Shown here: positions 1-64,000 of the stretch, one piece after another
Numbering within the stretch: position 1 is the stretch's first letter
Layout of the letters: each line of letters starts with the position of its first letter
NCBI GenBank assembly: GCA_022710975.1
Contig: JAKLGA010000007.1
Span: 1 to 64,000, forward strand
Source: Myxococcota bacterium
GTDB lineage: Bacteria; Myxococcota; B64-G9
DNA: 64,000 bases
Direction of reading: 5' to 3'
Program-made: the position numbers and the translations under genes
The notes under the pieces: generated by a model
Databases searched by the model: none
The model's input: only the letters and a program-made list of their open reading frames with translations
Told to the model about the DNA's origin: nothing

Positions 1-3000
1 GCTGCAGCCCCGACTGCCAGGGCCGCGAGTGCGGAATGGACCCGGTCTGCGGCACCCTGGACTGCGGCGCCTGCGACGCGGGCGAGAGCTGCGACGCGGA
101 CGGCCTGTGCCAGCCCGGCTGCAGCCCTGACTGCCAGGGCCGCGAGTGCGGACTGGACCCGGTCTGCGGCACCCTGGACTGCGGCGCCTGCGACGCGGGC
201 GAGAGCTGCGACGCGGACGGCCTGTGCCAGCCCCAGGGTGGGCACGCCTGCGACACGGCCAGCGCGATCACCCAGCTGGGCACCTACACCGGCAGCACGG
301 GCGCGGCCGACTCCACCGACGTGGGCACCTGCGGCGGCGACGGCCCGGAGGCGGTCTGGGACTTCACCGCGCCGGCCGACGGTTGCGTGTTCGTGTCGAC
401 GGAGGGCAGCGAGTACGACACGGTGCTGTACGTTCGCAGCGAGTGCGCCGACATCGACGCGGAGCTCGGCTGCAACGACGACGCGGCCGGGTCGCAGTCC
501 GAGGTCCAGCTCCAGGTCGAGGCCGGCACGACCTACTCGATCTTCATCGACGGCTTCGACGCCTACGCCTACGGCGGCATCGTGCTCACCCTGAGCGACT
601 GCGGCGCGGTCGAGCTCTGCGACGACGGCGCGGACAACGACGGCGACGGCCTGGCCGACTGCGCGGATCTCGACTGCGCGGAGTTCCCGGCCTGCGCCAC
701 CGGAGATTGCTGCGCCGCTCACGCCACCCCGGGCTGCGACGATGCGGTCATCTCGGACTGCGTGTGCGCCCAGGACCCCTACTGCTGCGACACCGAGTGG
801 GACGCATCCTGCGTGGGTGAGGTGGACTCCCTGGCCTGCGGCACCTGCGGCGGCGCGGCCGAGGTCTGCGACGACGGCGCGGACAACGACGGCGACGGCC
901 TGGCCGACTGCGCCGATCCCGACTGCGCGGGCGACCCGACCTGCCCCGACTTCTGCCCGGGCTACACCGGCGCCGACACGTGCTGCCAGAACAGCGACCC
1001 GTGCGGCTGGGCCGCGGACAACTACTGCGACTGCGACTCGACCTGCGCCTGGGACGTGGATGACTGTGGCGGCACGGCGGAGATCTGCGACGACGACACG
1101 GACAACGACGGCGACGGCCTGGCCGATTGCGCCGATCCCGACTGCACGTTCGACCCGGCCTGCACCAGCGCCGAGATCTGCGACGACGGCCAGGACAACG
1201 ACGGCGACGGCCTGGCCGACTGCGCCGATCCCGACTGCGCGGGCGACCCGGCCTGCCCCGACTTTTGCCCGGGCTACACCGGCGCCGACACCTGCTGCCA
1301 GAACGCCGATCCGTGTGGCTACGCGGGCGACGGCTACTGCGACTGCGACTCGACCTGCGCCTGGGACGTGGACGACTGCGGCGGCGGGCCGGACTACTGC
1401 CCGGGTTACGCCGGCACGGACGAGTGCTGCCAGAACGGCGACCCGTGCGGCTGGGCCGCGGACGGCTACTGCGACTGCGACTCGACCTGCGCCTGGGACG
1501 CGGGCGACTGCGGCGGCGGGCAGGACTACTGCCCGGGTTACACCGGCACGGACGAGTGCTGCCAGAACGGCGACCCGTGCGGCTGGGCCGCGGACGGCTA
1601 CTGCGACTGCGACTCGACCTGCGCCTGGGACGCGGGCGACTGCGGCGGCGCGGCCGAGGTCTGCGACGACGGCGCGGACAACGACGGCGACGGCCTGGCC
1701 GACTGCGCCGATCCCGACTGCACGCTCGACCCGGCCTGCACCGCCGCGGAGATCTGCGACGACGGCGCGGACAACGACGGCGACGGCCTGGCCGACTGCG
1801 CCGATCCCGACTGTACGCTCGATCCGGCCTGCACCGCTGCGGAGATCTGCGACGACGGCGCGGACAACGACGGCGACGGCCTGGCCGACTGCGCCGATCC
1901 CGACTGCACGCTCGATCCGGCCTGCACCGCCGCGGAGATCTGCGACGACGGCGCGGACAACGACGGCGACGGCCTGGCCGACTGCGCCGATCCCGACTGC
2001 GCGGGCGACCCGGCTTGCGTCGGCTGCCCGGTGATCGACGCGCTCGACTGCGGCGGCGTCGCCTCGAGCAACAACGGGTCCGGACCCAACGCGTACGGCA
2101 CCTACTCGTGCGTGGGCTGGGACGAGAGCGGACCGGAGGTGGCCTACACCTTCACGGCCCAGGCCGACGGCCAGATCACCATGGCCCTCTCGGCCATGAC
2201 CGCGGATCTGGACCTCTTCATCCTCGGGGACGACTGCGATCCGGCGGGTTGCCTGGCCTTCGGAAACGACGAGGCCACCTTCCCCGCGGTGGCTGGCCAG
2301 ACCTACACGGTCCTGGTCGATGGCTACGGCGGAGTGACGGGCGACTTCACCGTGACCGTCACCTGCGGCGCCGCGACCGAGATCTGCGATGACGGCGCGG
2401 ACGACGACGGCGACGGCCTGGCCGACTGCGCCGATCCGGACTGCGCGGCCGACCCGGCCTGCGCCACCGGGAGCTGCTGCGTCGCCCACGGCACCCCGGG
2501 TTGCGAGGATCCGGGCATCTCGGCCTGTGTGTGCGCACAGGACGATTACTGCTGCGACACCGAGTGGGACGCCTCCTGCGTGGGAGAGGTGGACTCCCTG
2601 GGCTGCGGCACCTGCGGCGGCGCGGCCGAGGTCTGCGACGACGGCGCGGACAACGACGGCGACGGCCTGGCCGATTGCGCCGACCCCGACTGCGGCACCG
2701 ACCCCGGTTGCCTGGACTTCTGTCCTGGCTACACCGGCGCGAGCAACTGCTGCCAGAACAGCGATCCTTGCGGCTGGGCCGCCGACGGCTACTGCGACTG
2801 CGAGGGCACCTGCGCCTGGGACGCGGCCGACTGCGGCGGGGCCCTCGAGATCTGCGACGACGGCGCGGACAACGACGGCGACGGGCTGGCCGACTGCGCC
2901 GACGCCGACTGCGCGGCCGACCCGGCCTGCCTGGACTTCTGCCCGGGCTACACCGGCGCCGACGAGTGCTGTCAGAACGGCGATCCCTGCGGATGGGCGG

Positions 3001-3191
3001 ACGACGCCTACTGCGATTGCAACGCGACCTGCGCCTGGGACGTGAACGACTGCGCTGGCGGAACGGACTTCTGCCCGGGCTACACCGGCGCCAGCGACTG
3101 CTGCCAGATCACCGATCCGTGCGGCTACGCGAGCGACGGCACCTGCGACTGCGACTCGACCTGCGGCTGGGACGTGGCCGACTGCACCTGA
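1..3191 (+). CDS. Giant cysteine/aspartate-rich repeat surface protein, 5' end missing
   Basis: The reading frame is open at the left edge (codons start at base 3) and ends in TGA at 3189-3191, so the N-terminus lies outside the window. The first in-frame ATG (36) is not a start: it lies inside a 39-residue repeat whose next copy has Leu at that position. In order: two copies of that 39-residue Cys module, a pre-peptidase C-terminal-like beta domain (about 240-600), then a mosaic of three repeat types. These are 11 copies of an Asp/Asn motif of the form E-[IV][20 protein letters not shown] (EF-loop-like spacing, probably calcium binding), 7 copies of a FCPGYTG...CCQN...CDC...CAWD module, and 2 copies of a module built around [12 protein letters not shown] second beta domain sits at about 2040-2370. 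It is surely exported. Function is unknown; adhesive or structural surface roles are inference. No C-terminal sorting tail is visible. Confidence 0.85.
3..236 (+). repeat. 117-bp tandem repeat (2 copies visible)
   Basis: Bases 3-119 and 120-236 encode the same 39-residue Cys module, nearly identical at the DNA level. The array may continue upstream of the window. Confidence 0.85.
1391..1654 (+). repeat. 132-bp tandem repeat (2 copies)
   Basis: Two almost identical 44-codon units, starting at 1391 and 1523, encode the [19 protein letters not shown] module. Related but more diverged copies occur elsewhere in the same gene. Confidence 0.85.
1656..2027 (+). repeat. 93-bp tandem repeat (4 copies)
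   Basis: Units start at 1656, 1749, 1842 and 1935. Each encodes the 31-residue Asp-rich DNDGDGLAD module. The copies are nearly identical in bases, which suggests recent tandem expansion or homogenisation. Confidence 0.9.
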
Positions 3192-3283
3192 GCCCGGGCC
3201 CTCGCCTCCTCCAACGCGGAGCGTCAAGCGCCCCGGAGACCGGTCCGCTTCCCTCCGCGACCGGCGCAGGCTACAACCAGGGC

Positions 3284-4813
3284 ATGTCGCTCGGGTTCGC
3301 CAGCTTCGCCGCGCGCGAGGAGGCCGCCTTCGGGCTCCAGCCCGCGCTCGTCGAGCGCCTGGGCCGCGAGTGCGGGGAGGGGCGCGCGCTCGGGGAGCAG
3401 CTCGACGATCCCGAGGTGCGCGCGGCCCACCTCGAGCCCACACACCTGCTGCGGCTGCGCCGGGCCTGGCACCGCTTCGCGGCGCTCAGCCAGGAGGCCG
3501 GCGCGCTCGAGGTGCCCGCGCTGGACGCGCTCGCCATCCGCGCCGCGCGCTTCGGCGGCCGGCTGGGGCGGGACGCGGCCCAGCGCCGCGAGCTCGCGGG
3601 CGCGCTGGCGGCCTACGCCGCGGGGCTGCTCGCGCGCGGGCGGCTGCGGGTGCACGCCCGGCGGCCCTCGGACAGGGCTCCCGAGGCGCCGCCCGAGGAG
3701 TACGCCGGGCTCGTCGAGCACACCCTGGGCTGCGCCGAGCTCGCGCCCCACCGCTGGTTCACCGCGCGCCGCGGCGAGGAGGACGGCTGGCTCACGCTCG
3801 AGCTCGTGGCCGCCGAGGGGGAGGCGGAGCGGGCGCTCGGGCCGCTCGCCACCCCCGAGCTCCACGCGGAGCTCCACAAGGCCGGGGCCAGGGCGGCCCG
3901 GGAGGTGCTCCACGCGCGGGCCGAGGCCCAGGTCCTGGACACGGCCGCCGGCGCCCTGCACGCGCTGCTCGCCCGCCCGCCGATCACCGGGCCGGTGGCC
4001 GGGGTGGTCAGCGACGGCCAGCGCCTGTTCGCCCACCTGCTGGGGGGCGAGGCCGACGGCGACTCGCTGGAGCTCCGCCCGGGCGAGCTCGAGCGCCTCG
4101 CGGGCTGGATCCAGGCGCGGGGCGCGCGGCACGCGGCGGTGGCGGCCGTCGGCCGCGGGCGGGACCTGTCCGGGCTGCTGCGGGCGCTGTCCGCGGCCGG
4201 GCTGACCGTGGAGCGGGTGCGCGAGGCGGGCCTGATGAAGCAGGCCCGCGGCCAGGACCAGCCCCTCAAGGCCGAGGCCGCCCGGGTGGCGGCCCGGCGG
4301 CTGCAAGATCCGCTCGACGGCCACCGCGAGCTCCGCGCGGACGAGCTCGGCCTGGGCGAGTACCTGGACCAGGTGGACGCCACCCGGCTGCACGCCGCCC
4401 TCGAGGACGTGCGCGCCGCGGTCACCTGGGAGCGCGGCCACGGCCGCGTGGCCTCGCCCGCGGCCCGCGGCCTGGAGGTGCACCCGATGGTGCACGGGCT
4501 CCAGGATCTGCGCCCCGGCATGGAGCTGACCGGCACGGTCGCCAACCTGACCCACTTCGGCGCCTTCGTCGAGCTGGGGCTGCCCGTGCAGGGGCTGGTG
4601 CACCTCTCGGAGCTGGCCGAGCGCTTCGTGGCCCACCCCTCCGAGGTGGTCGCGGTGGGCCAGCGCGTGCGGGTGCGCGTGCTCGAGGTGGACGAGGCGC
4701 GCGGGCGGCTGGCGCTGTCCATGCGCCCGCCCCGCGATCCGCGCCGGCAGAAGCAGGGCGCGGAGAAGCGCGGCGCCGCGCTCTCGGCCCTCGATCAGCT
4801 CTTCAAGAAGTAG
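3284..4813 (+). CDS. Tex-like S1 RNA-binding protein, short form lacking the helix-hairpin-helix part
   Basis: This 509-residue protein aligns by eye with the C-terminal half of the transcription accessory protein Tex. It has a degenerate YqgF-like region (about 235-330), the Tex signature ARRLQDPL followed by a GLGEYLDQVD-like stretch (about 335-375), and a typical Tex S1 domain with GTVANLTHFGAFVELG and SMR at its end (about 405-490). Full-length Tex is usually about 700-780 residues. Here the helix-hairpin-helix block expected between the LQDPL region and S1 is missing, and the N-terminal helical domain is poorly conserved. The start at ATG 3284 has no clear Shine-Dalgarno sequence, but a TACAAC hexamer ends six bases before it. 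The long frame upstream of 3284 is a shadow of the preceding gene. It probably binds nucleic acid; its exact role is unknown. Confidence 0.75.
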   Translation: MSLGFASFAAREEAAFGLQPALVERLGRECGEGRALGEQLDDPEVRAAHLEPTHLLRLRRAWHRFAALSQEAGALEVPALDALAIRAARFGGRLGRDAAQRRELAGALAAYAAGLLARGRLRVHARRPSDRAPEAPPEEYAGLVEHTLGCAELAPHRWFTARRGEEDGWLTLELVAAEGEAERALGPLATPELHAELHKAGARAAREVLHARAEAQVLDTAAGALHALLARPPITGPVAGVVSDGQRLFAHLLGGEADGDSLELRPGELERLAGWIQARGARHAAVAAVGRGRDLSGLLRALSAAGLTVERVREAGLMKQARGQDQPLKAEAARVAARRLQDPLDGHRELRADELGLGEYLDQVDATRLHAALEDVRAAVTWERGHGRVASPAARGLEVHPMVHGLQDLRPGMELTGTVANLTHFGAFVELGLPVQGLVHLSELAERFVAHPSEVVAVGQRVRVRVLEVDEARGRLALSMRPPRDPRRQKQGAEKRGAALSALDQLFKK

Positions 4814-4820
4814 ACCGGCG

Positions 4821-6086
4821 TCACTCCCAGCCGAGGCGCTTCATCTCCTCCTCGAGGTCGTTGAAGGCCTCGCCGGAGCGGCCGCGGATGGCGTCCACCG
4901 AGGTGAACAGGCGGCTGAAGGAGTAGGGCCTCGGCGGCATCCTGAAGCCCTTCTCGAAGCGCTTGGCCGGCGTGCCGTCGGGCCGCCTGGCCGCGGGCGC
5001 GTCCTTGCGGCTGACCACGTACTCCTCGCCGCCCTCGTCGCCGCCCGCGATCACGCCACCCTGCGCCCCGTCATCCTCGGCGCCACAGCAGCACTCGGGG
5101 TCGTCCTCGACCGTCAGGGTCCCCTTCCCGTCCGGATCTGCGAGGACCTTGCCCCCGTCCGCGGGCTTGTCAGCCTCTTTCGCAGTCCCCGGTCCTTCGG
5201 GGGCGGCCGGCTTGTCCACCGGCTTGTCCGCCGGCCCGTCGGCGGGTTTGTCGACCGGCTTGTCCGCGGGCCTATCAGCGTCTTTGGCAGGCTTGTCGGC
5301 CATGGCCACCGCGGTGTCGGGGAGCGCCTTGCCGAGCTGCGGGGCGTAGGCGAGCTGGACCCGGTTCTTCGCCGCGAAGTCCCGCAGCACGCTGGCCTTG
5401 AGCGCGAAGTTGATGCCCACGATGGCCAGCCCGCCCTCGCCCTGGCGGGCGATGGAGGTGTTCACGCCGATCAGCCGGCCCGAGGTGTCCAGGAGCGGGC
5501 CGCCCGAGTTGCCCCGGTTGAGCGAGGTCTCCGTCTGGAACACGTGCTTGCCCTTGACGCCCTTGAAGTCCTGGAACTCGTTGCCGATGCGGCCGGTGGT
5601 GATGGTCCACAGCCCGCCCTGCTCGGGCATGCCGATGGCGGCCGTGTCGTCGCCCGGGCCCACCTCCTCGGGATCGCCGAGCGGCATGACCGCCAGGTCG
5701 GCGGGCGGGGCCTTGATGCGCAGGAGCGCCAGATCGAGCACGGGATCGCAGGCCAGGGCTTCGGCCGAGAAGTGCCGGCCGAGGTCCTTGTTCATGTCGC
5801 CGGTCAGGCGCTCGGGCTTCAGGAACACGTGCAGCACGGGCAGCGTCTGCTTGGCCGCGGCGTCCCAGATCACGTGGCAGTTGGTGGCCACCAGCCCGTC
5901 GCGGCCGAGGATCGAGCCGGTGCCCGCGGAGGACGAGGAGGCCCCGGGCTGGGCGGCCACGATCAGCACCGTGGCCGGCGCGCGCTCCTGGTAGATCTGG
6001 CGCGGGCTCATCTGCGCCAGGGCCGGCAGGGCGACGAGCAGGCTGGCGGCGCCCAGGAGCGCCTGGCGAAGGCGGATGGCAGGCAT
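4821..6086 (-). CDS. Exported trypsin-like (DegP/HtrA-type) serine protease without PDZ domain
   Basis: A 421-residue protein with a signal peptide (cleavage after about residue 25, ALA-Q) and a chymotrypsin-fold protease domain. The catalytic triad is visible: His71 in ATNCHVIWD, Asp118 in VLDLALL, Ser194 in GNSGGPLLD. After the protease domain comes a linker of repeated DKPADKPVDKPA (about 260-300), then an acidic region with a CCC cluster and a conserved-looking tail. No PDZ domain is present, unlike DegP or DegS. The start at 6086 has a strong AGGAGG six to eight bases upstream. It lies 26 bases downstream of the OYE gene on the same strand, so the two are likely cotranscribed. Probable role: periplasmic proteolysis or quality control. 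The substrate is unknown. Confidence 0.85.
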   Translation of the reverse strand: MPAIRLRQALLGAASLLVALPALAQMSPRQIYQERAPATVLIVAAQPGASSSSAGTGSILGRDGLVATNCHVIWDAAAKQTLPVLHVFLKPERLTGDMNKDLGRHFSAEALACDPVLDLALLRIKAPPADLAVMPLGDPEEVGPGDDTAAIGMPEQGGLWTITTGRIGNEFQDFKGVKGKHVFQTETSLNRGNSGGPLLDTSGRLIGVNTSIARQGEGGLAIVGINFALKASVLRDFAAKNRVQLAYAPQLGKALPDTAVAMADKPAKDADRPADKPVDKPADGPADKPVDKPAAPEGPGTAKEADKPADGGKVLADPDGKGTLTVEDDPECCCGAEDDGAQGGVIAGGDEGGEEYVVSRKDAPAARRPDGTPAKRFEKGFRMPPRPYSFSRLFTSVDAIRGRSGEAFNDLEEEMKRLGWE

Positions 6087-6112
6087 GGCGGACCTCCTCC
6101 TCGTGAGCGGGC

Positions 6113-7318
6113 TCAACGGGCCCGCGGCTGGCCGAGCGTCGGGTGGGCGCAGCGCACCCCACCGTTCTCCATCTCGGCGATGCACTTGTTGCATGGCTCG
6201 CAGGGCGAGGCGGTGATCTCGCCGCGCGCCAGGCGGTTGACGAAGTCGGGATCGTGGATGAGCGGCCGGCCGAGCGCCAGGAAGTCGAACCCGGCCGCGC
6301 GGGCCTCGCTCAAGTGATCGAGCGAGCGCATGCCGCCCACCAGCACCAGCGGCAGCTTCAGCGCGCGGCGCACCGACATGGCCGCCGGCATGAAGAACAG
6401 CGGCTCGAACGGGTACTCCTCCACGATCGCGCGGGCGAACATGCGCATGCTCACCCGGCGGGTGAAGTGCTTCTCGTTGGCCACCATCTCGGTCACCGGC
6501 AGCTCGCCCCGCAGCATGAAGAACGGCGTCTTGGAGACGAAGCCGCCCGACAGCACCAGGGCGTCCGCCAGGCCCGAGGCCTCCAGCCGCCGGGCCACCT
6601 CGACCGCCTCGGCCAGCTCCAGCCCGCCGCGGAAGCCGTCCTCCAGGTTGATCTTCGCCAGCACCGCCATGCCGGGGCCCGCCGCCTCGCGCACCCGCGC
6701 CAGCGCCTCGAGCGGGAAGCGCAGCCGGTTGTCCAGGCTGCCGCCGTACCCGTCCTTGCGGTGGTTGGTGTGCGGGGACAGGAACTGACTGAGCAGGTAG
6801 CCGTGGGCCAGGTGCAGCTCGACCGCGTCGAAGCCGGCCTCGCGGGCCAGCCCGGCGGCCCGGCCGTAGTCGTCGGTCAGCCGCCGGATGTCCTCCAGGC
6901 TCATCTGCCGCGAGCGGGACAGGGTGTACAGGCACACCTGCGCCGAGGCGCCCAGCGGCTTCACCCCGGTCGCCTCGGGGTTGGCGAAGTAGCCGGCGTG
7001 CCCGAGCTGCAGGGCGCACAGGCCGCCCTCCTGGTGCACCGCGCCGCTCAGCCGGCCGAGCTGCGGCACGATCTCCGGCCGGGCCCACATCTGGCCGCCG
7101 AAGGTGAGCCCGTCGTGGGCCACGGAGCAGTAGGCCACGGTGGTCAGCGCCACCCCGCCGGCGGCCATGCGGCGGTGGTGCTCGACGAGCGCGTCGGAGG
7201 GGACACCGTCCGGGGTCATGCCCTCGAAGGCGCCCGTCCGGAGGATGCGGTTCCTGAGGCGCAGCGGGCCGATCTCGCCCGGCTCGAACACGCGCGCCTG
7301 CTCTGCGGTGAAGTTCAT
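6113..7318 (-). CDS. NADH:flavin oxidoreductase, Old Yellow Enzyme family
   Basis: 401 residues covering one TIM-barrel OYE domain. The N-terminus (GPLRLRNRI) and the FMN-site stretches HLAHGYLLSQFLSP and RKDGYGGSLDNR are typical of the 2,4-dienoyl-CoA reductase branch. The C-terminus carries Cys373, Cys376, Cys379 and Cys390 (CEPCNKC...C), the 4Fe-4S ligand pattern of that branch. The protein stops there, without the C-terminal FAD/NAD(P) domain of FadH, so electrons must come from another partner or directly from NAD(P)H. ATG 7318 is preceded by GGGAGG. It probably reduces an activated C=C bond in a cytoplasmic substrate, which cannot be named from the sequence. Confidence 0.88.
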   Translation of the reverse strand: MNFTAEQARVFEPGEIGPLRLRNRILRTGAFEGMTPDGVPSDALVEHHRRMAAGGVALTTVAYCSVAHDGLTFGGQMWARPEIVPQLGRLSGAVHQEGGLCALQLGHAGYFANPEATGVKPLGASAQVCLYTLSRSRQMSLEDIRRLTDDYGRAAGLAREAGFDAVELHLAHGYLLSQFLSPHTNHRKDGYGGSLDNRLRFPLEALARVREAAGPGMAVLAKINLEDGFRGGLELAEAVEVARRLEASGLADALVLSGGFVSKTPFFMLRGELPVTEMVANEKHFTRRVSMRMFARAIVEEYPFEPLFFMPAAMSVRRALKLPLVLVGGMRSLDHLSEARAAGFDFLALGRPLIHDPDFVNRLARGEITASPCEPCNKCIAEMENGGVRCAHPTLGQPRAR

Positions 7319-7381
7319 GGGTCGCCTCCCGGGTGGCGGGAGGCACTCTAGCAGAACCAGGGGGCAGGAGAAAGCGCCGGC

Positions 7382-7735
7382 TCAGCCGGGCAGGCGGCGG
7401 ACGCCGAAGGCGCTCAGCAGCCACATCACGGTCAGGAAGCCCAGCGCCAGCACCAGGCCGGCCGAGGCCTCGCCGATGCCGGTCATCACGATGAGCGCCA
7501 GGTCCGGGCTGTGCGCCCACTCGGGGTTCGCCGGCACCTTGTGGCACACGGCCGACAGCCCGGTGACGGTGGCCAGCAGCCCGGAGTACAGCACCGCCTT
7601 GGACAGGTGGCGCAGGAAGAGCGCCCGCTTCTCCTGCGGCTTGACGACGAACAGCACGGCGAACACCAGCCCCAGCAACCCGAGCGCCAGCACCACGAAC
7701 ATCCCGAAGCCGCCCTCGCGCATGAACTCCAGCAT
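7382..7735 (-). CDS. Small three-helix inner-membrane protein, possibly MotA/TolQ/ExbB-like
   Basis: 117 residues with three hydrophobic helices (about 10-32, 48-62 and 85-110). A charged loop KPQEKRALFLRH lies after the first and a periplasm-like loop after the second. The N-terminus (MLEFMREGG) and the small-residue-rich last helix (GIGEASAGLVLALGF) resemble short TolQ/ExbB-type proteins. The family match is not secure, and the protein is about half the usual length of those proteins. ATG 7735 has AAAGGAGAGG upstream. It is divergent from the ECF sigma operon across 117 bases. Confidence 0.65.
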   Translation of the reverse strand: MLEFMREGGFGMFVVLALGLLGLVFAVLFVVKPQEKRALFLRHLSKAVLYSGLLATVTGLSAVCHKVPANPEWAHSPDLALIVMTGIGEASAGLVLALGFLTVMWLLSAFGVRRLPG

Positions 7736-7814
7736 GGTTCCCTCTCCTTTCGTCGTTCGTTCACCGGTCTCAACGCGCCAGCCGGGCGGGCGTGACGGGA
7801 AAAGCGGCCGGCCC

Positions 7815-7844
7815 TTGTCACGGGCGGGTTTTTCTGGCGTTGAT
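7815..7844 (+). promoter_or_regulatory. Possible promoter for the ECF sigma operon
   Basis: TTGTCA (7815-7820) and GTTGAT (7839-7844) are separated by 18 bases. The -10 match is weak, and the second box ends eight bases before the ATG, so any transcript would be nearly leaderless. Confidence 0.2.
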
Positions 7845-7852
7845 CCAGGGCG

Positions 7853-8407
7853 ATGAGCCCGGGCGAAGAGCACGCGCTGTTCCTGCGGCTGCGGCGAGGC
7901 GAGGCAGAGGCCTTCGACGCCCTGTACGCCCACTACCGCCCGCGCCTGTTCGGCTTCCTGGCCCGGCTGTGCGGCCGGCGCGACGTGGCCGAGGACCTGC
8001 TGCAGGAGACCTGGCTGCGGCTGGCCCGCGCCGCGCCGGGGCTCGCCGAGGACAGCCGGGTGGGGGCCTGGCTCTTTGCCGTGGCCCGCAACCTGTTCTA
8101 CAGTGAGCGCAGGCGGGCCGTGTGGGAGCGCGGCCGGTTCCTGCCCGCGCTGCCCGACGAGCGGACGGCCGACGGGGCGCCCTCGCCCTTCGATCTGACG
8201 TCGGCCTCGGAGACCGAGCGCACCCTCGAGCGGGCGCTGACCCGCCTGCCGCTCGAGGCGCGCGAGGTGCTGCTGCTGGTGGCGGTCGAGCGGCTGACCC
8301 CGGCCGAGGCGGCCGAGGTGCTGGGCGTGAAACCCGAGGCGCTCCGCCAGCGGCTGTCCCGCGCCCGGGCGGCGCTGGGGCAGGCACTGATCGAGCCGAG
8401 GAGGTAG
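7853..8407 (+). CDS. ECF-type RNA polymerase sigma factor
   Basis: 184 residues with the two sigma domains of ECF factors. Region 2 (about 8-75) contains AEDLLQETWLRL and a region 2.4-like LFAVARNLFYSERRR. Region 4 (about 120-175) contains LPLEAREVLLLV, a helix-turn-helix LTPAEAAEVLGVKPEALRQRLSRARAAL. No C-terminal extension is present. The following gene begins three bases after the stop, so cotranscription with the 86-residue membrane-anchored protein and the patatin is very likely. The small partner may act as its anti-sigma factor (inference; it lacks the zinc motif of ZAS-type anti-sigma factors). Confidence 0.92.
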   Translation: MSPGEEHALFLRLRRGEAEAFDALYAHYRPRLFGFLARLCGRRDVAEDLLQETWLRLARAAPGLAEDSRVGAWLFAVARNLFYSERRRAVWERGRFLPALPDERTADGAPSPFDLTSASETERTLERALTRLPLEAREVLLLVAVERLTPAEAAEVLGVKPEALRQRLSRARAALGQALIEPRR

Positions 8408-8410
8408 AGC

Positions 8411-8671
8411 ATGCAGGACGGAACCGAGCTCATCCCGGCGGACGATCCCCTGGCTGCGCTGGCCACCCTGCCCGCCCGCGACGTGGACACCTGGCGCGCG
8501 GAGCAGATCCGCAGGCTGGCCCAGGCGGCGCTGGCCGAGGCCGCCCGGCCCGCCCGCCGCCCCTTCGACCGCTTCTCGCGGTTGGTGCTCGAGCCGACCT
8601 TCATGCTGGCCTCCTCCGCGGCCACCCTGGTGATCTCCTTCCAGGCCGCCATCTCGCTCCTGGTGGGTTGA
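8411..8671 (+). CDS. Small single-pass membrane protein, candidate anti-sigma partner
   Basis: 86 residues: an acidic N-terminus, a charged amphipathic helix (WRAEQIRRLAQAALAEAARPARR) and one C-terminal transmembrane helix (about 62-84). It sits three bases after the ECF sigma gene and seven before the patatin gene. Position and topology (cytoplasmic head, C-terminal anchor) fit a minimal anti-sigma factor, but there is no recognisable anti-sigma domain. The role is inference. Confidence 0.7.
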   Translation: MQDGTELIPADDPLAALATLPARDVDTWRAEQIRRLAQAALAEAARPARRPFDRFSRLVLEPTFMLASSAATLVISFQAAISLLVG

Positions 8672-8678
8672 CCCTCCC

Positions 8679-9533
8679 ATGGCCCCGGACAGGACGGCGC
8701 TCATCGTGGAGGGCGGCGGGATGCGGGGAGTCTTCCCGGCCGGCGTGCTCGACGCCTGGCTGGAGGCGGGCCACGACCCCTTCGACCTCTACCTGGGCGT
8801 CTCGGCCGGCGCGGCTGACCTGTCCTCCCACCTGGCGGGCCAGCGCGGCCGCAACGTCCGGGTGTACACCGGGCTCATGTGCCTGCCCTGGTTCTTCAAC
8901 CTGCCGGGCTACCTGCGCGGCGGGCACTACATGGATCTCGACTGGTTCTGGGAGGCCTTCGAGCGCCTGGATCCGCTCCACTACGCGGCCGCCGCCAGCT
9001 ACTGCCGGGAGCGCGGGAAGACCATGCTCATGGTGGCCACCTCGGTGGAGACCGGCCAGCCCGTGTACTTCGAGCCCGACGCGCGTAGCTGGAGCGCGAT
9101 GCTCAAGGCCTCCTGCGCGCTGCCGCTGCTCTACCGCGGCGGGGTGGAGATTCAGGGCCGGGTGTACGTCGACGGCGGGGTGACCGACGCGCTGCCGGTG
9201 GCCGAGGCCCTGCGGCGCGGGGCCACCCGGGTGGTGGTGATCCGCACCCGGCCCAGCGACTACGTGAAGGAGGACGGGCTGGAACAGCGGGTGCTGGCGC
9301 TGGTCTTCCGCGGGAACCCGGCGCTCCGCGTGGCCATCCTGCGCAAGGTCGAGGCCTACACGGCCTCGGTGGAGCTGATCCACCACCCGCCGGCCGGGGT
9401 GGAGATCGTGGAGATCGCCCCGCCCGCGCCGCTGCGGGCAAGCCGCACCTGCCACGACGCAGAGGCGCTGCTGGCCGACTACCGCTTGGGACATGATCTC
9501 GGAAGAGCTCACCTGGCCTGTCCGGGTTCTTGA
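8679..9533 (+). CDS. Patatin-like phospholipase (RssA/YjjU-like)
   Basis: 284 residues. All patatin hallmarks are present: the oxyanion-loop glycines in GGGMRG (12-17), the nucleophile elbow GVSAG with Ser42, and the second dyad residue Asp165 in DGGVTD. The overall pattern (EGGGMRGVFPAGVLDAW) matches the YjjU-type branch. No signal peptide is seen, so it is probably a cytoplasmic or membrane-associated lipid acyl hydrolase. It is third in the ECF sigma operon, which suggests that lipid hydrolysis is part of the response controlled by that sigma factor. Confidence 0.9.
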   Translation: MAPDRTALIVEGGGMRGVFPAGVLDAWLEAGHDPFDLYLGVSAGAADLSSHLAGQRGRNVRVYTGLMCLPWFFNLPGYLRGGHYMDLDWFWEAFERLDPLHYAAAASYCRERGKTMLMVATSVETGQPVYFEPDARSWSAMLKASCALPLLYRGGVEIQGRVYVDGGVTDALPVAEALRRGATRVVVIRTRPSDYVKEDGLEQRVLALVFRGNPALRVAILRKVEAYTASVELIHHPPAGVEIVEIAPPAPLRASRTCHDAEALLADYRLGHDLGRAHLACPGS

Positions 9534-9548
9534 CCTCTCGTCCGGAAA

Positions 9549-9594
9549 GTTACAAATCGTCGGTTGCTGGACACTCGTACCGACCTTTTGTAAC
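9549..9594. repeat. Two-tier perfect inverted repeat (large hairpin)
   Basis: GTTACAAA (9549-9556) pairs with TTTGTAAC (9587-9594). Inside it GTCGGT (9559-9564) pairs with ACCGAC (9579-9584). A 2x2 internal loop separates the two tiers and a 14-base loop caps them. It starts 15 bases after the patatin stop. It could be an RNA hairpin/terminator without a U-tract, or a protein-binding palindrome. Confidence 0.6.
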
Positions 9595-9600
9595 AGGGGG

Positions 9601-9645
9601 CGCTCCGGCCTGCCTTCGCCCCTTCCTTCAAGAATGTCCGGAGCG
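9601..9645. repeat. 8-bp perfect inverted repeat
   Basis: CGCTCCGG (9601-9608) and CCGGAGCG (9638-9645) are perfectly complementary with a 29-base loop. A GTCCGGA-like heptamer recurs at about 9539, 9636 and 9715. Confidence 0.5.
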
Positions 9646-9648
9646 ATT

Positions 9649-9710
9649 CACACACGCAGGATCTGCGAACGCCCCCAACTGGCCAGGCGTTTGCGGGCCT
9701 TCCGTGTGTG
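9649..9710. repeat. Nested hairpin, 8-bp outer and 9-bp inner stems
   Basis: CACACACG (9649-9656) pairs with CGTGTGTG (9703-9710). Inside, GCGAACGCC (9665-9673) pairs with GGCGTTTGC (9686-9694) with a single G-U pair. This is the third consecutive strong hairpin, which favours a structured RNA or a mobile-element end. Confidence 0.55.
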
Positions 9711-9784
9711 TCCACTCCGGACCTTCTTCGAGGGAGATGCCCATGCTCGGCCTAAGCCCACCAAGAATTCCGCGGCGCCTCACT

Positions 9785-9799
9785 GGGGGCTCCGCCCCC
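9785..9799. repeat. GC hairpin GGGGGC-TCC-GCCCCC
   Basis: A perfect 6-bp stem with a 3-base loop, followed by a run of C residues. REP-like in appearance. Confidence 0.5.
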
Positions 9800-9820
9800 G
9801 GCCCCCCCTCGCGACCAATT

Positions 9821-10126
9821 GGGGACGTTGGTCTGCCAATCAAGACAGGTAATCTCCCGGCTCGCCAGCCGTGACCCGCGGGGGTGGCGGTACGATCAAC
9901 ACTGCCTGCATCCTTTCAGCCCGGCCCTCCGGGGTGTCCCCGCTCCGGGCCTGCGGAACTCGCGGATCGGTCCCGCGCAGGCTTCGGTGAGCCTGGCTCG
10001 GGCTGCTCGCTCCCTCACCTGCGCGGTGAGCTATGGAGGCTCAAACAGTCCTCGGCCCTTCGGGGGACACCCCGTCGGGCCTTGCTCCAAAGAAGGCAAT
10101 AGGGGACGTTGTCAAGTTATTAACTT
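9821..10126. mobile_element. Possible non-autonomous element / REP-like cassette of about 0.3 kb
   Basis: The decamer GGGGACGTTG occurs in the same orientation at 9821-9830 and 10102-10111. It is followed in the second case by an AT-rich palindrome AAGTTA-T-TAACTT (10114-10126). Between them lie an 11-base perfect inverted repeat GGGGTGTCCCC (9931-9941) / GGGGACACCCC (10063-10073), with imperfect extension on both sides, and an inner GCCTGCG/CGCAGGC hairpin (9949-9982). No transposase frame is present. The GGGGACGTTG...AAGTTATTAACTT end sequence resembles sequences I associate with IS200-like or REP-associated transposases in related genomes; this is a memory-based impression, not a search result. 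Confidence 0.35.
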
Positions 10127-10366
10127 CCTGCATCAGAGCTCGGATCCTCTTCATGTGACCGCGCACCTGCGCGCCCGCACCCCGCCTGCAGGTGCCTCAG
10201 GCAAATCGGCGGCACCTGGGAAGGGGGGCCTGCCTTCCCCTGCCTCCACCTCGAAGAAATTCCTCCGACCCCGATCTCCCACGAAGCAGACCGACAAGGG
10301 ACGGGTCGAGGGCGTCCGTCGAGGAGCGCCGCCCCTCCCGAGGAGCTCGGGTAGATCCTCGGAGGG

Positions 10367-12955
10367 CTAGCTCCGCCGGCGGAGCAGGCAGGCCAGGCCG
10401 AGGAGGAGCAGCAGGCCGCCGCTCGACGCGCCGGCGCCGCCGCTCCCGCAGCCGCAGTCCTCCTTGCCGCCCGGACCCGAGTCGTCCCCGGTGTTCCCGT
10501 CGGCGCCGCCGTCCGTGCCCGCGTCCTGGCCGTCGCTCGCGTCCGCGCCATCGGTGCCGTCCGCCCCGTCCGCGCCGTCGGCGCCGTCCACCCCGCCGTC
10601 CGTTGGGGCCGGCTCGTCCGCGACGCAGAAGCCCTCGGCGCAGTGGCTCTCGGCCGGGCAGGCGATGTTCTCGCACGGGTCGGCCGCGCACTCTCCGCCC
10701 ACGCAGGCCTCGCCCGGCCCGCAGTACACGCCCTGGCACGGATCGGCCGCGCACTCGCCGGCCTCGCACACCTGGCCGGTGGGGCAGTCCACCCCGGCGC
10801 AGGCGCTGTCCTGGCACTGGCCGGCCACGCACACCTGGCCCGCGCCGCAGTCGCTGCAGGCCACCTGCTGGCACAGGCCGCCCACGCAGTACTCGTCCGC
10901 CGCGCAGCCGGCCGTGGCGCAGAGATCCGGCTGGCAGGCGCCGCCCACGCACAGCTCGCCGGCCGGGCAGGCGTTGTCCGGGTGGTAGCAGTCGAGCGTC
11001 ACGCACAGGCCCATGCGGCACACCTCGCCGGGCTGGCAGGTGATGCCCTCGGTGACGCAGCGGTCCACGCAGCGGCCCTGGTCCGGATCGCACTCCTGCC
11101 CGGCCGGGCAGGCCCGGCCGCAGCAGCGATCCAGCACGCACCAGTCGTTGACGCAGTAGTAGCTCCCGGCCTGGCACTCGCCGGCCGCGCACGGCCCGGC
11201 GCAGCTGCCGCACAGGCAGATCTCGTAGCCCTCGCACAGGTCGCCCTCGTCGGTGAGCCCGTCGCAGTCGTTGTCGCGCGCGTCGCACATCTCCGGCCGC
11301 GCGTCCTGCCCGCCCTCGCACGGGCCCCAGGAAGCGGCCGGGCTGCAGGTCGACAGGCCCGCGCGGCACTCGCCCTCGTCGAAGCCGCACGGGCGGGTGT
11401 CCCCGGGGGCGCACACGCCGCAGTCCGGGTCGAGGGAGTCGGCCAGCCCGTCGCAGTCGTTGTCGACGCCGTCGTCGCACACCTCGGGCACCGCGTCCTC
11501 GTCGACCTCGCCGTCGCAGTCGTTGTCCCGCCCGTCGCACACCTCGGCCTCGGGCCCCACCCCGCCCTCGCACTCGCTCCAGGCGCCCTCCGGGCTGCAG
11601 GTGCGGACCCCCTGCACGCACTCGCCGGTGTCGATGCCGCACAATTCTTGCTGCCCCGGCTGGCAGGACGCGCCGCAGTCCGGATCCCAGGAGTCGATCT
11701 GCCCGTCGCAGTCGTTGTCCAGGCCGTCGTTGCAGATCTCGGGCACGGCGTTCTCGTCGACCTGGCCGTCGCAGTCGTTGTCCAGGCCGTCGCACACCTC
11801 GGTCTGGTCGGTGAGCTCGCCCAGGCAGGTCAGCACGCCGTCCAGGCACAGCCTGGCGCCGAGCTCGCACTCGCCCACGTCGGTCGCGCCGCAGGGGGCC
11901 CCGAGCTGCGGATCGCTCTCGTCCACCGCCCCGTCGCAGTCGTCGTCCCAGCCGTTGCACACCTCGGTTGCGCCCGGGTTGATCTGCGGGCGGCTGGCCG
12001 GGCTGCAGCCGGGGGACGCCTCCGCGCCCGTGTCGCAGCAGTCCAGGCAGTTCGACCAGCCGTCCGCGTCCGCGTCGGGGAAGTCCTCGTCGGTGCCGCC
12101 GTCGCAGTCGTTGTCCCGGCCGTCGCACACCTCGGGGCTGGTGACGATCTGGGCGTTGCACACCAGGCCGTCGCCGGCGGCGTTGCACACGTACACGCCG
12201 GGGAAGGTGCAGCCGCCCTGCTGGAGGTTGCACAGCGTGCCCTTGTCCGGCCAGCTCTCGTCGATCTGCCCGTTGCAGTTGTTGTCCCGGTCGTCGCACA
12301 CCTCGACCAGGGCGGCCTGCACGATGCTGTCCATGGCCGCCTGCAGCTCGGCCTGGTTGTCGGCCTGGTAGTAGCTGCCCGAGTGCCCCGCGGTGGCCAT
12401 GGCGGTCAGGATGCTGTCCCACTCGCCGCAGTCGCCCGAGCCCTCGGAGAAGCCGATCACGAAGGTGCGGATGCCGTTGGCGTACAGGTCCTGCACCGCC
12501 CGCACCGGATCGTTGATGTGGTCGGCGGCGCAGGTGTCGCAGCCGTCGGTCACCACCATGACGAAGTTGCGCCGGTGGATGTCCTTCAGCGCGTCGTACT
12601 GGTTGAGCACCATCAGGGTGGCCGCGGTGGGCGTCATGCCCGTGGGGTCCCAGCTGTCGAGCGTGCTGGAGATGGCGCCGGCCGTGCCCGCGCCGAGCTG
12701 CACCTGCACGTTGCCCGCGCCGCAGTTGCCGTCGGACGAGTACATGTCCAGCCCGAAGCGCAGGATGTTCCCGTAGTTGTCGAGAATGTACTGGATGGCG
12801 TTCTTGGCCTGGCTCCACTTGGGCTCGGCCATGGAGCCCGAGCGGTCGAGCACGATCAGCATGTTGGGGGTCTCGCACGGCTGCGCGCGGGCCGCGGGCG
12901 CCCAGAGCGCCGCCGCGAGCAGCGCCGCCGACAGGCACAGGCTGGAGATCCTCAT
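10367..12955 (-). CDS. Surface protein with vWA domain, MopE-type repeats and MYXO-CTERM sorting tail
   Basis: 862 residues. A signal peptide (1-24) precedes a von Willebrand A domain (about 30-215) with a complete MIDAS pattern: DRSGSM at 37-42, the Thr in DPTGMTP, and Asp in VTDGCD. Then come eight MopE-type motifs of the form EVCDGxDNDCDGxxDE (putative metal binding). A Cys-rich stretch of CxxGxxCxxGxC modules follows. A Gly/Asp/Ala-rich spacer then leads into a C-terminal tripartite tail: DCGCGSGGAG, a hydrophobic helix, then LRRRS. That tail matches MYXO-CTERM sorting signals. The start ATG 12955 has GGGAGGTG upstream and overlaps the stop of the preceding gene (ATGA). Likely cell-surface anchored through a myxosortase; adhesion or metal binding is inference. 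Confidence 0.9.
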   Translation of the reverse strand: MRISSLCLSAALLAAALWAPAARAQPCETPNMLIVLDRSGSMAEPKWSQAKNAIQYILDNYGNILRFGLDMYSSDGNCGAGNVQVQLGAGTAGAISSTLDSWDPTGMTPTAATLMVLNQYDALKDIHRRNFVMVVTDGCDTCAADHINDPVRAVQDLYANGIRTFVIGFSEGSGDCGEWDSILTAMATAGHSGSYYQADNQAELQAAMDSIVQAALVEVCDDRDNNCNGQIDESWPDKGTLCNLQQGGCTFPGVYVCNAAGDGLVCNAQIVTSPEVCDGRDNDCDGGTDEDFPDADADGWSNCLDCCDTGAEASPGCSPASRPQINPGATEVCNGWDDDCDGAVDESDPQLGAPCGATDVGECELGARLCLDGVLTCLGELTDQTEVCDGLDNDCDGQVDENAVPEICNDGLDNDCDGQIDSWDPDCGASCQPGQQELCGIDTGECVQGVRTCSPEGAWSECEGGVGPEAEVCDGRDNDCDGEVDEDAVPEVCDDGVDNDCDGLADSLDPDCGVCAPGDTRPCGFDEGECRAGLSTCSPAASWGPCEGGQDARPEMCDARDNDCDGLTDEGDLCEGYEICLCGSCAGPCAAGECQAGSYYCVNDWCVLDRCCGRACPAGQECDPDQGRCVDRCVTEGITCQPGEVCRMGLCVTLDCYHPDNACPAGELCVGGACQPDLCATAGCAADEYCVGGLCQQVACSDCGAGQVCVAGQCQDSACAGVDCPTGQVCEAGECAADPCQGVYCGPGEACVGGECAADPCENIACPAESHCAEGFCVADEPAPTDGGVDGADGADGADGTDGADASDGQDAGTDGGADGNTGDDSGPGGKEDCGCGSGGAGASSGGLLLLLGLACLLRRRS

Positions 12956-14955
12956 GCCGCACCTCCCTTCCCCGGCGCGACCCGCCGCTTGCGGCGCGCC
13001 ACGCCCAGGCCCAGCACGACGCCGAGGATCTGCAGGCCCCACAGGTCCTTCAGCGCCAACCCGCGGCAGCCTCCGGCGCAGTCGTCGTCGTCGCCGTCGG
13101 CCGTGCCGTCGCAGTCGTTGTCGATCCCGTCCTCGCAGGTCAGGTTCGCGCCCTCGACCTGCGGCGTGCCGGCCACGGCCGAGCACTGGGTGCCGCCGCC
13201 CGCGGCGCACACGTAGTAGCCCCGGCTCAGGCAGGCGCCGGCGCCGGTCTCGCAGGCCACGCCCAGGTTGGCCACGTTCTCGTCGATCTGCTCGTCGCAG
13301 TCGTTGTCGATGTAGTCGCACACCTCAGTGCCCGGCTGCGGGGCCGAGCAGGCCCCGGGCGCGCCGTTGACGCAGAAGCGGTAGCCCGGCCCGCACTGGG
13401 TCGAGCAGTCCTCGTACCAGTCCTCGTCCACCTGGCCGTCGCAGTCGTCGTCGAGCAGGTTGCACTGCTCGGCGCCCGCCTGGCCGCCCTGGGCGTCGCA
13501 CTCCTGGCTGAGGCCGTCCTGGCTGCAGCGGTAGTGGCCCTGGGCGTAGCACACCCCCACCCCGGCGATGCACACCTGGCCCACCAGCGGGAAGTTCTCG
13601 TCCGCCAGGGTGTCGCAGTCGTTGTCCAGGCCGTCGCACAGCTCGGGCTGGGGCGGGATGACCGGCGCGTTGCACTGGATGCCGCCCAGCGGCCCGCACA
13701 CGGTCACCCCGGTGGAGAAGCAGGCGCTCTGGCCGATGGCGCAGGCCTCGCCCAGCCCGGCGAAGTCCTCGTCGGTCGCGCCGTCGCAGTCGTCGTCCGC
13801 GCCGTTGCAGGCCTCGGCCAGGCCCTGGCCCGGGGTGGCGCTGCAGACGAGCCCGGTCTTGTCCGCGGTGCAGATCATCACCCCGGGCCGGGCGCAGATG
13901 CCCTGCCCGGCCTGGCAGGGCTGCCGCAGGTCGGGGAAGTCCTCGTCGGCCGCGCCGTCGCAGTCGTTGTCCCGCCCATCGCACAGCTCGTCCACGGGCA
14001 GCACCCCGCCATCGCACGGGCCGAAGTGGCCGGCCACGCAGGTGCGCGTGCCCAGGCGGCACTCGCCCAGATCCCCGCCGCAGGCCTCCAGCACGCCGTC
14101 TACGCACTCGCAGCCCTCGTCGCTCACCCGGTCGCAGTCGTTGTCCAGGCCGTCGCAGCGCTCGTCCTCCGGCCAGCGGGCCCCCTCGCACGGGCCCCAG
14201 ACCCCGTCCTGGCAGCCCTGCACGCCGGCCTGGCACACGCCCACGTTGAGCCCGCAGGGCCGGGCGCTCTCGGCGCACACGCAGCCGTTGTCCACGGCGC
14301 CGTCGCAGTCGTTGTCCGTCCCGTCGCCGCACACCTCGGGCACGCCCGGCGTGCCGCCCGCGCAGGCGCTCCACGCCCCGCCCTGGCAGGTCTGGGTGCC
14401 GGGGGTGCACTCGCCCAGGTTGACGCCGCAGGCCCGGCCCTCGCCCTCGGCGCACGGGCAGCCGTCGTCCACGGCGCCGTCGCAGTCGTCGTCGAGCTGG
14501 TTGTCGCAGGCCTCGTCCGCGGCCGGCTCCACATCGCCCTGGCACTCGCCCCACTGGCCGCCCTGGCAGGTCTGGCTGCCCCGCTGGCACGCGCCCACGT
14601 CCGAGCCGCAGGGCTGGGTGTCGCCCGGCTCGCACGGGCAGTCCTCGTCCACGGTCCCGTCGCAGTCCGAGTCCTGGCCATCGCAGGCCTCGGCGGCGCC
14701 CGGGTGGATGTCGGCCCGGTTGTCGTTGCAGTCGTCGTACCCCTCGCGCCGGTCGCAGTACCCGTCCTGGTCGAGGTCGGTGCAGGGCGGCCGCTCCACG
14801 CACTGGCCGTCCACGCAGGTGAAGCCGGCCTGGCAGTCTCCGGGCCCGCCGCAGGTGAGTCCGCCGTCGGGGGTGCCGGTCGCGTCGCCGCAGCCCGCGG
14901 CCAGGGCGGCGGTCAGGGCAAGGCCACACCACCAGAAGGTTCCCCGTGTTCTCAT
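12952..14955 (-). CDS. MopE-repeat lipoprotein, upstream partner of the vWA protein
   Basis: 667 residues. Lipobox LAAGC near residue 22 follows a hydrophobic signal. About ten MopE-type motifs (xxCDGxDNDCDGxxDED) alternate with CxxGxxxCGxxVGxCQxGxQTCQxGxW modules. The C-terminus has a hydrophobic segment (LWGLQILGVVLGLGVA) followed by RRKRR, which looks like a degenerate sorting or anchoring tail, unusual in something that also carries a lipobox. The start ATG 14955 has GAGGTGGA upstream. Its TGA overlaps the ATG of the vWA gene by four bases, so the two are translationally coupled and probably work together at the surface. Confidence 0.85.
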   Translation of the reverse strand: MRTRGTFWWCGLALTAALAAGCGDATGTPDGGLTCGGPGDCQAGFTCVDGQCVERPPCTDLDQDGYCDRREGYDDCNDNRADIHPGAAEACDGQDSDCDGTVDEDCPCEPGDTQPCGSDVGACQRGSQTCQGGQWGECQGDVEPAADEACDNQLDDDCDGAVDDGCPCAEGEGRACGVNLGECTPGTQTCQGGAWSACAGGTPGVPEVCGDGTDNDCDGAVDNGCVCAESARPCGLNVGVCQAGVQGCQDGVWGPCEGARWPEDERCDGLDNDCDRVSDEGCECVDGVLEACGGDLGECRLGTRTCVAGHFGPCDGGVLPVDELCDGRDNDCDGAADEDFPDLRQPCQAGQGICARPGVMICTADKTGLVCSATPGQGLAEACNGADDDCDGATDEDFAGLGEACAIGQSACFSTGVTVCGPLGGIQCNAPVIPPQPELCDGLDNDCDTLADENFPLVGQVCIAGVGVCYAQGHYRCSQDGLSQECDAQGGQAGAEQCNLLDDDCDGQVDEDWYEDCSTQCGPGYRFCVNGAPGACSAPQPGTEVCDYIDNDCDEQIDENVANLGVACETGAGACLSRGYYVCAAGGGTQCSAVAGTPQVEGANLTCEDGIDNDCDGTADGDDDDCAGGCRGLALKDLWGLQILGVVLGLGVARRKRRVAPGKGGAA

Positions 14956-14980
14956 GCTCCACCTCGCCGGTCGCAGGGGC

Positions 14981-15010
14981 TTGAATCGCGTGTGCGCGTC
15001 AGCCGATACT
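14981..15010 (+). promoter_or_regulatory. Possible promoter for the bacteriohemerythrin gene
   Basis: TTGAAT (14981-14986), 18-base spacer, GATACT (15005-15010). Each box matches the sigma-70 consensus at four of six positions. It lies about 50 bases before the start. Confidence 0.3.
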
Positions 15011-15059
15011 ACCCATCCCCGGGAGGCCCGGTCAATGGCGCCCGGGAGAGGAGGCTGGC

Positions 15060-15470
15060 ATGCCCACGTTCCAGTGGCGCGAGAACCTGCGCCTGGGCCA
15101 CCCCGAGGTGGACCGCCAGCACCTGGAGATCATCGCCCGGGTGAACCTGTTCCAGGGCGCCCTGGACGCCGGAGAGGGCCAGGACAGGCTGGTCGCGCTG
15201 TTCGACGATCTCGATCAGTACGCCCGCTCGCACTTCCAGCTCGAGGAGCGCCTGATGGAGCAGCACGGCTACCCGGGCCTGAACGCCCACCGCGCCGAGC
15301 ACGCCCGCTTCATGGCCCGGGTGGCGGGCTTCCGCTCCCGGCTGCTGCAGCGGGAGGCCGGCCTGCCCCGGGCCGTGCTGCGCTACCTCGAGGAGTGGCT
15401 GGTGCAACACCTGGCGGAGGTCGACACGGCCATGGTGCAGTTCCTGCGCGCCGCCCGGCGCGCAAAATAA
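15060..15470 (+). CDS. Bacteriohemerythrin
   Basis: 136 residues, the standard single-domain length. All seven di-iron ligands are present: His21, His58, Glu62, His77, His81, His117 and Asp122, in the motifs VDRQH, HFxxEExxM, HxxEH and WLxxHxxxVD. It is expected to bind O2 reversibly in the cytoplasm, for oxygen storage, delivery or sensing. It stands alone, 43 bases upstream of prfC on the same strand. Confidence 0.93.
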   Translation: MPTFQWRENLRLGHPEVDRQHLEIIARVNLFQGALDAGEGQDRLVALFDDLDQYARSHFQLEERLMEQHGYPGLNAHRAEHARFMARVAGFRSRLLQREAGLPRAVLRYLEEWLVQHLAEVDTAMVQFLRAARRAK

Positions 15471-15513
15471 TCCTTCCCTCCGCTCGGGAATGGGGTAGTT
15501 TCCTGCCCCGGCC

Positions 15514-17100
<1,587 letters not shown>

Positions 17101-17109
17101 GCGGACCCG

Positions 17110-18648
17110 CTACTCCTGGACTTGCCACACGTGTACGACCGGCCCCTGGCTGTCCGGGTCGGCGAGCTGCTCGCTCACGTACAGGAGGTTCCGGGCGCGG
17201 TCGTAGGCCACCGCGCCGAGCTGGTAGCGGCGCATGGGCGGGCTACCCTGCCCGGTCTCGGTCCCGGGCAGGCTGACGAGGAACAGGCGGTCCGCCAGGG
17301 ACAGGCAGGCGTAGGGCTGGGGCTGGTCGGGCCCGAGCTCGCCCGCGGCCACCCGGGCGAGCTCGGCCGGATCGTAGAACAGCGCCTGGGCCTCCCAGCC
17401 CTGGCTCCACCAGCCGCGCTCGCCGAAGCAGGCCGGATCGCAGCCGGAGTCCCCGCAGGCGCAGTAGTGGTCGTCGGGCAGCGCGCAGCGGGCGCCGTCC
17501 GCCTCGAAGCAACCCGGGCCGCCGATCTCCTCGCGCTCCGCGCAGGGCACCTGGCCGCAGGGGCAGCGCTGCCAGCCGTACCAGGACTGCGGCCCGACCG
17601 CCTTGGCGCCCACGAACACCACCGCGGCGCGCGCGCCCGCGGTCAGCCAGGCGCCGCCGGCCCACTCGTCCGGGTGCTGGTAGCCCGCCAGCCGGCCGCC
17701 GGCCTGCCCCACGCTCGCGTAGACGAGCAGCGGCAGCCCCGCGAGCTCCCCGCCCGGGGCCGGGGCCGCGCCGCCGAGCCAGGGATCGACCGCCACCAGC
17801 ACCGGGCCCTGGCTGCCCTGCCCGCCGTCGCGGAAGCGGCCCGCGGCCAGGCGTCGGCCGCCCGCGTGCTGGCCGGCCCAGTCGGCCGGGATCTCGAACA
17901 GGTAGTCGTTCAGGCTGTAGAGCGAGGCGCCCGACACCCACCAGGGCCCGAGGGTCGCGGCCGCGTCGAGCTGGCCCTGGGGCCCGAGCGGCCGGGCCGC
18001 GAGCGGCGCGACGCAGGCCGGGTCGGAGGTCCCGGCGCAGCTCGCGGGCGCCTGCTCGTCCTCGATGTGCTGGCCGAACGCCATCACCAGCTGATCCACG
18101 CCCTGCTGGCGCAGGACCTGGAGCCCGTGCTTGGGCAGCTCGAAGTAGATGTCCGCGCCGTACAGGGCGGCCCCGCGCAGATCGGTCAGCCCCTGCAGCA
18201 GCCCGGCCACCGGCAGCGCGGCCGGATCCCGGGCGCTGGAGGGCTCGGGGATGCTGACCTCGGCCACCAGGCAGGCGCGCAGCTCGCTCCAGCCGTCCTC
18301 GGCGTCGTTGCCGGCCACGAACAGCGAGCCGCGGTACGCGTCCGACCCGGCCGGATCGCCCTCCCCGAAATAGGCCATGGCCTTCCCGCCCCAGGCGAAG
18401 TTGAGGGGGGCGGCGGCGGCCAGGGCCGGCAGGCGGAAGGCCCCGCGGTAGGCGAGGTGCTCGGGCCCCAACAGCCCCGCGCCGACCGGCCCCGTCGACC
18501 CGCAGGTCCGGAGCTCGATCCCGGCGTCCGCGCCGGCGTCCGGGCAGTCCGCACCTCCCCCGCCCCCCGAGCAGCCGGCCAGCCAGCCGAGCCAGAGGAT
18601 CCCCACCAGCGTTCGCCGCCGCGTCCAGGCGTCCCGTCGCGCCGCCAT
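17110..18648 (-). CDS. Lipoprotein of unknown function, possibly beta-propeller-like
   Basis: 512 residues with lipobox LAGC near residue 26, followed by a Gly run. The body is rich in short beta-type segments with recurring YGADIYF, SLYSLNDYLF, LLVYASVG, YDRARNLLYVSE patterns. These suggest a beta-propeller or a related repeat fold, without a family I can name. A cysteine-rich insert (about 360-410, CPCGQVPC...CACGDSGCDPAC) interrupts the C-terminal third. ATG 18648 has GGGGAGGA upstream. It lies 38 bases downstream of the CapA-like gene and is probably the last gene of the MORN-CapA operon. Confidence 0.75.
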   Translation of the reverse strand: MAARRDAWTRRRTLVGILWLGWLAGCSGGGGGADCPDAGADAGIELRTCGSTGPVGAGLLGPEHLAYRGAFRLPALAAAAPLNFAWGGKAMAYFGEGDPAGSDAYRGSLFVAGNDAEDGWSELRACLVAEVSIPEPSSARDPAALPVAGLLQGLTDLRGAALYGADIYFELPKHGLQVLRQQGVDQLVMAFGQHIEDEQAPASCAGTSDPACVAPLAARPLGPQGQLDAAATLGPWWVSGASLYSLNDYLFEIPADWAGQHAGGRRLAAGRFRDGGQGSQGPVLVAVDPWLGGAAPAPGGELAGLPLLVYASVGQAGGRLAGYQHPDEWAGGAWLTAGARAAVVFVGAKAVGPQSWYGWQRCPCGQVPCAEREEIGGPGCFEADGARCALPDDHYCACGDSGCDPACFGERGWWSQGWEAQALFYDPAELARVAAGELGPDQPQPYACLSLADRLFLVSLPGTETGQGSPPMRRYQLGAVAYDRARNLLYVSEQLADPDSQGPVVHVWQVQE

Positions 18649-18686
18649 GCCCGGTCCTCCCCTCGCACCGCCCTGGGTCCTGCGCG

Positions 18687-19778
18687 TCACCAGCTCAGCG
18701 TCCCGTCCCGGGCCACCTTCACGCCGGTCTCGGGGAAGTCGAGGCGCGAGAGCTCGCGGACGTCCTTGAGGCCGTAGCGCGCCTTGCGGTCCGGGTGGGG
18801 CACGCCCTCCCGGTCGAGCGCCACCGGGTGCAGCCGGGCCGAGACCAGCTTCCCCTCGCCGTCCAGGGTGGCCTCCAGCATGACCGAGGTCCCGGTCGGC
18901 CCGCCGCCCAGTCCGAACTGGCGGTAGCCCACGAAGTTCCCCAGCGAGTAGGCGATCAGCCGGCCCTGCCACACCTCCATGCCGCGCAGCACGTGCGGCC
19001 CGTGGCCGAGCACCAGATCCGCGCCCGCCTCGATCGCCGCCCGGGCGGCCTTCTTCACCTCCCCGCGGTCCTCGCCGTAGGCGCGCTCCATCTTCGCGGG
19101 GATGCGCCGCGCGGCCACGCCCTCGGCCCCGGCGTGCATGGACAGGATGACGAGGTCGGCCTCGCCGGCCGCCCGCCGCACCGCGGCGGTGAGCGCCTCG
19201 AGGTCCAGCACCGACAGGCAGCAGTGGCCCGTGTGGGCGGCCAGCACCGCGATCCTGAGCCCGCCCAGCTCGAGCCGGGCCTCGTCGCCCAGCTTGCCCG
19301 CGTGCTTGACGCCGGCCGCGTCCAGGGCGCGGATGGTCGAGTCCAGGCCCTCGGGCCCGAGATCGCCGGCGTGGTTGTTGGCGTTGCCCACCACGTCGAT
19401 GCCGGCCGCGGTCAGCGCCCGGGTGAGCCGGGTGGGCATGCGGAAGGGGTAGCAGGACTGGCTGTCCGGGCGGCACTTCTTCTGCGGCAGGCCGTCGGCC
19501 AGCGGGCCCTCCAGGTTGAGGAAGGCGAGATCCGCGCCCAGGAAGAGCTCGCGCACGTGCCGGAGCACGCCCTCCCCGTCCCGCGGCGGCACGCCCTTCT
19601 CCCCGCGCCGCAGATCCGAGCCCAGCATGGTGTCCCCGGCGGCCACCACCCTCAGCCGCAGCGAGGCCCTGTCCACGGCCGGCGCCGGCGCGGGCGGGGC
19701 GGCCTCCTGGCCGCGGGCGGGGGCCGCGAGGAGCAGGAGGGCGCAGGCCCAGGTGGCGCGTCGAGCTTCCGGGTTCAC
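18687..19778 (-). CDS. CapA-family (PGA_cap) metallophosphatase-like protein, exported
   Basis: 363 residues from GTG 19778. A signal peptide (about 1-25) is followed by the calcineurin-like fold of the poly-gamma-glutamate CapA family. Metal-site motifs are GDTMLGSDLRR, NLEGPLADG, NANNHAGDLG, MHAGAEG and GHGPHVLRGMEVW. No pgsB/pgsC homologues are nearby, so capsule synthesis is not implied. Its GTG overlaps the stop of the MORN gene (GTGA), with GGGGAAG as ribosome site inside that gene, so translation is coupled. The pair suggests a MORN scaffold organising an envelope phosphoesterase (inference). Confidence 0.88.
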   Translation of the reverse strand: MNPEARRATWACALLLLAAPARGQEAAPPAPAPAVDRASLRLRVVAAGDTMLGSDLRRGEKGVPPRDGEGVLRHVRELFLGADLAFLNLEGPLADGLPQKKCRPDSQSCYPFRMPTRLTRALTAAGIDVVGNANNHAGDLGPEGLDSTIRALDAAGVKHAGKLGDEARLELGGLRIAVLAAHTGHCCLSVLDLEALTAAVRRAAGEADLVILSMHAGAEGVAARRIPAKMERAYGEDRGEVKKAARAAIEAGADLVLGHGPHVLRGMEVWQGRLIAYSLGNFVGYRQFGLGGGPTGTSVMLEATLDGEGKLVSARLHPVALDREGVPHPDRKARYGLKDVRELSRLDFPETGVKVARDGTLSW

Positions 19779-20548
19779 TTCTTCCCCACGAACTTGTTGT
19801 CCCTGAACTCGCCCTGGAAGACCGAGCCGTTCGGGTAGGTGAGCTTGCCCAGCCCGTGCCGCCGGCCGTCCCGGAAGTCCCCCTCGTAGCGCGTGCCGTC
19901 GGGCAGCACCAGCACCCCCTGGCCGGTCTGCTTGCCGTCCCTGAAGTCGCCCGTGTACCTGTAGCCGCTGGGCAGCAGCAGGCTGCCCTTGCCGTGCTGC
20001 ACCCCGCGCTGCCACTCGCCGGTGTACCTCTGCCCGTCGGCCCAGGTGAGCGTGCCCACGCCGTGCATCTCGTCGCCCGCCCAGTCGCCCACGTACTCGT
20101 CGCCGTCGGCCGAGCGCATGCTGCCCTGGCCGTGCATCTTGCCGTCCCGGAACTCGCCGGTGTAGCGCGCCCCGTCCGCCTGGGTGCCCACCCCGCGGCC
20201 GTGCGGCTGGCCGGCCCTCCACTCGCCGGTGTAGCCGCTGCCGTCCGGGCGGGTGAGCGCGCCCTGCCCGTTCTCCTTCCCTTCCCGGAACTCGCCCTCG
20301 TAGCGCGCGCCGTCGGGGAACACGTACACCCCGCGCCCGTGCTTGAGGCTGTCTCGCCACTCGCCGTCGTAGCGCGTGCCGTCCCTCAGCGTGCCCACCC
20401 CGCGGCCGTGCATCTTGCCGGCCCGGAACTCCCCCTCGTAGCTCTCGCCGTTGACGAACGAGAGCTTGCCGCGGCCGTGCGGCTTGCCGTCCGCCACCTC
20501 GCCCTCGTAAAGGTCGCCGCTCGGCAGCTGGAGCCTCTGTGCGCCCAT
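19775..20548 (-). CDS. MORN-repeat protein
   Basis: 257 residues made almost wholly of about 11 MORN repeats with the pattern [RG]YxGE[FW]xxGxxHGxGxxxxxDG. No signal peptide or transmembrane segment is present. MORN repeats form an elongated beta-solenoid and are used as scaffolds or lipid-associated platforms. ATG 20548 is preferred; a TTG at 20566 is in frame. It is first in the operon with the CapA-like protein and divergent from glnN. Confidence 0.9.
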   Translation of the reverse strand: MGAQRLQLPSGDLYEGEVADGKPHGRGKLSFVNGESYEGEFRAGKMHGRGVGTLRDGTRYDGEWRDSLKHGRGVYVFPDGARYEGEFREGKENGQGALTRPDGSGYTGEWRAGQPHGRGVGTQADGARYTGEFRDGKMHGQGSMRSADGDEYVGDWAGDEMHGVGTLTWADGQRYTGEWQRGVQHGKGSLLLPSGYRYTGDFRDGKQTGQGVLVLPDGTRYEGDFRDGRRHGLGKLTYPNGSVFQGEFRDNKFVGKK

Positions 20549-20601
20549 GGCTTGGCAGGATACCAATCCGCCCGCCCGCGCGCCAGCCGTCCGGGCGCGG
20601 T

Positions 20602-20630
20602 TTGACCGGGGCCGCCTTCGAGGCTAGAGT
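20602..20630 (+). promoter_or_regulatory. Candidate sigma-70-type promoter of glnN
   Basis: TTGACC (20602-20607, 5/6 match), 17-base spacer, TAGAGT (20625-20630, 4/6 match), 37 bases before the start codon. No NtrC or sigma-54 type site was seen. Confidence 0.4.
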
Positions 20631-20667
20631 GCCGCCCGTCCCGACCCGCACACCGCCGGAGGACCCC

Positions 20668-22854
20668 ATGGGAGCAGAACGCCGATTCCAGGCCCTGGTC
20701 CAGGTGGCCGCGCGCCGGGCGCGGACCACGGTCGAGGATCGCCGCCCGCACTCGGAGCGCTTCGGCGCCCTGACCTTCTCGCTCGAGGAGGCCCAGCGGC
20801 GCCTGCCCAAGGAGGTGTTCCAGGCCTACCGCGAGACGGTGCACGCCGGGAAGCCGCTCGACGCGGGCCTGGCCCCGGTGGTGGCCCACGCCATGAAGGA
20901 GTGGGCCATGGACGAGGGCGCCACCCACTTCTCGCACTGGTTCCAGCCCATGAACGGCATCACCGCCGAGAAGCACGACGCCTTCCTGACCTTCGAGGGC
21001 GGGCTGCTGCTCGAGCGCTTCAACGCCAAGGAGCTCGCCCAGGGCGAGCCGGACGCCTCGTCCTTCCCCTCGGGCGGCATCCGCAACACCTTCGAGGCGC
21101 GCGGCTACACCGCCTGGGACCCGGCCACGCCCGCGTTCCTCATGAGCGGGCCGAACGGGAAGACGCTGTGCATCCCGTCCGTGTTCCTGGCCTACACCGG
21201 CGAGAGCCTGGACGAGAAGACCCCGCTGCTGCGCTCGCTGGAGGCGCTGTCGCGCGCGGCGCTGCGGCTGCTGCAGCTCCTCGGCCGCACCGAGGTGGAG
21301 CGCGTGGTGGCCACGGTGGGGCCGGAGCAGGAGTACTTCCTGGTGGACCGGGCGCTGTACGACCTGCGCCCGGACCTGGTGGCCTGCGGGCGCACGCTGT
21401 TCGGCGCGCCCTCCCCCAAGGGCCAGGAGCTGGAGGACCAGTACTTCGGGGCCATCAAGGAGCGGGTGCTGGCGCTCATGGCCGACGTGGAGCACCAGCT
21501 GGTGGGCCTGGGCATCCCGGTCAAGACCCGGCACAACGAGGCGGCCCCGGGCCAGTACGAGTGCGCCTGCATCTTCGAGCTGGCCAACCGGGCGGCCGAT
21601 CACAACCAGCTCGTGCTGGAGACCTTCCGCCGCACCGCGGCCCGGCACGATCTCGCCTTCCTGGAGCACGAGAAGCCCTTCCGCGGCATCAACGGCTCGG
21701 GCAAGCACAACAACTGGTCGCTGGCCACCGACCGGGGCGAGAACCTGCTGGAGCCGGGCGACTCACCGGCCAAGAACCTCCAGTTCCTGCTGTTCCTGCT
21801 GGCCGCCGTGCGGGCGGTGCACCGGCACGCGGGGCTGCTGCGGGCCACCGTGGCCTCGGCCTCCAACGACCACCGCCTGGGGGCGCACGAGGCGCCGCCG
21901 GCCATCATGAGCGTGTTCCTGGGCGAGCACCTGGTGGCGCTGCTCGACCGGCTCGAGCGCGGCCAGGCCTCCCCGGAGGAGCGCGGCCGCACCCTCGAGG
22001 CCGGGGTGTGCACCCTGCCCACCATCTGCCGGGACTCGACCGACCGCAACCGCACCTCGCCCTTCGCCTTCACCGGCAACAAGTTCGAGTTCCGCGCGCT
22101 GGGCTCGTCCGCCAACATCTCGATGACCAACACGGCGCTCAACACCATGATGGCCGAGAGCCTGGATCACCTGGGCGATCTGCTGCAGGCCGGCCTGGCG
22201 AGCGGCCGCCCGCTGGCCCAGGCCGCGGCCGAGGCGCTGCCGGCGCTGGTGCGCGAGATCCGCCCGGTGCTGTTCGACGGCGACAACTACAGCGCCGCCT
22301 GGCAGGCGGAGGCCGCCCGGCGCGGGTTGCCCCACGAGCGCAACACCCCGGCGGCGCTCGGCCACCTCTGCTCGCCGGCCAGCCGGGCCCTGTTCGAGCG
22401 CTACCGGGTGCTGGACGCCCGCGAGCTCGCCTCGCGCCAGGCCGTGCGCCTGGAGAACTACACCAAGCGCGTGCACATCGAGGCGCGCGTGGCCCTGGAG
22501 ATGGCCCGCACCGGGGTGATGCCCGCGGCCGTCGGGCAGCTCGAGCACCTGGGCGCGGCCGCCGCGCGGCTCGAGGCGCTCGCCCTGCCTGCGGGCGCGG
22601 TGCGCGAGCAGGCCCGGCGCACGGCCGAGCTCACCGAGCGCCTGGGCGCCGCGGCCGGGGCCCTGGAGGCCGTCCTGCCGGAGCGCGCGCCCCACGCCGG
22701 CAACGGCGAGCTGCAGGCCGCGGCCGAGCACTGCGCCGGGCGGGTGCTGCCGGCGCTGGAGGAGCTCCGCCAGGTGGTGGACGCGCTGGAGGAGCTCACC
22801 GACGACGGGCTGTGGCCCTACCCGAAGTACCGCGAGCTGCTGTTCCACCTGTGA
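20668..22854 (+). CDS. glnN: Glutamine synthetase type III
   Basis: 728 residues, the normal size of GSIII (GSI is about 470). GSIII features visible are the N-terminal HFSHWFQPMNGITAEKHD and FSSGGxRxTFEARGYTAWD-like block, the catalytic HNEAAPGQYE, GINGSGKHNNWSL, DRNRTSPFAFTGNKFEFR and the tail LWPYPKYRELLF. It ligates ammonia to glutamate with ATP in the cytoplasm. The start ATG 20668 is preceded by CCGGAGGA. It has no amt or PII gene beside it. Confidence 0.96.
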   Translation: MGAERRFQALVQVAARRARTTVEDRRPHSERFGALTFSLEEAQRRLPKEVFQAYRETVHAGKPLDAGLAPVVAHAMKEWAMDEGATHFSHWFQPMNGITAEKHDAFLTFEGGLLLERFNAKELAQGEPDASSFPSGGIRNTFEARGYTAWDPATPAFLMSGPNGKTLCIPSVFLAYTGESLDEKTPLLRSLEALSRAALRLLQLLGRTEVERVVATVGPEQEYFLVDRALYDLRPDLVACGRTLFGAPSPKGQELEDQYFGAIKERVLALMADVEHQLVGLGIPVKTRHNEAAPGQYECACIFELANRAADHNQLVLETFRRTAARHDLAFLEHEKPFRGINGSGKHNNWSLATDRGENLLEPGDSPAKNLQFLLFLLAAVRAVHRHAGLLRATVASASNDHRLGAHEAPPAIMSVFLGEHLVALLDRLERGQASPEERGRTLEAGVCTLPTICRDSTDRNRTSPFAFTGNKFEFRALGSSANISMTNTALNTMMAESLDHLGDLLQAGLASGRPLAQAAAEALPALVREIRPVLFDGDNYSAAWQAEAARRGLPHERNTPAALGHLCSPASRALFERYRVLDARELASRQAVRLENYTKRVHIEARVALEMARTGVMPAAVGQLEHLGAAAARLEALALPAGAVREQARRTAELTERLGAAAGALEAVLPERAPHAGNGELQAAAEHCAGRVLPALEELRQVVDALEELTDDGLWPYPKYRELLFHL

Positions 22855-22855
22855 G

Positions 22856-22870
22856 CCGGGCGCGGCCCGG
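22856..22870. terminator. Perfect GC hairpin filling the glnN / MBL convergent gap
   Basis: CCGGGC (22856-22861), loop GCG, GCCCGG (22865-22870). It occupies nearly the whole 16-base gap between the two converging stop codons. There is no U-tract. It is a candidate bidirectional terminator. Confidence 0.4.
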
Positions 22871-23692
22871 TCACTTGCCCACCCGCGGCGGCAGCGGCCG
22901 GGCGGCGGTGAGCGGGCCGAAGGCCGGGCCGTGGCCCGGCAGCACGAGCTCGACGGGCAGCGCGCCGAGCAGCGCCTGGCTGCGGCGGTAGGCGGCCAGA
23001 TCGGTCAGCAGGGGATTCCACTCGCCGCCCTGGTAGTTGCGTAGCGTGTCCCCCGCCACCAGCAGCCCGGCCGCGGCGTGCCACAGGCACAGCGAGTCGT
23101 CCGAGTGCCCCGGGGTGAGCAGCACCCGCCAGCCCGGCGCCTCGGGCAGCTCGGCCCCGTCCTCGAGCGGCTCCACCCGCGCCCGCGGCCGGAACCGCCA
23201 GCGGAACACCCCCAGGCGCAGCCCCGCGCCGAAGTCCCCGGGGGCGAACACCGGCAGGCCCTGCCACACCCAGGGCACGAAGAACTCCGGCACGGCCCGC
23301 GGGGGAGGCCGCCGGAGCGGGCGCCCCTCGCGCACGGCCGCGTGGGACGCGGGCGGCAGGCCGAGCGGCGCGCCGAAGGCCAGGGCCGCCTGGTCCAGGC
23401 CCAGGCAGTGATCGAAGTGCAGGTGGGTGGGGATCACCCGGGCCACCGGTTTCTGCAGCCAGGCCACGGCCCGCTCCAGCCGGGGCAGATCGGCCAGCGA
23501 GCCCGCCTCCACCAGGGTGAGCGCCCGCGGCCCCTCCAGCAGGTAGGAGACCGAGTAGCGCCCGGGCACGACCACCACCCGGGCCCCGGCCGCGCGCACC
23601 TCCCCGGGCACGGCCGGACCGGCCGGGCACAGGCGGCGAGACAGCCAGGGCGCGGGCGGCGCGGGCCACGGCAAGGGCGCGAGCGCAGGCAT
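22871..23692 (-). CDS. MBL-fold metallo-hydrolase
   Basis: 273 residues with the metallo-beta-lactamase metal site THLHFDHC, then LTPGHSDDS, AGDTLRNYQGGEW and LPGHGPAFG. The closing GHGP motif and the size place it among glyoxalase II/lactonase-like hydrolases. No signal peptide is seen. ATG 23692 has AAGGAG at good spacing; longer upstream frames lack a ribosome site. The substrate cannot be told. Confidence 0.88.
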   Translation of the reverse strand: MPALAPLPWPAPPAPWLSRRLCPAGPAVPGEVRAAGARVVVVPGRYSVSYLLEGPRALTLVEAGSLADLPRLERAVAWLQKPVARVIPTHLHFDHCLGLDQAALAFGAPLGLPPASHAAVREGRPLRRPPPRAVPEFFVPWVWQGLPVFAPGDFGAGLRLGVFRWRFRPRARVEPLEDGAELPEAPGWRVLLTPGHSDDSLCLWHAAAGLLVAGDTLRNYQGGEWNPLLTDLAAYRRSQALLGALPVELVLPGHGPAFGPLTAARPLPPRVGK

Positions 23693-23754
23693 GGGGAGCT
23701 CCTTCCTCGGACGCCGATTGTAGCCCAGGCGCGGACAGAATCCAGGCGGGCGCG

Positions 23755-23783
23755 TTGAACCCCCCCGGGGGATCGTGTAGGCT
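23755..23783 (+). promoter_or_regulatory. Candidate promoter of the hybrid kinase gene
   Basis: TTGAAC (23755-23760), 17-base spacer, TAGGCT (23778-23783). The -10-like box ends nine bases before the ATG, so the transcript would start at or next to the start codon. Confidence 0.33.
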
Positions 23784-23792
23784 CCAGGTCCG

Positions 23793-25748
23793 ATGACCAC
23801 GGCGGAGCACGCCCCGGAGACCACGCGCAGCCTGGATCACTCCGCCCTGGAGCAGGTGCTGAACGGGCTGGCCGATCCCGTGATGGTCAAGGACGAGTCC
23901 CACCGCCTGGTGTTCGTCAACCAGGCCTTCTGCGCCTTCCTCGGCCGGCGCCAGGAGGAGCTCCTGGGCCGGCCCGACGATCTGGCCATCCTGCCCGCGC
24001 TGCTGGCCACGGTCCACGCCCAGGACGAGCAGGTGCTGCAGGGCGGCGAGCCGCTGGTGGCCGAGCTCACCTACGCGGGGCCCAGCGGGCGGGAGCGCGT
24101 GCTGGCGGTGCAGAAGTCGCGCGTGGTCCTGCCCGACGGCCGCCGCCTGGTGGTCAGCTGCCTGCGGGACATCACCGCCGCCCGGCGCACGCGCACCGAG
24201 CTGGTCCAGGCGCGCGAGGAGGCCCTGCGCGCCTCCCGGGCCAAGACCGACTTCCTGGCGGTCATGAGCCACGAGCTGCGCACCCCGCTGTCCGGCGTGC
24301 TGGGCCTGGCCGAGCTGCTCGGCGACACCCCGCTCGACGAGGCGCAGCGCGACATGGCCACCACCCTGCGCTCGGCGGCCGAGTCCCTGCAGACGCTGAT
24401 CGACGATCTGCTGGACTTCTCCAAGATCGAGGCCGGCCGGCTCGAGGTGCTGCCCGCCCCCTTCGACCTGCAGGCCGTGCTGCGGGCGGTGGACGTCCCC
24501 ATGAGCCTTCGGGCCCAGCAGAAGGGCCTGGCCTACGCCCGCCACCTGGCCTCGGCCACACCCACCTGGCGCCTGGGGGACGCCGCCCGGCTGCAGCAGG
24601 TGCTGCGCAACCTGGTGGCCAACGCGGTCAAGTTCAGCGAGCGCGGGCGGGTGGAGGTGCGCGTGACCCCGGCCCTCGACGGCCCGGGCCCGGCCTGCCT
24701 GCGCTTCGAGGTGATCGACACCGGCCCCGGCATCCCGCTCGAGCGGCAGCCCGAGCTCTTCCAGCCGTTCGTCCAGCTCGACCGCCGCGCCGGCGGCTCG
24801 GGCCTGGGCCTGGCCGTCTGCCACCGGCTGGTGGAGGCCATGGGAGGACGGCTCGGGCTGGAGAGCGCGCCCGGCCTCGGCTCCCGGTTCTGGTTCGAGC
24901 TGCCGCTGCCGGTGGCCGCCGAGCCGCTGCAGGTCGCCGAGGTCGCCCCGGCCTCGCCCGCGCGGCCGCTGCAGGTGCTGCTGGCCGAGGACGATCCGAC
25001 CAACCAGCAGGTGGCGGTCCGCAGCCTGGAGAGGCTGGGCCACAGGGTGGACGTGGTGGCCAACGGCTGCGCGGCGCTGAAGGCGCTCTCGATCCAGCGC
25101 TACGATCTGGTGCTGATGGACCTGCAGATGCCGGAGATGGACGGGTTCGAGGCCACCCGGCGCATCCGCGCCGGCGACGGGGTGCTGGACCCGCAGGTGC
25201 CGGTGGTGGGGCTGACCGCCTTCGCCATGCCGCAGGATCGCACGCGCTGCCTGGCCGCGGGCATGAACGATCACGTGCCCAAGCCCTACCGGGTGCGCGA
25301 GCTGGCCGCGGCCATCGCCCGCCTGCGGCCCGAGCAGCCACCGCCGCAGGGCGCGGGGGCGGAGCCGGCCAGGCCGCCGCCGGTGTTCGACCGCGCCGCC
25401 CTGGAGGAGCGGGTCGGCTCCGAGCGGGAGGTGCTGGCCGGCCTGGCGGTGGGCTTCGTGGCCGAGGCCGACCGGCAGCTCGCCAGCCTGCGGGCGGCGT
25501 TCGCCCAGCCCGACCCGGACCAGCTCCGCGCGCGGGCCCACAGGCTCAAGGGCGCGGCCGGCAGCCTGGGCGCCATGCGCCTGTGCGCCGCGCTGGCCGT
25601 GCTGGAGCGCGAGGCGCGTTGCTGTGAAACGGAGCACCTCGGAGAGCGGCTCGAGGTGCTCGAACGAGAGCTGGAGGCGCTGCGGGTGACGCTGGCCCGG
25701 GAGGGCCTGCTGCCGATCCCCGGCGCCCCGGCGGGAGGAAGCCGATGA
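23793..25748 (+). CDS. Cytoplasmic PAS hybrid histidine kinase with receiver and Hpt domains
   Basis: 651 residues, no transmembrane segment. In order: a PAS domain (about 15-130); a HisKA domain with phosphoacceptor His160 in MSHELRTPLSG; a HATPase domain (about 260-370) with NLVANAVKFS (N box), DTGPGIP (G1) and GSGLGLAV (G2); a receiver domain (about 393-510) with the acidic pair in LLAEDD and Asp443 in LMDLQMPEMDG; and a C-terminal Hpt domain with His583 in AHRLKGAAGSLGA. All modules needed for an internal His-Asp-His phosphorelay are there. The final output regulator is not encoded nearby. It overlaps the M2 peptidase gene by four bases (ATGA). Confidence 0.95.
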   Translation: MTTAEHAPETTRSLDHSALEQVLNGLADPVMVKDESHRLVFVNQAFCAFLGRRQEELLGRPDDLAILPALLATVHAQDEQVLQGGEPLVAELTYAGPSGRERVLAVQKSRVVLPDGRRLVVSCLRDITAARRTRTELVQAREEALRASRAKTDFLAVMSHELRTPLSGVLGLAELLGDTPLDEAQRDMATTLRSAAESLQTLIDDLLDFSKIEAGRLEVLPAPFDLQAVLRAVDVPMSLRAQQKGLAYARHLASATPTWRLGDAARLQQVLRNLVANAVKFSERGRVEVRVTPALDGPGPACLRFEVIDTGPGIPLERQPELFQPFVQLDRRAGGSGLGLAVCHRLVEAMGGRLGLESAPGLGSRFWFELPLPVAAEPLQVAEVAPASPARPLQVLLAEDDPTNQQVAVRSLERLGHRVDVVANGCAALKALSIQRYDLVLMDLQMPEMDGFEATRRIRAGDGVLDPQVPVVGLTAFAMPQDRTRCLAAGMNDHVPKPYRVRELAAAIARLRPEQPPPQGAGAEPARPPPVFDRAALEERVGSEREVLAGLAVGFVAEADRQLASLRAAFAQPDPDQLRARAHRLKGAAGSLGAMRLCAALAVLEREARCCETEHLGERLEVLERELEALRVTLAREGLLPIPGAPAGGSR

Positions 25749-27505
25749 GCTCCAAGCCCCTGCTGTGCGGACTCGCCCTGCTGCTGGCCACCGCCCTGGT
25801 GGCCGCCTGCGGACCGACCAAGGAGGCCAGCGTGCCCGACCAACCCGTCGAGAGCCAGCCCAAGCCCGCGGAGGCGCCCCCGCCGCCGGACTACGCCGCC
25901 GAGGCCCAGGTCTTCCTGGACGGCTACCTGGCCGATCTGGCCCGCCTGGAGAAGGCCGCCGTCCTGGCCGCCTGGACCGCATCCAACAGCGGCAAGAAGG
26001 AGGACTTCGACGCCGCCGCGGCGGCCGAGCTGGAGCTCAAGAAGCTGCACAGCAACCAGGCCCAGTTCCAGGTGCTGAACGCGCTGCTGGAGAAGCGCGA
26101 CGCCATCCCGCCCGAGCGGGCGCGCGCGCTGGAGGTGGCCGCGCTGGCCTTCCGCGCCAACCAGCTCCCGGAGGAGCTGCTCACCAGGATGGTGAACGCC
26201 CAGGCCGAGATCACCCAGCTCTTCAACACCTACCGGGCGGAGCTGGACGGCAAGAAGCTGTCGAACAACGACCTGCTGGCGCTCCTGGAGAAGGAGAAGA
26301 AGAGCGCCAAGCGCCAGCGGATCTGGGAGGCGCTCAAGCAGGTGGGCGCCCAGGTGGGGCCCAAGCTGGTGGCGCTGGCCAAGGTGCGCAACGAGGCCGC
26401 CCGCAGCCTGGGGTTCAGCGACTTCTGGGACATGCAGGTGCGGCTCCAGGAGCACGACCCCGAGCGGCTGCTCAAGCTCTTCGCCGAGCTCGAGCAGCTC
26501 ACCGATCAGCCCTTCCGCGACATGAAGGCCACCCTGGACCAGGAGATCGGAAAGCGGCTCAAGCTCAAGCCCGCGGAGCTGATGCCCTGGCACTACGACA
26601 ACCCCTTCTTCCAGGCCCCGCCCCCGTCGGCCGCCGTGGATCTCAACGTGTTCTTCAAGGGGAAGAAGAAGGAGGACGTGGTCGAGCAGGCGCGGCGCTT
26701 CTACGCCGAGATTGGGCTGCCGGCCGACGACCTGATCGCCCGCTCGGACTTCTACGAGCGCGAGGGCAAGGACCAGCACGCCTTCTGCACCAGCGTCGAT
26801 CGCGCGGACGACGTGCGCATGCTGCTGAACGTGAAGCCCACGGCCGACTGGCAGGAGACCATGCTGCACGAGACCGGCCACGCCCTGTACGCCAGGCTCA
26901 TCCGGCGCGACCTGCCCTTCAACCTGCGCGACTCGGCCCACATCTTCACCACCGAGGCCGTGGCCATGCTGTTCGGCGCGCTGGGCTCGAGCCCGGTCTG
27001 GCTGGTGGACTTCGCCGGCGCGAACCCCAAGCAGGCCACCAAGCTGGGTCCGGCCATCCAGGAGCAGCGCCGCCGGGAGCAGCTCATCTTCGCCCGCTGG
27101 GCCATGGTCATGCTGCACTTCGAGCGCGCGCTGTACCAGAACCCGGAGCAGGACCTCGACAGCCTGTGGTACGACCTGGTCGAGCGGCTGCAGCTGCTCA
27201 AGCGCCCGGCCGGGCGCAAGGCGCCCGACTGGGCTGCCAAGCCGCACTTCACCATCGCCCCGGTCTACTACCACAACTACCAGCTGGGCGAGCTGTTCGC
27301 CGCCCAGCTCCGCGCGAGCCTGGCCCGCGACCTGGGGCTCGGGCAGCCCTTCGGCGCCACCTCCTGGAAGGGCCGCGCGGACCTCGGCAAGCTGCTGACG
27401 GAGAAGGTGTTCGCCCCGGGCATGCTGCAGGCCTGGCCCGCCTTCGTCCAGGCTGCCACCGGGGCCGAGCTGTCGGCCGCCGCCTTCGCCGCCGAGCTGA
27501 AGTAG
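25745..27505 (+). CDS. M2-family (ACE-like) peptidyl-dipeptidase lipoprotein
   Basis: 586 residues with lipobox LVAAC near residue 22 and a Pro-rich spacer. The gluzincin zinc site is complete: His375-Glu376-x-x-His379 (HETGH) and third ligand Glu404 in FTTEAVAMLFG. The whole domain (LNNxDLLALL, LGFSDFWDMQVRLQE, PVYYHNYQLGELFAAQL) resembles bacterial M2 peptidases. It is probably anchored in the periplasm or outer membrane and removes dipeptides from peptide C-termini. It is translationally coupled to the hybrid kinase, an unusual pairing. Confidence 0.9.
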   Translation: MSSKPLLCGLALLLATALVAACGPTKEASVPDQPVESQPKPAEAPPPPDYAAEAQVFLDGYLADLARLEKAAVLAAWTASNSGKKEDFDAAAAAELELKKLHSNQAQFQVLNALLEKRDAIPPERARALEVAALAFRANQLPEELLTRMVNAQAEITQLFNTYRAELDGKKLSNNDLLALLEKEKKSAKRQRIWEALKQVGAQVGPKLVALAKVRNEAARSLGFSDFWDMQVRLQEHDPERLLKLFAELEQLTDQPFRDMKATLDQEIGKRLKLKPAELMPWHYDNPFFQAPPPSAAVDLNVFFKGKKKEDVVEQARRFYAEIGLPADDLIARSDFYEREGKDQHAFCTSVDRADDVRMLLNVKPTADWQETMLHETGHALYARLIRRDLPFNLRDSAHIFTTEAVAMLFGALGSSPVWLVDFAGANPKQATKLGPAIQEQRRREQLIFARWAMVMLHFERALYQNPEQDLDSLWYDLVERLQLLKRPAGRKAPDWAAKPHFTIAPVYYHNYQLGELFAAQLRASLARDLGLGQPFGATSWKGRADLGKLLTEKVFAPGMLQAWPAFVQAATGAELSAAAFAAELK

Positions 27506-27506
27506 C

Positions 27507-27571
27507 AGGATTCTCGAGCGCCGTCCGGCGCGAAGAGAATCCTGTCCGTGTGCGCGACAGCACACACGGAC
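27507..27571. terminator. Two tandem stem-loops in a convergent gap
   Basis: First, AGGATTCTC (27507-27515) pairs with GAGAATCCT (27535-27543), with a GCGCCG/CGGCGC inner stem. Second, GTCCGTGTGC (27544-27553) pairs with GCACACACGGAC (27560-27571) with a 2-base bulge. They start two bases after the peptidase stop and lie between converging genes, so they are likely bidirectional terminators. There is no U-tract. Confidence 0.55.
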
Positions 27572-27586
27572 GCCCCCTCCAGAAGC

Positions 27587-28204
27587 TCAGCGCCTTTCAC
27601 GCTCCTCGAAACACGGCAGGCACAGGGTCTGGCCGAGGAACAGCCGCGCGCGCGTCTCCATGACCGTCTCGCCGCAGGCCTCGCACACCACGCTCTCCAG
27701 CAGCCGGGCGCGGGACGGGGCCGGCCCCCGGGCCGGCTGCAGCTCGAACAGGGCCTCCAGCGGGGCGTCCAGCAGGGCCTGGATGCGGGCCGCCCGGAGC
27801 TCCTCGGCCCGGGCCCGGGCCTGAGCGTCGAGCCCCATGGCCTGGGAGCGCCGGCGGAGATCGGCGCGCTCCTCGTCGTGGGGATCCTCCGGCGGGGTGA
27901 ACAGTAGGCGGAAGGCCTTGCCGTCCGCGCGGCGGTAGAAGGAGAAGGCCACCTTGCCGTGATCGCGGTGGATCAGGTTGCCCTTGCCGAACGTGCAGCC
28001 GAGCAGCGCCTGCAGGGCGTCGACCGCGCACATGTCGGTCTCCACCACCGCCACCACCTCCTCGTCGGCCACCCCGCCCGCGGCGAGCCCCAGCTCACGC
28101 CGGGCGAGCTCGGCGGCCCGCAGCCCGATGGTCAGGCCCGGGCACATGTGCCCGTGGAAGGCCCGCGCCCGCTCGATGTCCGCCGGGCTGAGTCCCTGGG
28201 TCAC
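27587..28204 (-). CDS. FmdE-domain protein with C-terminal zinc ribbon
   Basis: 205 residues from GTG 28204. The FmdE signature is at the N-terminus (AFHGHMCPGLTIGLR, then ETDMCAVDALQALLGCTFGKGNL). The last 30 residues hold two CxxC pairs (CEACGE, CLPC), a zinc ribbon. FmdE proteins were named for formylmethanofuran dehydrogenase, but this class also occurs in non-methanogens, often linked to molybdopterin enzymes. No molybdopterin or methanofuran gene is seen here. The GTG overlaps the stop of the upstream hydrolase gene (GTGA). Confidence 0.85.
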   Translation of the reverse strand: MTQGLSPADIERARAFHGHMCPGLTIGLRAAELARRELGLAAGGVADEEVVAVVETDMCAVDALQALLGCTFGKGNLIHRDHGKVAFSFYRRADGKAFRLLFTPPEDPHDEERADLRRRSQAMGLDAQARARAEELRAARIQALLDAPLEALFELQPARGPAPSRARLLESVVCEACGETVMETRARLFLGQTLCLPCFEERERR

Positions 28205-29124
28205 GGCGCGCGGCCCCCCTGGGCGGCGGCCCGGGGCGCCGCCCGGACCTGCGGCCGGTTGGGGAGCTCGGCCAGCCAGCGGCAGAGCTCCTCTGCCACC
28301 CGGGCCGGCTCCTCCTCGTGGCCGTTGTGGGCCGAGCGCTCGAGCAGCACCAGCCGGGTCGGACCGCCCAGATCCCGCTGCAGCCGCGCGCTCTCGGCCG
28401 GCGCGTAGCAGCGGTCGTGCTGGCCCCAGAACATCAGGCAGGGCTGGAACACCTGGCGGATGAGCTCGGGCCCGGGGGCGTGGGTCAGGGCGGCCAGGCC
28501 CATGGTGGTGGCCGCCTCCCAGCCGCCCGGGGCGTCCAGGTGCGAGAGCAGCACCTGGCTGCGCTCGTGGGCGTCCACCTTGCCGTTCAGGAACGAGGCC
28601 CGCCTCAGCATGGGCGGGATGGCCATCCGCCCGACCGGGCTGCGGAAGAAGGCGCGCATCAGGGCCGGCGCCACCCGCGCCAGGCGCAGGCCCGGCGGGG
28701 CCGGCTGCACGTACACCAGCGGCGAGACCAGCGCGAGCGCCGCGACGCGCGCGGTGTGCCGCGCGGCCAGGTGGAGCGCGATCGAGCCGCCCAGCGAGTG
28801 CCCGACCACCACGGCCCGCGGGATGCACAGCGCGTCCAGGAGCGAGGCCAGCTGATCGGCGAACCAGGGCGCGGTGTAGGGCACGTCCAGCGGGTGATCG
28901 GAGTAGCCCGCGCCCGGCAGATCCACGGCCAGCGCGCGGGTGTCGGGCCCCAGCCGCTCCAGGACCCCGTACCAGGCGTCGGTGGAGGACAGGTAGCCGG
29001 GCAGGAACACGACCGGCAGCTCGCCGAAGCCGCGCTCCTCGACGTGCAGGCGCAGCTCGCCCACCCACACCAGGCGGCCCGGCGGCGCAGGACGGCGGTC
29101 ACGACGGACGGACTCGAACAGCAT
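28201..29124 (-). CDS. Alpha/beta hydrolase
   Basis: 307 residues. The fold is marked by VVFLPGYLSSTDAWYGVLERL (oxyanion loop region), DLPGAGYSD, the nucleophile elbow GHSLGGS, an acidic residue in WGQHDR and the catalytic His in SAHNGHEEEPARVAEEL. No signal peptide is present. ATG 29124 is chosen because GGGAGG lies eight bases upstream; a GTG six codons earlier is in frame. It is coupled to the FmdE gene. The substrate is unknown. Confidence 0.88.
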   Translation of the reverse strand: MLFESVRRDRRPAPPGRLVWVGELRLHVEERGFGELPVVFLPGYLSSTDAWYGVLERLGPDTRALAVDLPGAGYSDHPLDVPYTAPWFADQLASLLDALCIPRAVVVGHSLGGSIALHLAARHTARVAALALVSPLVYVQPAPPGLRLARVAPALMRAFFRSPVGRMAIPPMLRRASFLNGKVDAHERSQVLLSHLDAPGGWEAATTMGLAALTHAPGPELIRQVFQPCLMFWGQHDRCYAPAESARLQRDLGGPTRLVLLERSAHNGHEEEPARVAEELCRWLAELPNRPQVRAAPRAAAQGGRAP

Positions 29125-29206
29125 GGCGCTCGCCTCCCGCACCCCCCGCTGGACGCTCCGACTCCAGCACGCCCCGGGGGGCCGGTCAAGGGCCGGGCGG
29201 GGCGCC

Positions 29207-30547
29207 TCAGGGGGCGTGCACCAGGGCGTCCACCACGCTCAGGAGCTGCGCCGCGGCGCCGGGGCCCAGCGACATGGAGCGCTCGTAGTCGAAGCGCGGG
29301 TCGGCCCACTGGCGATCGCTGAGCAGGTAGCCCAGCTCGTCCTGCCCCAGCCCCACCACCCAGCGGTACTCGCCCGGCAGGCGCGCGGCGAAGGCCCGCC
29401 CGAGCTCCGGGGTGGGCTCGCCCGGGAGCGACAGCAGGCTCAGCGGCCCGAGCCGCACCAGGGCCAGCTCGGTGGTCATGCGCCCATCGACCAGCGGGCG
29501 GGGATCGAGCAGCCCGAGCCCGATGGCGAGATCGAGCAGCCCGCCCACCTGCAGCTCGAGGCCCACCCGGGCCACGCGCACGGACAGGGCCGGGGACGGC
29601 AGCTCATCCATCCCGCCGATGGCCTGCTGGATGGCGCCGGCGGCCAGCGCCCCCCCCAGCCGCTCGCGGGTGGCGAGCCGCCGGGCGAGCGGTGCGGCGG
29701 GCGGGTCGGGCGGCTCGACCATGCCGCCGGCCGGGCCGCTGAGGTACATGGCCACCCCGCCCAGCGCGTCCTCGGCCTCGCGGTAGTAGACGCCGGGGAA
29801 GTCCGCGCTGAGCAAGCGGTTGAGGTCCTGGAGCGCCTCGGCGTGGCAGCCCCACTGGACGAGGGTCGCCACGGTCCCCCCGCGGCGGTCCTCGAGCCGC
29901 AGCACGTTCGCCAGCCGGTCCACCTCGCCAGGCTCGCGCGGGTTCATGGCCAGCTCCGCGGGCGCCTCGAACCGGCCGGCCAGCGCCCGGGCCGGGCGGG
30001 CCGAGGCCACGGCCCGCAGGATCACCCGGGCCACCCGGCGCTCGAGCCAGTCCATGTAGGCCGGATCCTGGCCGCTCTTCACGGGCAGGAGCTGGAGCAC
30101 GGCCGGGCCCCACAGGCCCAGCGTGTCCGGCCCGTCGTGGTTGTGGGTGGAGAAGAGCAGGATGCGGTCGCCGTGCCGCCGGCTGACCCGCGCGCGGATG
30201 CGCTCCACGCGCGGCAGGCCGAGCCCGATCACGTCCAGGCTGACCAGCACCACCGCCTCGGGGCCGCTGTCCAGGTACACCGCCCGGGCCCACAGATCGT
30301 CCAGCACGCCGTTCGAGCGCTTGTTGAAGCCGTGCCCGGCGATGACCACCCCGGGCGGCGGGGTGATGCGCAGCCGGGCCGCGCCGGCCAGGAGCTCCGG
30401 GCCGGGCAGCCGCGCGCGCGCCGCGCGGAAGTCGTCGAACCAGGTCCCCGCGCTCGGGGGCGGGGGCGGCGCCGGCCACGGGCGAGACCCTCCCGCGCAG
30501 GCGCACACGCCGAGCGCGAGCAGCGCCCAGGCCCCGCGCAGCCTCAT
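29207..30547 (-). CDS. Neutral/alkaline ceramidase-like lipoprotein
   Basis: 446 residues with a probable lipobox (VCAC) near residue 17 and a Pro-rich spacer. The body follows the N-terminal domain of neutral ceramidases: ITPPPGVVIAGHGF, VVLVSLDVIGL, the metal-site stretch STHNHDGPDT, WGCHAEALQDLNRLLSADFPG, and late SLPGEPTPELG. It is shorter than secreted ceramidases (about 650-750) and lacks their C-terminal Ig-like domain. Real lipid or amide substrates are unknown. It overlaps the kinase gene by four bases (ATGA), so it belongs to the sugar-type operon. Confidence 0.8.
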   Translation of the reverse strand: MRLRGAWALLALGVCACAGGSRPWPAPPPPPSAGTWFDDFRAARARLPGPELLAGAARLRITPPPGVVIAGHGFNKRSNGVLDDLWARAVYLDSGPEAVVLVSLDVIGLGLPRVERIRARVSRRHGDRILLFSTHNHDGPDTLGLWGPAVLQLLPVKSGQDPAYMDWLERRVARVILRAVASARPARALAGRFEAPAELAMNPREPGEVDRLANVLRLEDRRGGTVATLVQWGCHAEALQDLNRLLSADFPGVYYREAEDALGGVAMYLSGPAGGMVEPPDPPAAPLARRLATRERLGGALAAGAIQQAIGGMDELPSPALSVRVARVGLELQVGGLLDLAIGLGLLDPRPLVDGRMTTELALVRLGPLSLLSLPGEPTPELGRAFAARLPGEYRWVVGLGQDELGYLLSDRQWADPRFDYERSMSLGPGAAAQLLSVVDALVHAP

Positions 30548-31554
30548 GGCCGGGCCTCCCGGGTCAGGGCCAGCGCCTCGGCCAGGCTGCGCCGCAGACG
30601 CGCGGTCACCTCGGGCGTGACCTCCCAGCCGGCGTCCTCGAAGGCGAACTGCAGCGCGCCCAGGACCGGCTCGTCCTCCAGGCGGACGAAGCGGGTGGCC
30701 GGTCGCACGGCGCGCGTCTCGGCCGCCACCGCGTCGATCAGCGTGGGATCCGCCCCGCGCTGGAAGACCGAGCCGCCGAACACCACGCTCACCTCCTGCC
30801 CGCCGGGGAACAGGCGCGCCAGCAGCACCTTGACCGCCCTGGCCACCTCCCGGCCAGCCTGGCGGAGCACGTCCCGCGCCACGGCGTCGCCCATGTGGGC
30901 CGCGGAGAACAGCAGGGGCGCCAGCGCGCCCGTATCCAGCGGTCCGCGCTCCATGTCGTAGAAGCCGAACTCGATCACGTCCTCGAGCCGCTCGAGCCCG
31001 AGCGCCTGGCAGATGCGCGCCCCGAGCGCGGTGGGCGGGCCGCGGCCGTCCTGCCCCATGAAGGCCGCCACCAGGGCCGCCTCCCCGAGCTGTCCGGCCG
31101 AGCCGTGATCTCCGCTCCAGCGCCCCAGGCCGCCCACCTGGCAGGTCTCCCCGCGGGCGTTGCGGCCGATGGCGTTGGCCCCGGTGCCGGCGATGAGCGC
31201 GATGCCCACCCCGTCCGGCGTGCCGGCCCGCAGCGCCACCAGGGTGTCGTTCTCCAGCCGCAGCCGGGGGCAGGGCGTTAGGCGCTCCAGGATGGCGCGG
31301 ATGACGCCGAAGTCCTTGGGCCGGTCGGCGCCGGACACGCCGTAGGCGGCGGAGGCGAGCCCGCCGAGATCCGCCCCGGCGGCGGCCGCCGCCGCCGCGA
31401 GCGCGCGCCCGAGCTGCTGCTCGGCCCCTAGCACGCCGCAGCCCTGGTAGTTGGCCGCGCCGCCCAGGCCCAGCCCGCGCACGTCGCCGCCCTCGTCGGC
31501 CAGCGCGGCCAGCGTCTTGGTGCCGCCCGCGTCCACGCCCAGCACGAACGCCAT
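30544..31554 (-). CDS. BadF/BadG-type ATPase, N-acetylglucosamine kinase-like
   Basis: 336 residues. The ASKHA fold is shown by the phosphate-1 motif VDAGGTKTLA at the N-terminus, SGADRPKD, the phosphate-2 region IAGTGANAIGRN, the GGLGRWSGDHGSAGQLG loop and the adenosine motif VVFGGSVFQRG. This pattern is the sugar-kinase branch (NagK-like) rather than the benzoyl-CoA reductase activator, because the cluster-ligating cysteines of the latter are absent. ATG 31554 has GGGGAGG upstream. It probably phosphorylates a (amino)sugar made or used by its neighbours. Confidence 0.87.
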   Translation of the reverse strand: MAFVLGVDAGGTKTLAALADEGGDVRGLGLGGAANYQGCGVLGAEQQLGRALAAAAAAAGADLGGLASAAYGVSGADRPKDFGVIRAILERLTPCPRLRLENDTLVALRAGTPDGVGIALIAGTGANAIGRNARGETCQVGGLGRWSGDHGSAGQLGEAALVAAFMGQDGRGPPTALGARICQALGLERLEDVIEFGFYDMERGPLDTGALAPLLFSAAHMGDAVARDVLRQAGREVARAVKVLLARLFPGGQEVSVVFGGSVFQRGADPTLIDAVAAETRAVRPATRFVRLEDEPVLGALQFAFEDAGWEVTPEVTARLRRSLAEALALTREARP

Positions 31555-31579
31555 GCCCGCCTCCCCGCGCGCCGCGCGC

Positions 31580-32662
31580 TCAGCGCCTGCGCCCGAGCCA
31601 CAGATCCACCGGCACCTCGACGTCCGCCGGCGGCCGGAAGGGCAGCGCCACCCGCCGGCCCTCGGCCGCCGAGGCGTAGCAGGCCAGCATGATCTCCAGC
31701 ACCGCCCTCCCGTCCTGGCCGCTCTCCAGGGGCGTGGCGCCGGTGCGCATGCACTCCACGAAGTGGGCGTCCTCCTGGGGGTAGCCGTTGTTCCAGCACC
31801 AGGCGAAGTCCGGGAAGGTCCAGCCGCGCGCCCCGGGGGCGTACTCTCCGTAGCCCTCGAGCGAGAACACCTGGAGCCCCTGCCCGCGCAGCAGATCCGC
31901 GTGCAGCACGCCCTGCGTGCCGTAGGCGTGGGCGCAGGAGTCCATGCCGCCCAACAACGCCCAGCTCGTCTCCAGCAGCGCCGTCTGGCCGCCCTCGAAC
32001 TCCAGGTGCAGGATGGCGTCGTCCTCGAGCTCGGTCTTGTCCCCGTGCAGCACGGTGGCCAGCTGGGCGGTGACCGCCACGACCCGCGGCTTCCCCAGGA
32101 ACCAGCGGGCGAACTCGATGGCGTGGCAGCCCATGTCCATGAGGATGCCGCCGCCGGCGCTCGAGCGCTGCCAGAACCAGGGCGAGTACGGCCCCCCGTG
32201 CTTCTCCACCTGGCTGACCCGGTACACCCGCCCGATGGCGCCCTGGTCCGCGAGCTCCTTGGCACGCGCGTACTTGGGCACGAAGCACAGCTCCTCGGCG
32301 TAGCACAGCAGCACGCCCGCCCGCTGGCTCTCGGCCAGGAGCTCGTCCGCCTGGGCCAGGCTCAGGCACAGCGGCTTCTCCACGATCAGGTGCTTGCCCG
32401 CGCGGATCACGTCGAGCGCGAGCGGGTGGTGCAGGTGGTTGGGCACGCACAGGATCAGCGCGTCGAGCTCCTCGCCCGCCAGCATGGCGCGGTGGTCGGG
32501 GAAGCTGCGCGGCAGGCCGCGGGCGCGGGCGAACGCGGCGCCCCGCTCCGTGTCCACGTCGCAGTGGGCGGCCACCCTCGCGCCGGGCACCTGGGCCAGC
32601 GCCTCGCAGTGCACGCCGGCGATGAACCCCGAGCCCACGATCCCCAAGCGGATCTCGCGCAT
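31580..32662 (-). CDS. Gfo/Idh/MocA-family NAD(P)-dependent oxidoreductase
   Basis: 360 residues. N-terminal Rossmann fold GIVGSGFIAGVHCEAL, the family motif EKPL in LIVEKPLCLS, and the C-terminal domain with AGGGILMDMGCHAIEFARWFLG. It oxidises or reduces a sugar, cyclitol or their acids. It sits between the DegT aminotransferase and the kinase with 25-27 base gaps, which suggests that it makes the keto group aminated by DegT. The start ATG 32662 has AGGAGG upstream. Confidence 0.92.
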   Translation of the reverse strand: MREIRLGIVGSGFIAGVHCEALAQVPGARVAAHCDVDTERGAAFARARGLPRSFPDHRAMLAGEELDALILCVPNHLHHPLALDVIRAGKHLIVEKPLCLSLAQADELLAESQRAGVLLCYAEELCFVPKYARAKELADQGAIGRVYRVSQVEKHGGPYSPWFWQRSSAGGGILMDMGCHAIEFARWFLGKPRVVAVTAQLATVLHGDKTELEDDAILHLEFEGGQTALLETSWALLGGMDSCAHAYGTQGVLHADLLRGQGLQVFSLEGYGEYAPGARGWTFPDFAWCWNNGYPQEDAHFVECMRTGATPLESGQDGRAVLEIMLACYASAAEGRRVALPFRPPADVEVPVDLWLGRRR

Positions 32663-32689
32663 GACGAGGACCTCCTGCCCGCACGCCGC

Positions 32690-33931
32690 CTAGCGGAGCG
32701 CGCCCGCGTGCTTCTGGATCTTGCGCACGGCCTCCGCGATCTTCTCCATCTCGGCCCGGCCCGCCATGAACAGGCGGTGGTGCAGCCAGACCGCCTCGCG
32801 GTAGGCCGCGCGCTCGGCCACCGGGCACTCGATGCCCTCGGGCCCGATGCGCTCCCCGTAGCGCTCGCGGATGGCCGGGTAGCGGTCGGCGGTCACCGGG
32901 AACAGCGGGCTCCGGTAGATGGGGATGTAGAAGTCGCCGTCGCAGGGCACACCCTCGGCCTCCAGGGCCGCGACGAAACGGTCGCGCGGCACGCCCGCGA
33001 AGGCGTGCGGATCGTAGCGGAAGATGTACTGGTAACAGCCGAGGTGGGTCACGCGCGGGTCGCGCACCAGCGGCCGCACGCCCTGGATGTCCGCCAGCAG
33101 CCCGCTCAGGTGGGTGGCGTTCCGCTCGCGGACCACCCGCTCCGCCTCCAGGTACCGGAGCCGCACCCGCAACAGCGCGCACTGGAACTCACCCAGCCGG
33201 TTGTTGCCCGAGAACACGTCCCCCTCGAACTGGTCGTAGCCGGGCTCCTTGCGCCCGCAGTTGACGTGGGACTGGCAGCGCTGGGCCAGCTCGTCGTCGC
33301 TGGTGAGGATCATGCCGCCCTCGCCCGCGGTCATCAGCTTGGAGGACTGGAAGCTGAACGAGCCCAGGTGGCCATGGGAGCCGACGCCCTTGCCGCGCCA
33401 GCGGGCGCCGTGCATGTGGGCGCAGTCCTCGATCAGCGTCAGCCCGTGCTTGCGGGCGATGTCCAGGAGCGCGTCGAGGTCGGCGATGGCGCAGCCCAGG
33501 TGCACCGGGATGATGGCCCGGGTGCGCGAGGTGATGGCCGCCTGCACCTTGGCGGGGTCGAGGCAGTAGGTGTCCGGGTGGACGTCGACGAACACCGGCA
33601 CCGCGTTCACCGCAACCGGGGCCCCGGCCGTGGCGATCCAGGTGTAGGGCGGCACGATCACCTCGTCGCCGGCCTTCACCCCGGCCGCGCGCAGCGCCAC
33701 CTCGAGGGTGACCGTGCCGTTGGCCGCGCAGATGCCGTGCCGCGCGTCGTGGGCCGCGGCGAACTCCGCCCCCAGCGCCCGGGCGTGCTGGTTGGGCGCG
33801 GGGAAGCCGCCCCAGTTGCGCGACTCCAGCACCTCGAGGAGCGCCGCCCGATCCTCGTCGGTGTACACCGGCCAGGCGGGCCAGAAGTCGTCGAAGGTCT
33901 TGCGCCCACCCAGGATGGCCAGCTCGGCCAT
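32690..33931 (-). CDS. DegT/DnrJ/EryC1-family PLP-dependent sugar aminotransferase
   Basis: 413 residues. PLP site residues are visible: Asp169 in LIEDCAHMHGA and Lys198 in SFQSSKLMTAGEGGMI. The N-terminal WGGFPAPNQHARALG and VIVPPYTWIATAGA stretches resemble members that act on 3-keto sugars or inososes (StrS/AHBA-synthase-like branch), but that subgrouping is by eye. It transaminates a keto-sugar using glutamate or glutamine. ATG 33931 has AGGAGG upstream. It precedes the Gfo/Idh gene by 27 bases. Confidence 0.9.
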   Translation of the reverse strand: MAELAILGGRKTFDDFWPAWPVYTDEDRAALLEVLESRNWGGFPAPNQHARALGAEFAAAHDARHGICAANGTVTLEVALRAAGVKAGDEVIVPPYTWIATAGAPVAVNAVPVFVDVHPDTYCLDPAKVQAAITSRTRAIIPVHLGCAIADLDALLDIARKHGLTLIEDCAHMHGARWRGKGVGSHGHLGSFSFQSSKLMTAGEGGMILTSDDELAQRCQSHVNCGRKEPGYDQFEGDVFSGNNRLGEFQCALLRVRLRYLEAERVVRERNATHLSGLLADIQGVRPLVRDPRVTHLGCYQYIFRYDPHAFAGVPRDRFVAALEAEGVPCDGDFYIPIYRSPLFPVTADRYPAIRERYGERIGPEGIECPVAERAAYREAVWLHHRLFMAGRAEMEKIAEAVRKIQKHAGALR

Positions 33932-33967
33932 GGGGCACCTCCTGCCGGGGAGCTCGCGCGGGCGCCC

Positions 33968-34351
33968 TCACTCCTCGGCGTAGTTGTTCGTGTTCTTGTC
34001 GATGATGTCCACGAAGTTGCCGACGAAGATCAGCGTCAGCTCCTGCTCCTTGATGTCGGTGCGGTTGGGGATGACGTACAGGATGCGCTGCGGCACCTCG
34101 ATGCGCGCGTAGTAGCGCCACTGCTCCCGGCGCTCGTCCAGCTTGGTCACCCGCCAGGGCGGCCCGAGCAGATCCTCGACCTCGCGCTTGGAGCTGCCCT
34201 TCTTGACGGCCACCGAGCGCTCCATGGGGAACTCCCGCCCCACGGCCACCGTCGGGTCGCCCTGGGTGCAGGCCGACAGGCCCGGCGACCCGAGCGCGCA
34301 CAGGCACACGGCCAGCAGCCAGCGGCGGAAGCTCCAGGCGGCGCGGCTCAA
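33968..34351 (-). CDS. Small BamE/SmpA-like lipoprotein
   Basis: About 127 residues with an N-terminal signal and lipobox LSAC near residue 28. The mature part has the SmpA/BamE-type pattern KKGSSKREVEDLLGPPW followed by beta strands (QWRYYARIEV, LTLIFVGNFV), and ends NYAEE. The likely start is TTG 34351, because GGAGG lies five bases before it. A GTG at 34357 is also in frame but sits too close to that site. Anchored in an envelope membrane; function beyond fold unknown. It heads the DegT-Gfo-kinase-ceramidase operon. Confidence 0.75.
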   Translation of the reverse strand: MSRAAWSFRRWLLAVCLCALGSPGLSACTQGDPTVAVGREFPMERSVAVKKGSSKREVEDLLGPPWRVTKLDERREQWRYYARIEVPQRILYVIPNRTDIKEQELTLIFVGNFVDIIDKNTNNYAEE

Positions 34352-34432
34352 GCACACCTCCGGGATCGCGGTCGATTCCGCTCGACCGTACCGGCTTTGC
34401 CCGGGAGCGTCAACCCCTGGCCCCCGCCCGGA

Positions 34433-35083
34433 TCAGACCGCGGCGAGCGTCTCGAAGGCCACCCGCAGGGCGGCCCCGCTGGGCGTGTCGAAGGCCTGGA
34501 TGCTGCGGTACCAGCCGCCCAGCAGGCGGACGAGCTCCCGGGCGGCCGGGCTCGCGCCCAGGCGCCGGCGGTGCAGCGGGAAGAGCTTCAGCAGGCTGTA
34601 CTCGAACTCGTCGATGGCGTCCGACAGGCGCAGGTCCTCGAGGTAGTCCTCGGGCGCGGCCATCTCGCCCACCAGCACCTCGAAGTAGGCCCGCAGCAGG
34701 GCGCAGAACAGATCGTTGGCCGCCAGGCGCATCTTGATGCGGGCGAGCTCCCGGCCGGCGCGGGCGGTGGCCGCCTCGACGAAGCCGTGCGGATCGCGCT
34801 CCAGCGCCTCCAGATCCAGGTAGCGCCACGGCAGGGCCACGGCGTAGATGTTCATGGCCGAGCGCACGAAGATGGGCACGAAGCGCTCCCAGTCGATCTC
34901 CAGCGCGCCGCGCGCGACCGGGTGGATCAGGCCACCGCGCTCCATGCGCGCGAGCAGCCGCTTGGCCTCGGCCGCCGAGACCCTGGCGCGCCGGGCCAGC
35001 GCGGCTGGCCGGGCCGGGCCCTGCACCAGGCGGAAGAACAGCAGCGACACCTTGCGATTGCCGAGCAGCGTCTCGGTCTCCAT
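34433..35083 (-). CDS. Winged-helix-like regulatory protein of unknown target
   Basis: 216 residues. The first 65 residues look like a winged helix-turn-helix (SLLFFRLVQGPARPAALARRARVSAAEAKRLLARMERGGLI: helix, turn, recognition helix and wing). The rest is an all-helical domain without recognisable ligand motifs. There is no transmembrane segment. ATG 35083 has GGGAGGGAGG upstream, 18 bases after the beta-barrel gene. Probably a transcription regulator of this operon (inference). Confidence 0.65.
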   Translation of the reverse strand: METETLLGNRKVSLLFFRLVQGPARPAALARRARVSAAEAKRLLARMERGGLIHPVARGALEIDWERFVPIFVRSAMNIYAVALPWRYLDLEALERDPHGFVEAATARAGRELARIKMRLAANDLFCALLRAYFEVLVGEMAAPEDYLEDLRLSDAIDEFEYSLLKLFPLHRRRLGASPAARELVRLLGGWYRSIQAFDTPSGAALRVAFETLAAV

Positions 35084-35101
35084 GCGCGCCTCCCTCCCGG
35101 C

Positions 35102-35608
35102 TCACAGCCGGGCGCCGAGGAACCCACCCAGGCCGATGTGGCGCGAGCGGAGCGCGCCCACCAGCTCGATCTCTCCCACCAGCTCGAAGCCGAAGTAGAA
35201 CGGCAGCTCCTCCGGGGCCACCGCGTACCCGGCGCCGGCCACGAAGGTCATCAGCGGCGTGAACCCGTCGTCCCCCACCACGCCCTGGAAGGCCAGGCCC
35301 GCGCGCACGAAGCCCCAGTCCGAGTCGCTGCCGAAGCGCAAGCCCACCGTGGGCGCGGCCCGCACGCAGGCGTCCACCGGGCGCTCGTCCTGGCCGCTGG
35401 GCAGCGGCACGACCACCTCGGCGTCCAGGCCCAGCACGACCTCGGGGATCGGCGCCCAGGCGGCGGACAGCCCGAGGTCGAGGCCCGCGCCCCAGCCCGG
35501 GCCGACCTCCAGCAGCAGCGCGTGCGCGCCGCCGGACAGGAACACCTCGCCCGCCCAGGCGGGGCCTGGCAGGAGCAGACACAGGCAGGCGAGCAGGCGC
35601 GTCCTCAT
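35102..35608 (-). CDS. Small exported outer-membrane beta-barrel-like protein
   Basis: 168 residues with a signal peptide (about 1-19, AWA-G) and amphipathic beta strands with alternating hydrophobic residues. The last strand HIGLGGFLGARL resembles an outer-membrane insertion signal, though it lacks the terminal Phe. The start ATG 35608 overlaps the stop of the permease gene by four bases (ATGA). Confidence 0.7.
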   Translation of the reverse strand: MRTRLLACLCLLLPGPAWAGEVFLSGGAHALLLEVGPGWGAGLDLGLSAAWAPIPEVVLGLDAEVVVPLPSGQDERPVDACVRAAPTVGLRFGSDSDWGFVRAGLAFQGVVGDDGFTPLMTFVAGAGYAVAPEELPFYFGFELVGEIELVGALRSRHIGLGGFLGARL

Positions 35609-37146
35609 CCGGCGGTCCCCTCCGGGGCGCGCGGCCCGATGGCGCGCAGCAGCAGCAGCAGCCCGGCCACCGCCGCGTAGCCCGCGGCCACGTGCAGTCC
35701 CTGGGGGCCGGGTGCGGCCCAGGGCAGGGCCAGCCGCCCGCTCGGATCGACCGAGTGAATCACCCCGAACAGCGAGCACGCCGCCGCCAGCCCCAGGAAG
35801 GCCGCGGCCGCGCCCAGCCGCCGGTCCGCCAGGTGGGCGCCGATGGCGCCCCACAGCATGGCGCTGAGGATGAAGCCGTTCGCCAGCATGACCAGCACCG
35901 CGTGCTCGGCGGCCAGGTGCGGGGGCAGGAGGTCCGCGCGCACCCCGAACTTGCCCACGAAGATCATCACCAGGCTGGCCAGCACCGGCAGGAAGGCCAG
36001 GCCGATGGCCGGGTAGTGCGCGCGCGGGCAGGCCGCGAAGGTCTGCGACAGGATCTCCAGCCCGACGAAGATCAGGATCGGCGCGACGGCCGCGTCCGGC
36101 AACGCGTCCACGATGAAGGACACGAGCCCGAGCGCCCCGCCCAGGCCGATGAACAGCCCGGTGGCCAGGGTGTAGCCGGCCCGGGCGCCCATGGCCTTGT
36201 AGGCCGGGTGCCCGATGTAGGGCGTGGACTGGGCCACGCCGCCAGTCAGCCCGGCCGCCAGCGTGGCCACGGCCTCGACCAGCAGGATGTCGCGGGTGCG
36301 GTACTCGTCCCCCGCCACCCGCGCGCTCTCGTTGACGTTGATGCCGCCGACCACGGTCAGCAGGCCGAAGGGGATGGCCAGCGGCAGGAAGTCGACCGCC
36401 TGCTCCAGCCCCGCCACGAAGCCCAGGGTGGGCACCGGCGGGGTGAAGCGCAGCGTCAGCGCGGGCAGGTGGAAGGCGCCCCCCAGGAGCCCGGTGGCGC
36501 CCAGGAGGTAGTACAGCGCCGTGCCGGCCAGCACCGCCACGGCCGCCCCGGGCAGGCGCCCGGGCAGGCGCAGCTTGGCCACCAGGGCGTACAGCACGAT
36601 GCCCAGCGCCACCAGGCCCACCACCGGCAGCTTGTACACGTTCACCAGCGGCAGCAGCCCGAGCAGCGCCACCCCCACCCCGGCGATGGAGCCCAGCAGC
36701 CCGGCCTGGGGCACCACGCGCCGCACCCAGTCACCGGCGAAGGCCAGGCCGAGCTTCACCACGCCCATGAGCATCAGGGTGGCCATGCCCACCTGCCAGG
36801 TGACCATGGGGTCCTTGGAGGCGGCGTACACGGGGCCGAGCACGGCCACGGCCACGCCGATGGTGGAGGGCGTGTCCAGCCCGAGTGGCATGGCGGTCAC
36901 GTCGCCGCGCCCGGTGCGCCTGGCCAGGCGCCGGGCCATCCAGGTGTAGGCCAGATCCCCCACCAGCACGCCGAAGGCGGTGCCGGGGATCATGTGGGTG
37001 AAGACGAACTCGGTGGGGAAGCCGAACCCGCTGGCCAGGATGACGTTGAGCAGGACCAGGTTGGTCACGTTGTCCAGCATCAGGCTGAAGAAGCCGTTCA
37101 GATCGCCCTCGGCGAACCACGGGTAGCGTGCGCGCTCAGCGCTCAT
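35605..37146 (-). CDS. NCS2-like nucleobase/xanthine permease-family transporter
   Basis: 513 residues with about 12-14 hydrophobic helices. Stretches such as MIPGTAFGVLVGDLAYTWMA, TAMPLGLDTPSTIGVAVAVL and VGGINVNESARVAGDEY fit the sulfate/NCS2 (UraA/AzgA-like) fold with its two short half-helices. The exact substrate cannot be read off. It overlaps manA by 11 bases and is coupled to the beta-barrel gene, so uptake of a nucleobase or related compound is tied to this operon. Confidence 0.8.
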   Translation of the reverse strand: MSAERARYPWFAEGDLNGFFSLMLDNVTNLVLLNVILASGFGFPTEFVFTHMIPGTAFGVLVGDLAYTWMARRLARRTGRGDVTAMPLGLDTPSTIGVAVAVLGPVYAASKDPMVTWQVGMATLMLMGVVKLGLAFAGDWVRRVVPQAGLLGSIAGVGVALLGLLPLVNVYKLPVVGLVALGIVLYALVAKLRLPGRLPGAAVAVLAGTALYYLLGATGLLGGAFHLPALTLRFTPPVPTLGFVAGLEQAVDFLPLAIPFGLLTVVGGINVNESARVAGDEYRTRDILLVEAVATLAAGLTGGVAQSTPYIGHPAYKAMGARAGYTLATGLFIGLGGALGLVSFIVDALPDAAVAPILIFVGLEILSQTFAACPRAHYPAIGLAFLPVLASLVMIFVGKFGVRADLLPPHLAAEHAVLVMLANGFILSAMLWGAIGAHLADRRLGAAAAFLGLAAACSLFGVIHSVDPSGRLALPWAAPGPQGLHVAAGYAAVAGLLLLLRAIGPRAPEGTAG

Positions 37147-38080
37147 CCTGGGGCCCTCCCTCCCGCCCGAGGCCCGTCGCCAGGAGCGCGACGGCCGGGC
37201 CCGCGGCCTCGAGCTCCGCGTCCAGGGCCGCGGGCACGAGCGCCGTCTCCTCGACGCCCAGCTCGAGCCGCCCGCTCGCGGCGCCGAGCGCGAGCACGCC
37301 CGACAGGCAGCACAGCGCGCGCGGGGCGCCGCCGGGGAGCTCGAGGCGCTCCCCCGCGCGGAGCTCCAGCCGCTCGAGACAGAAGAACGGGCCGCGCACC
37401 CCGGGGCGTCCCGAGGCGGGCTCCGCCGCCGGGACCGGGCCCCGCAGCCCGTGGCGGACCGAGGCCAGGCCCTCCTCGCGGTGCAGCGGCCGCGGCCGGC
37501 CGTCCAGCCCCGCGCGGCCGAAGTCGTGCAGCCGGTAGGTGGTGTCCGAGGGCTGCTGGATCTCGGCCAGGCGCACGCCCGCGCCGATGGAGTGCACCAG
37601 CCCCGCGGGCACGTAGTAGAACTCCCCCGCCCGGACCGGCACGCGCCACAGGAGACCCTCGAGCCGATCGTGCCCGAAGGCCGCCGCGAGCTCGGCCGGG
37701 CCGCAGCCGGGCCGCAGTCCGAGCACCAGCTCGGCCCCGGGCGCGGCGGCGAGCACGCACCAGGCCTCGGTCTTCGGCCGGGCCCCGCGGCCCAGGTGGG
37801 CGGCGGCGTCCTCGTCCGGGTGCACCTGGACCGACAGGCGCTCGCGCGCGTCGATGAGCTTCAACAACAGCGGGAAGCGCCCGCCCTCGGCGGGCCGGAC
37901 CGGGCCCAGCAGCTCGGGCCCGTGGCGCGCCATGAGCTCGCGCAGGCTCGCCCCCGCCAGCGGCCCCCGGGCCACCGCGCTCTCGGCCCCGGGGAGGTCG
38001 CTCGCCAGCCAGCGCTCGCTCCCCCAGGGGAGCACCCGCGGGATGGGCTCGAGCACCAGGGGCGGGAGCGCGGTCGGCAT
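37136..38080 (-). CDS. manA: Mannose-6-phosphate isomerase, class I (short type)
   Basis: 314 residues, like the short Gram-positive type (about 315). Motifs: EPIPRVLPWGSERW at the N-terminus, VQVHPDED with zinc ligands, KTEAWCVLAA, then the third zinc-site region YVPAGLVHSIGAGVRLAEIQQ and PSDTTYRLHDFGR. It interconverts mannose-6-P and fructose-6-P and feeds GDP-mannose for glycan synthesis. It is first in the minus-strand block and divergent from the polyprenyl synthetase gene. Confidence 0.93.
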   Translation of the reverse strand: MPTALPPLVLEPIPRVLPWGSERWLASDLPGAESAVARGPLAGASLRELMARHGPELLGPVRPAEGGRFPLLLKLIDARERLSVQVHPDEDAAAHLGRGARPKTEAWCVLAAAPGAELVLGLRPGCGPAELAAAFGHDRLEGLLWRVPVRAGEFYYVPAGLVHSIGAGVRLAEIQQPSDTTYRLHDFGRAGLDGRPRPLHREEGLASVRHGLRGPVPAAEPASGRPGVRGPFFCLERLELRAGERLELPGGAPRALCCLSGVLALGAASGRLELGVEETALVPAALDAELEAAGPAVALLATGLGREGGPQDER

Positions 38081-38169
38081 GCGCGTGGGTCTCCGCGGCG
38101 CGAGGGACGTGCCGAGGTCCGAAATACCACCCCCGGGGGCCCGCGGTCCAGCCCGGCGGGCGCGGACCG

Positions 38170-38198
38170 TTGACGGCCCCGCTCCGGTCTGCTAGACC
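38170..38198 (+). promoter_or_regulatory. Candidate promoter of the polyprenyl synthetase gene
   Basis: TTGACG (38170-38175), 17-base spacer, TAGACC (38193-38198), which ends seven bases before the ATG. No Shine-Dalgarno is visible, so a leaderless transcript is possible. Confidence 0.33.
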
Positions 38199-38205
38199 GC
38201 AGCGG

Positions 38206-39219
38206 ATGAAACGCCCCGCACCCAGCCCCGCGGCCGCTCCCGAGCAGCCGCTGACGCGCGCCCAGGCGCAGCTGGGGGCGACCGCCCAGGAGCTCGAGCG
38301 TCGCCTGAGCGAGACCTACCGCTCCACGGTGGCGCTCATCCCCGAGGTCTCGCGCCACCTGATCGGCTCGGGCGGCAAGCGCATCCGCCCCCTCATGCTG
38401 CTGCTCTCGGCCGAGGCGGCCGGGGCGCGCGCGGAGGCCGGCCTCGATCTGGCCGTGGCGGTGGAGCTGCTGCACAACGCCACCCTGCTGCACGACGACG
38501 TGGTCGATCGCGGCGAGCTGCGGCGCGGGGTGCAGGCCGCCCCGCGTGTGTACGGCAACTCGGCCAGCGTGCTGGTGGGCGACTTCCTGCTGTCCCGCAG
38601 CCTGGAGCTGGTGGTGACCCACGGCGAGCTCGAGCTGCTGCGGGAGTTCTCGCGCATGCTGGCCGCCATGGCCGAGGGCGAGGTGCTGCAGCTCGTGCGC
38701 TCGGGCCGGCGGACCCTCGATCTGCCGGACTACGCCGAGATCATCTCCGGCAAGACCGCCGGGCTGTTCTCCTTCGCCTGCCGATCGGGCGCCTCGCTGG
38801 CCGCCGTGCCCGCGCGCACCCAGGCCGCGGCCGCCTTCGGCCAGGCCTTCGGCATGGCCTTCCAGATCGCCGACGACGTGCTGGACTACACCGCCCTGCC
38901 CTCGCAGAGCGGCAAGGACCTCGCCAACGATCTCCAGCAGGGCAAGGCCACCCTGCCGCTGCTCCTGGCCTGCGAGCGCGAGCCCGGGCTGCTGCCGGAG
39001 GTCGAGCGCCTGGCGGAGTCGCCGGAGGCCGCGGGCTGCGCGGCGCTGGCCGCCCGGGTGCGGGCCACGGACGCCCTCCCGCGCGCGCTGGACGAGGCGC
39101 GCCGGCATGCCCGCGCGGCCCGGGCCGAGCTGGCCGGGCTGCCCGCGGGCGAGGCCCGCGCGACCCTGGAGGCGCTGGCCGAGTTCGCCGTGGAGCGGGT
39201 CGAGCTCACCTCGGTCTGA
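38206..39219 (+). CDS. Trans-polyprenyl diphosphate synthase (long-chain, octaprenyl-like)
   Basis: 337 residues. First aspartate-rich motif DDVVD (97-101) and second DDVLD (223-227), plus GGKRIRP near residue 56 for IPP binding and KT in SGKTAGLFS. The fourth and fifth residues before the first motif (Thr93, Ala92) are not bulky aromatics, which favours a long product as used for quinone side chains. The active site is complete. The stop overlaps the converging gene by 14 bases. Confidence 0.93.
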   Translation: MKRPAPSPAAAPEQPLTRAQAQLGATAQELERRLSETYRSTVALIPEVSRHLIGSGGKRIRPLMLLLSAEAAGARAEAGLDLAVAVELLHNATLLHDDVVDRGELRRGVQAAPRVYGNSASVLVGDFLLSRSLELVVTHGELELLREFSRMLAAMAEGEVLQLVRSGRRTLDLPDYAEIISGKTAGLFSFACRSGASLAAVPARTQAAAAFGQAFGMAFQIADDVLDYTALPSQSGKDLANDLQQGKATLPLLLACEREPGLLPEVERLAESPEAAGCAALAARVRATDALPRALDEARRHARAARAELAGLPAGEARATLEALAEFAVERVELTSV

Positions 39220-41029
39220 GCAGGACGCGGTGCCGCGCCAGACCCGCCCCGCCGTCCGCGGAGTGGGCCGAGACCAGCAGCCAGCACGGGGACGGCCCGG
39301 GGGGCAAGGGCACGTCGAGCTCGAGCTGGCCCAGGGCGTCGGTGGCGAGCTCCGGCGCGAACAGCAGGCCGCGCCCCTGCGGCGGCACCGGCTGGCCGGG
39401 CGCCGCCACGGCCTCCGCGGCGGGCGCGCCCAGGGGGAGCTCCAGGTCGTCGGCGGTCCCCGGCCGGCCATCGGCGCCCGGGCTGCGGAGCCCGAGGTAG
39501 CGCAGCGGCCCGCCGCCGCGCGGCGCCGCCGACTGGGCCAGGGCGAGCGGCTGCCCCCACGCGTCCCGAGCCTCGGCCGCGGGCAGCAGGCCACGCACCA
39601 CCAGGCGGCCCAGCACGTCCCCGGGGGGCGCCCAGGCGGCGCGCACTTCGTCCCAGGCGCTCACCCGCCACCACGCCAGGTTCTCCTGGCCGTAGCGCTC
39701 GAGGGCCGCGCCGATGCGGGCCAGCCTGGGCGCGTGCAGCTCGGCCTGCAGCGCGGGCCAGCGCAGGGCGAGCGCCTCGAGCGCGCAGCCGGCCCCGCCG
39801 GGCGCGGCGGCGTCCGTCTCCCAGGGCGCGGGCACCTCCTGGATCGGCAGGACCTCCTCGCCTTCCCAGCCGGCCTCGCCCAGCGCCGCCTCCCCGTCGG
39901 CGGCCACGGCCACCACGCCCAGCCAGGCCGCCCGGGGCTGGCCGGCCGCGTCGCGCACCTCGAGCCGCACCCGCGCCTGGCCCCCGGCCAGCTCGCGCGG
40001 GTGCCAGCGCACCACGGTCACCTCGAGCCGCCGGGCGACCTCGACCCGCACCGTGCGCCGGGCGCTCCAGATGCGCCCGCAGGGGCCCAGGGCGTAAGCC
40101 AGGAGCTCGAGCGGGCCCTCCCAGCCGGCCTCCAGCGCGAGCCCTGGCTCGGCCAGGCCGCCGGCCAGCGGCACCGCCCGGCTGGCCAGGCAGCGGCCGT
40201 CCTGGCGCACGTCGAGGTAGGCCGTCCGCAGCGCCTCCGGCGCTCGCAGCCGCAGTCGCAGGCTCTGTCCGGGCGAGAAGACGCGCGCGTCACCCGGCAG
40301 CTCGAGCCCCACGGGCCCCTGCAGCGGACCGGCCGCGGGCGCGCGCGGCGCCGCGTCGGACCCGGGCGCGATCCACACCCAGCGCTCGGCCGGCGCGGCC
40401 GAGGCCGCCTCCGCCCGCACGCGCAGCCAGCCCTGCGCCGCGGGCAGGGGCAGGCGCGCGGCGGCCACGCCACCGGGGCCGGTGGTCAGCGCCTGCTCCG
40501 CGAGCTGGCGCCCGTCCGGGGCCAGCAGCCGCAGCCGCGCGGGCCGGTCCGGGAGCGGTCGCCGGCCCGGCGACTCGAGCAACACCAGCCGCGCCCGCAG
40601 CGGCTCGCCCGGCCCGAGCGCGCGCCGCTCGAGCTGCAGGGCGAGCCGGGCCGCGTCCCGCAGCCGCAGGGCGCGCCGGGCCGAGACCCCGTCGTCCAGG
40701 CCCGGCAGCTGCACGATCAGCTCGGAGGCGTCGGGCAGGGGCGGCGCGGGCGGCATGAAACGCAGCTCCAGCCCCCCCTGGGAGTCGGTGCGCCCGGCGG
40801 CCAGGCGGCGCCGCTCCGGCCCGCCGCTCGCCAGCCACAGCTCCACCTCGACGTCCGCCACGGGAGCCTCCGCCCGCCGGACCACGACCCGCAGCGCGGC
40901 CTCCGCGCCGGGCGCGAGCTCGGTCGCGCCCAGCACCCACAGCTCCAGCCCGCCCTGCTCGGCCGGCGCGCCGGAGGCGGGCGCGAGCAGCAGCCAGGAG
41001 CACAGGCAGAGGCTGGCGAGCGGGGCCAC
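39206..41029 (-). CDS. Alpha-2-macroglobulin-like MG-domain protein, short, no thioester
   Basis: 607 residues from GTG 41029 with a signal peptide (about 1-24). The body is a series of Ig-like/MG-type beta domains. An MG-like segment (FSPGQSLRLRLRAPEALRTAYLDVRQDG) appears near the middle. The protein ends with a stretch like the start of the A2M domain (LLFAPELATDALGQLELDVPLPPG...WLLVSAHS). It stops there, without the bait, thioester (CGEQ) or receptor-binding parts, so it is about a third of a bacterial alpha-2-macroglobulin. It starts five bases after the parvulin gene. Possibly a periplasmic or surface scaffold; function unknown. Confidence 0.7.
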   Translation of the reverse strand: MAPLASLCLCSWLLLAPASGAPAEQGGLELWVLGATELAPGAEAALRVVVRRAEAPVADVEVELWLASGGPERRRLAAGRTDSQGGLELRFMPPAPPLPDASELIVQLPGLDDGVSARRALRLRDAARLALQLERRALGPGEPLRARLVLLESPGRRPLPDRPARLRLLAPDGRQLAEQALTTGPGGVAAARLPLPAAQGWLRVRAEAASAAPAERWVWIAPGSDAAPRAPAAGPLQGPVGLELPGDARVFSPGQSLRLRLRAPEALRTAYLDVRQDGRCLASRAVPLAGGLAEPGLALEAGWEGPLELLAYALGPCGRIWSARRTVRVEVARRLEVTVVRWHPRELAGGQARVRLEVRDAAGQPRAAWLGVVAVAADGEAALGEAGWEGEEVLPIQEVPAPWETDAAAPGGAGCALEALALRWPALQAELHAPRLARIGAALERYGQENLAWWRVSAWDEVRAAWAPPGDVLGRLVVRGLLPAAEARDAWGQPLALAQSAAPRGGGPLRYLGLRSPGADGRPGTADDLELPLGAPAAEAVAAPGQPVPPQGRGLLFAPELATDALGQLELDVPLPPGPSPCWLLVSAHSADGGAGLARHRVLLRPR

Positions 41030-41034
41030 GGTGC

Positions 41035-42192
41035 TCAGGGCTCCGGCTGGAAGGGGACCCGCCGCAGCAGGTAGACCATGCCCTCGGCCTCGATGGGTGG
41101 GGACAGCTCGCCCTCGGCCAGGGCGAAGGCCGCCTGCTCCAGCGCCGGGTGGTAGCGCCCCCGCCCCTCGAACACCTGCAGGCCACCCCGCGCGCGGGAG
41201 GGGTGCTCGGACTCGCGGGCCACCAGGCCGGCGAAGTCGGCGCCCGGGGCCAGCGCCTGGGCGCGCAGCTCGTGCGCCCGCTCCATGGCCTGTTCGAGCG
41301 TGCGGTGCCGGTCGGCAGGCAGCTCGGGCGCCTGGCGCACCTCCAGGCCCAGCAGGCGGCAGCGCACCCGGCGCAGCGGCAGGCGGATGACGATGTGGAA
41401 GCCGTTGGGGGTCTCGACCACCTCCCCCAGGCCGCCCTCGGCCGGCAGGGCCAGGGCCAGCTCCTCGAACTTGGGGTGGACCGTGCCCGGGGCGAACGGG
41501 GACAGCAGCCCGCCCCGGTCGAAGTCGGGCAGGTCCGAGTGGGCCACGACCTCGTCCACGAAGGAGCCCCCGGCGCGCAGGCGGCGGTGGATGGCCTCCG
41601 CCAGGGCGGCGGCCTCCTCCCGGGTGCGCGGGCTGCGTGGGCTGTAGCGCTGGGCGCCGTCGTAGGCGATCAGCAGATCGCCCGCCTGCACCAGCCCGGC
41701 CTCGGTGCGCTGGAGCACGTGGAAGCCCCAGGGCGACTCCACGGGATCGGACACCTGTCCGGGGGCCAGCCCCGCGAGCGCCTGCTCCAGGTCCGGGTGC
41801 AGCTCGCCGCGCGCCAGCGGACCCAGGTCGCCGGCCTGCATGCTGGTGCGGGTGTCGTCCGAGAACTGGCGCACCAGCGCGCCGAAGGTGTGCTGCTGGC
41901 TGCGCGCCAGGGTCGCCAGGGTCCGGGCGCGCTCCAGGGCGCCCGCGCGGGTGCGGGGCAGGAAGCGGGCGGATTCGAGCGCGCCCTGGTACCGCACCAG
42001 GATCTGGGACGCCCGGAACACCTCGGGCAGTCCGCCCGGCCCGCCCGAGGGCGACCGCGCGGGATCCGGCGTCAGCCCCGCGAGCGGGGGCAGGTCGGCC
42101 ACCGGCGAGGGCAACTCCCGCTCGCAACCGGGGATCGCCAGGGCGAGCAGGCCGAGCAGCAGCCCGCGAATCGATGGTGCGCGAGAGCTCAT
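41035..42192 (-). CDS. Lipoprotein with three parvulin (PpiC) domains
   Basis: 385 residues with lipobox IPGC near residue 23. Three parvulin-type units can be traced: about 60-165 (ILVRYQGA...GDLGPLARGELHPDLEQALAGLAPGQVSDPVESPWGFHVLQR), about 170-275 (GGLLSPFAPGTVHPKFEELAL...PNGFHIVIR) and about 280-385 (GGLQVFEGRGRYHPALEQAAFALAEGELSPPIE). Parvulins isomerise X-Pro bonds and help to fold exported proteins. ATG 42192 has AGGAGA upstream. It is likely an envelope chaperone working with the coupled MG-domain protein. Confidence 0.85.
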   Translation of the reverse strand: MSSRAPSIRGLLLGLLALAIPGCERELPSPVADLPPLAGLTPDPARSPSGGPGGLPEVFRASQILVRYQGALESARFLPRTRAGALERARTLATLARSQQHTFGALVRQFSDDTRTSMQAGDLGPLARGELHPDLEQALAGLAPGQVSDPVESPWGFHVLQRTEAGLVQAGDLLIAYDGAQRYSPRSPRTREEAAALAEAIHRRLRAGGSFVDEVVAHSDLPDFDRGGLLSPFAPGTVHPKFEELALALPAEGGLGEVVETPNGFHIVIRLPLRRVRCRLLGLEVRQAPELPADRHRTLEQAMERAHELRAQALAPGADFAGLVARESEHPSRARGGLQVFEGRGRYHPALEQAAFALAEGELSPPIEAEGMVYLLRRVPFQPEP

Positions 42193-42372
42193 GTCTCCTG
42201 GAATCAAGCAAGATTTGCGCGGCGAGTCAACCCGGACGCCGGCCTGCGCGGCGTGAAGGCGGGGCACACGCACCCCATTCCATTTTGGTGCGCCCCCGGG
42301 TCGAGGCGCACCTCCGCCGGCCGGAATCCCCTTGCGCCGCAACTGGCTGCCGGCCTGGCACGCGCATTGCTT

Positions 42373-42401
42373 TTCACCGGACCGTGAAGTCGAGCTACAA
42401 T
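42373..42401 (+). promoter_or_regulatory. Candidate sigma-70 promoter
   Basis: TTCACC (42373-42378), 17-base spacer, TACAAT (42396-42401, 5/6 match to the -10 consensus), 23 bases before the start at 42425. The divergent 232-base region also serves the parvulin operon. Confidence 0.45.
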
Positions 42402-42424
42402 CCACTGCGGGAACGAGGTGCGGC

Positions 42425-43063
42425 ATGACTTCGAGATTCCTCCAGCTCTCGGCGCTCTGCCTGGCGGTGCTGCTGGCGGCCCCCGCGGCCCAGGCGGGGG
42501 GAACGCACTTCCTGGTGGAGCCCGCCACCGGCCTGACCTTCAGCCATGGCCTCAGCCTCGAGGACGCGGTCGGGCTCGAGGCGGGCGCGGTGCTGGCCGT
42601 GGGCGGCAAGTTCAAGGGCTTCCCCCCGCGCTTCTACGCCTACTTCCGTTTCTCCCGGTCCCTGTTCGGCGACGACGAGGTGTACGTGGCCTCGCGGGAC
42701 GCTCACGGCGAGGTGAACCGGGCGTACAGCAACGTCACCGGCGGGCTGCGCACCGTCATCCCGCTCTTCTGGCGGCTGCGCCTGGAGCTGGAGTTCGGCG
42801 GCGGGGCGACCTTCTCGCAGAACGAGTACCGCGAGAGCGGCCTGCCCATCCGCGACTACGACGAGACCCTGTCGGTGCTCGAGTTCGGCGCCGGGCTGAA
42901 CGTGCGCCTGTTCCGCTGGCTGTCGCTCGGGCTGCTCTACAACTACACCCTGGTGGTCGAGGAGGAGAGCGGGGATCTCATCGCCCACATGCTGGGCGAG
43001 GAGGGCTCGGGCGCGGACCTCGGCTGGTCGCACCTCAACCTCACGCTGGGCTTCCACTTCTAG
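42425..43063 (+). CDS. Small outer-membrane beta-barrel protein
   Basis: 212 residues with a signal peptide (about 1-24, AQA-G) and about eight amphipathic strands (RFYAYFRFSRSLF, LRLELEFGGGATFS, WLSLGLLYNYTLVV). It ends in LNLTLGFHF, a typical C-terminal barrel strand with terminal Phe. It probably inserts into the outer membrane through Bam. ATG 42425 has GAGGTG upstream. It lies 16 bases before the CEGD-tract protein on the same strand. Confidence 0.82.
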   Translation: MTSRFLQLSALCLAVLLAAPAAQAGGTHFLVEPATGLTFSHGLSLEDAVGLEAGAVLAVGGKFKGFPPRFYAYFRFSRSLFGDDEVYVASRDAHGEVNRAYSNVTGGLRTVIPLFWRLRLELEFGGGATFSQNEYRESGLPIRDYDETLSVLEFGAGLNVRLFRWLSLGLLYNYTLVVEEESGDLIAHMLGEEGSGADLGWSHLNLTLGFHF

Positions 43064-43079
43064 CGGGGAGCGCCGACCC

Positions 43080-44042
43080 ATGGCCAACCACCTCCCCCGC
43101 GCGCTCCGCTGGATCCCGGCCGCGCTGCTCACCCTGGCCGCGGCGCCGGTCCAGGCCTCCTTCGACTCCCCGGGCCAGGCCGCCTTCGACTTCCTGGCCG
43201 ACGACCAGGTGGTCTACGACAGCTGGGAGAGCCTGCCGGCCGCCGAGCTCTTCGTCCCGGGCTGGGCCGAGGCCTACTTCTCCTCGGACGCATCGGTCTT
43301 CGGCGAGGGCGGCGCGTTCGTGTGGATGGGCTTCGCGCTGGACGGGCCGGACGGAGAGAGGTACGGCATGCTGCTGCTCGACCTCGACCTGGAGCACGCC
43401 CCGTTCGACGGCCTGACGCCCATGCCGGCGGAGCTGGTGCGCGGGCTGTACGTGGAGAAGCGCGGCGACCAGGTCCTCTTCCAGGGCGAGCCGCTGCTGG
43501 CGAACGTGTGGATCGTGGACATCCTGTTCCACGAGGACGACCAGGGCGCGGTCGAGGCCGACTTCGCCTTCGTGTTCGCCGACCCGCAGGGCGCCTTCCC
43601 CGGCTCGCGCGTCCTCGTGCGCGGCCACGTCTTCACCCAGCCCAGCCCGGCCCAGCTCCGCGCCGACTACGGCATCGGCCTGGTGGAGCCGGGCGAGGAG
43701 GTGGACACCTACGTGGACCTGGGCTGCGGCGGGGACGTGTACTGGAGCGAGGATGACGACGCGGGCGGCGGCTGCGACTGCGAGGGCGACACCTCCGGCG
43801 ACGACACCTCGGGCTCGGACTCGTGCGAGGGGGACTCGGGCTCGACCGCCAGCACGGACTCCTGCGAGGGTGACACCTCTGGCTCCAGCTCCTCCTGCAG
43901 CGGCTGCGAAGGGGACGCGCAGGCGGCCGCCGCGGGCCCCCGCCGCGCGGGCGGCGGACCACTCCGCGCCCTCCAGCGCTGGCTGCCCGAGCTGGCGCTG
44001 CTGGCCTGCCTGGCCTGGCTCCGCCGCAGATCGCGGCGCTGA
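43080..44042 (+). CDS. Exported protein with CEGD/Ser tract and C-terminal anchor
   Basis: 320 residues. A signal peptide (about 1-26) is followed by a soluble domain (30-225) of no family I recognise. Then comes a low-complexity tract of Cys, Glu, Gly, Asp and Ser in which CEGD recurs about five times within 60 residues. The end is a spacer, a hydrophobic helix (ELALLACLAWL) and RRRSRR. The tail is like MYXO-CTERM signals in having Cys near the anchor and an Arg-rich end, but it does not match the usual GCGC pattern closely. Expected on the cell surface or in the outer envelope. Confidence 0.72.
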   Translation: MANHLPRALRWIPAALLTLAAAPVQASFDSPGQAAFDFLADDQVVYDSWESLPAAELFVPGWAEAYFSSDASVFGEGGAFVWMGFALDGPDGERYGMLLLDLDLEHAPFDGLTPMPAELVRGLYVEKRGDQVLFQGEPLLANVWIVDILFHEDDQGAVEADFAFVFADPQGAFPGSRVLVRGHVFTQPSPAQLRADYGIGLVEPGEEVDTYVDLGCGGDVYWSEDDDAGGGCDCEGDTSGDDTSGSDSCEGDSGSTASTDSCEGDTSGSSSSCSGCEGDAQAAAAGPRRAGGGPLRALQRWLPELALLACLAWLRRRSRR

Positions 44043-44059
44043 GCCGGCCGCCCTCGCGC

Positions 44060-44626
44060 TCAGTCGCGCTCGACGAGCAGGACGCCCTCGCCGGGCACGG
44101 CCTTGCCGCGGAACGCCGCGCGGCCACCGGCGCGGAGCTCGAGCAGCAGGAACCGCTCCTGGGGCCCGGCGTACAGCGCCAGCCGCAGACCGTCGCCCTC
44201 TTCGGCCGTGCGCCCCTGGCGCACGTAGGCGCCCTCGGGCCGCTCCAGGCGCTCCGGGAAGCCCTCGCCCGCGGGCGGCTCTACCGGATCCGGCAGGCAC
44301 ATGGCCCGGCCGCCCTCGAGATCCAGCACCAGCCGCGCCGGGCCCTCCAGCTCGAGGAAGTGCACCCCGCCCCGGTCGAGGGACAGCTCGCGCCGGGCGG
44401 CCACGCGGTAGGGGCGCCCGAGCACGGACACGCTGTCCCCCGCCGCGGCCTGGGCCGGCCCGCGCCGGGCGCCCAGGGTCGCGCGCGCGCCGCCGGCCGC
44501 GTGCCGGTCCCGCAACACGCGCAGGCGCAGGAGGACGGCCAGGGCGATGAGCACCCCGGCCACCACGCCCAGGAAGATCATCAGGGGCACCATGCCCGAG
44601 GCGGCGCGTTCGACGGCTTCTTCCAC
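44060..44626 (-). CDS. Single-pass membrane protein, possibly DUF4178-like
   Basis: 188 residues from GTG 44626, chosen for AAGGAG seven bases upstream; the next ATG is 11 codons later. One N-terminal transmembrane helix (about 13-35), then a soluble domain with GDSVSVLGRPYRVAARRELS, LELEGPARLVLDLEGG and FLLLELRAGGRAAFRG. The pattern resembles DUF4178 proteins, but the match is by memory. Function unknown. Confidence 0.7.
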   Translation of the reverse strand: MEEAVERAASGMVPLMIFLGVVAGVLIALAVLLRLRVLRDRHAAGGARATLGARRGPAQAAAGDSVSVLGRPYRVAARRELSLDRGGVHFLELEGPARLVLDLEGGRAMCLPDPVEPPAGEGFPERLERPEGAYVRQGRTAEEGDGLRLALYAGPQERFLLLELRAGGRAAFRGKAVPGEGVLLVERD

Positions 44627-44734
44627 GCTCTCGCTCCTTCGTCGGTGCGGGCTTCACCGGCAGCCTACACCCGCCCGGGCGCGGAGCCCAAGCGCGGCTT
44701 GCGCCGCGGCCGGGCTTCGCGTAAGGCTGGAGCC

Positions 44735-45433
44735 ATGCGCACGCGAAGCCGCCTGCTGCTCCCGGGCCTGGCCCTGCTGCTGACCGCCGGCGGCTGCACC
44801 ACCCCGGCCGCCCACGGGCCGCGCCTGGCCTCGGGGCTGCATCCGACCGAGCAGTGGCTGGTGCTGCGCGGGGGCATGCACGCCCCGCTGGAGCTGGTCA
44901 CCCAGGCCGAGGCGGCCGGCGACGCCTTGCTGCGCAGCGCGGCCCGCGAGGTGGACCCGGACGATCCGTCCCTGGAGCACTTCGAGGCGCGCATGCTGGC
45001 GACGCTGCGGGCGGCCCAGGGCGTGGGCCTGGCCGCACCCCAGGTGGGCATCCCGCGCCGGGTGATCCTGGTGCAGCGCCTCGACCAGCCCGACCAGCCC
45101 ATCCGCGCCTACCGCAACCCGTCCCTGACCTGGCGCAGCCCCGAGACGGAGCTGGGCTGGGAGGGCTGCCTGAGCGTGCCGGGCTTCCGCGCCCAGGTGC
45201 GCCGGGCCCGCGCGGTCGAGGTGGAGCACGCCCTGCGGGACGGCAGCCGGGTGCGGGAGCGGGTGGAGGGGTTCAGCGCGCGCATCTTCCAGCACGAGGT
45301 GGATCACCTCGACGGGGTGCTGTACCTCGACCGCCGCGAGCCCGGCCCCCTGGTGCGCGAGGAGGTCTACCAGCGGCTGAAGGCCTCCGGCGCGCTCGGC
45401 GACCCCGCCGCCCGCCCCCCGAAGCCGGAGTAG
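44735..45433 (+). CDS. def: Peptide deformylase with N-terminal lipoprotein-like signal
   Basis: 232 residues. All three deformylase motifs are intact: GVGLAAPQ (96-103), EGCLS with metal ligand Cys145, and QHEVDH with His187, Glu188 and His191. Ordinary deformylases are about 170-200 residues and begin close to motif I. Here about 50 extra residues precede the enzyme: an Arg-rich start, a hydrophobic run (LLLPGLALLLTAGG) and Cys21 in a lipobox-like context. If used, this would export the enzyme and lipidate it, odd for a ribosome-associated enzyme. Alternatively translation starts at Met48. A TAAGGC box lies seven bases before the ATG. Confidence 0.9.
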   Translation: MRTRSRLLLPGLALLLTAGGCTTPAAHGPRLASGLHPTEQWLVLRGGMHAPLELVTQAEAAGDALLRSAAREVDPDDPSLEHFEARMLATLRAAQGVGLAAPQVGIPRRVILVQRLDQPDQPIRAYRNPSLTWRSPETELGWEGCLSVPGFRAQVRRARAVEVEHALRDGSRVRERVEGFSARIFQHEVDHLDGVLYLDRREPGPLVREEVYQRLKASGALGDPAARPPKPE

Positions 45434-45538
45434 AAACCTCTGGCTTGGGGCCAGGCGCCCGGGCTACACTGCGCCCGACGAACGGATCGACCAAGCAGGC
45501 CGGGCTGGGCCGCCCTGCCCCGGCTGGAGGGCGCTGGC

Positions 45539-47479
45539 ATGGGCAGCAACACGATCTACGCCATCCTCGAGAAGCACCGGGTGCATGGGCGCATCGGACC
45601 GGGGGAGGAGATCGGCGTCCGGGCCGATCAGCTGCTCACCCAGGACGGGACGGGCACCATGGTGTTCCTGCACCTGGAGCAGCTCGGCCGGCCGCGCGCC
45701 AAGAACCGGCTGGCGGTCTGCTACGTGGACCACAACACCCTGGGCGACGGCCCGGAGAACGCCGACGACCACGCCTTCCTGCAGGCGGCCTGCGAGAAGT
45801 TCCAGGTCCACTTCTCCAGGCCCGGCAACGGCATCGGGCACCAGCTGCACCTGGAGCGTTTCGCCGCCCCGGGCCTGCTGCTGCTGGGCGCCGACAGCCA
45901 CGTGCCCACGCTCGGGGGCATCGGGGAGCTGGCCATCGGCGTGGGCGGGCTGGAGCTGGCCGTGGCGCTGACCGGCGCGCCGCACTACCTCATCTGCCCG
46001 GCGGTCACCCGCGTGGTGCTGACCGGCAAGCTGCGCCCCTTCTGCTCGGCCAAGGACCTCGGCCTGCACATCCTCGGGCTGCTGGGCGGCCGGCAGAACG
46101 CGGGCGTGGCCCTCGAGTACACGGGCCCGGGCGTCAAGGGCCTGAGCGTCCAGGAGCGGGCCACCCTGGCCAACCTGGGCGCGGAGCTGGGGCTGACCAC
46201 CTCGCTCTTCCCGGCCGACGAGGTGACCCAGGCCTTCCTCACGGCCCAGGGGCGCACCCGCGACTACCGCCGGCAGCAGCCCCCCAAGGGGGCCGAGTAC
46301 GCCGAGCAGATCTCCGTGGATCTCGACAAGATCGAGCCCATGGTGGCGCTGCCCTCCAGCCCGCTCAAGGTCACCACGGTGCGCGAGGCCGCCGGGGTCA
46401 GCGTGCAGCAGGTCGCCATTGGCTCGTGCACCAACGGCTCGTACGAGGACCTGGCCCGCGTGGCTGCCATCCTGGGCGGGCGGCGGGTGTCGCCGGAGGT
46501 CAGCGTGGTGGTGGCGCCGGCCTCCCGCCAGGCGCTGCGCACGCTCCTCGAGCAGCGCCAGCTCGCGCCGCTCCTGGACGCCGGCTGCCGGCTGACCGAG
46601 AGCACCTGCGGCTTCTGCATCGGCCACGGCCAGGCGCCCGGCACGGGCTGGGTGAGCGTGCGCACCTCCAGCCGCAACTACCCGGGCCGCTGCGGGACCG
46701 CGGGCGCCCAGGTCTACCTGGTCAGCCCCGAGACCGCGGCCGCCACGGCGCTGCGCGGCGTGCTGACCGACCCCCGCGATCTCAAGCTGCGCGCCCCGGC
46801 TCCGCGCGCCGTGCGTCGCTACCCGGTGGACGACGGCCTGCTCCTGCCGCCGCCCCGCCGGGTCCGCCTGGGCGAGCTGCCGCGCGGCCCGAACATCGTC
46901 GACCCCCCCCGGCAGAAGCCCCTGCCGGCCTCGCTGCACGTCGAGGTGTCGCTGAAGCTGGGCGACCACGTGTCCACCGACGAGATCCTGCCCGCCGGGC
47001 GCTGGCTCAAGTACCGCTCCAACGTGCAGGAGTACGCCAAGCACACCTTCGAGGGCATCGACCCCACCTTCGTCCAGCGGGCCCGCGAGAACGCGGCCCG
47101 GGAGATCTGCAACCTGATCGTGGCCGGGAACCACTACGGCGAGGGCTCCAGCAGGGAGCACGCCGCCATGTGCCCGGCGCTGCTGGGCGTGCGCGTCATC
47201 CTGGCCAAGAGCTTCGAGCGCATCCACCTGGGGAACCTGATCAACCACGGCGTGGTGCCGCTGACCTTCCTGGACCAGCGCACCTACGAGGCGCTGACCC
47301 TCGACGACTACTTCGAGATGCCCTGGATCGCGGCCGAGCTGAAGAAGTCCGAGACCATCACGCTGCGCAACCCCGACCGCGGCATCGAGTTCAAGGTGCG
47401 CCACGGGCTGTCGCGTCGGCAGATCGAGATCCTGCTGGCTGGCGGCCTGGCCAACCACGCCGCGCGCCACCTCATCTAG
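45539..47479 (+). CDS. Aconitate hydratase
   Basis: 646 residues, shorter than AcnA (about 890) or AcnB and like the single-chain aconitases of deltaproteobacteria. The 4Fe-4S ligands are Cys297 in GSCTNG and Cys357/Cys360 in CGFC. GADSHVPTLGGIGELAIGVGG is near the N-terminus. The swivel domain at the C-terminus has DEILPAGRWLKYRSN, NHYGEGSSREHAAM and the usual SFERIHLGNLINHGVVPL. It interconverts citrate and isocitrate in the TCA cycle. ATG 45539 has GGAGGG upstream. Confidence 0.94.
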   Translation: MGSNTIYAILEKHRVHGRIGPGEEIGVRADQLLTQDGTGTMVFLHLEQLGRPRAKNRLAVCYVDHNTLGDGPENADDHAFLQAACEKFQVHFSRPGNGIGHQLHLERFAAPGLLLLGADSHVPTLGGIGELAIGVGGLELAVALTGAPHYLICPAVTRVVLTGKLRPFCSAKDLGLHILGLLGGRQNAGVALEYTGPGVKGLSVQERATLANLGAELGLTTSLFPADEVTQAFLTAQGRTRDYRRQQPPKGAEYAEQISVDLDKIEPMVALPSSPLKVTTVREAAGVSVQQVAIGSCTNGSYEDLARVAAILGGRRVSPEVSVVVAPASRQALRTLLEQRQLAPLLDAGCRLTESTCGFCIGHGQAPGTGWVSVRTSSRNYPGRCGTAGAQVYLVSPETAAATALRGVLTDPRDLKLRAPAPRAVRRYPVDDGLLLPPPRRVRLGELPRGPNIVDPPRQKPLPASLHVEVSLKLGDHVSTDEILPAGRWLKYRSNVQEYAKHTFEGIDPTFVQRARENAAREICNLIVAGNHYGEGSSREHAAMCPALLGVRVILAKSFERIHLGNLINHGVVPLTFLDQRTYEALTLDDYFEMPWIAAELKKSETITLRNPDRGIEFKVRHGLSRRQIEILLAGGLANHAARHLI

Positions 47480-47497
47480 GCTGCGGTGACCGGCGGA

Positions 47498-47513
47498 GCG
47501 CGGCGATCCGCGC
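47498..47513. terminator. Perfect GC hairpin in the aconitase / signal-peptidase-like convergent gap
   Basis: GCGCGG (47498-47503), loop CGAT, CCGCGC (47508-47513), within the 36 bases between two converging stop codons. There is no U-tract. Confidence 0.4.
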
Positions 47514-47515
47514 CC

Positions 47516-48451
47516 CTAGCGGACGTCCAGGCCGGCGCGATCGGGACGCCAATCGCCCGTGCGCGGGTCGCGCGAGAAGCGCACCGTGAGGGCCACCCCC
47601 AGCACCGCCTCGCGCGGCAGCGGGCCGAACACGCTGGAGTCCACCGCCGTGGCGCGGTTGTCGCCGAGCAGCAGCACCTGCCCAGCGGCCAGCTTCCAGC
47701 GGCCCACGCGGCGCCGGACGGGATCCGGCTCGTCCAGCACCCGCACCTCGCGACCGCCGATCTGCTCGACCGACTCCGCATAGACCTGCTCCTGCCACTC
47801 GCCGGTGGTGCCCTGCCGGGGCTGGCGAACCTCGCCGCGGGCCTGCCGCGGGACGGGCGCGCCGTCGAGCGCGAGCCCCTCGGACCCGAGCTCCGCCTCC
47901 TGCGGCCCCAGCGCCACCACCCGCAGCAGCCGGACCGTCTGGCCATCGGCCGGATCGCGCACCGCCACCACCTGGCCCGGCGCCAGGGAGGCGCGGGCCG
48001 ACTCGCGCCGGTCCACGCGCACGTAGTCGCCCAGGACGAGCCCCGGCTGCATGCCGTCCGACAGCAGCGGGTAGGTGGTCAGCACGCTTCCGCGCACCCA
48101 GGCGAACAGGCCGTAGGTGGGCGCGACGAAGCCGGCCAGCCAGACCAGCAGGTAGAAGTACCACAGGTTGTAGGCCCGCAGGCGGTAGCCCTGCCCGGTC
48201 CGCCTGGCGCACAGGCCGGCGTGGACCGCGGCCGCGACCAGCGCCAGGCCGAACACGGCGAAGGCCGCGCGCGCGGCCGAGCCGAGCTCCCAGCCCAGGC
48301 CGGCCCAGCCGCCCAGGAAGACCGCCCAGCCCGCGAAGTGCAGCAGGATGAAGCCGAGCGCCCACAGCACCCGGCCGCAGTACAGGTGGCCCAGGCCCGG
48401 CAAGGGGACGCTCAGCAAGACCGCGGCCAGGACCGAGCGGGGCTTCTCCAT
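47516..48451 (-). CDS. Signal peptidase I-like membrane protein, catalytic dyad lost
   Basis: 311 residues. The first about 120 residues hold three or four hydrophobic helices with PGLGHLYCGR. The rest follows the S26 signal peptidase fold in order: box B-like LLSDGMQPGLVLGDYVRVDR, box D-like VRLLRVVALGP and box E GDNRATAVDSSVFGPLP. The nucleophile position (Ser in S-x-S-M of LepB) is Gly133, and the general-base Lys before RVV is Leu176, so the Ser/Lys dyad is gone while the scaffold and box E are kept. It is probably a non-catalytic homologue. ATG 48451 has GGAGG upstream. It lies 83 bases after the PEGA/beta-barrel operon. Confidence 0.8.
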   Translation of the reverse strand: MEKPRSVLAAVLLSVPLPGLGHLYCGRVLWALGFILLHFAGWAVFLGGWAGLGWELGSAARAAFAVFGLALVAAAVHAGLCARRTGQGYRLRAYNLWYFYLLVWLAGFVAPTYGLFAWVRGSVLTTYPLLSDGMQPGLVLGDYVRVDRRESARASLAPGQVVAVRDPADGQTVRLLRVVALGPQEAELGSEGLALDGAPVPRQARGEVRQPRQGTTGEWQEQVYAESVEQIGGREVRVLDEPDPVRRRVGRWKLAAGQVLLLGDNRATAVDSSVFGPLPREAVLGVALTVRFSRDPRTGDWRPDRAGLDVR

Positions 48452-48534
48452 GACGCCTCCAGCGGCTGCGCGGGCGCGCCGCACCGCCGCCCCATCGTAC
48501 CCGCCCAGGCGAGGGGGTCAAGCCCGGCCGCGGA

Positions 48535-50796
48535 TCACTTGGTCGGATCGAGCTCCAGGTTCAGGATGATGACATCGCCGGTCTCGAGGGTCACCTTGCG
48601 GCGCTGGGTGACGAAGCCGGGCATGGACACGAGCACGTCGAAGGTGCCGGTCCCCAGCTGCGCCTCGAACTTGCCGGTGCCCTTGTCCGCGCGGAGCTTC
48701 TTGTTGCGCGCCGGGATGGCGATGAGCGCCTGGAGCGGGGTGCCGGCCACCGTGCGCACCGTCCCGCGCAGCGTGCCGAAGGTCTTGCCCGTGGCCACCT
48801 GGAGGCGGATGGTGACCGGCGTCTCCGGGGCGTCGGCCACCAGGACGACCTGGCTGTCCTCCTGGTAGCCGTCGCGCAGCACGCGCAGCTTGACCGGGCC
48901 CGGCGCCATCGGGCAGGTGGCGAAGCCGCCCTGCTCCGAATCGGACAGGAAGGTGATCGGGTCGCGGCTGCCCACCACGATGCGCGCGCCGCCCAGCGGC
49001 TCGCCCGTGGCCGCGTCCAGCACCTGGCCCCGCACCCGGCCCGCGCCGGGCGCCGCGCAGGGTTGCGCCGCGCCCACGTCCTGGGGCACCGGGACCTGCA
49101 CCTCCCGCACGACCACCCTGGTGACCTCGTGCACCTCGACCCGCGTCTGCTCCGCGCCGAAGTCCCAGGCCAGCGACAGGTGCAGCTCGTAGGGCGGGAT
49201 GCGGCCCTTGCCGGCCGGGGCGTCCACACCCAGCAGGCCGATGTCCGCCGAGGCCACCAGGTGCAGGTCGTGGCGCAGGAGCGGCCAGGCGCGCAGGCCC
49301 AGGGTCATCCACATGGGGCTGTCGGTGAAGCCCGGCGCGCCGCCACCCACCGCCGGGGTCATGACCAGCTCCAGGAAGGGCGCCACCGGGCCGAAGGTGT
49401 AGGCCAGGCCCAGGGAGGCGAGCACCTGATCGTGGGGGTTGACGCTCGCGGCGAAGCGCTGCGCCTCGGTCAGCGCGTGCGAGAAGATGAACCGGGTGTT
49501 GTCGAAGAGGTAGCCCACGTTCAGCGCGATCAGCAGCTCCGGCAGCGGCCGCAGATCGAAGGCGGCCAGGATGCGCGTGCTGATGCCCTCGGTGGACAGG
49601 GTGGTGAAGCCCGCGCCCCCGGTCGGGAACTGCACCTGCACGCCCAGGCCCAGCCCGAACATGTCGACCACCTGGTAGCCGTAGCGCACGCCCAGGTGGG
49701 GATCGCCCACCGTCAGGTTCGCGCTCGGGCTGAAGGCGTCGTTCTGGCTGCTGACCGCGCCCAGCCCGCCGAAGAGCTCGAGGCCCTGGACCGGCACGCC
49801 CGACAGGGTCAGACGGCCGACCAGGCGCTGCTGGGTGTCTCCATCGACGAGGAAATCCGGGCTGTAGAAGTAGCCGAGGGATGCCCCGACCAGCACCGAC
49901 CCGGCGGCCGCAGGCACGGCCGTCCAGGTGTGCTGCAGGCCCCAGGGGCCGAGCAGGGACGGTCCGGCCGGGTCCACGCCCGGCTCGGGCGGGGGTTGCA
50001 CGCGGACCTTCACCTCCCCTGGCGGTTGCTCCCCGGGCTCGGGCCTGGCCGCCCCGGGGTCGACCGGGGTCTCAGCGGGCTGTTCGGCTGGCACCTCGGC
50101 TGGCTTCTCGGCTGGCTTCTCGGCTGGCTTCTCGGCTGGCTTCTCGGCTGGCTTCTCGGCTGGCTTCTCGACGGGCTTCTCGGCTGGCTTCTCGACGGGC
50201 TTGTCGACCGGCTTCTCCGCCGGCTTCTCCGCCGGCTTCTCCGCCGGCTTCATCACCGGCTCGGGCAAGGCCGCCACGGCCGGCTTCGGCTCCTCGGGAG
50301 GTGGAGGCGGCTCCGCGGGCTTGGCAGGCTCGACCGGGGCAGGCGCCGGCGGGCGGGCCCGCCAGGCCACCACGGCCTCATCCTTCATGGGTTTGCGCTT
50401 GACCGGCAGCAGGCGCAGGGCCGCCTCGCCGCGGACCTGGATGCCCACCTCGTGGGCGCCCTTGGGCACGTTCACGAAGAAGCCGCGCGAGATGCGGGCG
50501 TCCGTCTTGAGCCGCACCTGCCCGACCTGGCCCTCGTCGAGCTCGAGTTCGAAGACCACCTCCCCGCGCGCCTCCGTGCGCACCAGCACCACCACCCCCT
50601 GCGGCCCTCTGGCCTGGAACCGCAGCCAGCCGTCCTTGGCCAGCACCAGGTAATCGGCGTTCTTGCCCCCGTCCTTGAGCTTCTTGGTGGGGTAGCTCCC
50701 CAGGGGCTTGACCTGGGCGAGCGCCACCCCCGACGGCAGCGCCAGGCAGAGACCGAGCGCAAGGCAAGCGATCCGGGCGGCGGCGCGAGCGCGCAT
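48535..50796 (-). CDS. Large exported beta-barrel protein with Pro/Lys/Glu linker and carboxypeptidase-regulatory-like end
   Basis: About 753 residues. A signal peptide is followed by a globular N-domain (to about 145). Then comes a roughly 100-residue rigid linker made of PAEKPAEKP repeats (TonB-like, probably extending through the periplasm or cell wall), and a barrel-like middle of alternating strands (about 290-540). The C-terminal region includes two beta-sandwich modules (RVRGQVLDAATGEPLGGARI, TLRGTVRTVAGTPLQALI), which are CarboxypepD_reg-like. ATG 50796 has AGAGGAG at ideal spacing. ATG 50811 overlaps the upstream stop (ATGA) and is the alternative. Confidence 0.8.
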   Translation of the reverse strand: MRARAAARIACLALGLCLALPSGVALAQVKPLGSYPTKKLKDGGKNADYLVLAKDGWLRFQARGPQGVVVLVRTEARGEVVFELELDEGQVGQVRLKTDARISRGFFVNVPKGAHEVGIQVRGEAALRLLPVKRKPMKDEAVVAWRARPPAPAPVEPAKPAEPPPPPEEPKPAVAALPEPVMKPAEKPAEKPAEKPVDKPVEKPAEKPVEKPAEKPAEKPAEKPAEKPAEKPAEVPAEQPAETPVDPGAARPEPGEQPPGEVKVRVQPPPEPGVDPAGPSLLGPWGLQHTWTAVPAAAGSVLVGASLGYFYSPDFLVDGDTQQRLVGRLTLSGVPVQGLELFGGLGAVSSQNDAFSPSANLTVGDPHLGVRYGYQVVDMFGLGLGVQVQFPTGGAGFTTLSTEGISTRILAAFDLRPLPELLIALNVGYLFDNTRFIFSHALTEAQRFAASVNPHDQVLASLGLAYTFGPVAPFLELVMTPAVGGGAPGFTDSPMWMTLGLRAWPLLRHDLHLVASADIGLLGVDAPAGKGRIPPYELHLSLAWDFGAEQTRVEVHEVTRVVVREVQVPVPQDVGAAQPCAAPGAGRVRGQVLDAATGEPLGGARIVVGSRDPITFLSDSEQGGFATCPMAPGPVKLRVLRDGYQEDSQVVLVADAPETPVTIRLQVATGKTFGTLRGTVRTVAGTPLQALIAIPARNKKLRADKGTGKFEAQLGTGTFDVLVSMPGFVTQRRKVTLETGDVIILNLELDPTK
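50087..50255 (-). repeat. 12-bp tandem repeats encoding PAEK
   Basis: Short tandem units (TGGCTTCTCGGC on the plus strand) are repeated many times, several exactly, at 50100-50170, with variants at both sides. They encode the PAEK linker. Copy number is likely to vary between strains. Confidence 0.85.
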
Positions 50797-50807
50797 GGTC
50801 GCTCCTC

Positions 50808-51560
50808 TCATGGCACGGTCACCATGACCTCGTTGGACAGCCCAGACTTGTTGGGCGTCGGGGTCGCGTTGTCCAGCACCCTCAGGCGCACGTACACGTC
50901 GCCCGAGGGCAAACCGCGCAACAGGAACCGCTCGGCCGCGCCCGAGCCGCTGGGGGTCGGACCATCCACGACGTTGGCGCCCTCGAACCCGACCTCGTCC
51001 ATCGCGCTGAAGGACCAGCGCACGTCGTAGGTGGAGGCGCGGCCGAGCCAGGCGTCGTTCCCGGTGGCGTGCCAGGTGAGCTCGAGCCCGGAGATCGGCG
51101 TGGCCGTCCAGACGCCGGCGAGGTCGTCCACCGCCGCGGGGGCATAGATGTCCACGCTGTAGGCCGGGGCCAGGCTCACCACGGCCTCGGTCACCTGGCC
51201 GTCGGCCACGGTCAGGCTGGCCGATTCGCCCCGGAAGGCGACCAGCTCACCGTCCAGGCCCTCGGCCAGCACGCTGTAGCCCGAACCCGCCGCCACCTCG
51301 AGCAGGTCGCAGGCGTAGTCCTCGTAGGCGCAGGTCGCCTCGGCCTCGACCCGCCCCGAGCGACGCGCCTGCAGCCGCACGTCGTCCACGACCCCGCTCA
51401 GCACCCCGCGCGTCCCGGGCGTCTCCGGCCCGAGCCAGCGCAGCGTCACGGCGATGTCCCCGGTCCGTTCCTCCGGGCCGCCGCAGCCGAGCAGCGCGAG
51501 CCCGGCCAGCGCCAGACCCGCTGCTCGCACGCCCGCACCCGACCCTCTTCGCCACGCCAT
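50808..51560 (-). CDS. Lipoprotein with Ig-like/fibronectin-type regions
   Basis: 250 residues with lipobox LLGC near residue 26. The mature part has beta-rich segments. The C-terminal half (LELTWHATGNDAWLGRASTYDVRWS ... FLLRGLPSGDVYVRLRVLDN...SGLSNEVMVTVP) reads like one fibronectin type III-like domain. It is the middle gene of the operon: eight bases after the PEGA gene and overlapping the beta-barrel gene by four. Probably a peripheral partner of the barrel protein. Confidence 0.75.
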   Translation of the reverse strand: MAWRRGSGAGVRAAGLALAGLALLGCGGPEERTGDIAVTLRWLGPETPGTRGVLSGVVDDVRLQARRSGRVEAEATCAYEDYACDLLEVAAGSGYSVLAEGLDGELVAFRGESASLTVADGQVTEAVVSLAPAYSVDIYAPAAVDDLAGVWTATPISGLELTWHATGNDAWLGRASTYDVRWSFSAMDEVGFEGANVVDGPTPSGSGAAERFLLRGLPSGDVYVRLRVLDNATPTPNKSGLSNEVMVTVP

Positions 51561-51568
51561 GGCGCGCC

Positions 51569-52552
51569 TCACTCCCAGCCCACGTGGATGCCCCCGCTGC
51601 CGGAGGGGCCCTCGTCCTGCAGGCCGAAGTACACCCCCACGCCCACGCCCCCGGCCACCACCACCCCTACCACGGTCCAGAACCACCAGGTCTCGTAGAA
51701 GGCCGCCTCCTCGGGGGGCGGGGGTGGCGGCGGCGGCTCGGGCCTGGGCTCCGCGTTGGCCAGGGCCTGCTTGGCCAGGGCCGCCTTGCGGGCCGCCTCC
51801 GCCTCGCGAGCCCGCCTGGCCTCCGGGGTCAGCTCGAGCGTGACCTTCACCCGGGAGAGCTGCCCTGGCTGGAGGAGGACCACCTCTCCGTGGGGCAGGT
51901 GATCGACGCGCTGGATCACCAGCTCCACCGCGCCGCTGGGGAACTCCGCGCCCTCGGGGACGTCGCACTTCATGCAGATCGCACCGTTCACCAGGATCTC
52001 GACGTCCGCGGGCTCGACCTCCGCCACCAGCCGTCCCTGCCCCGGCCGGCTGGCGGTCAGGATGGGCCCGGCGGCCAGGCGGGTGGCCTGGACCAGGGCG
52101 CGCTCGAGCTCCCCCGGCCCCTCGCCGGCGAAGCGGGCCGCCTTGCGCACCAGCTCGCCGGTCCGCCCGTCGAAGGCCCGCACCGTCAGCGTCACCCCGC
52201 CCAGGGCCTGGGCCGCGGACAGGTGGAACAGCCAGGTGGCCTTCAGCTTCGAGCCCACCTTGCGGGTGCACGACATCTGCTCCAGGCAGGCGTCCTTGTA
52301 GATCTTGTCCTGGCTGAGCCGATCCACGACCTTCTGCACACCCTCGGCAGGCGCGAGCTGGAACAGCCCCAGATCCTCGAGCGCGAGCCTGAGCCTGCCT
52401 TGCAGCTCCGCCGCCTGCTCTGGCGGCATCTTCTTCGTCGTCACCGGCAGCGCCGCCGCCGGCGCGAGGGGGGGGGGTGCCTGGGCCATGCCCGCGGAGG
52501 TCCAGGCCAGCGCCAGCACCCCGACAGCCCACGCGGCAACCCCGGTCCTCAC
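51569..52552 (-). CDS. PEGA-type exported protein with C-terminal transmembrane helix
   Basis: 327 residues from GTG 52552 (GTG 52555 is also possible; AGGGAGG lies upstream). A signal peptide (about 1-24, GMAQ) is followed by a domain of about 130 residues with C...C (DACLEQMSC). A PEGA-like beta module (GRLVAEVEPADVEILVNGA..., about 170-240) comes next, then a charged helix rich in Ala/Arg/Lys, a poly-Pro run, and a transmembrane helix (WWFWTVVGVVVAGG). It is first in an operon of three envelope proteins. PEGA modules are common in myxobacterial surface proteins. Confidence 0.8.
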   Translation of the reverse strand: MRTGVAAWAVGVLALAWTSAGMAQAPPPLAPAAALPVTTKKMPPEQAAELQGRLRLALEDLGLFQLAPAEGVQKVVDRLSQDKIYKDACLEQMSCTRKVGSKLKATWLFHLSAAQALGGVTLTVRAFDGRTGELVRKAARFAGEGPGELERALVQATRLAAGPILTASRPGQGRLVAEVEPADVEILVNGAICMKCDVPEGAEFPSGAVELVIQRVDHLPHGEVVLLQPGQLSRVKVTLELTPEARRAREAEAARKAALAKQALANAEPRPEPPPPPPPPEEAAFYETWWFWTVVGVVVAGGVGVGVYFGLQDEGPSGSGGIHVGWE

Positions 52553-52585
52553 CACCTCGCCTCCCTTGTTGGACGCTGGTTCAAT

Positions 52586-52614
52586 ATCATGCCAAACCCA
52601 CGAGAAATCGTCAA
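52586..52614 (-). promoter_or_regulatory. Candidate promoter of the PEGA/beta-barrel operon
   Basis: On the minus strand, TTGACG (52614-52609), 17-base spacer, CATGAT (52591-52586), 34 bases before the start. Confidence 0.28.
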
Positions 52615-52644
52615 ATTCTGCGCAGGCAGGACGGCGAGATGGAT

Positions 52645-52674
52645 TTGACCGGGCCGGACGCTGGCACCTAACAT
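52645..52674 (+). promoter_or_regulatory. Candidate promoter of the giant lipoprotein gene
   Basis: TTGACC (52645-52650, 5/6), 18-base spacer, TAACAT (52669-52674, 4/6), in the divergent region, about 85 bases before the ATG. Confidence 0.35.
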
Positions 52675-52758
52675 GAAACAGACGCACCGTGCGAGGCACA
52701 ATTCGCCGCCGGAAAACCCTGGACCGGTGGCGGCACCACTCCAGGGACGAGGTGCACC

Positions 52759-55700
52759 ATGGATACGGGTCGCCTGGTCTCCCGGTTCGCCTGGGCTGCC
52801 ACCCTCGCCGCGGTCCTTTCCTCTGCGGGCTGTGGGCGGGAAGGTTACGACCCGGCCGCCCCGACCCCCTGCGATGGCATACTCTGCTCGGGGCATGGCA
52901 CCTGCGCCGATCTGGACGGGGCACCCTACTGCGTGTGCGACGACGGGTACTACGCCGATGGGCTCGAATGCCTGGAGCTCATCGTGGACAACCCCTGCGC
53001 GGGCATCACCTGCTCGGGGTATGGCGTGTGCGCCGTGCGCGGCGGAGAGGCGGTCTGCGTGTGCGCCCAGGGCTACCACAACCCGGCCGACGATCGAGCC
53101 AATTGCGTGCCCGACACCCATCCGTGCGACGGCGAGGACGGCAGTCCGTGCGACGACACCGAGTTCTGCACTGTTGACGACATCTGCGTGCAGGGCCTGT
53201 GCCGCGGCCAACCCAACGACTGCTCGGACGGCAACTCTTGCACCGTGGACATCTGCAACGAGCTCGAGGATCGCTGCGTGGGTACGGCCGCTCCGGATCT
53301 GACGCCCTGCGACGATGGACGCTACTGCACGCTGGGCGAGGTGTGCCAGGCCGGCCTTTGTGCCCAGGGCTACGAGCGCAACTGCGAGGACGGCAACTCG
53401 TGCACCGACGACCGCTGCGACGTCGACACGGACAGCTGCGTGAACGAGCCGGCGAACGACGGCTCGGCCTGCGACGACGGCGCGTTCTGCTCCGAGGGTG
53501 AGACCTGCCTGGCCGGCGCGTGCGCCGCAGGCCAGCCGCGGAACTGCGACGACGGGAACCTGTGCACCCTGGACATCTGCGACGAGAGCCTCAACGAGTG
53601 CCTGCACGAGAGCGGGCCCAACGAGGGCCAGCCTTGCGACGACGGAAGCTTCTGCACCATGGAGGATCGCTGCGCATCGGGCATCTGCGCAGGCGGCGGC
53701 CAGCGCAACTGCAGCGACGGGAACAGCTGCACCCTGGACTCCTGCGACGAGGTCCAGGACAGCTGCGTCTCCGACGCCTCGGCCTCCGACGGCGTACCGT
53801 GCAACGACAGCGCCTTCTGCACCATCGACGACACCTGCAGCGGCGGCGTCTGCCAGGGCGGCAGCCCGCGCGACTGCGACGACGGCAACCTGTGCACGCT
53901 CGACATGTGCGACGAGGTGCTGGACACCTGCGTGGGCAACGGCATGGCGGTCGACGGCGCGCCCTGCGACGACGGCCTGTACTGCAACACGGGGGAGGTG
54001 TGCACGGCCGGCTTCTGCGCGGGCGGTGCGCCGCGCGGCTGCGAGGACGCCAGCGACTGCACCTTCGACACCTGCGACGAGAACGCAGACACCTGCCTGC
54101 ACGACGAGGGGCTGGCCGAAGGCAGGCCGTGCGACGACGGTGATTTCTGCAGCCTGGGCGAGACCTGCCTGGCGGGCGCGTGCCAGGGCGGTGTACCCAA
54201 CCCCTGCGACGACGGAGATCCTTGCACCGCCGACGCCTGCGACCAGCTCGCGGGCGCTTGCACGCACGACCCGGCCGGGGCCAACGGGACCGCCTGCGAC
54301 GACGGCTCCTACTGCACCGTGGCCGACGCCTGTCAGGACGGCGTGTGCCTGGGCGGCAGCCCGCGGGAGTGCGGCGATCCGAACCCCTGCACCGTGGACG
54401 CCTGCAACGAGATCAGCGACCAGTGCACCCACGCAGCCGTCGTGGATGGCACGGTCTGCGACGACGGCCTGTACTGCAACACGGGCGAGACCTGCACCTC
54501 CGGCTTCTGCACCGGCGGGGGCCAGCGCCCCTGCTCGGACGGGCTCACCTGCACCCTGGACGCCTGCGACGAGCTGGCCGACACCTGCACCCACGACAGC
54601 GCGGCGGCCGACGGCCTGACCTGCAGCGACGGCCAGTTCTGCACGCAGGGCGAGTCCTGCCTCGGCGGCGCCTGCCAAGGCGGTGCACCCAACCCCTGCG
54701 GCGACGGGAACGTCTGCACCGTGGACACTTGCGACGAGGGCACGGACGCATGCCAGCACGACGGCCCGGGGGCCAACGGCCTGGGCTGCGACGACAACGC
54801 ATACTGCACCGTGAGCGACGCCTGCCAGGACGGTGTGTGCGCAGGCGGCGCCCCGCGGGTATGCTCGGACGGGAACTCTTGCACCCAGGACTCCTGCGAC
54901 GAGGTCCAGGACACCTGCACCACCGACGCCGCCCCCATGAACGGCGCGCCCTGCGACGACGGCGCGTTCTGCAGCACGGGCGAGACCTGCAGCGCGGGCG
55001 CCTGCACCGGCGGCACGCCGCGCACCTGCTCGGACGGCAACCCCTGCACCCAGGACGCCTGCGACGAGCTCGCCGATGCCTGCTCCAACAACCCGGCCCC
55101 GGCCAACGGCCTGGCCTGTGACGACGGCCAGTTCTGTACCCTGAACGAGACCTGCCTCGGCGGCGCCTGCCAGGGCGGCGCGCCCAACCTGTGCGCCGAC
55201 GGGAACACGTGCTCCGTGGACACGTGCGACGAGGGCACGAACCAGTGCCTGCACGACGGCCCGGCCGCCAACGGACTGGCCTGCGACGACGCGGCGTACT
55301 GCACCCAGGGCGAGGCTTGCCTGAACGGGGCGTGCGTGGGCGGGACCCCGCGGGTGTGCACGGACGGCAATCCCTGCACCCAGGACTCCTGCGACGAGGC
55401 CCAGGACACCTGCGCGGCCGTGGCCGCGCCCATGAACGGCGCGCCCTGCGAGGACGGCGCCTTCTGCAGCACGGGCGAGACCTGCAGCGCGGGCGCCTGC
55501 GTGGGCGGCACGCTGCGCTCCTGCTCGGACGGCAACGCCTGCACCCTGGACTCCTGCGACGAGACCAACGACGCCTGCCTGAATGACGCGCTGGCGGCCA
55601 ACGGGCTCACCTGCAACGACAGCCAGTTCTGCACCGTGGGCGAGACCTGTCTGGGCGGCGCCTGCCAGGGCGGCTCGCCCAACCTGTGCAGCGACGGGAA

Positions 55701-58700
55701 CACGTGCTCCGTGGACACGTGCGACGAGGGCACGAACCAGTGCCTGCACGACGGCCCGGCCGCCAACGGACTGGCCTGCGACGACGCGGCGTACTGCACC
55801 CAGGGCGAGGCTTGCCTGAACGGGGCGTGCGTGGGCGGGACCCCGCGGGTGTGCACGGACGGCAACCCCTGCACCCAGGACTCCTGCGACGAGGTCCAGG
55901 ACACCTGCGCGGCCGTGGCCGCGCCCATGAACGGCGCGCCCTGCGAGGACGGCGCCTTCTGCAGCACGGGCGAGACCTGCAGCGCGGGCTCCTGCACCGG
56001 CGGCGCGCTGCGCTCCTGCTCGGACGGCAACGCCTGCACCCTGGACTCCTGCGACGAGACCAACAACGCCTGTCTGAACGACTCGCTGGCGGCCAACGGG
56101 CTCACCTGCAACGACGGACTGTTCTGCAGCACGGGCGAGACCTGCCTCGGCGGCGCCTGCCAGGGCGGCGCCCCCAACCTGTGCAGCGACGGGAACACCT
56201 GCACCGTGGACTCGTGCAACGAGGGCACAGACGCGTGCCTGCACGACGGCCCGGCCGCCAACGGCCTGGCCTGTGACGACAACGCCTACTGCTCCCTGGG
56301 CGAGTCTTGCCTGAACGGCGCTTGCCAGGGCGGCGTCGCGCGGGTGTGCTCGGACGGCAACCCCTGCACCCAGGACTCCTGCGACGAGGTCCAGGACACC
56401 TGCACCGCCGTGGCCGCGCCCATGAACGGCGCACCCTGCGACGACGGGATGTACTGCAGCACGGGCGAGACCTGCAGCGCGGGCGCCTGCACCGGCGGCA
56501 GCCCGCGCTCCTGCTCGGACGCCAGCCCCTGCACCCTGGACTCCTGCGACGAGGCCACCGACGCCTGCATCAACGACGCGGTCGGGGCCAACGGCGTGGC
56601 CTGCGACGACGGGCAATTCTGCACCCAGGGCGAGACCTGCAGCGCGGGCGCGTGCACCAACGGCACGCCCAACCCGTGCACGGATGGCAACGTGTGCACC
56701 GCCGACTCCTGCGACGAGGGCGCGAACCAGTGCCTGCACAACGGCCCGGCCGCCGACGGCCTGGGCTGTGACGACAACGCCTACTGCACCGTGAGCGACG
56801 CCTGCCAGAACGGCGTCTGCACAGGCGGCGCCGCCCGGGTGTGCACGGACGGCAACCCCTGCACCCAGGACTCCTGCGACGAGGTCCAGGACACCTGCGT
56901 CGGCAGCGCCGCGCCGATGAACGGCGCGCCCTGCGACGACGGGGCCTACTGCAGCACGGGCGAGACCTGCAGCGCGGGCTCCTGCACCGGCGGCTCGCCG
57001 CGCACCTGCTCGGATGGCAACGGCTGCAGCGTGGACTCCTGCGACGAGGCCTCCGACGCCTGCATCAACAACGCCGCGGCGGCCAATGGCCTGGCCTGCG
57101 ACGACGGGGCCTTCTGCACCCAGGGCGAGACCTGCAGCGCGGGCGCGTGCACCAACGGCACGCCCAACCTGTGCACGGATGGCAACGTGTGCACCGCCGA
57201 CTCCTGCGACGAGGGTACGAACCAGTGCCTGCACAACGGCCCGGCCGCCAACGGCCTGGCCTGCAACGACAACGCCTACTGCACCGTGGGCGAGGCCTGC
57301 TCGAACGGCGCCTGCGCGGGCGGCTCCCCGCGCGACTGCGACGACAGCAACGCCTGCACGCTCGACACCTGCGACGAGGTGCTCGACTCCTGCGTGGGCA
57401 ACGGCGCGCCCATGAACGGCTCGATCTGCAACGACGGCCTGTACTGCAACACGGGTGAGACCTGCGCGGCCGGCATCTGCGCGGGCGGCATCCCCCGCCT
57501 GTGCAACGACGCCAACACCTGCACCGCGGACTCGTGCAGCGAGGCCACCGACGCGTGCGTGTACGACGGGCCAGCCGCCGACGGCCTCGGCTGCAACGAC
57601 GGTCTGTTCTGCACCCTGGGCGAGACCTGCCTGAGCGGCGCCTGCCAGGGCGGCTCGGCCAACCCCTGCAACGACGGCAACGTGTGCACCGCGGACTCCT
57701 GCGACACGCTGCTGGACACCTGCGAGCACGACGGCCCGGCCGCCGACGGGCTCGGCTGCGACGACGGTGCCTACTGCACCATCAACGACGCCTGCACCTC
57801 CGGCACCTGCGTGGGCGGCGTGCCGCTCGACTGCGCGGACGCGAACGCCTGCACGGCGGACTCCTGCAACGAGGTCACCAACCAGTGCGTCCACCCGGTC
57901 GTGGCCGACGGCACCGCCTGCAACGACGGCGCGTACTGCAGCGTGGGCGAGACCTGCACCGCCGGGGCGTGCAGCGGCTCGAGCCCGCGCGCCTGCTCGG
58001 ACGGCAACCCGTGCACCGTGGATTCCTGCAACGAAGCCGGGGACGTGTGCGTGAACGACGCGGCCGCCGCCAACGGCCAGGTCTGCGACGACGGCGCCTT
58101 CTGCGTGACGGGCGAGAGCTGCCTCAACGGCGCCTGCGCCGGCGGCGCTCCGCGCAACTGCTCGGACCTCGTGCTCTGCACCGCGGATGTGTGCAACGAG
58201 GCCACGGACACCTGCGACCACGACGGCTCGGTGATGAACGGCACGGCCTGCGACGACGGCAACTTCTGCCTGGTGAACGAGACCTGCACCAACGGCGCCT
58301 GCGGCAACGGCACCGTGCGGGCCTGCGACGACGGCAACTCGTGCACGGCCAACAACTGCAACGAGGCGCTGGACGCCTGCCAGAACCCGGGCCTGGCCAA
58401 CGGCTCGGCCTGCGAGGACGGCCTGTTCTGCACCCTGGGCGACACCTGCCAGGGCGGGCTGTGCGCGGGCGGGCCGAGCGACCCCTGCCTCGCCGACGTG
58501 TGCGCCAACTTCTGCGACGAGGGCACGGACAGCTGCGGCGGCTGCTCGCCGGCGGGCACCTACTGCGCGAGCTCCACGCAGGCCGCGACCTGCGACGGGG
58601 CCTGCCACATGACCTCGCTGACCATCTGCCCCTACGAGTGCAACGCCACCCGCCAGGAGTGCAACGAGTGCGAGCCGTCCGTGGCCGAGTGCAAGGGCAA

Positions 58701-60405
58701 CGCGGAGCTCCTGTGCAACGCGGACCACGCCTGCAGCGCGGACGGCCTGCTGACCTCGATCACCTGCTGCACCACGAACCGCTGCACCTGCGACAAGGCA
58801 GAGTGCCTCGAGGACCAGTGCCTGACGGCCGCGGACCTGTCGGCCGGCGGCACCGTGGCGGGCACCACCTGCACGGAGTCCGACCACATCCCCGGCGACT
58901 GCAACCCGGGCGGCACGGCCTGCCAGCTCCCGGCCGGGGGCGGGGCGCCCGAGGCTATGTTCCACCTCGACCTCGACGACGGCCTGGGCACCTCGCGTTT
59001 CTACAACATCAGCCTGAACACCTCGGGCTCGGCCCTGGACACGTTCCTGCGGCTGTCGTCGGTGTGCGGCAACGAGAGCCAGCAGCTGGCCTACGCCGGG
59101 GTGTGCAACACCCCGACGCCGGGGGTGAGCCCGGCCACGGCGTGCACCTCCGGGGCCGGGCCGGACAGCGCGCTGCTGTGCGGCATGCCCGAGGGCGAGT
59201 ACTTCGGCGCGGTGGACGGCCCGGCCAGCACCTGTGGCACCTACACGCTGACCGCCGTGGTCACCGCGGTCAGCCTGGACCTCGCCTCCCAGGCGGGCAA
59301 CGTGAGCCGGGGCGGCACCTTCACTGGCACGACCTGCGGCCTGGCCGACAACTACAAGTTCCCGGACACCCAGCTGTGGGACGGCGCGGTGTGCGGCGAC
59401 TGCACCGCCCTGGCGGGCAACGCGCTGTGCCCGCTGTGCGACAGCGCCGCGGCCGCGGACTGCACGGTCAACAGCACCGAGGACAAGTGCGCCTACTCGG
59501 GCCTGGGCAGTCCGGACGCAGTGTTCTACCTGGCCCTGGCGATGGATTCGGGCGTGGACATCACCACCGACGGCTCCAACTTCGACACGGTCATCTACCT
59601 CATGCAGACCGGGCCCACCGGACCCAACCCTCCGGGGATCAACCGGGTGTGCAACGACGACTGCAAGGAGGTCGACGGCGCCTCCCACATCCAGACGTCG
59701 TTGCCGGCCGGGCTGTACTACCTGTACCTAGACGGCGCGAACGGGGCGTGCGGCAACTACGTGATGCGGGTGGTGGTCTCGCCGGCGGCCACTTGCGGCA
59801 ACCTGGTGTGCGAGAGCCCGTACGAGAGCTGCTCGAGCTGCCCGGGCGACTGCACCTGCCCGCACTGCGGCGACGGGACCATCCAGGAGTACGAGGGGGA
59901 GACGTGCGACGACGGGGACACGCAGTCCGGCGACTGCTGCGCCTCGAGCTGCTGGATCGAGGCCGGCTGCGCCTGCTACGGCGAACCGTCCACCTGCGGC
60001 GTCCCCACCCCACGCAGCTACAGCCACACCTGCGCTTGCGCCATCCCGGACTCGGGCAACACCCCTCCGGGCACGGCGCTGAACGACACGGTCAGCGTGC
60101 CGGTGGCTTGCGTCGTGGCCGGGATCACCGTGGACGTGAACATCACCCACACCTACAAGAGCGACCTGGTGGTCACGCTCCGCAGCCCCACGGGCACGGT
60201 GGTCACGCTCCACAACCGCACCGGCGGCGGCGACGACAACATCGTGGGGACCTACGAGACCACCCTGTTCACGGACGGCCCGGGCGAGCTGGAGGACTTC
60301 CTCGGGCTCGCCGGCCAGGGCACCTGGACGCTCACCGCGCAGGACTGGTTCAAGGGGGACGCCGGCACTCTCAACAGCTGGGGCATTCACCTGCAGTGCC
60401 TGTAG
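52759..60405 (+). CDS. Giant lipoprotein: EGF-like head, about 33 CTDC-type Cys repeats, P-domain tail
   Basis: 2548 residues. Lipobox SAGC (Cys near residue 25) is followed by two EGF-like modules (CSGHGTCADLDGAPYCVCDDGYY and CSGYGVCAV...CVCAQGYH). From about residue 125 to 1925 there are about 33 units of 54-55 residues of the form NGxxCDDGxFCxxGETCxxGxCxGGxPRxCSDGNxCTxDSCDExxDxC, which resemble the Dictyostelium CTDC repeat. Next come a different Cys-rich stretch and two pre-peptidase C-terminal-like beta domains (about 2030-2170 and 2175-2345). The protein ends in a proprotein-convertase P-type domain (NTPPGTALNDTVSVP...TWTLTAQDWFKGDAGTLNSWGI). P domains usually accompany proteases, but none is present here. 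It should be a long, disulfide-rich surface fibre. The role is unknown. Confidence 0.88.
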   Translation: MDTGRLVSRFAWAATLAAVLSSAGCGREGYDPAAPTPCDGILCSGHGTCADLDGAPYCVCDDGYYADGLECLELIVDNPCAGITCSGYGVCAVRGGEAVCVCAQGYHNPADDRANCVPDTHPCDGEDGSPCDDTEFCTVDDICVQGLCRGQPNDCSDGNSCTVDICNELEDRCVGTAAPDLTPCDDGRYCTLGEVCQAGLCAQGYERNCEDGNSCTDDRCDVDTDSCVNEPANDGSACDDGAFCSEGETCLAGACAAGQPRNCDDGNLCTLDICDESLNECLHESGPNEGQPCDDGSFCTMEDRCASGICAGGGQRNCSDGNSCTLDSCDEVQDSCVSDASASDGVPCNDSAFCTIDDTCSGGVCQGGSPRDCDDGNLCTLDMCDEVLDTCVGNGMAVDGAPCDDGLYCNTGEVCTAGFCAGGAPRGCEDASDCTFDTCDENADTCLHDEGLAEGRPCDDGDFCSLGETCLAGACQGGVPNPCDDGDPCTADACDQLAGACTHDPAGANGTACDDGSYCTVADACQDGVCLGGSPRECGDPNPCTVDACNEISDQCTHAAVVDGTVCDDGLYCNTGETCTSGFCTGGGQRPCSDGLTCTLDACDELADTCTHDSAAADGLTCSDGQFCTQGESCLGGACQGGAPNPCGDGNVCTVDTCDEGTDACQHDGPGANGLGCDDNAYCTVSDACQDGVCAGGAPRVCSDGNSCTQDSCDEVQDTCTTDAAPMNGAPCDDGAFCSTGETCSAGACTGGTPRTCSDGNPCTQDACDELADACSNNPAPANGLACDDGQFCTLNETCLGGACQGGAPNLCADGNTCSVDTCDEGTNQCLHDGPAANGLACDDAAYCTQGEACLNGACVGGTPRVCTDGNPCTQDSCDEAQDTCAAVAAPMNGAPCEDGAFCSTGETCSAGACVGGTLRSCSDGNACTLDSCDETNDACLNDALAANGLTCNDSQFCTVGETCLGGACQGGSPNLCSDGNTCSVDTCDEGTNQCLHDGPAANGLACDDAAYCTQGEACLNGACVGGTPRVCTDGNPCTQDSCDEVQDTCAAVAAPMNGAPCEDGAFCSTGETCSAGSCTGGALRSCSDGNACTLDSCDETNNACLNDSLAANGLTCNDGLFCSTGETCLGGACQGGAPNLCSDGNTCTVDSCNEGTDACLHDGPAANGLACDDNAYCSLGESCLNGACQGGVARVCSDGNPCTQDSCDEVQDTCTAVAAPMNGAPCDDGMYCSTGETCSAGACTGGSPRSCSDASPCTLDSCDEATDACINDAVGANGVACDDGQFCTQGETCSAGACTNGTPNPCTDGNVCTADSCDEGANQCLHNGPAADGLGCDDNAYCTVSDACQNGVCTGGAARVCTDGNPCTQDSCDEVQDTCVGSAAPMNGAPCDDGAYCSTGETCSAGSCTGGSPRTCSDGNGCSVDSCDEASDACINNAAAANGLACDDGAFCTQGETCSAGACTNGTPNLCTDGNVCTADSCDEGTNQCLHNGPAANGLACNDNAYCTVGEACSNGACAGGSPRDCDDSNACTLDTCDEVLDSCVGNGAPMNGSICNDGLYCNTGETCAAGICAGGIPRLCNDANTCTADSCSEATDACVYDGPAADGLGCNDGLFCTLGETCLSGACQGGSANPCNDGNVCTADSCDTLLDTCEHDGPAADGLGCDDGAYCTINDACTSGTCVGGVPLDCADANACTADSCNEVTNQCVHPVVADGTACNDGAYCSVGETCTAGACSGSSPRACSDGNPCTVDSCNEAGDVCVNDAAAANGQVCDDGAFCVTGESCLNGACAGGAPRNCSDLVLCTADVCNEATDTCDHDGSVMNGTACDDGNFCLVNETCTNGACGNGTVRACDDGNSCTANNCNEALDACQNPGLANGSACEDGLFCTLGDTCQGGLCAGGPSDPCLADVCANFCDEGTDSCGGCSPAGTYCASSTQAATCDGACHMTSLTICPYECNATRQECNECEPSVAECKGNAELLCNADHACSADGLLTSITCCTTNRCTCDKAECLEDQCLTAADLSAGGTVAGTTCTESDHIPGDCNPGGTACQLPAGGGAPEAMFHLDLDDGLGTSRFYNISLNTSGSALDTFLRLSSVCGNESQQLAYAGVCNTPTPGVSPATACTSGAGPDSALLCGMPEGEYFGAVDGPASTCGTYTLTAVVTAVSLDLASQAGNVSRGGTFTGTTCGLADNYKFPDTQLWDGAVCGDCTALAGNALCPLCDSAAAADCTVNSTEDKCAYSGLGSPDAVFYLALAMDSGVDITTDGSNFDTVIYLMQTGPTGPNPPGINRVCNDDCKEVDGASHIQTSLPAGLYYLYLDGANGACGNYVMRVVVSPAATCGNLVCESPYESCSSCPGDCTCPHCGDGTIQEYEGETCDDGDTQSGDCCASSCWIEAGCACYGEPSTCGVPTPRSYSHTCACAIPDSGNTPPGTALNDTVSVPVACVVAGITVDVNITHTYKSDLVVTLRSPTGTVVTLHNRTGGGDDNIVGTYETTLFTDGPGELEDFLGLAGQGTWTLTAQDWFKGDAGTLNSWGIHLQCL
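53140..58495 (+). repeat. Array of about 33 Cys-rich 162-165-bp repeats with trimeric higher-order period
   Basis: Units of 54-55 codons tile this span. From the 5th to the 28th unit the unit types alternate as A-B-C. A ends VAAPMNG, B has CSTGETCSAG or YCNTGE, and C has CLGGACQGGxPN and ends GPAANG. This gives a 495-bp higher-order unit repeated about eight times. Confidence 0.85.
55201..56190 (+). repeat. Two near-identical 495-bp higher-order units in tandem
   Basis: Bases 55201-55695 and 55696-56190 are almost identical. They differ at scattered positions such as the ACG/GCG and valine/alanine codon changes near 55400 and 55890. This is a recent duplication or gene-conversion product within the array. 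Confidence 0.85.
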
Positions 60406-60525
60406 CCAGCGCTCCCACCCCTGCGTTGACGCCAGGCCAGAATTCCGTCCAAGCTAGGAACAGCGGCCCGCGCGGTCGCCCATACCGGGGCCACCGTCCG
60501 GACACTCGCCGAAAGCGAGGATCCC

Positions 60526-63500
60526 ATGACCGGTCTGCGTTCCACGATCGTCTGCCTGGCCCTGGGCCTGGGTGGAGCGGCGATCCTGCAGGCGGGCTGC
60601 GGCCGGGAAGGCTACAACCCGGTCGAGAGCGATGCCTGCCGGGGGGTGACCTGCTCCGACCACGGCTCGTGCGCGGACCTGGCCGGCACGCCCGTCTGCC
60701 TATGCGACGAGGGCTACTACGCCGAGGGGCTCACCTGCCTGGAGTACGTGGTGGAGAACCCCTGCGCGGGCGTCACCTGCTCGGGGTACGGGATCTGCGC
60801 GGTGCGCAACGGCGCGGCCATGTGCGTCTGCGCCCAGGGCTACCACACCCCGCCGGATGACCGGGCCAACTGCGTGCCCGACATCGCCGTGTGCGAAGGG
60901 GAAGACGGCAGCCCGTGCGACGACGGCGAGTTCTGCACGGTGAACGACACCTGCACCGCGGGCCTGTGCGTCGGCCAGGAGCAGGCCTGTGACGACGGCA
61001 ACTCGTGCACCGTCGACCTGTGCAACGAGATCGACGACCTCTGCATCAACACCCCCAAGGCGGACGACACGCCCTGCGACGACGGCGCCTACTGCACGCT
61101 CGGGGAGCGCTGCCTGGCCACGCAGTGCGTGGGCGGCCAGCCCCGCAACTGCTCCGACGGCAACGCCTGCACCGGGGACGTGTGCGACGAGGACGCGGAC
61201 GCCTGCGGCAGCTCGGCCCTGCCCGACGGCACGGCCTGCGAGGACGGGGCCTACTGCACCGAGGGCGACACCTGCCTGGCGGGCAGCTGCGCCGGCGGTG
61301 CGATGCGCGGCTGCGACGACCTGAACCCGTGCTCGAGCGACGTGTGCAACGAGGCCATCGACAGCTGCGAGAACCCGCCGGTGGTGGACGGCACGCCCTG
61401 CGAGGACGGCCAGTTCTGCACCACCGGCGACGTGTGCTCGGGCGGCGGCTGCCAGGGCGGCGGGGCGCGGGACTGCTCCGACGGCGACCAGTGCAGCGCG
61501 GACGCCTGCGACGACGACGCCGACCAGTGCGCGCACGTGCCGGTCCCGGACGGCACGGTCTGCACCGACGGACGCTTCTGCACCCTGGGCGAGAGCTGCA
61601 CGGGCGGCGTGTGCGGTGGCGGCCTGGCGCGCGACTGCCAGGACGGCAACCCGTGCACCGCCGACCAGTGCAACGACGCCACCTCCACCTGCGACCACCC
61701 GCGCGAGCAGGATGGCCTGCCCTGCGACGACGGGCAGTACTGCACCCTGGCGACCCAGTGCCAGGCCGGCGTGTGCAGCGGCGGCTCCTTCGTCGACTGC
61801 AGCGACGCCCTCGACTGCACCCTGGACTCCTGCGACGAGCAGGCGAACGCCTGCGCCAACGACGCCGCCGCCCTGGACGGCGCCGGCTGCGACGATGGCG
61901 AGTTCTGCACCGTCGCCGACACCTGCAACGCCGGCACCTGCGGCGGGAGCCTCAACCCGTGCGACGACAGCAACCCCTGCACGCTGGACGCCTGCGACGC
62001 GCTGGCCGGCGCCTGCACCCACACCCCGGCGGCGGACGGCGAGGCCTGCGACGATGGCCTGTTCTGCACGGTCGGGGACGCGTGCGGCGCGGGCGCCTGC
62101 ACCGGCGCGGCCCGCGACTGCGGGGACGCCAGCGTGTGCACGGCCGACTCCTGCAACGAGGTCAGCGACGCCTGCGTGAACACGGCCGTGGCGAACGGGA
62201 CCGCCTGCGACGACGGCCAGTTCTGCAACGTGGGCGAGGCCTGCGTGGGCGGCGTGTGTGGCGGCGGGCTGGCCCGCAACTGCTCGGACGGCAACCAGTG
62301 CACCGCCGACTCGTGCGACGAGGGCGCGGACGCGTGCGCGAACGCGGACCTGCCCGATCTCAACCCCTGCGACGACGGCATGTACTGCACCCTGGGCGAG
62401 ACCTGCACGGCGGGCGCCTGCGGGGGCGGCGCCGCGCGGAACTGCTCGGACGGCAACGCCTGCACCCAGGACGTGTGCAACGAGATGTCCGACAGCTGCG
62501 ACCACCCGGCGGTGACCGAGGGCACCCCGTGCGACGACGGGGAGTACTGCACCCTGGCCGACGCCTGCGCCGGCGGGACCTGCACCGGCGGCGCGGCCCG
62601 GGATTGCTCGGACGGCAACGCCTGCACCAACGACGTGTGCGACGAGGTCGGGAACGGGTGCGTCTCGACGGCGGTGGCGAACGGCACGAGCTGCAGCGAC
62701 GGCCAGTTCTGCACCCTGGGCGAGACCTGCACGAGCGGCGTGTGCGGCGGCGGCGTGGCGCGCTCGTGCGCGGACGGGAACGCTTGCACCGCGGACTCCT
62801 GCAATGACGTGAGCGACGCCTGCGTCAACACGCCCGTGGCGAACGGCACTGCCTGCGACGACGGCGCCTACTGCACCCAGGGCGAGACCTGCCAGGCCGG
62901 CGCGTGCGGCAACTCCAGCAGCCGCAACTGCTCGGACGGCAACGGCTGCACCCTCGACTTCTGCGACGAGTCGGGCGACGTCTGCGCCCACGAGGGCGCG
63001 GCCATGGACGGCACGCCCTGCAACGACGGCCTGTTCTGCACCAGCGACGACGCCTGCCTGTCGGGCGCGTGCACCGGCGGCGGCGCCAGGAACTGCTCGG
63101 ACGGCGTTGCCTGCACCGTCGACAGCTGCGACGAGGTGGGCAACGCCTGCCTCCACGACGCGGCGGCCGCCAACGGCGCGGCCTGCAACGACGGCCTGTT
63201 CTGCACGCTGAACGACGCCTGCAGCAACGGCGCCTGCGCCGGCGGCGGGGCCCGGGGGTGCAGCGACGGCAACGCCTGCACCGTGGACTCGTGCGACGAC
63301 ACCAACGACGTGTGCGTCAACAACGCGGCCGCGGCCAACGGCCAGGTCTGCGACGACGGGCTCTTCTGCAACACCGGCGAGACCTGCTCGGGCGGGGTGT
63401 GCGCCGGCGGCGCTGCGCGCGTCTGCGCCGACGCCAACCAGTGCACCGCAGACTCGTGCAGCGAGGCCACCGACGCTTGCGTGTACAGCGCTCCGGCGGC

Positions 63501-64000
63501 CAACGGCCTGGCCTGCAACGACACGCTCTTCTGCAACACCGGCGAGACCTGTCTGAACGGCGCCTGCCAGGGCGGCGCGGCCAACACCTGCAGCGACGGC
63601 AACGTGTGCACCGTGGACTCGTGCAACGAGGCCGGCGACACGTGCGTCAACAACGCCGCCGCGGCCAACGGCACCGCCTGCAGCGACGGGCTGTACTGCA
63701 CCACGGGCGAGGTGTGCACGGCCGGCGCCTGCGGCGGCGGCCTGGCGCGGAACTGCGCCGACGCCGACCCCTGCACCAACGACACCTGCAACGAGGGCAC
63801 CGACACCTGCGCCCACGCCGCGGTCGCCAACGGCACCGCCTGCGACGACGGGGCCTGGTGCAACATCGGCGAGACCTGCACCGGTGGGGTGTGCGGCGGC
63901 GGGGTGGCGCGCACCTGCTCGGACGGCAACCAGTGCACCAGCGACAGCTGCAACGACGCCACCGACGCCTGCGTCAACACGTCCGTGGCCAACGGCACGC
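60526..64000 (+). CDS. Second giant EGF/CTDC-repeat lipoprotein, 3' end outside the window
   Basis: The frame opens at ATG 60526 and has no stop before the right edge, so at least 1158 residues. Lipobox QAGC (Cys near residue 25) is followed by CGREGYNP, which matches CGREGYDP of the preceding protein, then the same two EGF-like modules and at least 19 CTDC-type units. The two genes are tandem paralogues with a 120-base gap. The C-terminal domains lie beyond the window. Unit order is less regular than in the first protein, so the trimeric period is not obvious. Confidence 0.88.
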   Translation, partial: MTGLRSTIVCLALGLGGAAILQAGCGREGYNPVESDACRGVTCSDHGSCADLAGTPVCLCDEGYYAEGLTCLEYVVENPCAGVTCSGYGICAVRNGAAMCVCAQGYHTPPDDRANCVPDIAVCEGEDGSPCDDGEFCTVNDTCTAGLCVGQEQACDDGNSCTVDLCNEIDDLCINTPKADDTPCDDGAYCTLGERCLATQCVGGQPRNCSDGNACTGDVCDEDADACGSSALPDGTACEDGAYCTEGDTCLAGSCAGGAMRGCDDLNPCSSDVCNEAIDSCENPPVVDGTPCEDGQFCTTGDVCSGGGCQGGGARDCSDGDQCSADACDDDADQCAHVPVPDGTVCTDGRFCTLGESCTGGVCGGGLARDCQDGNPCTADQCNDATSTCDHPREQDGLPCDDGQYCTLATQCQAGVCSGGSFVDCSDALDCTLDSCDEQANACANDAAALDGAGCDDGEFCTVADTCNAGTCGGSLNPCDDSNPCTLDACDALAGACTHTPAADGEACDDGLFCTVGDACGAGACTGAARDCGDASVCTADSCNEVSDACVNTAVANGTACDDGQFCNVGEACVGGVCGGGLARNCSDGNQCTADSCDEGADACANADLPDLNPCDDGMYCTLGETCTAGACGGGAARNCSDGNACTQDVCNEMSDSCDHPAVTEGTPCDDGEYCTLADACAGGTCTGGAARDCSDGNACTNDVCDEVGNGCVSTAVANGTSCSDGQFCTLGETCTSGVCGGGVARSCADGNACTADSCNDVSDACVNTPVANGTACDDGAYCTQGETCQAGACGNSSSRNCSDGNGCTLDFCDESGDVCAHEGAAMDGTPCNDGLFCTSDDACLSGACTGGGARNCSDGVACTVDSCDEVGNACLHDAAAANGAACNDGLFCTLNDACSNGACAGGGARGCSDGNACTVDSCDDTNDVCVNNAAAANGQVCDDGLFCNTGETCSGGVCAGGAARVCADANQCTADSCSEATDACVYSAPAANGLACNDTLFCNTGETCLNGACQGGAANTCSDGNVCTVDSCNEAGDTCVNNAAAANGTACSDGLYCTTGEVCTAGACGGGLARNCADADPCTNDTCNEGTDTCAHAAVANGTACDDGAWCNIGETCTGGVCGGGVARTCSDGNQCTSDSCNDATDACVNTSVANGT

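Follow-up and report, generated by a model that had tools for sequence, protein, structure and literature searches.

Two adjacent giant proteins of an uncultured myxobacterium, here called P1 and P2, can be read as outer-surface lipoproteins composed of an anchor, a stalk and a ligand-binding head, in which the number of repeat units in the stalk would set the reach. We give this reading a probability of about 60%. The two genes are tandem open reading frames with 120 bp between them (ORF list and sequence) in our window, i.e., the whole stretch of 64,000 nucleotides that was analyzed. P1 (52759..60405, plus strand) encodes a predicted lipoprotein of 2548 aa in an open frame with a GC3 of 0.95, has GAGGTG 5' of its ATG, and has homologues in other MAGs. 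P2 lies on the same strand, and the window contains the first 1158 of its 1933 aa (60526..64000), since the gene continues beyond it to contig position 66327. There are two promoter-like sites between 52400 and 60600, where 0.1 would be expected; one of them, upstream of P1, is a sigma-70-like promoter match on the plus strand (52645..52674), by consensus only. The parts of both proteins follow the same order: a lipobox Cys, two EGF-like modules, an array of Cys-rich units, a region that is Cys-rich, PPC-like and matched by TIGR02232, and a proprotein-convertase P-domain.

Both proteins start with a predicted signal peptide (P1, 52759..52833; P2, 60526..60600; plus strand) in which a hydrophobic stretch precedes a lipobox-like motif, SSAG-C in P1 and LQAG-C in P2. 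The Cys is residue 25 in each and is immediately followed by GREGY[DN]P, as described in the original prediction, which had identified adjacent paralogues sharing the lipobox start CGREGY[DN]P. The elements expected of a bacterial lipoprotein (signal peptide, lipobox and Cys) are found at the sequence level, with an atypical position -3, where S (P1) or Q (P2) stands and the classical residue is absent. Lipobox-like N-termini also occur in the relatives from three other genomes (G003, G005 and G024), and the Cys is retained wherever the N-terminus of an orthologue is present. In the mechanism we propose, the signal peptide would be cut at the lipobox, the Cys would be lipidated, and the two EGF-like modules that come next would adjoin the membrane (P1, 52870..53109; P2, 60637..60876; plus strand). 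These modules, also recognized previously, match PF07974 in P1 (E=9.3e-9, in two stretches); in P2 they are placed at the same residues by the aligned N-terminal heads, and the first module matches hEGF (E=0.0078). Similar EGF modules are present elsewhere in the genome (L036:1974-3596, G000:C7:61429-61902, and G000:C12:325888-326502).

The array comprises 33 units in P1 (53149..58539) and 22 in P2 (60916..64000 and beyond the window, both on the plus strand). The unit, detected by PF00526 and repeat analysis, has ~55 residues and 8 Cys, in two four-Cys halves: CDDGxFCTxGExCxxGxCxGG and CxDGNxCTxDxC[DN]ExxDxC. The second half resembles the CTDC motif (PF00526), which bears out the earlier comparison of these 55-residue repeats with those of Dictyostelium. 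Against the Pfam cut-off of 27 bits, P2 scores 52.1 (E=5.5e-14), and P1 scores 31.6 for one repeat in the genome search and 23.7 for the whole protein. The number of Cys in the arrays is exactly 264 in P1 (33x8) and 176 in P2 (22x8), and the composition is 16% acidic and less than 2% basic. In a 90-row alignment of three units, all Cys columns but one, as well as most of the conserved Asp, are invariant. The conserved Asp near the Cys of each half-unit suggests calcium binding, which may stiffen the array.

AF2 predicted that three consecutive units fold into small beta hairpins strung one after another (mean pLDDT 93.9, pTM 0.58), a confident outcome for a check that had been proposed with the original prediction; the pTM is as expected for an elongated chain. 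The profile searches proposed along with it brought matches to PF00526, to PF01483 and, for the P-domain, to PDB 3hjr/3wqb, and no solved structure for the unit: neither its sequence nor the 90-row profile matched the PDB at E up to 1, and the three-unit model had no match in a viral structure library. The best Foldseek match of this model in the PDB, the heavy chain of the Entamoeba Gal/GalNAc lectin, is not significant (E=5e-3, TM 0.18) and serves as no more than a lead. We propose that the 33 or 22 acidic units, each with its own disulfides, would form an extended stalk. Tandem EGF modules span a few nanometres per unit; if one unit of the array does the same, the reach of P1 could be estimated at ~100 nm or more.

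Units 10-25 of P1 are copies of a three-unit block, with an identity of 67% at lag 3 vs 53% at lags 1 and 2; this period is absent from the P2 array. The DNA identity of block pairs is up to 99%, and the array contains an exact repeat of 174 bp. Unit number, and the reach with it, may be altered by recombination between repeats. Another tandem repeat of the window, at 50084-50251, has 14 copies of the 12-bp unit TCGGCTGGCTTC. An exact repeat of 174 bp could mislead the short-read assembly as to the exact unit count of P1, and the locus might reflect mis-assembled repeat copies or a spurious frame. We regard this as highly improbable: both frames, whose breakage by assembly error had been named as a possible refutation, are open and coding-biased, and the same layout of N-terminal head, array and tail is found in independent MAGs. 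P1 and P2 are not due to chance, because adjacent units have a mean protein identity of 53-55%, the codon bias of the plus frame is strong across both genes (GC3 of 0.95-0.98 vs a GC1 of ~0.60), and their tails have homologues in other MAGs.

The repeat is widespread in this genome and phylum. Of the 193 genomes that represent the phylum in our sample, 142 contain PF00526, which is absent from all 14 controls, and the nine members of the family hosting P1 and P2 are the richest in it among the sampled genomes. In the genome under study, at least 28 ORFs exceed the Pfam cut-off (150 of 416 candidates scored), and ~40 ORFs match the profile of the 55-residue unit in a survey over genome stretches. 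The pair is therefore less singular than it looked, and the term "unusual" used previously does not hold. For comparison, 11 proteins of D. discoideum are listed under Dicty_CTDC, and this one genome has more CTDC proteins than the published dictyostelid counts (PMC4931340). In the literature that we searched on CTDC repeats in bacteria, we found no paper on proteins of the P1/P2 type. The heads found at the far end of the array in the paralogues include subtilase, trypsin, FG-GAP, TSP3 and LTD. One 3368-aa ORF (L089:1589-11692, G000:C29, minus strand) has a subtilase S8 domain, 35 units and a MYXO-CTERM-like anchor, and may be a surface protease whose stalk would be similar in length to that of P1. 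Another (L024:3547-7983, G000:C8) has a trypsin-like protease, 12 units and a MYXO-CTERM-like end.

The position of the array relative to the anchor follows a simple rule. Among 58 anchored array proteins, with anchors classed by regular expressions rather than trained predictors and proteins with both anchors excluded, the array comes after the N-terminal lipobox in 32 of 34 and before the C-terminal MYXO-CTERM-like anchor in 22 of 24. Within the genome of P1 and P2, the midpoint of the array is N-terminal of the protein's middle in 14 of the 16 lipobox proteins and C-terminal of it in all 13 MYXO-CTERM-like ones (Fisher p=1.8e-6, where the paralogues are related and not independent observations). 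In the other genomes, sampled by best match and including two complete relatives of P1/P2 (three among the loci read), the array is on the side of the anchor in 18/18 lipobox and 9/11 MYXO-CTERM-like proteins (p=5.5e-6, with the same dependence). As for the exceptions, the array is at the far end in two lipobox proteins, L027 and L070, the latter also having a MYXO-CTERM-like stretch near its C-terminus; in the other genomes, L108 is by eye not a true MYXO-CTERM protein and the call for L120 is doubtful. The array of L097 takes up almost the entire protein. The locus of L027 (G000:C29:221000-230500) harbors Cys-rich ORFs side by side, with at most 17 units each; among them, the lipobox member is the one that breaks the rule. 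Since the array sits on the side of the anchor and the varied heads are opposite, its simplest reading is a stalk between the membrane and the head. L027 and L070 count against the stalk-and-head reading, as do the atypical position -3 of the lipobox and a P-domain that comes without a protease.

Surface exposure is not the default for lipoproteins, and P1 and P2 might instead be periplasmic structures, located under the outer membrane and spanning or propping the periplasm. This seems quite unlikely to us, because 33 disulfide units, if extended, would by our estimate be much longer than the periplasm, and because this array is also carried by MYXO-CTERM-like proteins, which belong to a class sorted to the cell surface by myxosortase (PMC11980579). 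The MYXO-CTERM anchor is apparently used by paralogues of the same genome with an array of the P1/P2 type. P1 and P2 differ from them by their N-terminal lipobox, and the order of their parts is reversed. The original description of a lipid-anchored, disulfide-rich, extended protein with eukaryote-like modules is supported by the lipobox-like Cys of the orthologues, the 8-Cys unit, the AF2 model and the anchor-side placement of the array.

Beyond the array, both proteins have a tail of ~620 residues (in P1, 621 aa at 58540..60402, plus strand, delimited by the alignment of six relatives), which in our proposal would be the distal head. It includes a Cys-rich stretch, PPC-like motifs (P1, 59545..59733, plus strand), a TIGR02232 myxo_disulf_rpt (P1, 59863..59976, plus strand) and a P-domain (P1, 60121..60390, plus strand). 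The pre-peptidase-like domain announced previously stands as a resemblance of motifs and fails as a domain assignment, with Pfam E-values for PPC below threshold (0.08-0.11; 0.11 for PF04151 in P1). TIGR02232, above its curated cut-off (E=2.1e-6), had been missed; over the same stretch of P1, our profile A3 matches Pappalysin-2. The P-domain (PF01483) is C-terminal in both proteins (P1, E=1.6e-19; P2, E=3.3e-15). It had been correctly seen in P1 and wrongly taken as an addition of the first gene, because the edge of the window cuts P2. The AF2 model of the tail, built from five rows, is poor (pLDDT 47), and the fold of the head is therefore drawn from the sequence.

P-domains are chiefly known from their association with a protease domain. 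The profile of the P1 P-domain matches an extracellular serine protease of bacteria (PDB 3hjr/3wqb) in its C-terminal part, and in such proteases the P-domain is C-terminal, as in P1 and P2. Unlike them, P1 and P2 have no Subtilase or other protease domain in Pfam scans, as had been stated; of the two components of a convertase-like protease, they have the P-domain alone. One might imagine the head as a docking platform that brings secreted proteases, or exoenzymes of other kinds, to the cell surface to form a cell-bound digestion station. P-domains do work beside subtilase domains in the known proteases matched here, and the genome encodes, aside from the subtilase on 35 units, many further P-domain matches. 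On the other hand, judging by gene calls alone, neither the locus nor the surroundings of the relatives' copies, where the flanks look different, contain a conserved partner gene, and we consider the docking platform unlikely.

The relatives in other genomes inform on what is conserved. Among 97 genomes searched, strong relatives of the tail were found in only four others: G001, G003 and G005, which represent three further genera of this family, and G024, which belongs to another family. The tail is 47-66% identical to the proteins of other MAGs, and its matches with named records are uncultured Deltaproteobacteria MAGs. The pair recurs in G005 alone, which has a tandem like P1/P2 plus a lone third copy whose N-terminal head contains one EGF module. 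The number of units ranges from 9 to 33 across the relatives, some copies of which end at contig ends, and the N-terminal head and tail are retained, except for a different N-terminal head in G024.

The array makes up ~60-70% of each protein, and PF00526 is the domain found in the matrix proteins of Dictyostelium (PMC4931340, PMC9117722). These facts would fit a role as matrix material, in which the array itself would be the functional part, an acidic cross-linked sheath round the cells, as with EcmA and EcmB. Yet the distal tail is kept (mean column identity of 55% in the alignment of the six relatives) when unit number varies, and the arrays of the paralogues adjoin the anchor and carry enzymes, so we hold the matrix role, like the docking platform, to be improbable. 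The comparison with the Dictyostelium CTDC proteins involved in matrix and signalling (EcmA, EcmB, PsiA, PsiF; PF00526) also reveals differences: their repeat of 24 residues and four Cys corresponds to one half of the P1/P2 unit, whereas in P1 and P2, which are bacterial, two kinds of half-units alternate to make an 8-Cys unit and are accompanied by a predicted lipid anchor, EGF modules and a P-domain.

The stalk-and-head reading has its closest precedent in TraA of Myxococcus xanthus, a surface receptor whose Cys-rich repeats were proposed to hold its PA14 head as a rigid stalk (PMC3325183). In TraA, as in P1 and P2, the head is carried by a Cys-rich repeat region that adjoins the membrane anchor. 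P1 and P2 differ by an N-terminal anchor, a C-terminal head and a different type of repeat, with as many as 33 units. They are not TraA homologues: Pfam scans found no PA14, no TIGR04201 was identified among NCBIfam families in the whole proteins or in three units (E up to 10), and the C-terminal MYXO-CTERM anchor is absent, both proteins ending in the P-domain. Because of the analogy with TraA, a binding role is the most likely, and P1 and P2 are probably adhesins or receptors presenting a P-domain head, which would bind a ligand such as another cell, the matrix or an exoprotein. Contact or adhesion, as originally suggested, is the best functional reading that we can infer. The "new type" of fibre was too strong a claim given the ~40 proteins of the genome, the phylum-wide half-unit and the precedent of TraA. 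Overall, the original observation is partly confirmed and its interpretation partly supported. The repeat and the logic of stalk and head were already known; what is new is their combination, with a polarity opposite to that of TraA, and a rule by which many relatives can be organized.

If this reading is right, it provides a rule for dozens of unannotated Cys-rich giants in Myxococcota, whose function should be sought beyond the stalk, at the end opposite the anchor. A bacterial phylum would then make wide use of a repeat familiar from social amoebae and their matrix. More tentatively, and with slightly less than even odds in our view, Myxococcota may have a single 8-Cys stalk cassette, interchangeable and 2 to 35 units long, combined with a lipobox or a MYXO-CTERM anchor and with many heads, that would hold much of the surface proteome at different heights. 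P1 and P2 would be its lipobox and P-domain version, with stalks among the longest of the genome.

What the first reader, a model, noticed from the sequence alone, without database searches (positions are those of the whole stretch)
53140..58495. Trimeric higher-order repeat (495 bp) in a bacterial surface gene
Units 5-28 fall into three types that recur in fixed order A-B-C about eight times. Expansion therefore happens in blocks of three, not single units, like satellite higher-order repeats. The functional period of the protein may be about 165 residues.
Basis: seen in the sequence. Interest (0 to 1): 0.7.

Follow-up and report, generated by a model that had tools for sequence, protein, structure and literature searches.

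The report
Three-unit block repeat in bacterial lipoprotein
A bacterial surface-type protein contains a stack of small cysteine-rich modules that grew by copying the same group of three modules again and again; it is a real and unusually clean case of a known way that repeat proteins lengthen, and relatives of the gene do not share the three-module rhythm.

Summary
Gene 52759-60405 (+) has 32 eight-cysteine units of about 55 aa. Identity peaks at unit lags 3, 6, 9 and 12 (nt, u05-u28: 0.82 at lag 3 against 0.67 at lag 1; 0 of 2000 permutations). Clustering u05-u28 into three groups gives exactly the three phases, 8/8/8. The clean core is u09-u26; both edges are decayed.

"Expansion in blocks of three" is supported for this gene. 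"Functional period of 165 residues" is not. The adjacent tandem paralogue (21 units) and three of five related arrays in other genomes have no such peak; one has a five-unit block and one a short, weak three-unit pattern. Types A-B-C, in that order, match one triplet that is single-copy in the paralogue and in two relatives, at mutually orthologous addresses: one triplet was amplified in the middle of an older mixed array.

Of 27 exact matches of 30 bp or more inside the array, 26 lie at lags that are multiples of three, so recombination would mostly be possible only in register. This is multi-domain block duplication, already described for repeat proteins (PMC1553488): a new member of a known kind, of moderate interest.

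The parts
52759..60405 (+). Gene 1, 2548 aa: lipobox-like signal, EGF-like region, 32-unit Cys-rich array, C-terminal domains
   Evidence: ORF; lipobox and EGF-like read by eye, pattern recalled
53221..58485 (+). 32 tandem units, 54-55 aa each, 8 Cys per unit (C-x5-C-x4-C-x6-C-x10/11-C-x5-C-x5-C-x4-C)
53964..54455 (+). decayed left edge of the higher-order array (lag 492 bp, 75% over 404 bp)
54456..57875 (+). higher-order array proper, 495-bp period, about 6.9 copies, 84% identity on the 495-bp diagonal
54697..55191 (+). A-B-C block, units u10-u12
55192..55686 (+). A-B-C block, units u13-u15 (youngest pair with u16-u18: 99/96/92% nt)
55687..56181 (+). A-B-C block, units u16-u18
56182..56676 (+). 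A-B-C block, units u19-u21
56677..57171 (+). A-B-C block, units u22-u24
57172..57666 (+). A-B-C block, units u25-u27 (u27 is the closest match of the paralogue's unit 16)
58486..60402 (+). C-terminal region after the array, conserved in paralogue and orthologues; P_proprotein at 60121-60390
60526..64000 (+). Gene 2, tandem paralogue (1933 aa, continues past the window), 21 units, no trimer period

Best explanation
Gene 1 encodes a long, probably lipid-anchored extracellular protein whose middle is a chain of disulfide-rich modules (a spacer or stalk, inferred). The ancestral array was a mixed series of single-copy units with conserved addresses, still seen in the paralogue and relatives. In the gene 1 lineage one three-unit stretch, matching paralogue units 14-16, was tandemly duplicated about seven times in the middle of the array. 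Because neighbouring units had already diverged to about 66% identity while blocks three apart stayed near-identical for stretches, homologous recombination (unequal exchange or slippage, and gene conversion) could then pair mainly at multiples of three units. This kept the three-unit rhythm and homogenised the core, while the edges decayed. Shown: the period, the decayed edges, its absence in the paralogue and most relatives, the founder address (statistically), and the in-phase distribution of long exact matches. Inferred: the recombination step itself, the stalk role and the surface location.
For: Lag peaks at 3, 6, 9 and 12, 0 of 2000 permutations. Perfect phase clustering, 24 of 24 units u05-u28, and 25 of 25 in-phase nearest neighbours, u05-u29. 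Diagonals at 495, 990, 1485, 1980 and 2475 bp share the left edge 54456. Decayed edges. The paralogue and g001, g005a, g005b have no lag peak in aa (peak-minus-median reached by 522, 618, 1218 and 632 of 2000 permutations). Paralogue and relatives are collinear unit by unit (z 9.9 for g2-g005b, 7.0 for g2-g001, 9.5 for g005b-g003), whereas gene 1 interior u09-u25 is not (z 1.0, -0.5, -0.3, 0.4). With the flank u26-u28 left out, A-B-C in that order fits best at g2.14-16 (33 of 2000 shuffles), g005b.16-18 (6 of 2000) and g003.19-21 (16 of 2000), which are the same mutually aligned positions. Exact matches: of 27 of 30 bp or more, 26 at multiples of three units; of 11 of 40 bp or more, 11. The youngest block pair is mosaic, 4 of 303 against 19 of 192 mismatched sites, Fisher p = 2.3e-5, which fits conversion tracts inside a block.
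Against: The founder test failed in 3 of 6 arrays tested (g001 223, g005a 1038, g024 749 of 2000). The C-terminal tree leaves gene 1's place largely open (gene 1 with G001, 91/98, not starred), so orthology and paralogy are unsure. Some out-of-phase similarity exists: a lag-8 diagonal at 56106-56334 and a lag-1 diagonal at 56842-57135, and exact matches of 20-29 bp at other lags. Short-read mis-assembly of the array cannot be ruled out without reads.
Confidence: 0.85

Rival explanations
1. The 165-residue trimer is a functional superunit: A, B and C have distinct roles (binding or packing) and selection keeps the order, as is thought likely for nebulin super-repeats.
For: Types stay distinct in aa at lags 6-15 where synonymous codon identity is nearly at its background. 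Sixteen columns separate the types, e.g. R or N at column 54. Within-type dN/dS is below 1 (0.51, 0.60, 0.70 on hand-picked pairs). A weak trimer pattern also occurs in G024.
Against: Absent from the tandem paralogue and from three of five related arrays; another relative has a five-unit block. G024's types do not match A-B-C (749 of 2000). dN/dS is also below 1 between different types (0.86). Slow aa change after synonymous saturation in high-GC DNA needs no type-specific selection.
Confidence: 0.08
2. Selection against neighbour similarity: adjacent modules are kept different to avoid misfolding, aggregation or disulfide swapping, and three types in rotation are the result.
For: Neighbours are 66-67% identical in nt, types three apart 82%. 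The idea is discussed for IG and FN3 repeats in PMC1553488 section 12.
Against: Another gene of the same genome has an array whose neighbouring units are 87% identical in aa with no higher-order period (L078). The single founder address explains the pattern without it.
Confidence: 0.05
3. Assembly artefact: copies were wrongly multiplied or collapsed in a draft genome.
For: Draft of 29 contigs; longest internal exact run 174 bp, of the order of a short read.
Against: One open frame of 2548 aa, unit length differences all in frame; most copies of a type are clearly below full identity with private differences; the array lies inside a 346-kb contig.
Confidence: 0.03

Closest known systems
Multi-domain block duplication in domain-repeat proteins (Bjorklund, Ekman and Elofsson 2006, PMC1553488: abstract and sections 8, 9 and 12 read)
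   Same: Autocorrelation peak at a multi-domain lag; expansion in the middle of the array; block size varies between proteins of one family
   Different: The single-protein examples in the sections read are vertebrate (human zinc fingers, chicken nebulin); this is a bacterial gene with a Cys-rich unit, and the founder triplet can be traced
Nebulin seven-domain super-repeat (same paper)
   Same: One block size repeated many times inside one protein
   Different: In nebulin the block size is shared by most family members; here it is not shared by the paralogue or by most relatives
Alpha-satellite-type higher-order repeats (recalled; only search listings seen)
   Same: Diverged monomers in fixed order, similar blocks, homogeneous core with decayed edges
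   Different: Protein-coding, about seven blocks only, under reading-frame constraint, in a bacterium
Pfam PF00526 Dicty_CTDC repeat
   Same: Half-units (C-x-DGN-x-CT-x-D-x-C) match the 24-residue profile; gene 2 above the curated cutoff (42.5 against 27 bits), gene 1 below it (23.7)
   Different: Here two different half-modules form an eight-Cys unit of 55 aa, and units form trimers; bacterial

Membership tests
Higher-order repeat (satellite sense) | Identity highest at one multi-unit lag and its multiples | tested here: met
Higher-order repeat (satellite sense) | Homogeneous core, decayed edges | tested here: met
   both halves in phase 18 of 18 for u09-u26, 2 of 4 for u05-u08, 0 of 4 for u27-u30
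Higher-order repeat (satellite sense) | Array length varies between individuals by whole blocks | not testable with these tools
   no second genome of the same genus was among the relatives
Multi-domain block duplication (PMC1553488) | Autocorrelation peak above shuffled order | tested here: met
   gene 1 peak at lag 3, 0 of 2000
Multi-domain block duplication (PMC1553488) | Block size not fixed within the family | tested here: met
   lag 5 in G003 (0 of 2000 aa), lag 3 in G024 (49 of 2000 aa), none in four others
PF00526 Dicty_CTDC | Score above Pfam's curated cutoff | tested here: inconclusive
   gene 1 23.7 bits with cutoff 27, E 4.2e-5, 23 stretches; gene 2 42.5 bits
P_proprotein (PF01483) | Score above curated cutoff | tested here: met
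   65 bits, cutoff 21; 7 of 7 C-terminal relatives match at E <= 0.1
Bacterial lipoprotein | Signal peptide with lipobox before a Cys | tested here: inconclusive
   Read by eye: a Cys after a hydrophobic stretch in gene 1, gene 2, g005a, g005b, g003; pattern recalled, no predictor run; gene 2 has Q at -3

The most novel reading that the evidence does not exclude
The array is a self-locking recombination record: once three neighbouring units had diverged past the homology needed for recombination, only shifts by three could occur, so unit divergence alone sets the block size in bacterial repeat genes. Block size (3, 5 or single units) would then be predictable from the spacing of long exact matches.
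Probability: 0.35. Interest if true: 0.5.

Novelty: new member of a known kind. Interest (0 to 1): 0.36.

Why it matters
It is a clean bacterial case in which the founder triplet, its single-copy counterparts and the amplified copies can all be seen, next to an unamplified tandem paralogue as a natural control. It makes the question left open in PMC1553488 (is block expansion random or directed, and what sets the block size) testable in one gene family: long exact matches inside this array sit almost only at three-unit spacing. It also warns against reading a repeat period as a functional period without looking at relatives.

Tried and rejected
Functional 165-aa period: looked for in the paralogue and five arrays of other genomes, not found as a shared feature. 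Same A-B-C types in G024's trimer: not found (749 of 2000). Fold of the trimer: AlphaFold model with mean pLDDT 80.6 but pTM 0.38. Foldseek gave nothing at E <= 0.001; the best rows were Entamoeba Gal/GalNAc lectin (4.0e-3) and ADAM ectodomains. VIA-align gave Z 3.1 at most. No relative of the trimer profile was found in PDB sequences at E <= 1. No fold or function is claimed. NCBIfam: no hit for gene 1. First genome-contig scan with the single C-terminal sequence: no relative confirmed; the second, with the alignment, gave 4 loci. A mid-unit breakpoint at 54456: partly an effect of the 3-bp shorter unit u08 and ungapped diagonals, so not claimed. Paper searches for bacterial protein higher-order repeats, listings only (PF00526): no paper describing this case appeared in them; most subscription journals are not in the library. 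One search was a first script with a wrong cysteine pattern that found nothing; one search is its corrected form.

Dropped before counts: 9 of 20 fetched regions gave no run of 10 or more half-modules and are not in the 16 runs. The founder test left out u26-u28 on purpose, and its type lists also left out u01-u08 and u29-u32. The dN/dS pairs were picked by hand. In some searches the G001 array is cut at its N-terminal side by a contig end, G003 is cut after the array, and the second G005 C252 gene has no array in its contig. L046 and L047 (G010, G028), fetched, gave no array of 4 or more units and were not used further.
Full report
WHAT IS THERE. The window lies in a 7.13-Mb, 29-contig, 98.6% complete genome; window GC is 70-79% in 2-kb steps. 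Gene 1 (52759-60405, +) encodes 2548 aa. It has a hydrophobic N-terminus ending in a lipobox-like Cys, an EGF-like region (both read by eye), 32 Cys-rich units (53221-58485) and a conserved C-terminal region with a proprotein-convertase P-domain (65 bits, cutoff 21). Each unit has 8 Cys. The half-units weakly match PF00526 Dicty_CTDC (23.7 bits, below cutoff), and those of gene 2 match it above cutoff (42.5 bits). Gene 2 (60526 to beyond the window, 1933 aa, 21 units) is a tandem paralogue; their C-terminal regions are 57% identical.

THE OBSERVATION. Lag profile of u05-u28 in nt: 0.669, 0.668, 0.820, 0.660, 0.668, 0.778 for lags 1-6, with further peaks at 9 (0.768) and 12 (0.760); 0 of 2000 permutations reach the contrast. 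Hierarchical clustering returns exactly the three phases, 24 of 24 units, in nt and in aa; nearest neighbours are in phase 25 of 25 (u05-u29). Ungapped diagonals at 495, 990, 1485, 1980 and 2475 bp all begin at 54456. Splitting each unit in two, both halves are in phase for 18 of 18 units u09-u26, while u07, u08, u27, u28, u29 and u30 are mixed. The array thus has a homogeneous core and decayed edges. The edge units pair with each other over 21 units (u05 with u26, 80% nt; u08 with u29, 76%), as expected if the amplification pushed them apart. The youngest blocks are u13-u15 and u16-u18 (99/96/92% nt). Their differences are unevenly spread, 4 of 303 sites then 19 of 192 (Fisher p = 2.3e-5, cut chosen after looking), which suggests conversion tracts shorter than a block.

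RELATIVES. With the C-terminal region as query, full or near-full relatives occur in 5 of 195 phylum genomes at E <= 1e-40 (own, G001, G003 and G005 of the same family, and G024 of another). The arrays have 19 (G001), 12 and 22 (G005), 26 (G003) and 8 (G024) units. Lag-peak test in aa: gene 2, g001, g005a and g005b none (522, 618, 1218 and 632 of 2000 permutations reach the value; gene 2 in nt shows a weak lag 7, 50 of 2000); G003 lag 5 (0 of 2000); G024 lag 3 (49 of 2000). So the trimer is not a family property.

ORIGIN. Arrays of gene 2, G005 (C340), G003 and G001 are collinear unit by unit (z 9.9 g2-g005b, 9.5 g005b-g003, 7.0 g2-g001, 3.9 g2-g003; 300 order shuffles each). Each unit has an old address. 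Gene 1 as a whole keeps some of this (z 3.5 with gene 2 and with g005a; 2.0 with g005b, 1.4 with g003, 0.7 with g001) but its interior u09-u25 does not (z 1.0, -0.5, -0.3, 0.4 with gene 2, g005b, g003, g001). When the mean A, B and C types (flank u26-u28 excluded) are slid along other arrays in the order A-B-C, the best places are gene 2 units 14-16 (33 of 2000), G005 C340 units 16-18 (6 of 2000) and G003 units 19-21 (16 of 2000). These are the same mutually aligned addresses in the chains, and A-B-C is the best of the six orders in all three. Three other arrays gave nothing (223, 1038 and 749 of 2000). I take the triplet at this address as the founder. The three tests share ancestry and are not independent, and no correction for six arrays was made.

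MECHANISM. Inside the array, exact matches of 30 bp or more number 27, of which 26 are at multiples of three units; for 40 bp or more, 11 of 11; for 16 bp or more only 106 of 185. Since homologous recombination needs long uninterrupted identity (established knowledge), pairing is mostly possible in register by three. This explains both continued growth in threes and homogenisation of the core. The recombination step is inferred, not shown; the long in-phase matches are also what the duplications themselves leave behind. Gene 2 has no run of 30 bp or more and no detected higher-order period, although this is also what mere absence of recent duplication would give.

OTHER ARRAYS IN THE GENOME. 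In 20 fetched regions, 11 gave 16 runs of 10 or more half-modules. Two runs of a 3368-aa ORF on contig C29 are homogeneous single-unit arrays (even lags 0.83-0.88 and 0.71-0.78); a third run of the same ORF has a period of five half-modules (0.71 against at most 0.51 at other lags). No run had a significant period of six half-modules (three units). Block size therefore varies within one genome.

FUNCTION. The likely role is a long, disulfide-rich spacer carrying C-terminal beta-domains away from a lipid anchor (inferred from anatomy). The trimer model has mean pLDDT 80.6 but pTM 0.38, and fold searches gave only weak Cys-rich matches, so no fold is claimed. Within-type dN/dS on chosen pairs is 0.51 (A), 0.60 (B) and 0.70 (C), and 0.86 between neighbours: loose constraint, no sign that the types have separate duties.

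COMPARISON. Bjorklund et al. 2006 (PMC1553488; abstract and sections 8, 9 and 12 read) used a like autocorrelation test and report that domain repeats are often expanded by several domains at a time, often in the middle, with block sizes that differ within most families. Gene 1 fits that description in each respect tested.

Noticed in passing
window 1-3191 (+): Cys-rich gene built from alternating 31-aa DNDGDG-type (MopE-like by eye) modules and 44-aa CCQN-type modules, with local tandem blocks (132 bp x 3, 93 bp x 4). Another mixed-module array with local block copies.
   Followed up: partly
window 50084-50251, inside ORF 48535-50811 (-): 12-bp repeat, 14 copies, coding a PAEK-type linker in a protein with CarboxypepD_reg and PEGA matches.
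   Followed up: partly
window 52549-59688 (-): An antisense frame opposite gene 1 is open for 2379 codons; probably a by-product of high GC and the repeat, since each unit repeats the same stop-free pattern.
   Followed up: no
window 10367-13321 and 12952-14955 (-): Two ORFs with 8 Cu-binding_MopE (PF11617) stretches each, one with a VWA domain.
   Followed up: no
L078 (G000:C29:229000-246000): A 3368-aa ORF with two homogeneous single-unit Cys-rich arrays and a third array with a period of five half-modules.
   Followed up: partly
L045 (G003:C130), units 12-15 and 17-20: A five-unit block duplication in a relative's array: the same process with another block size.
   Followed up: yes
L009:7394-9289 (downstream of gene 2): A protein-kinase-domain ORF (Pkinase, E 3e-33) follows the two repeat genes on the same strand; no functional link tested.
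   Followed up: no
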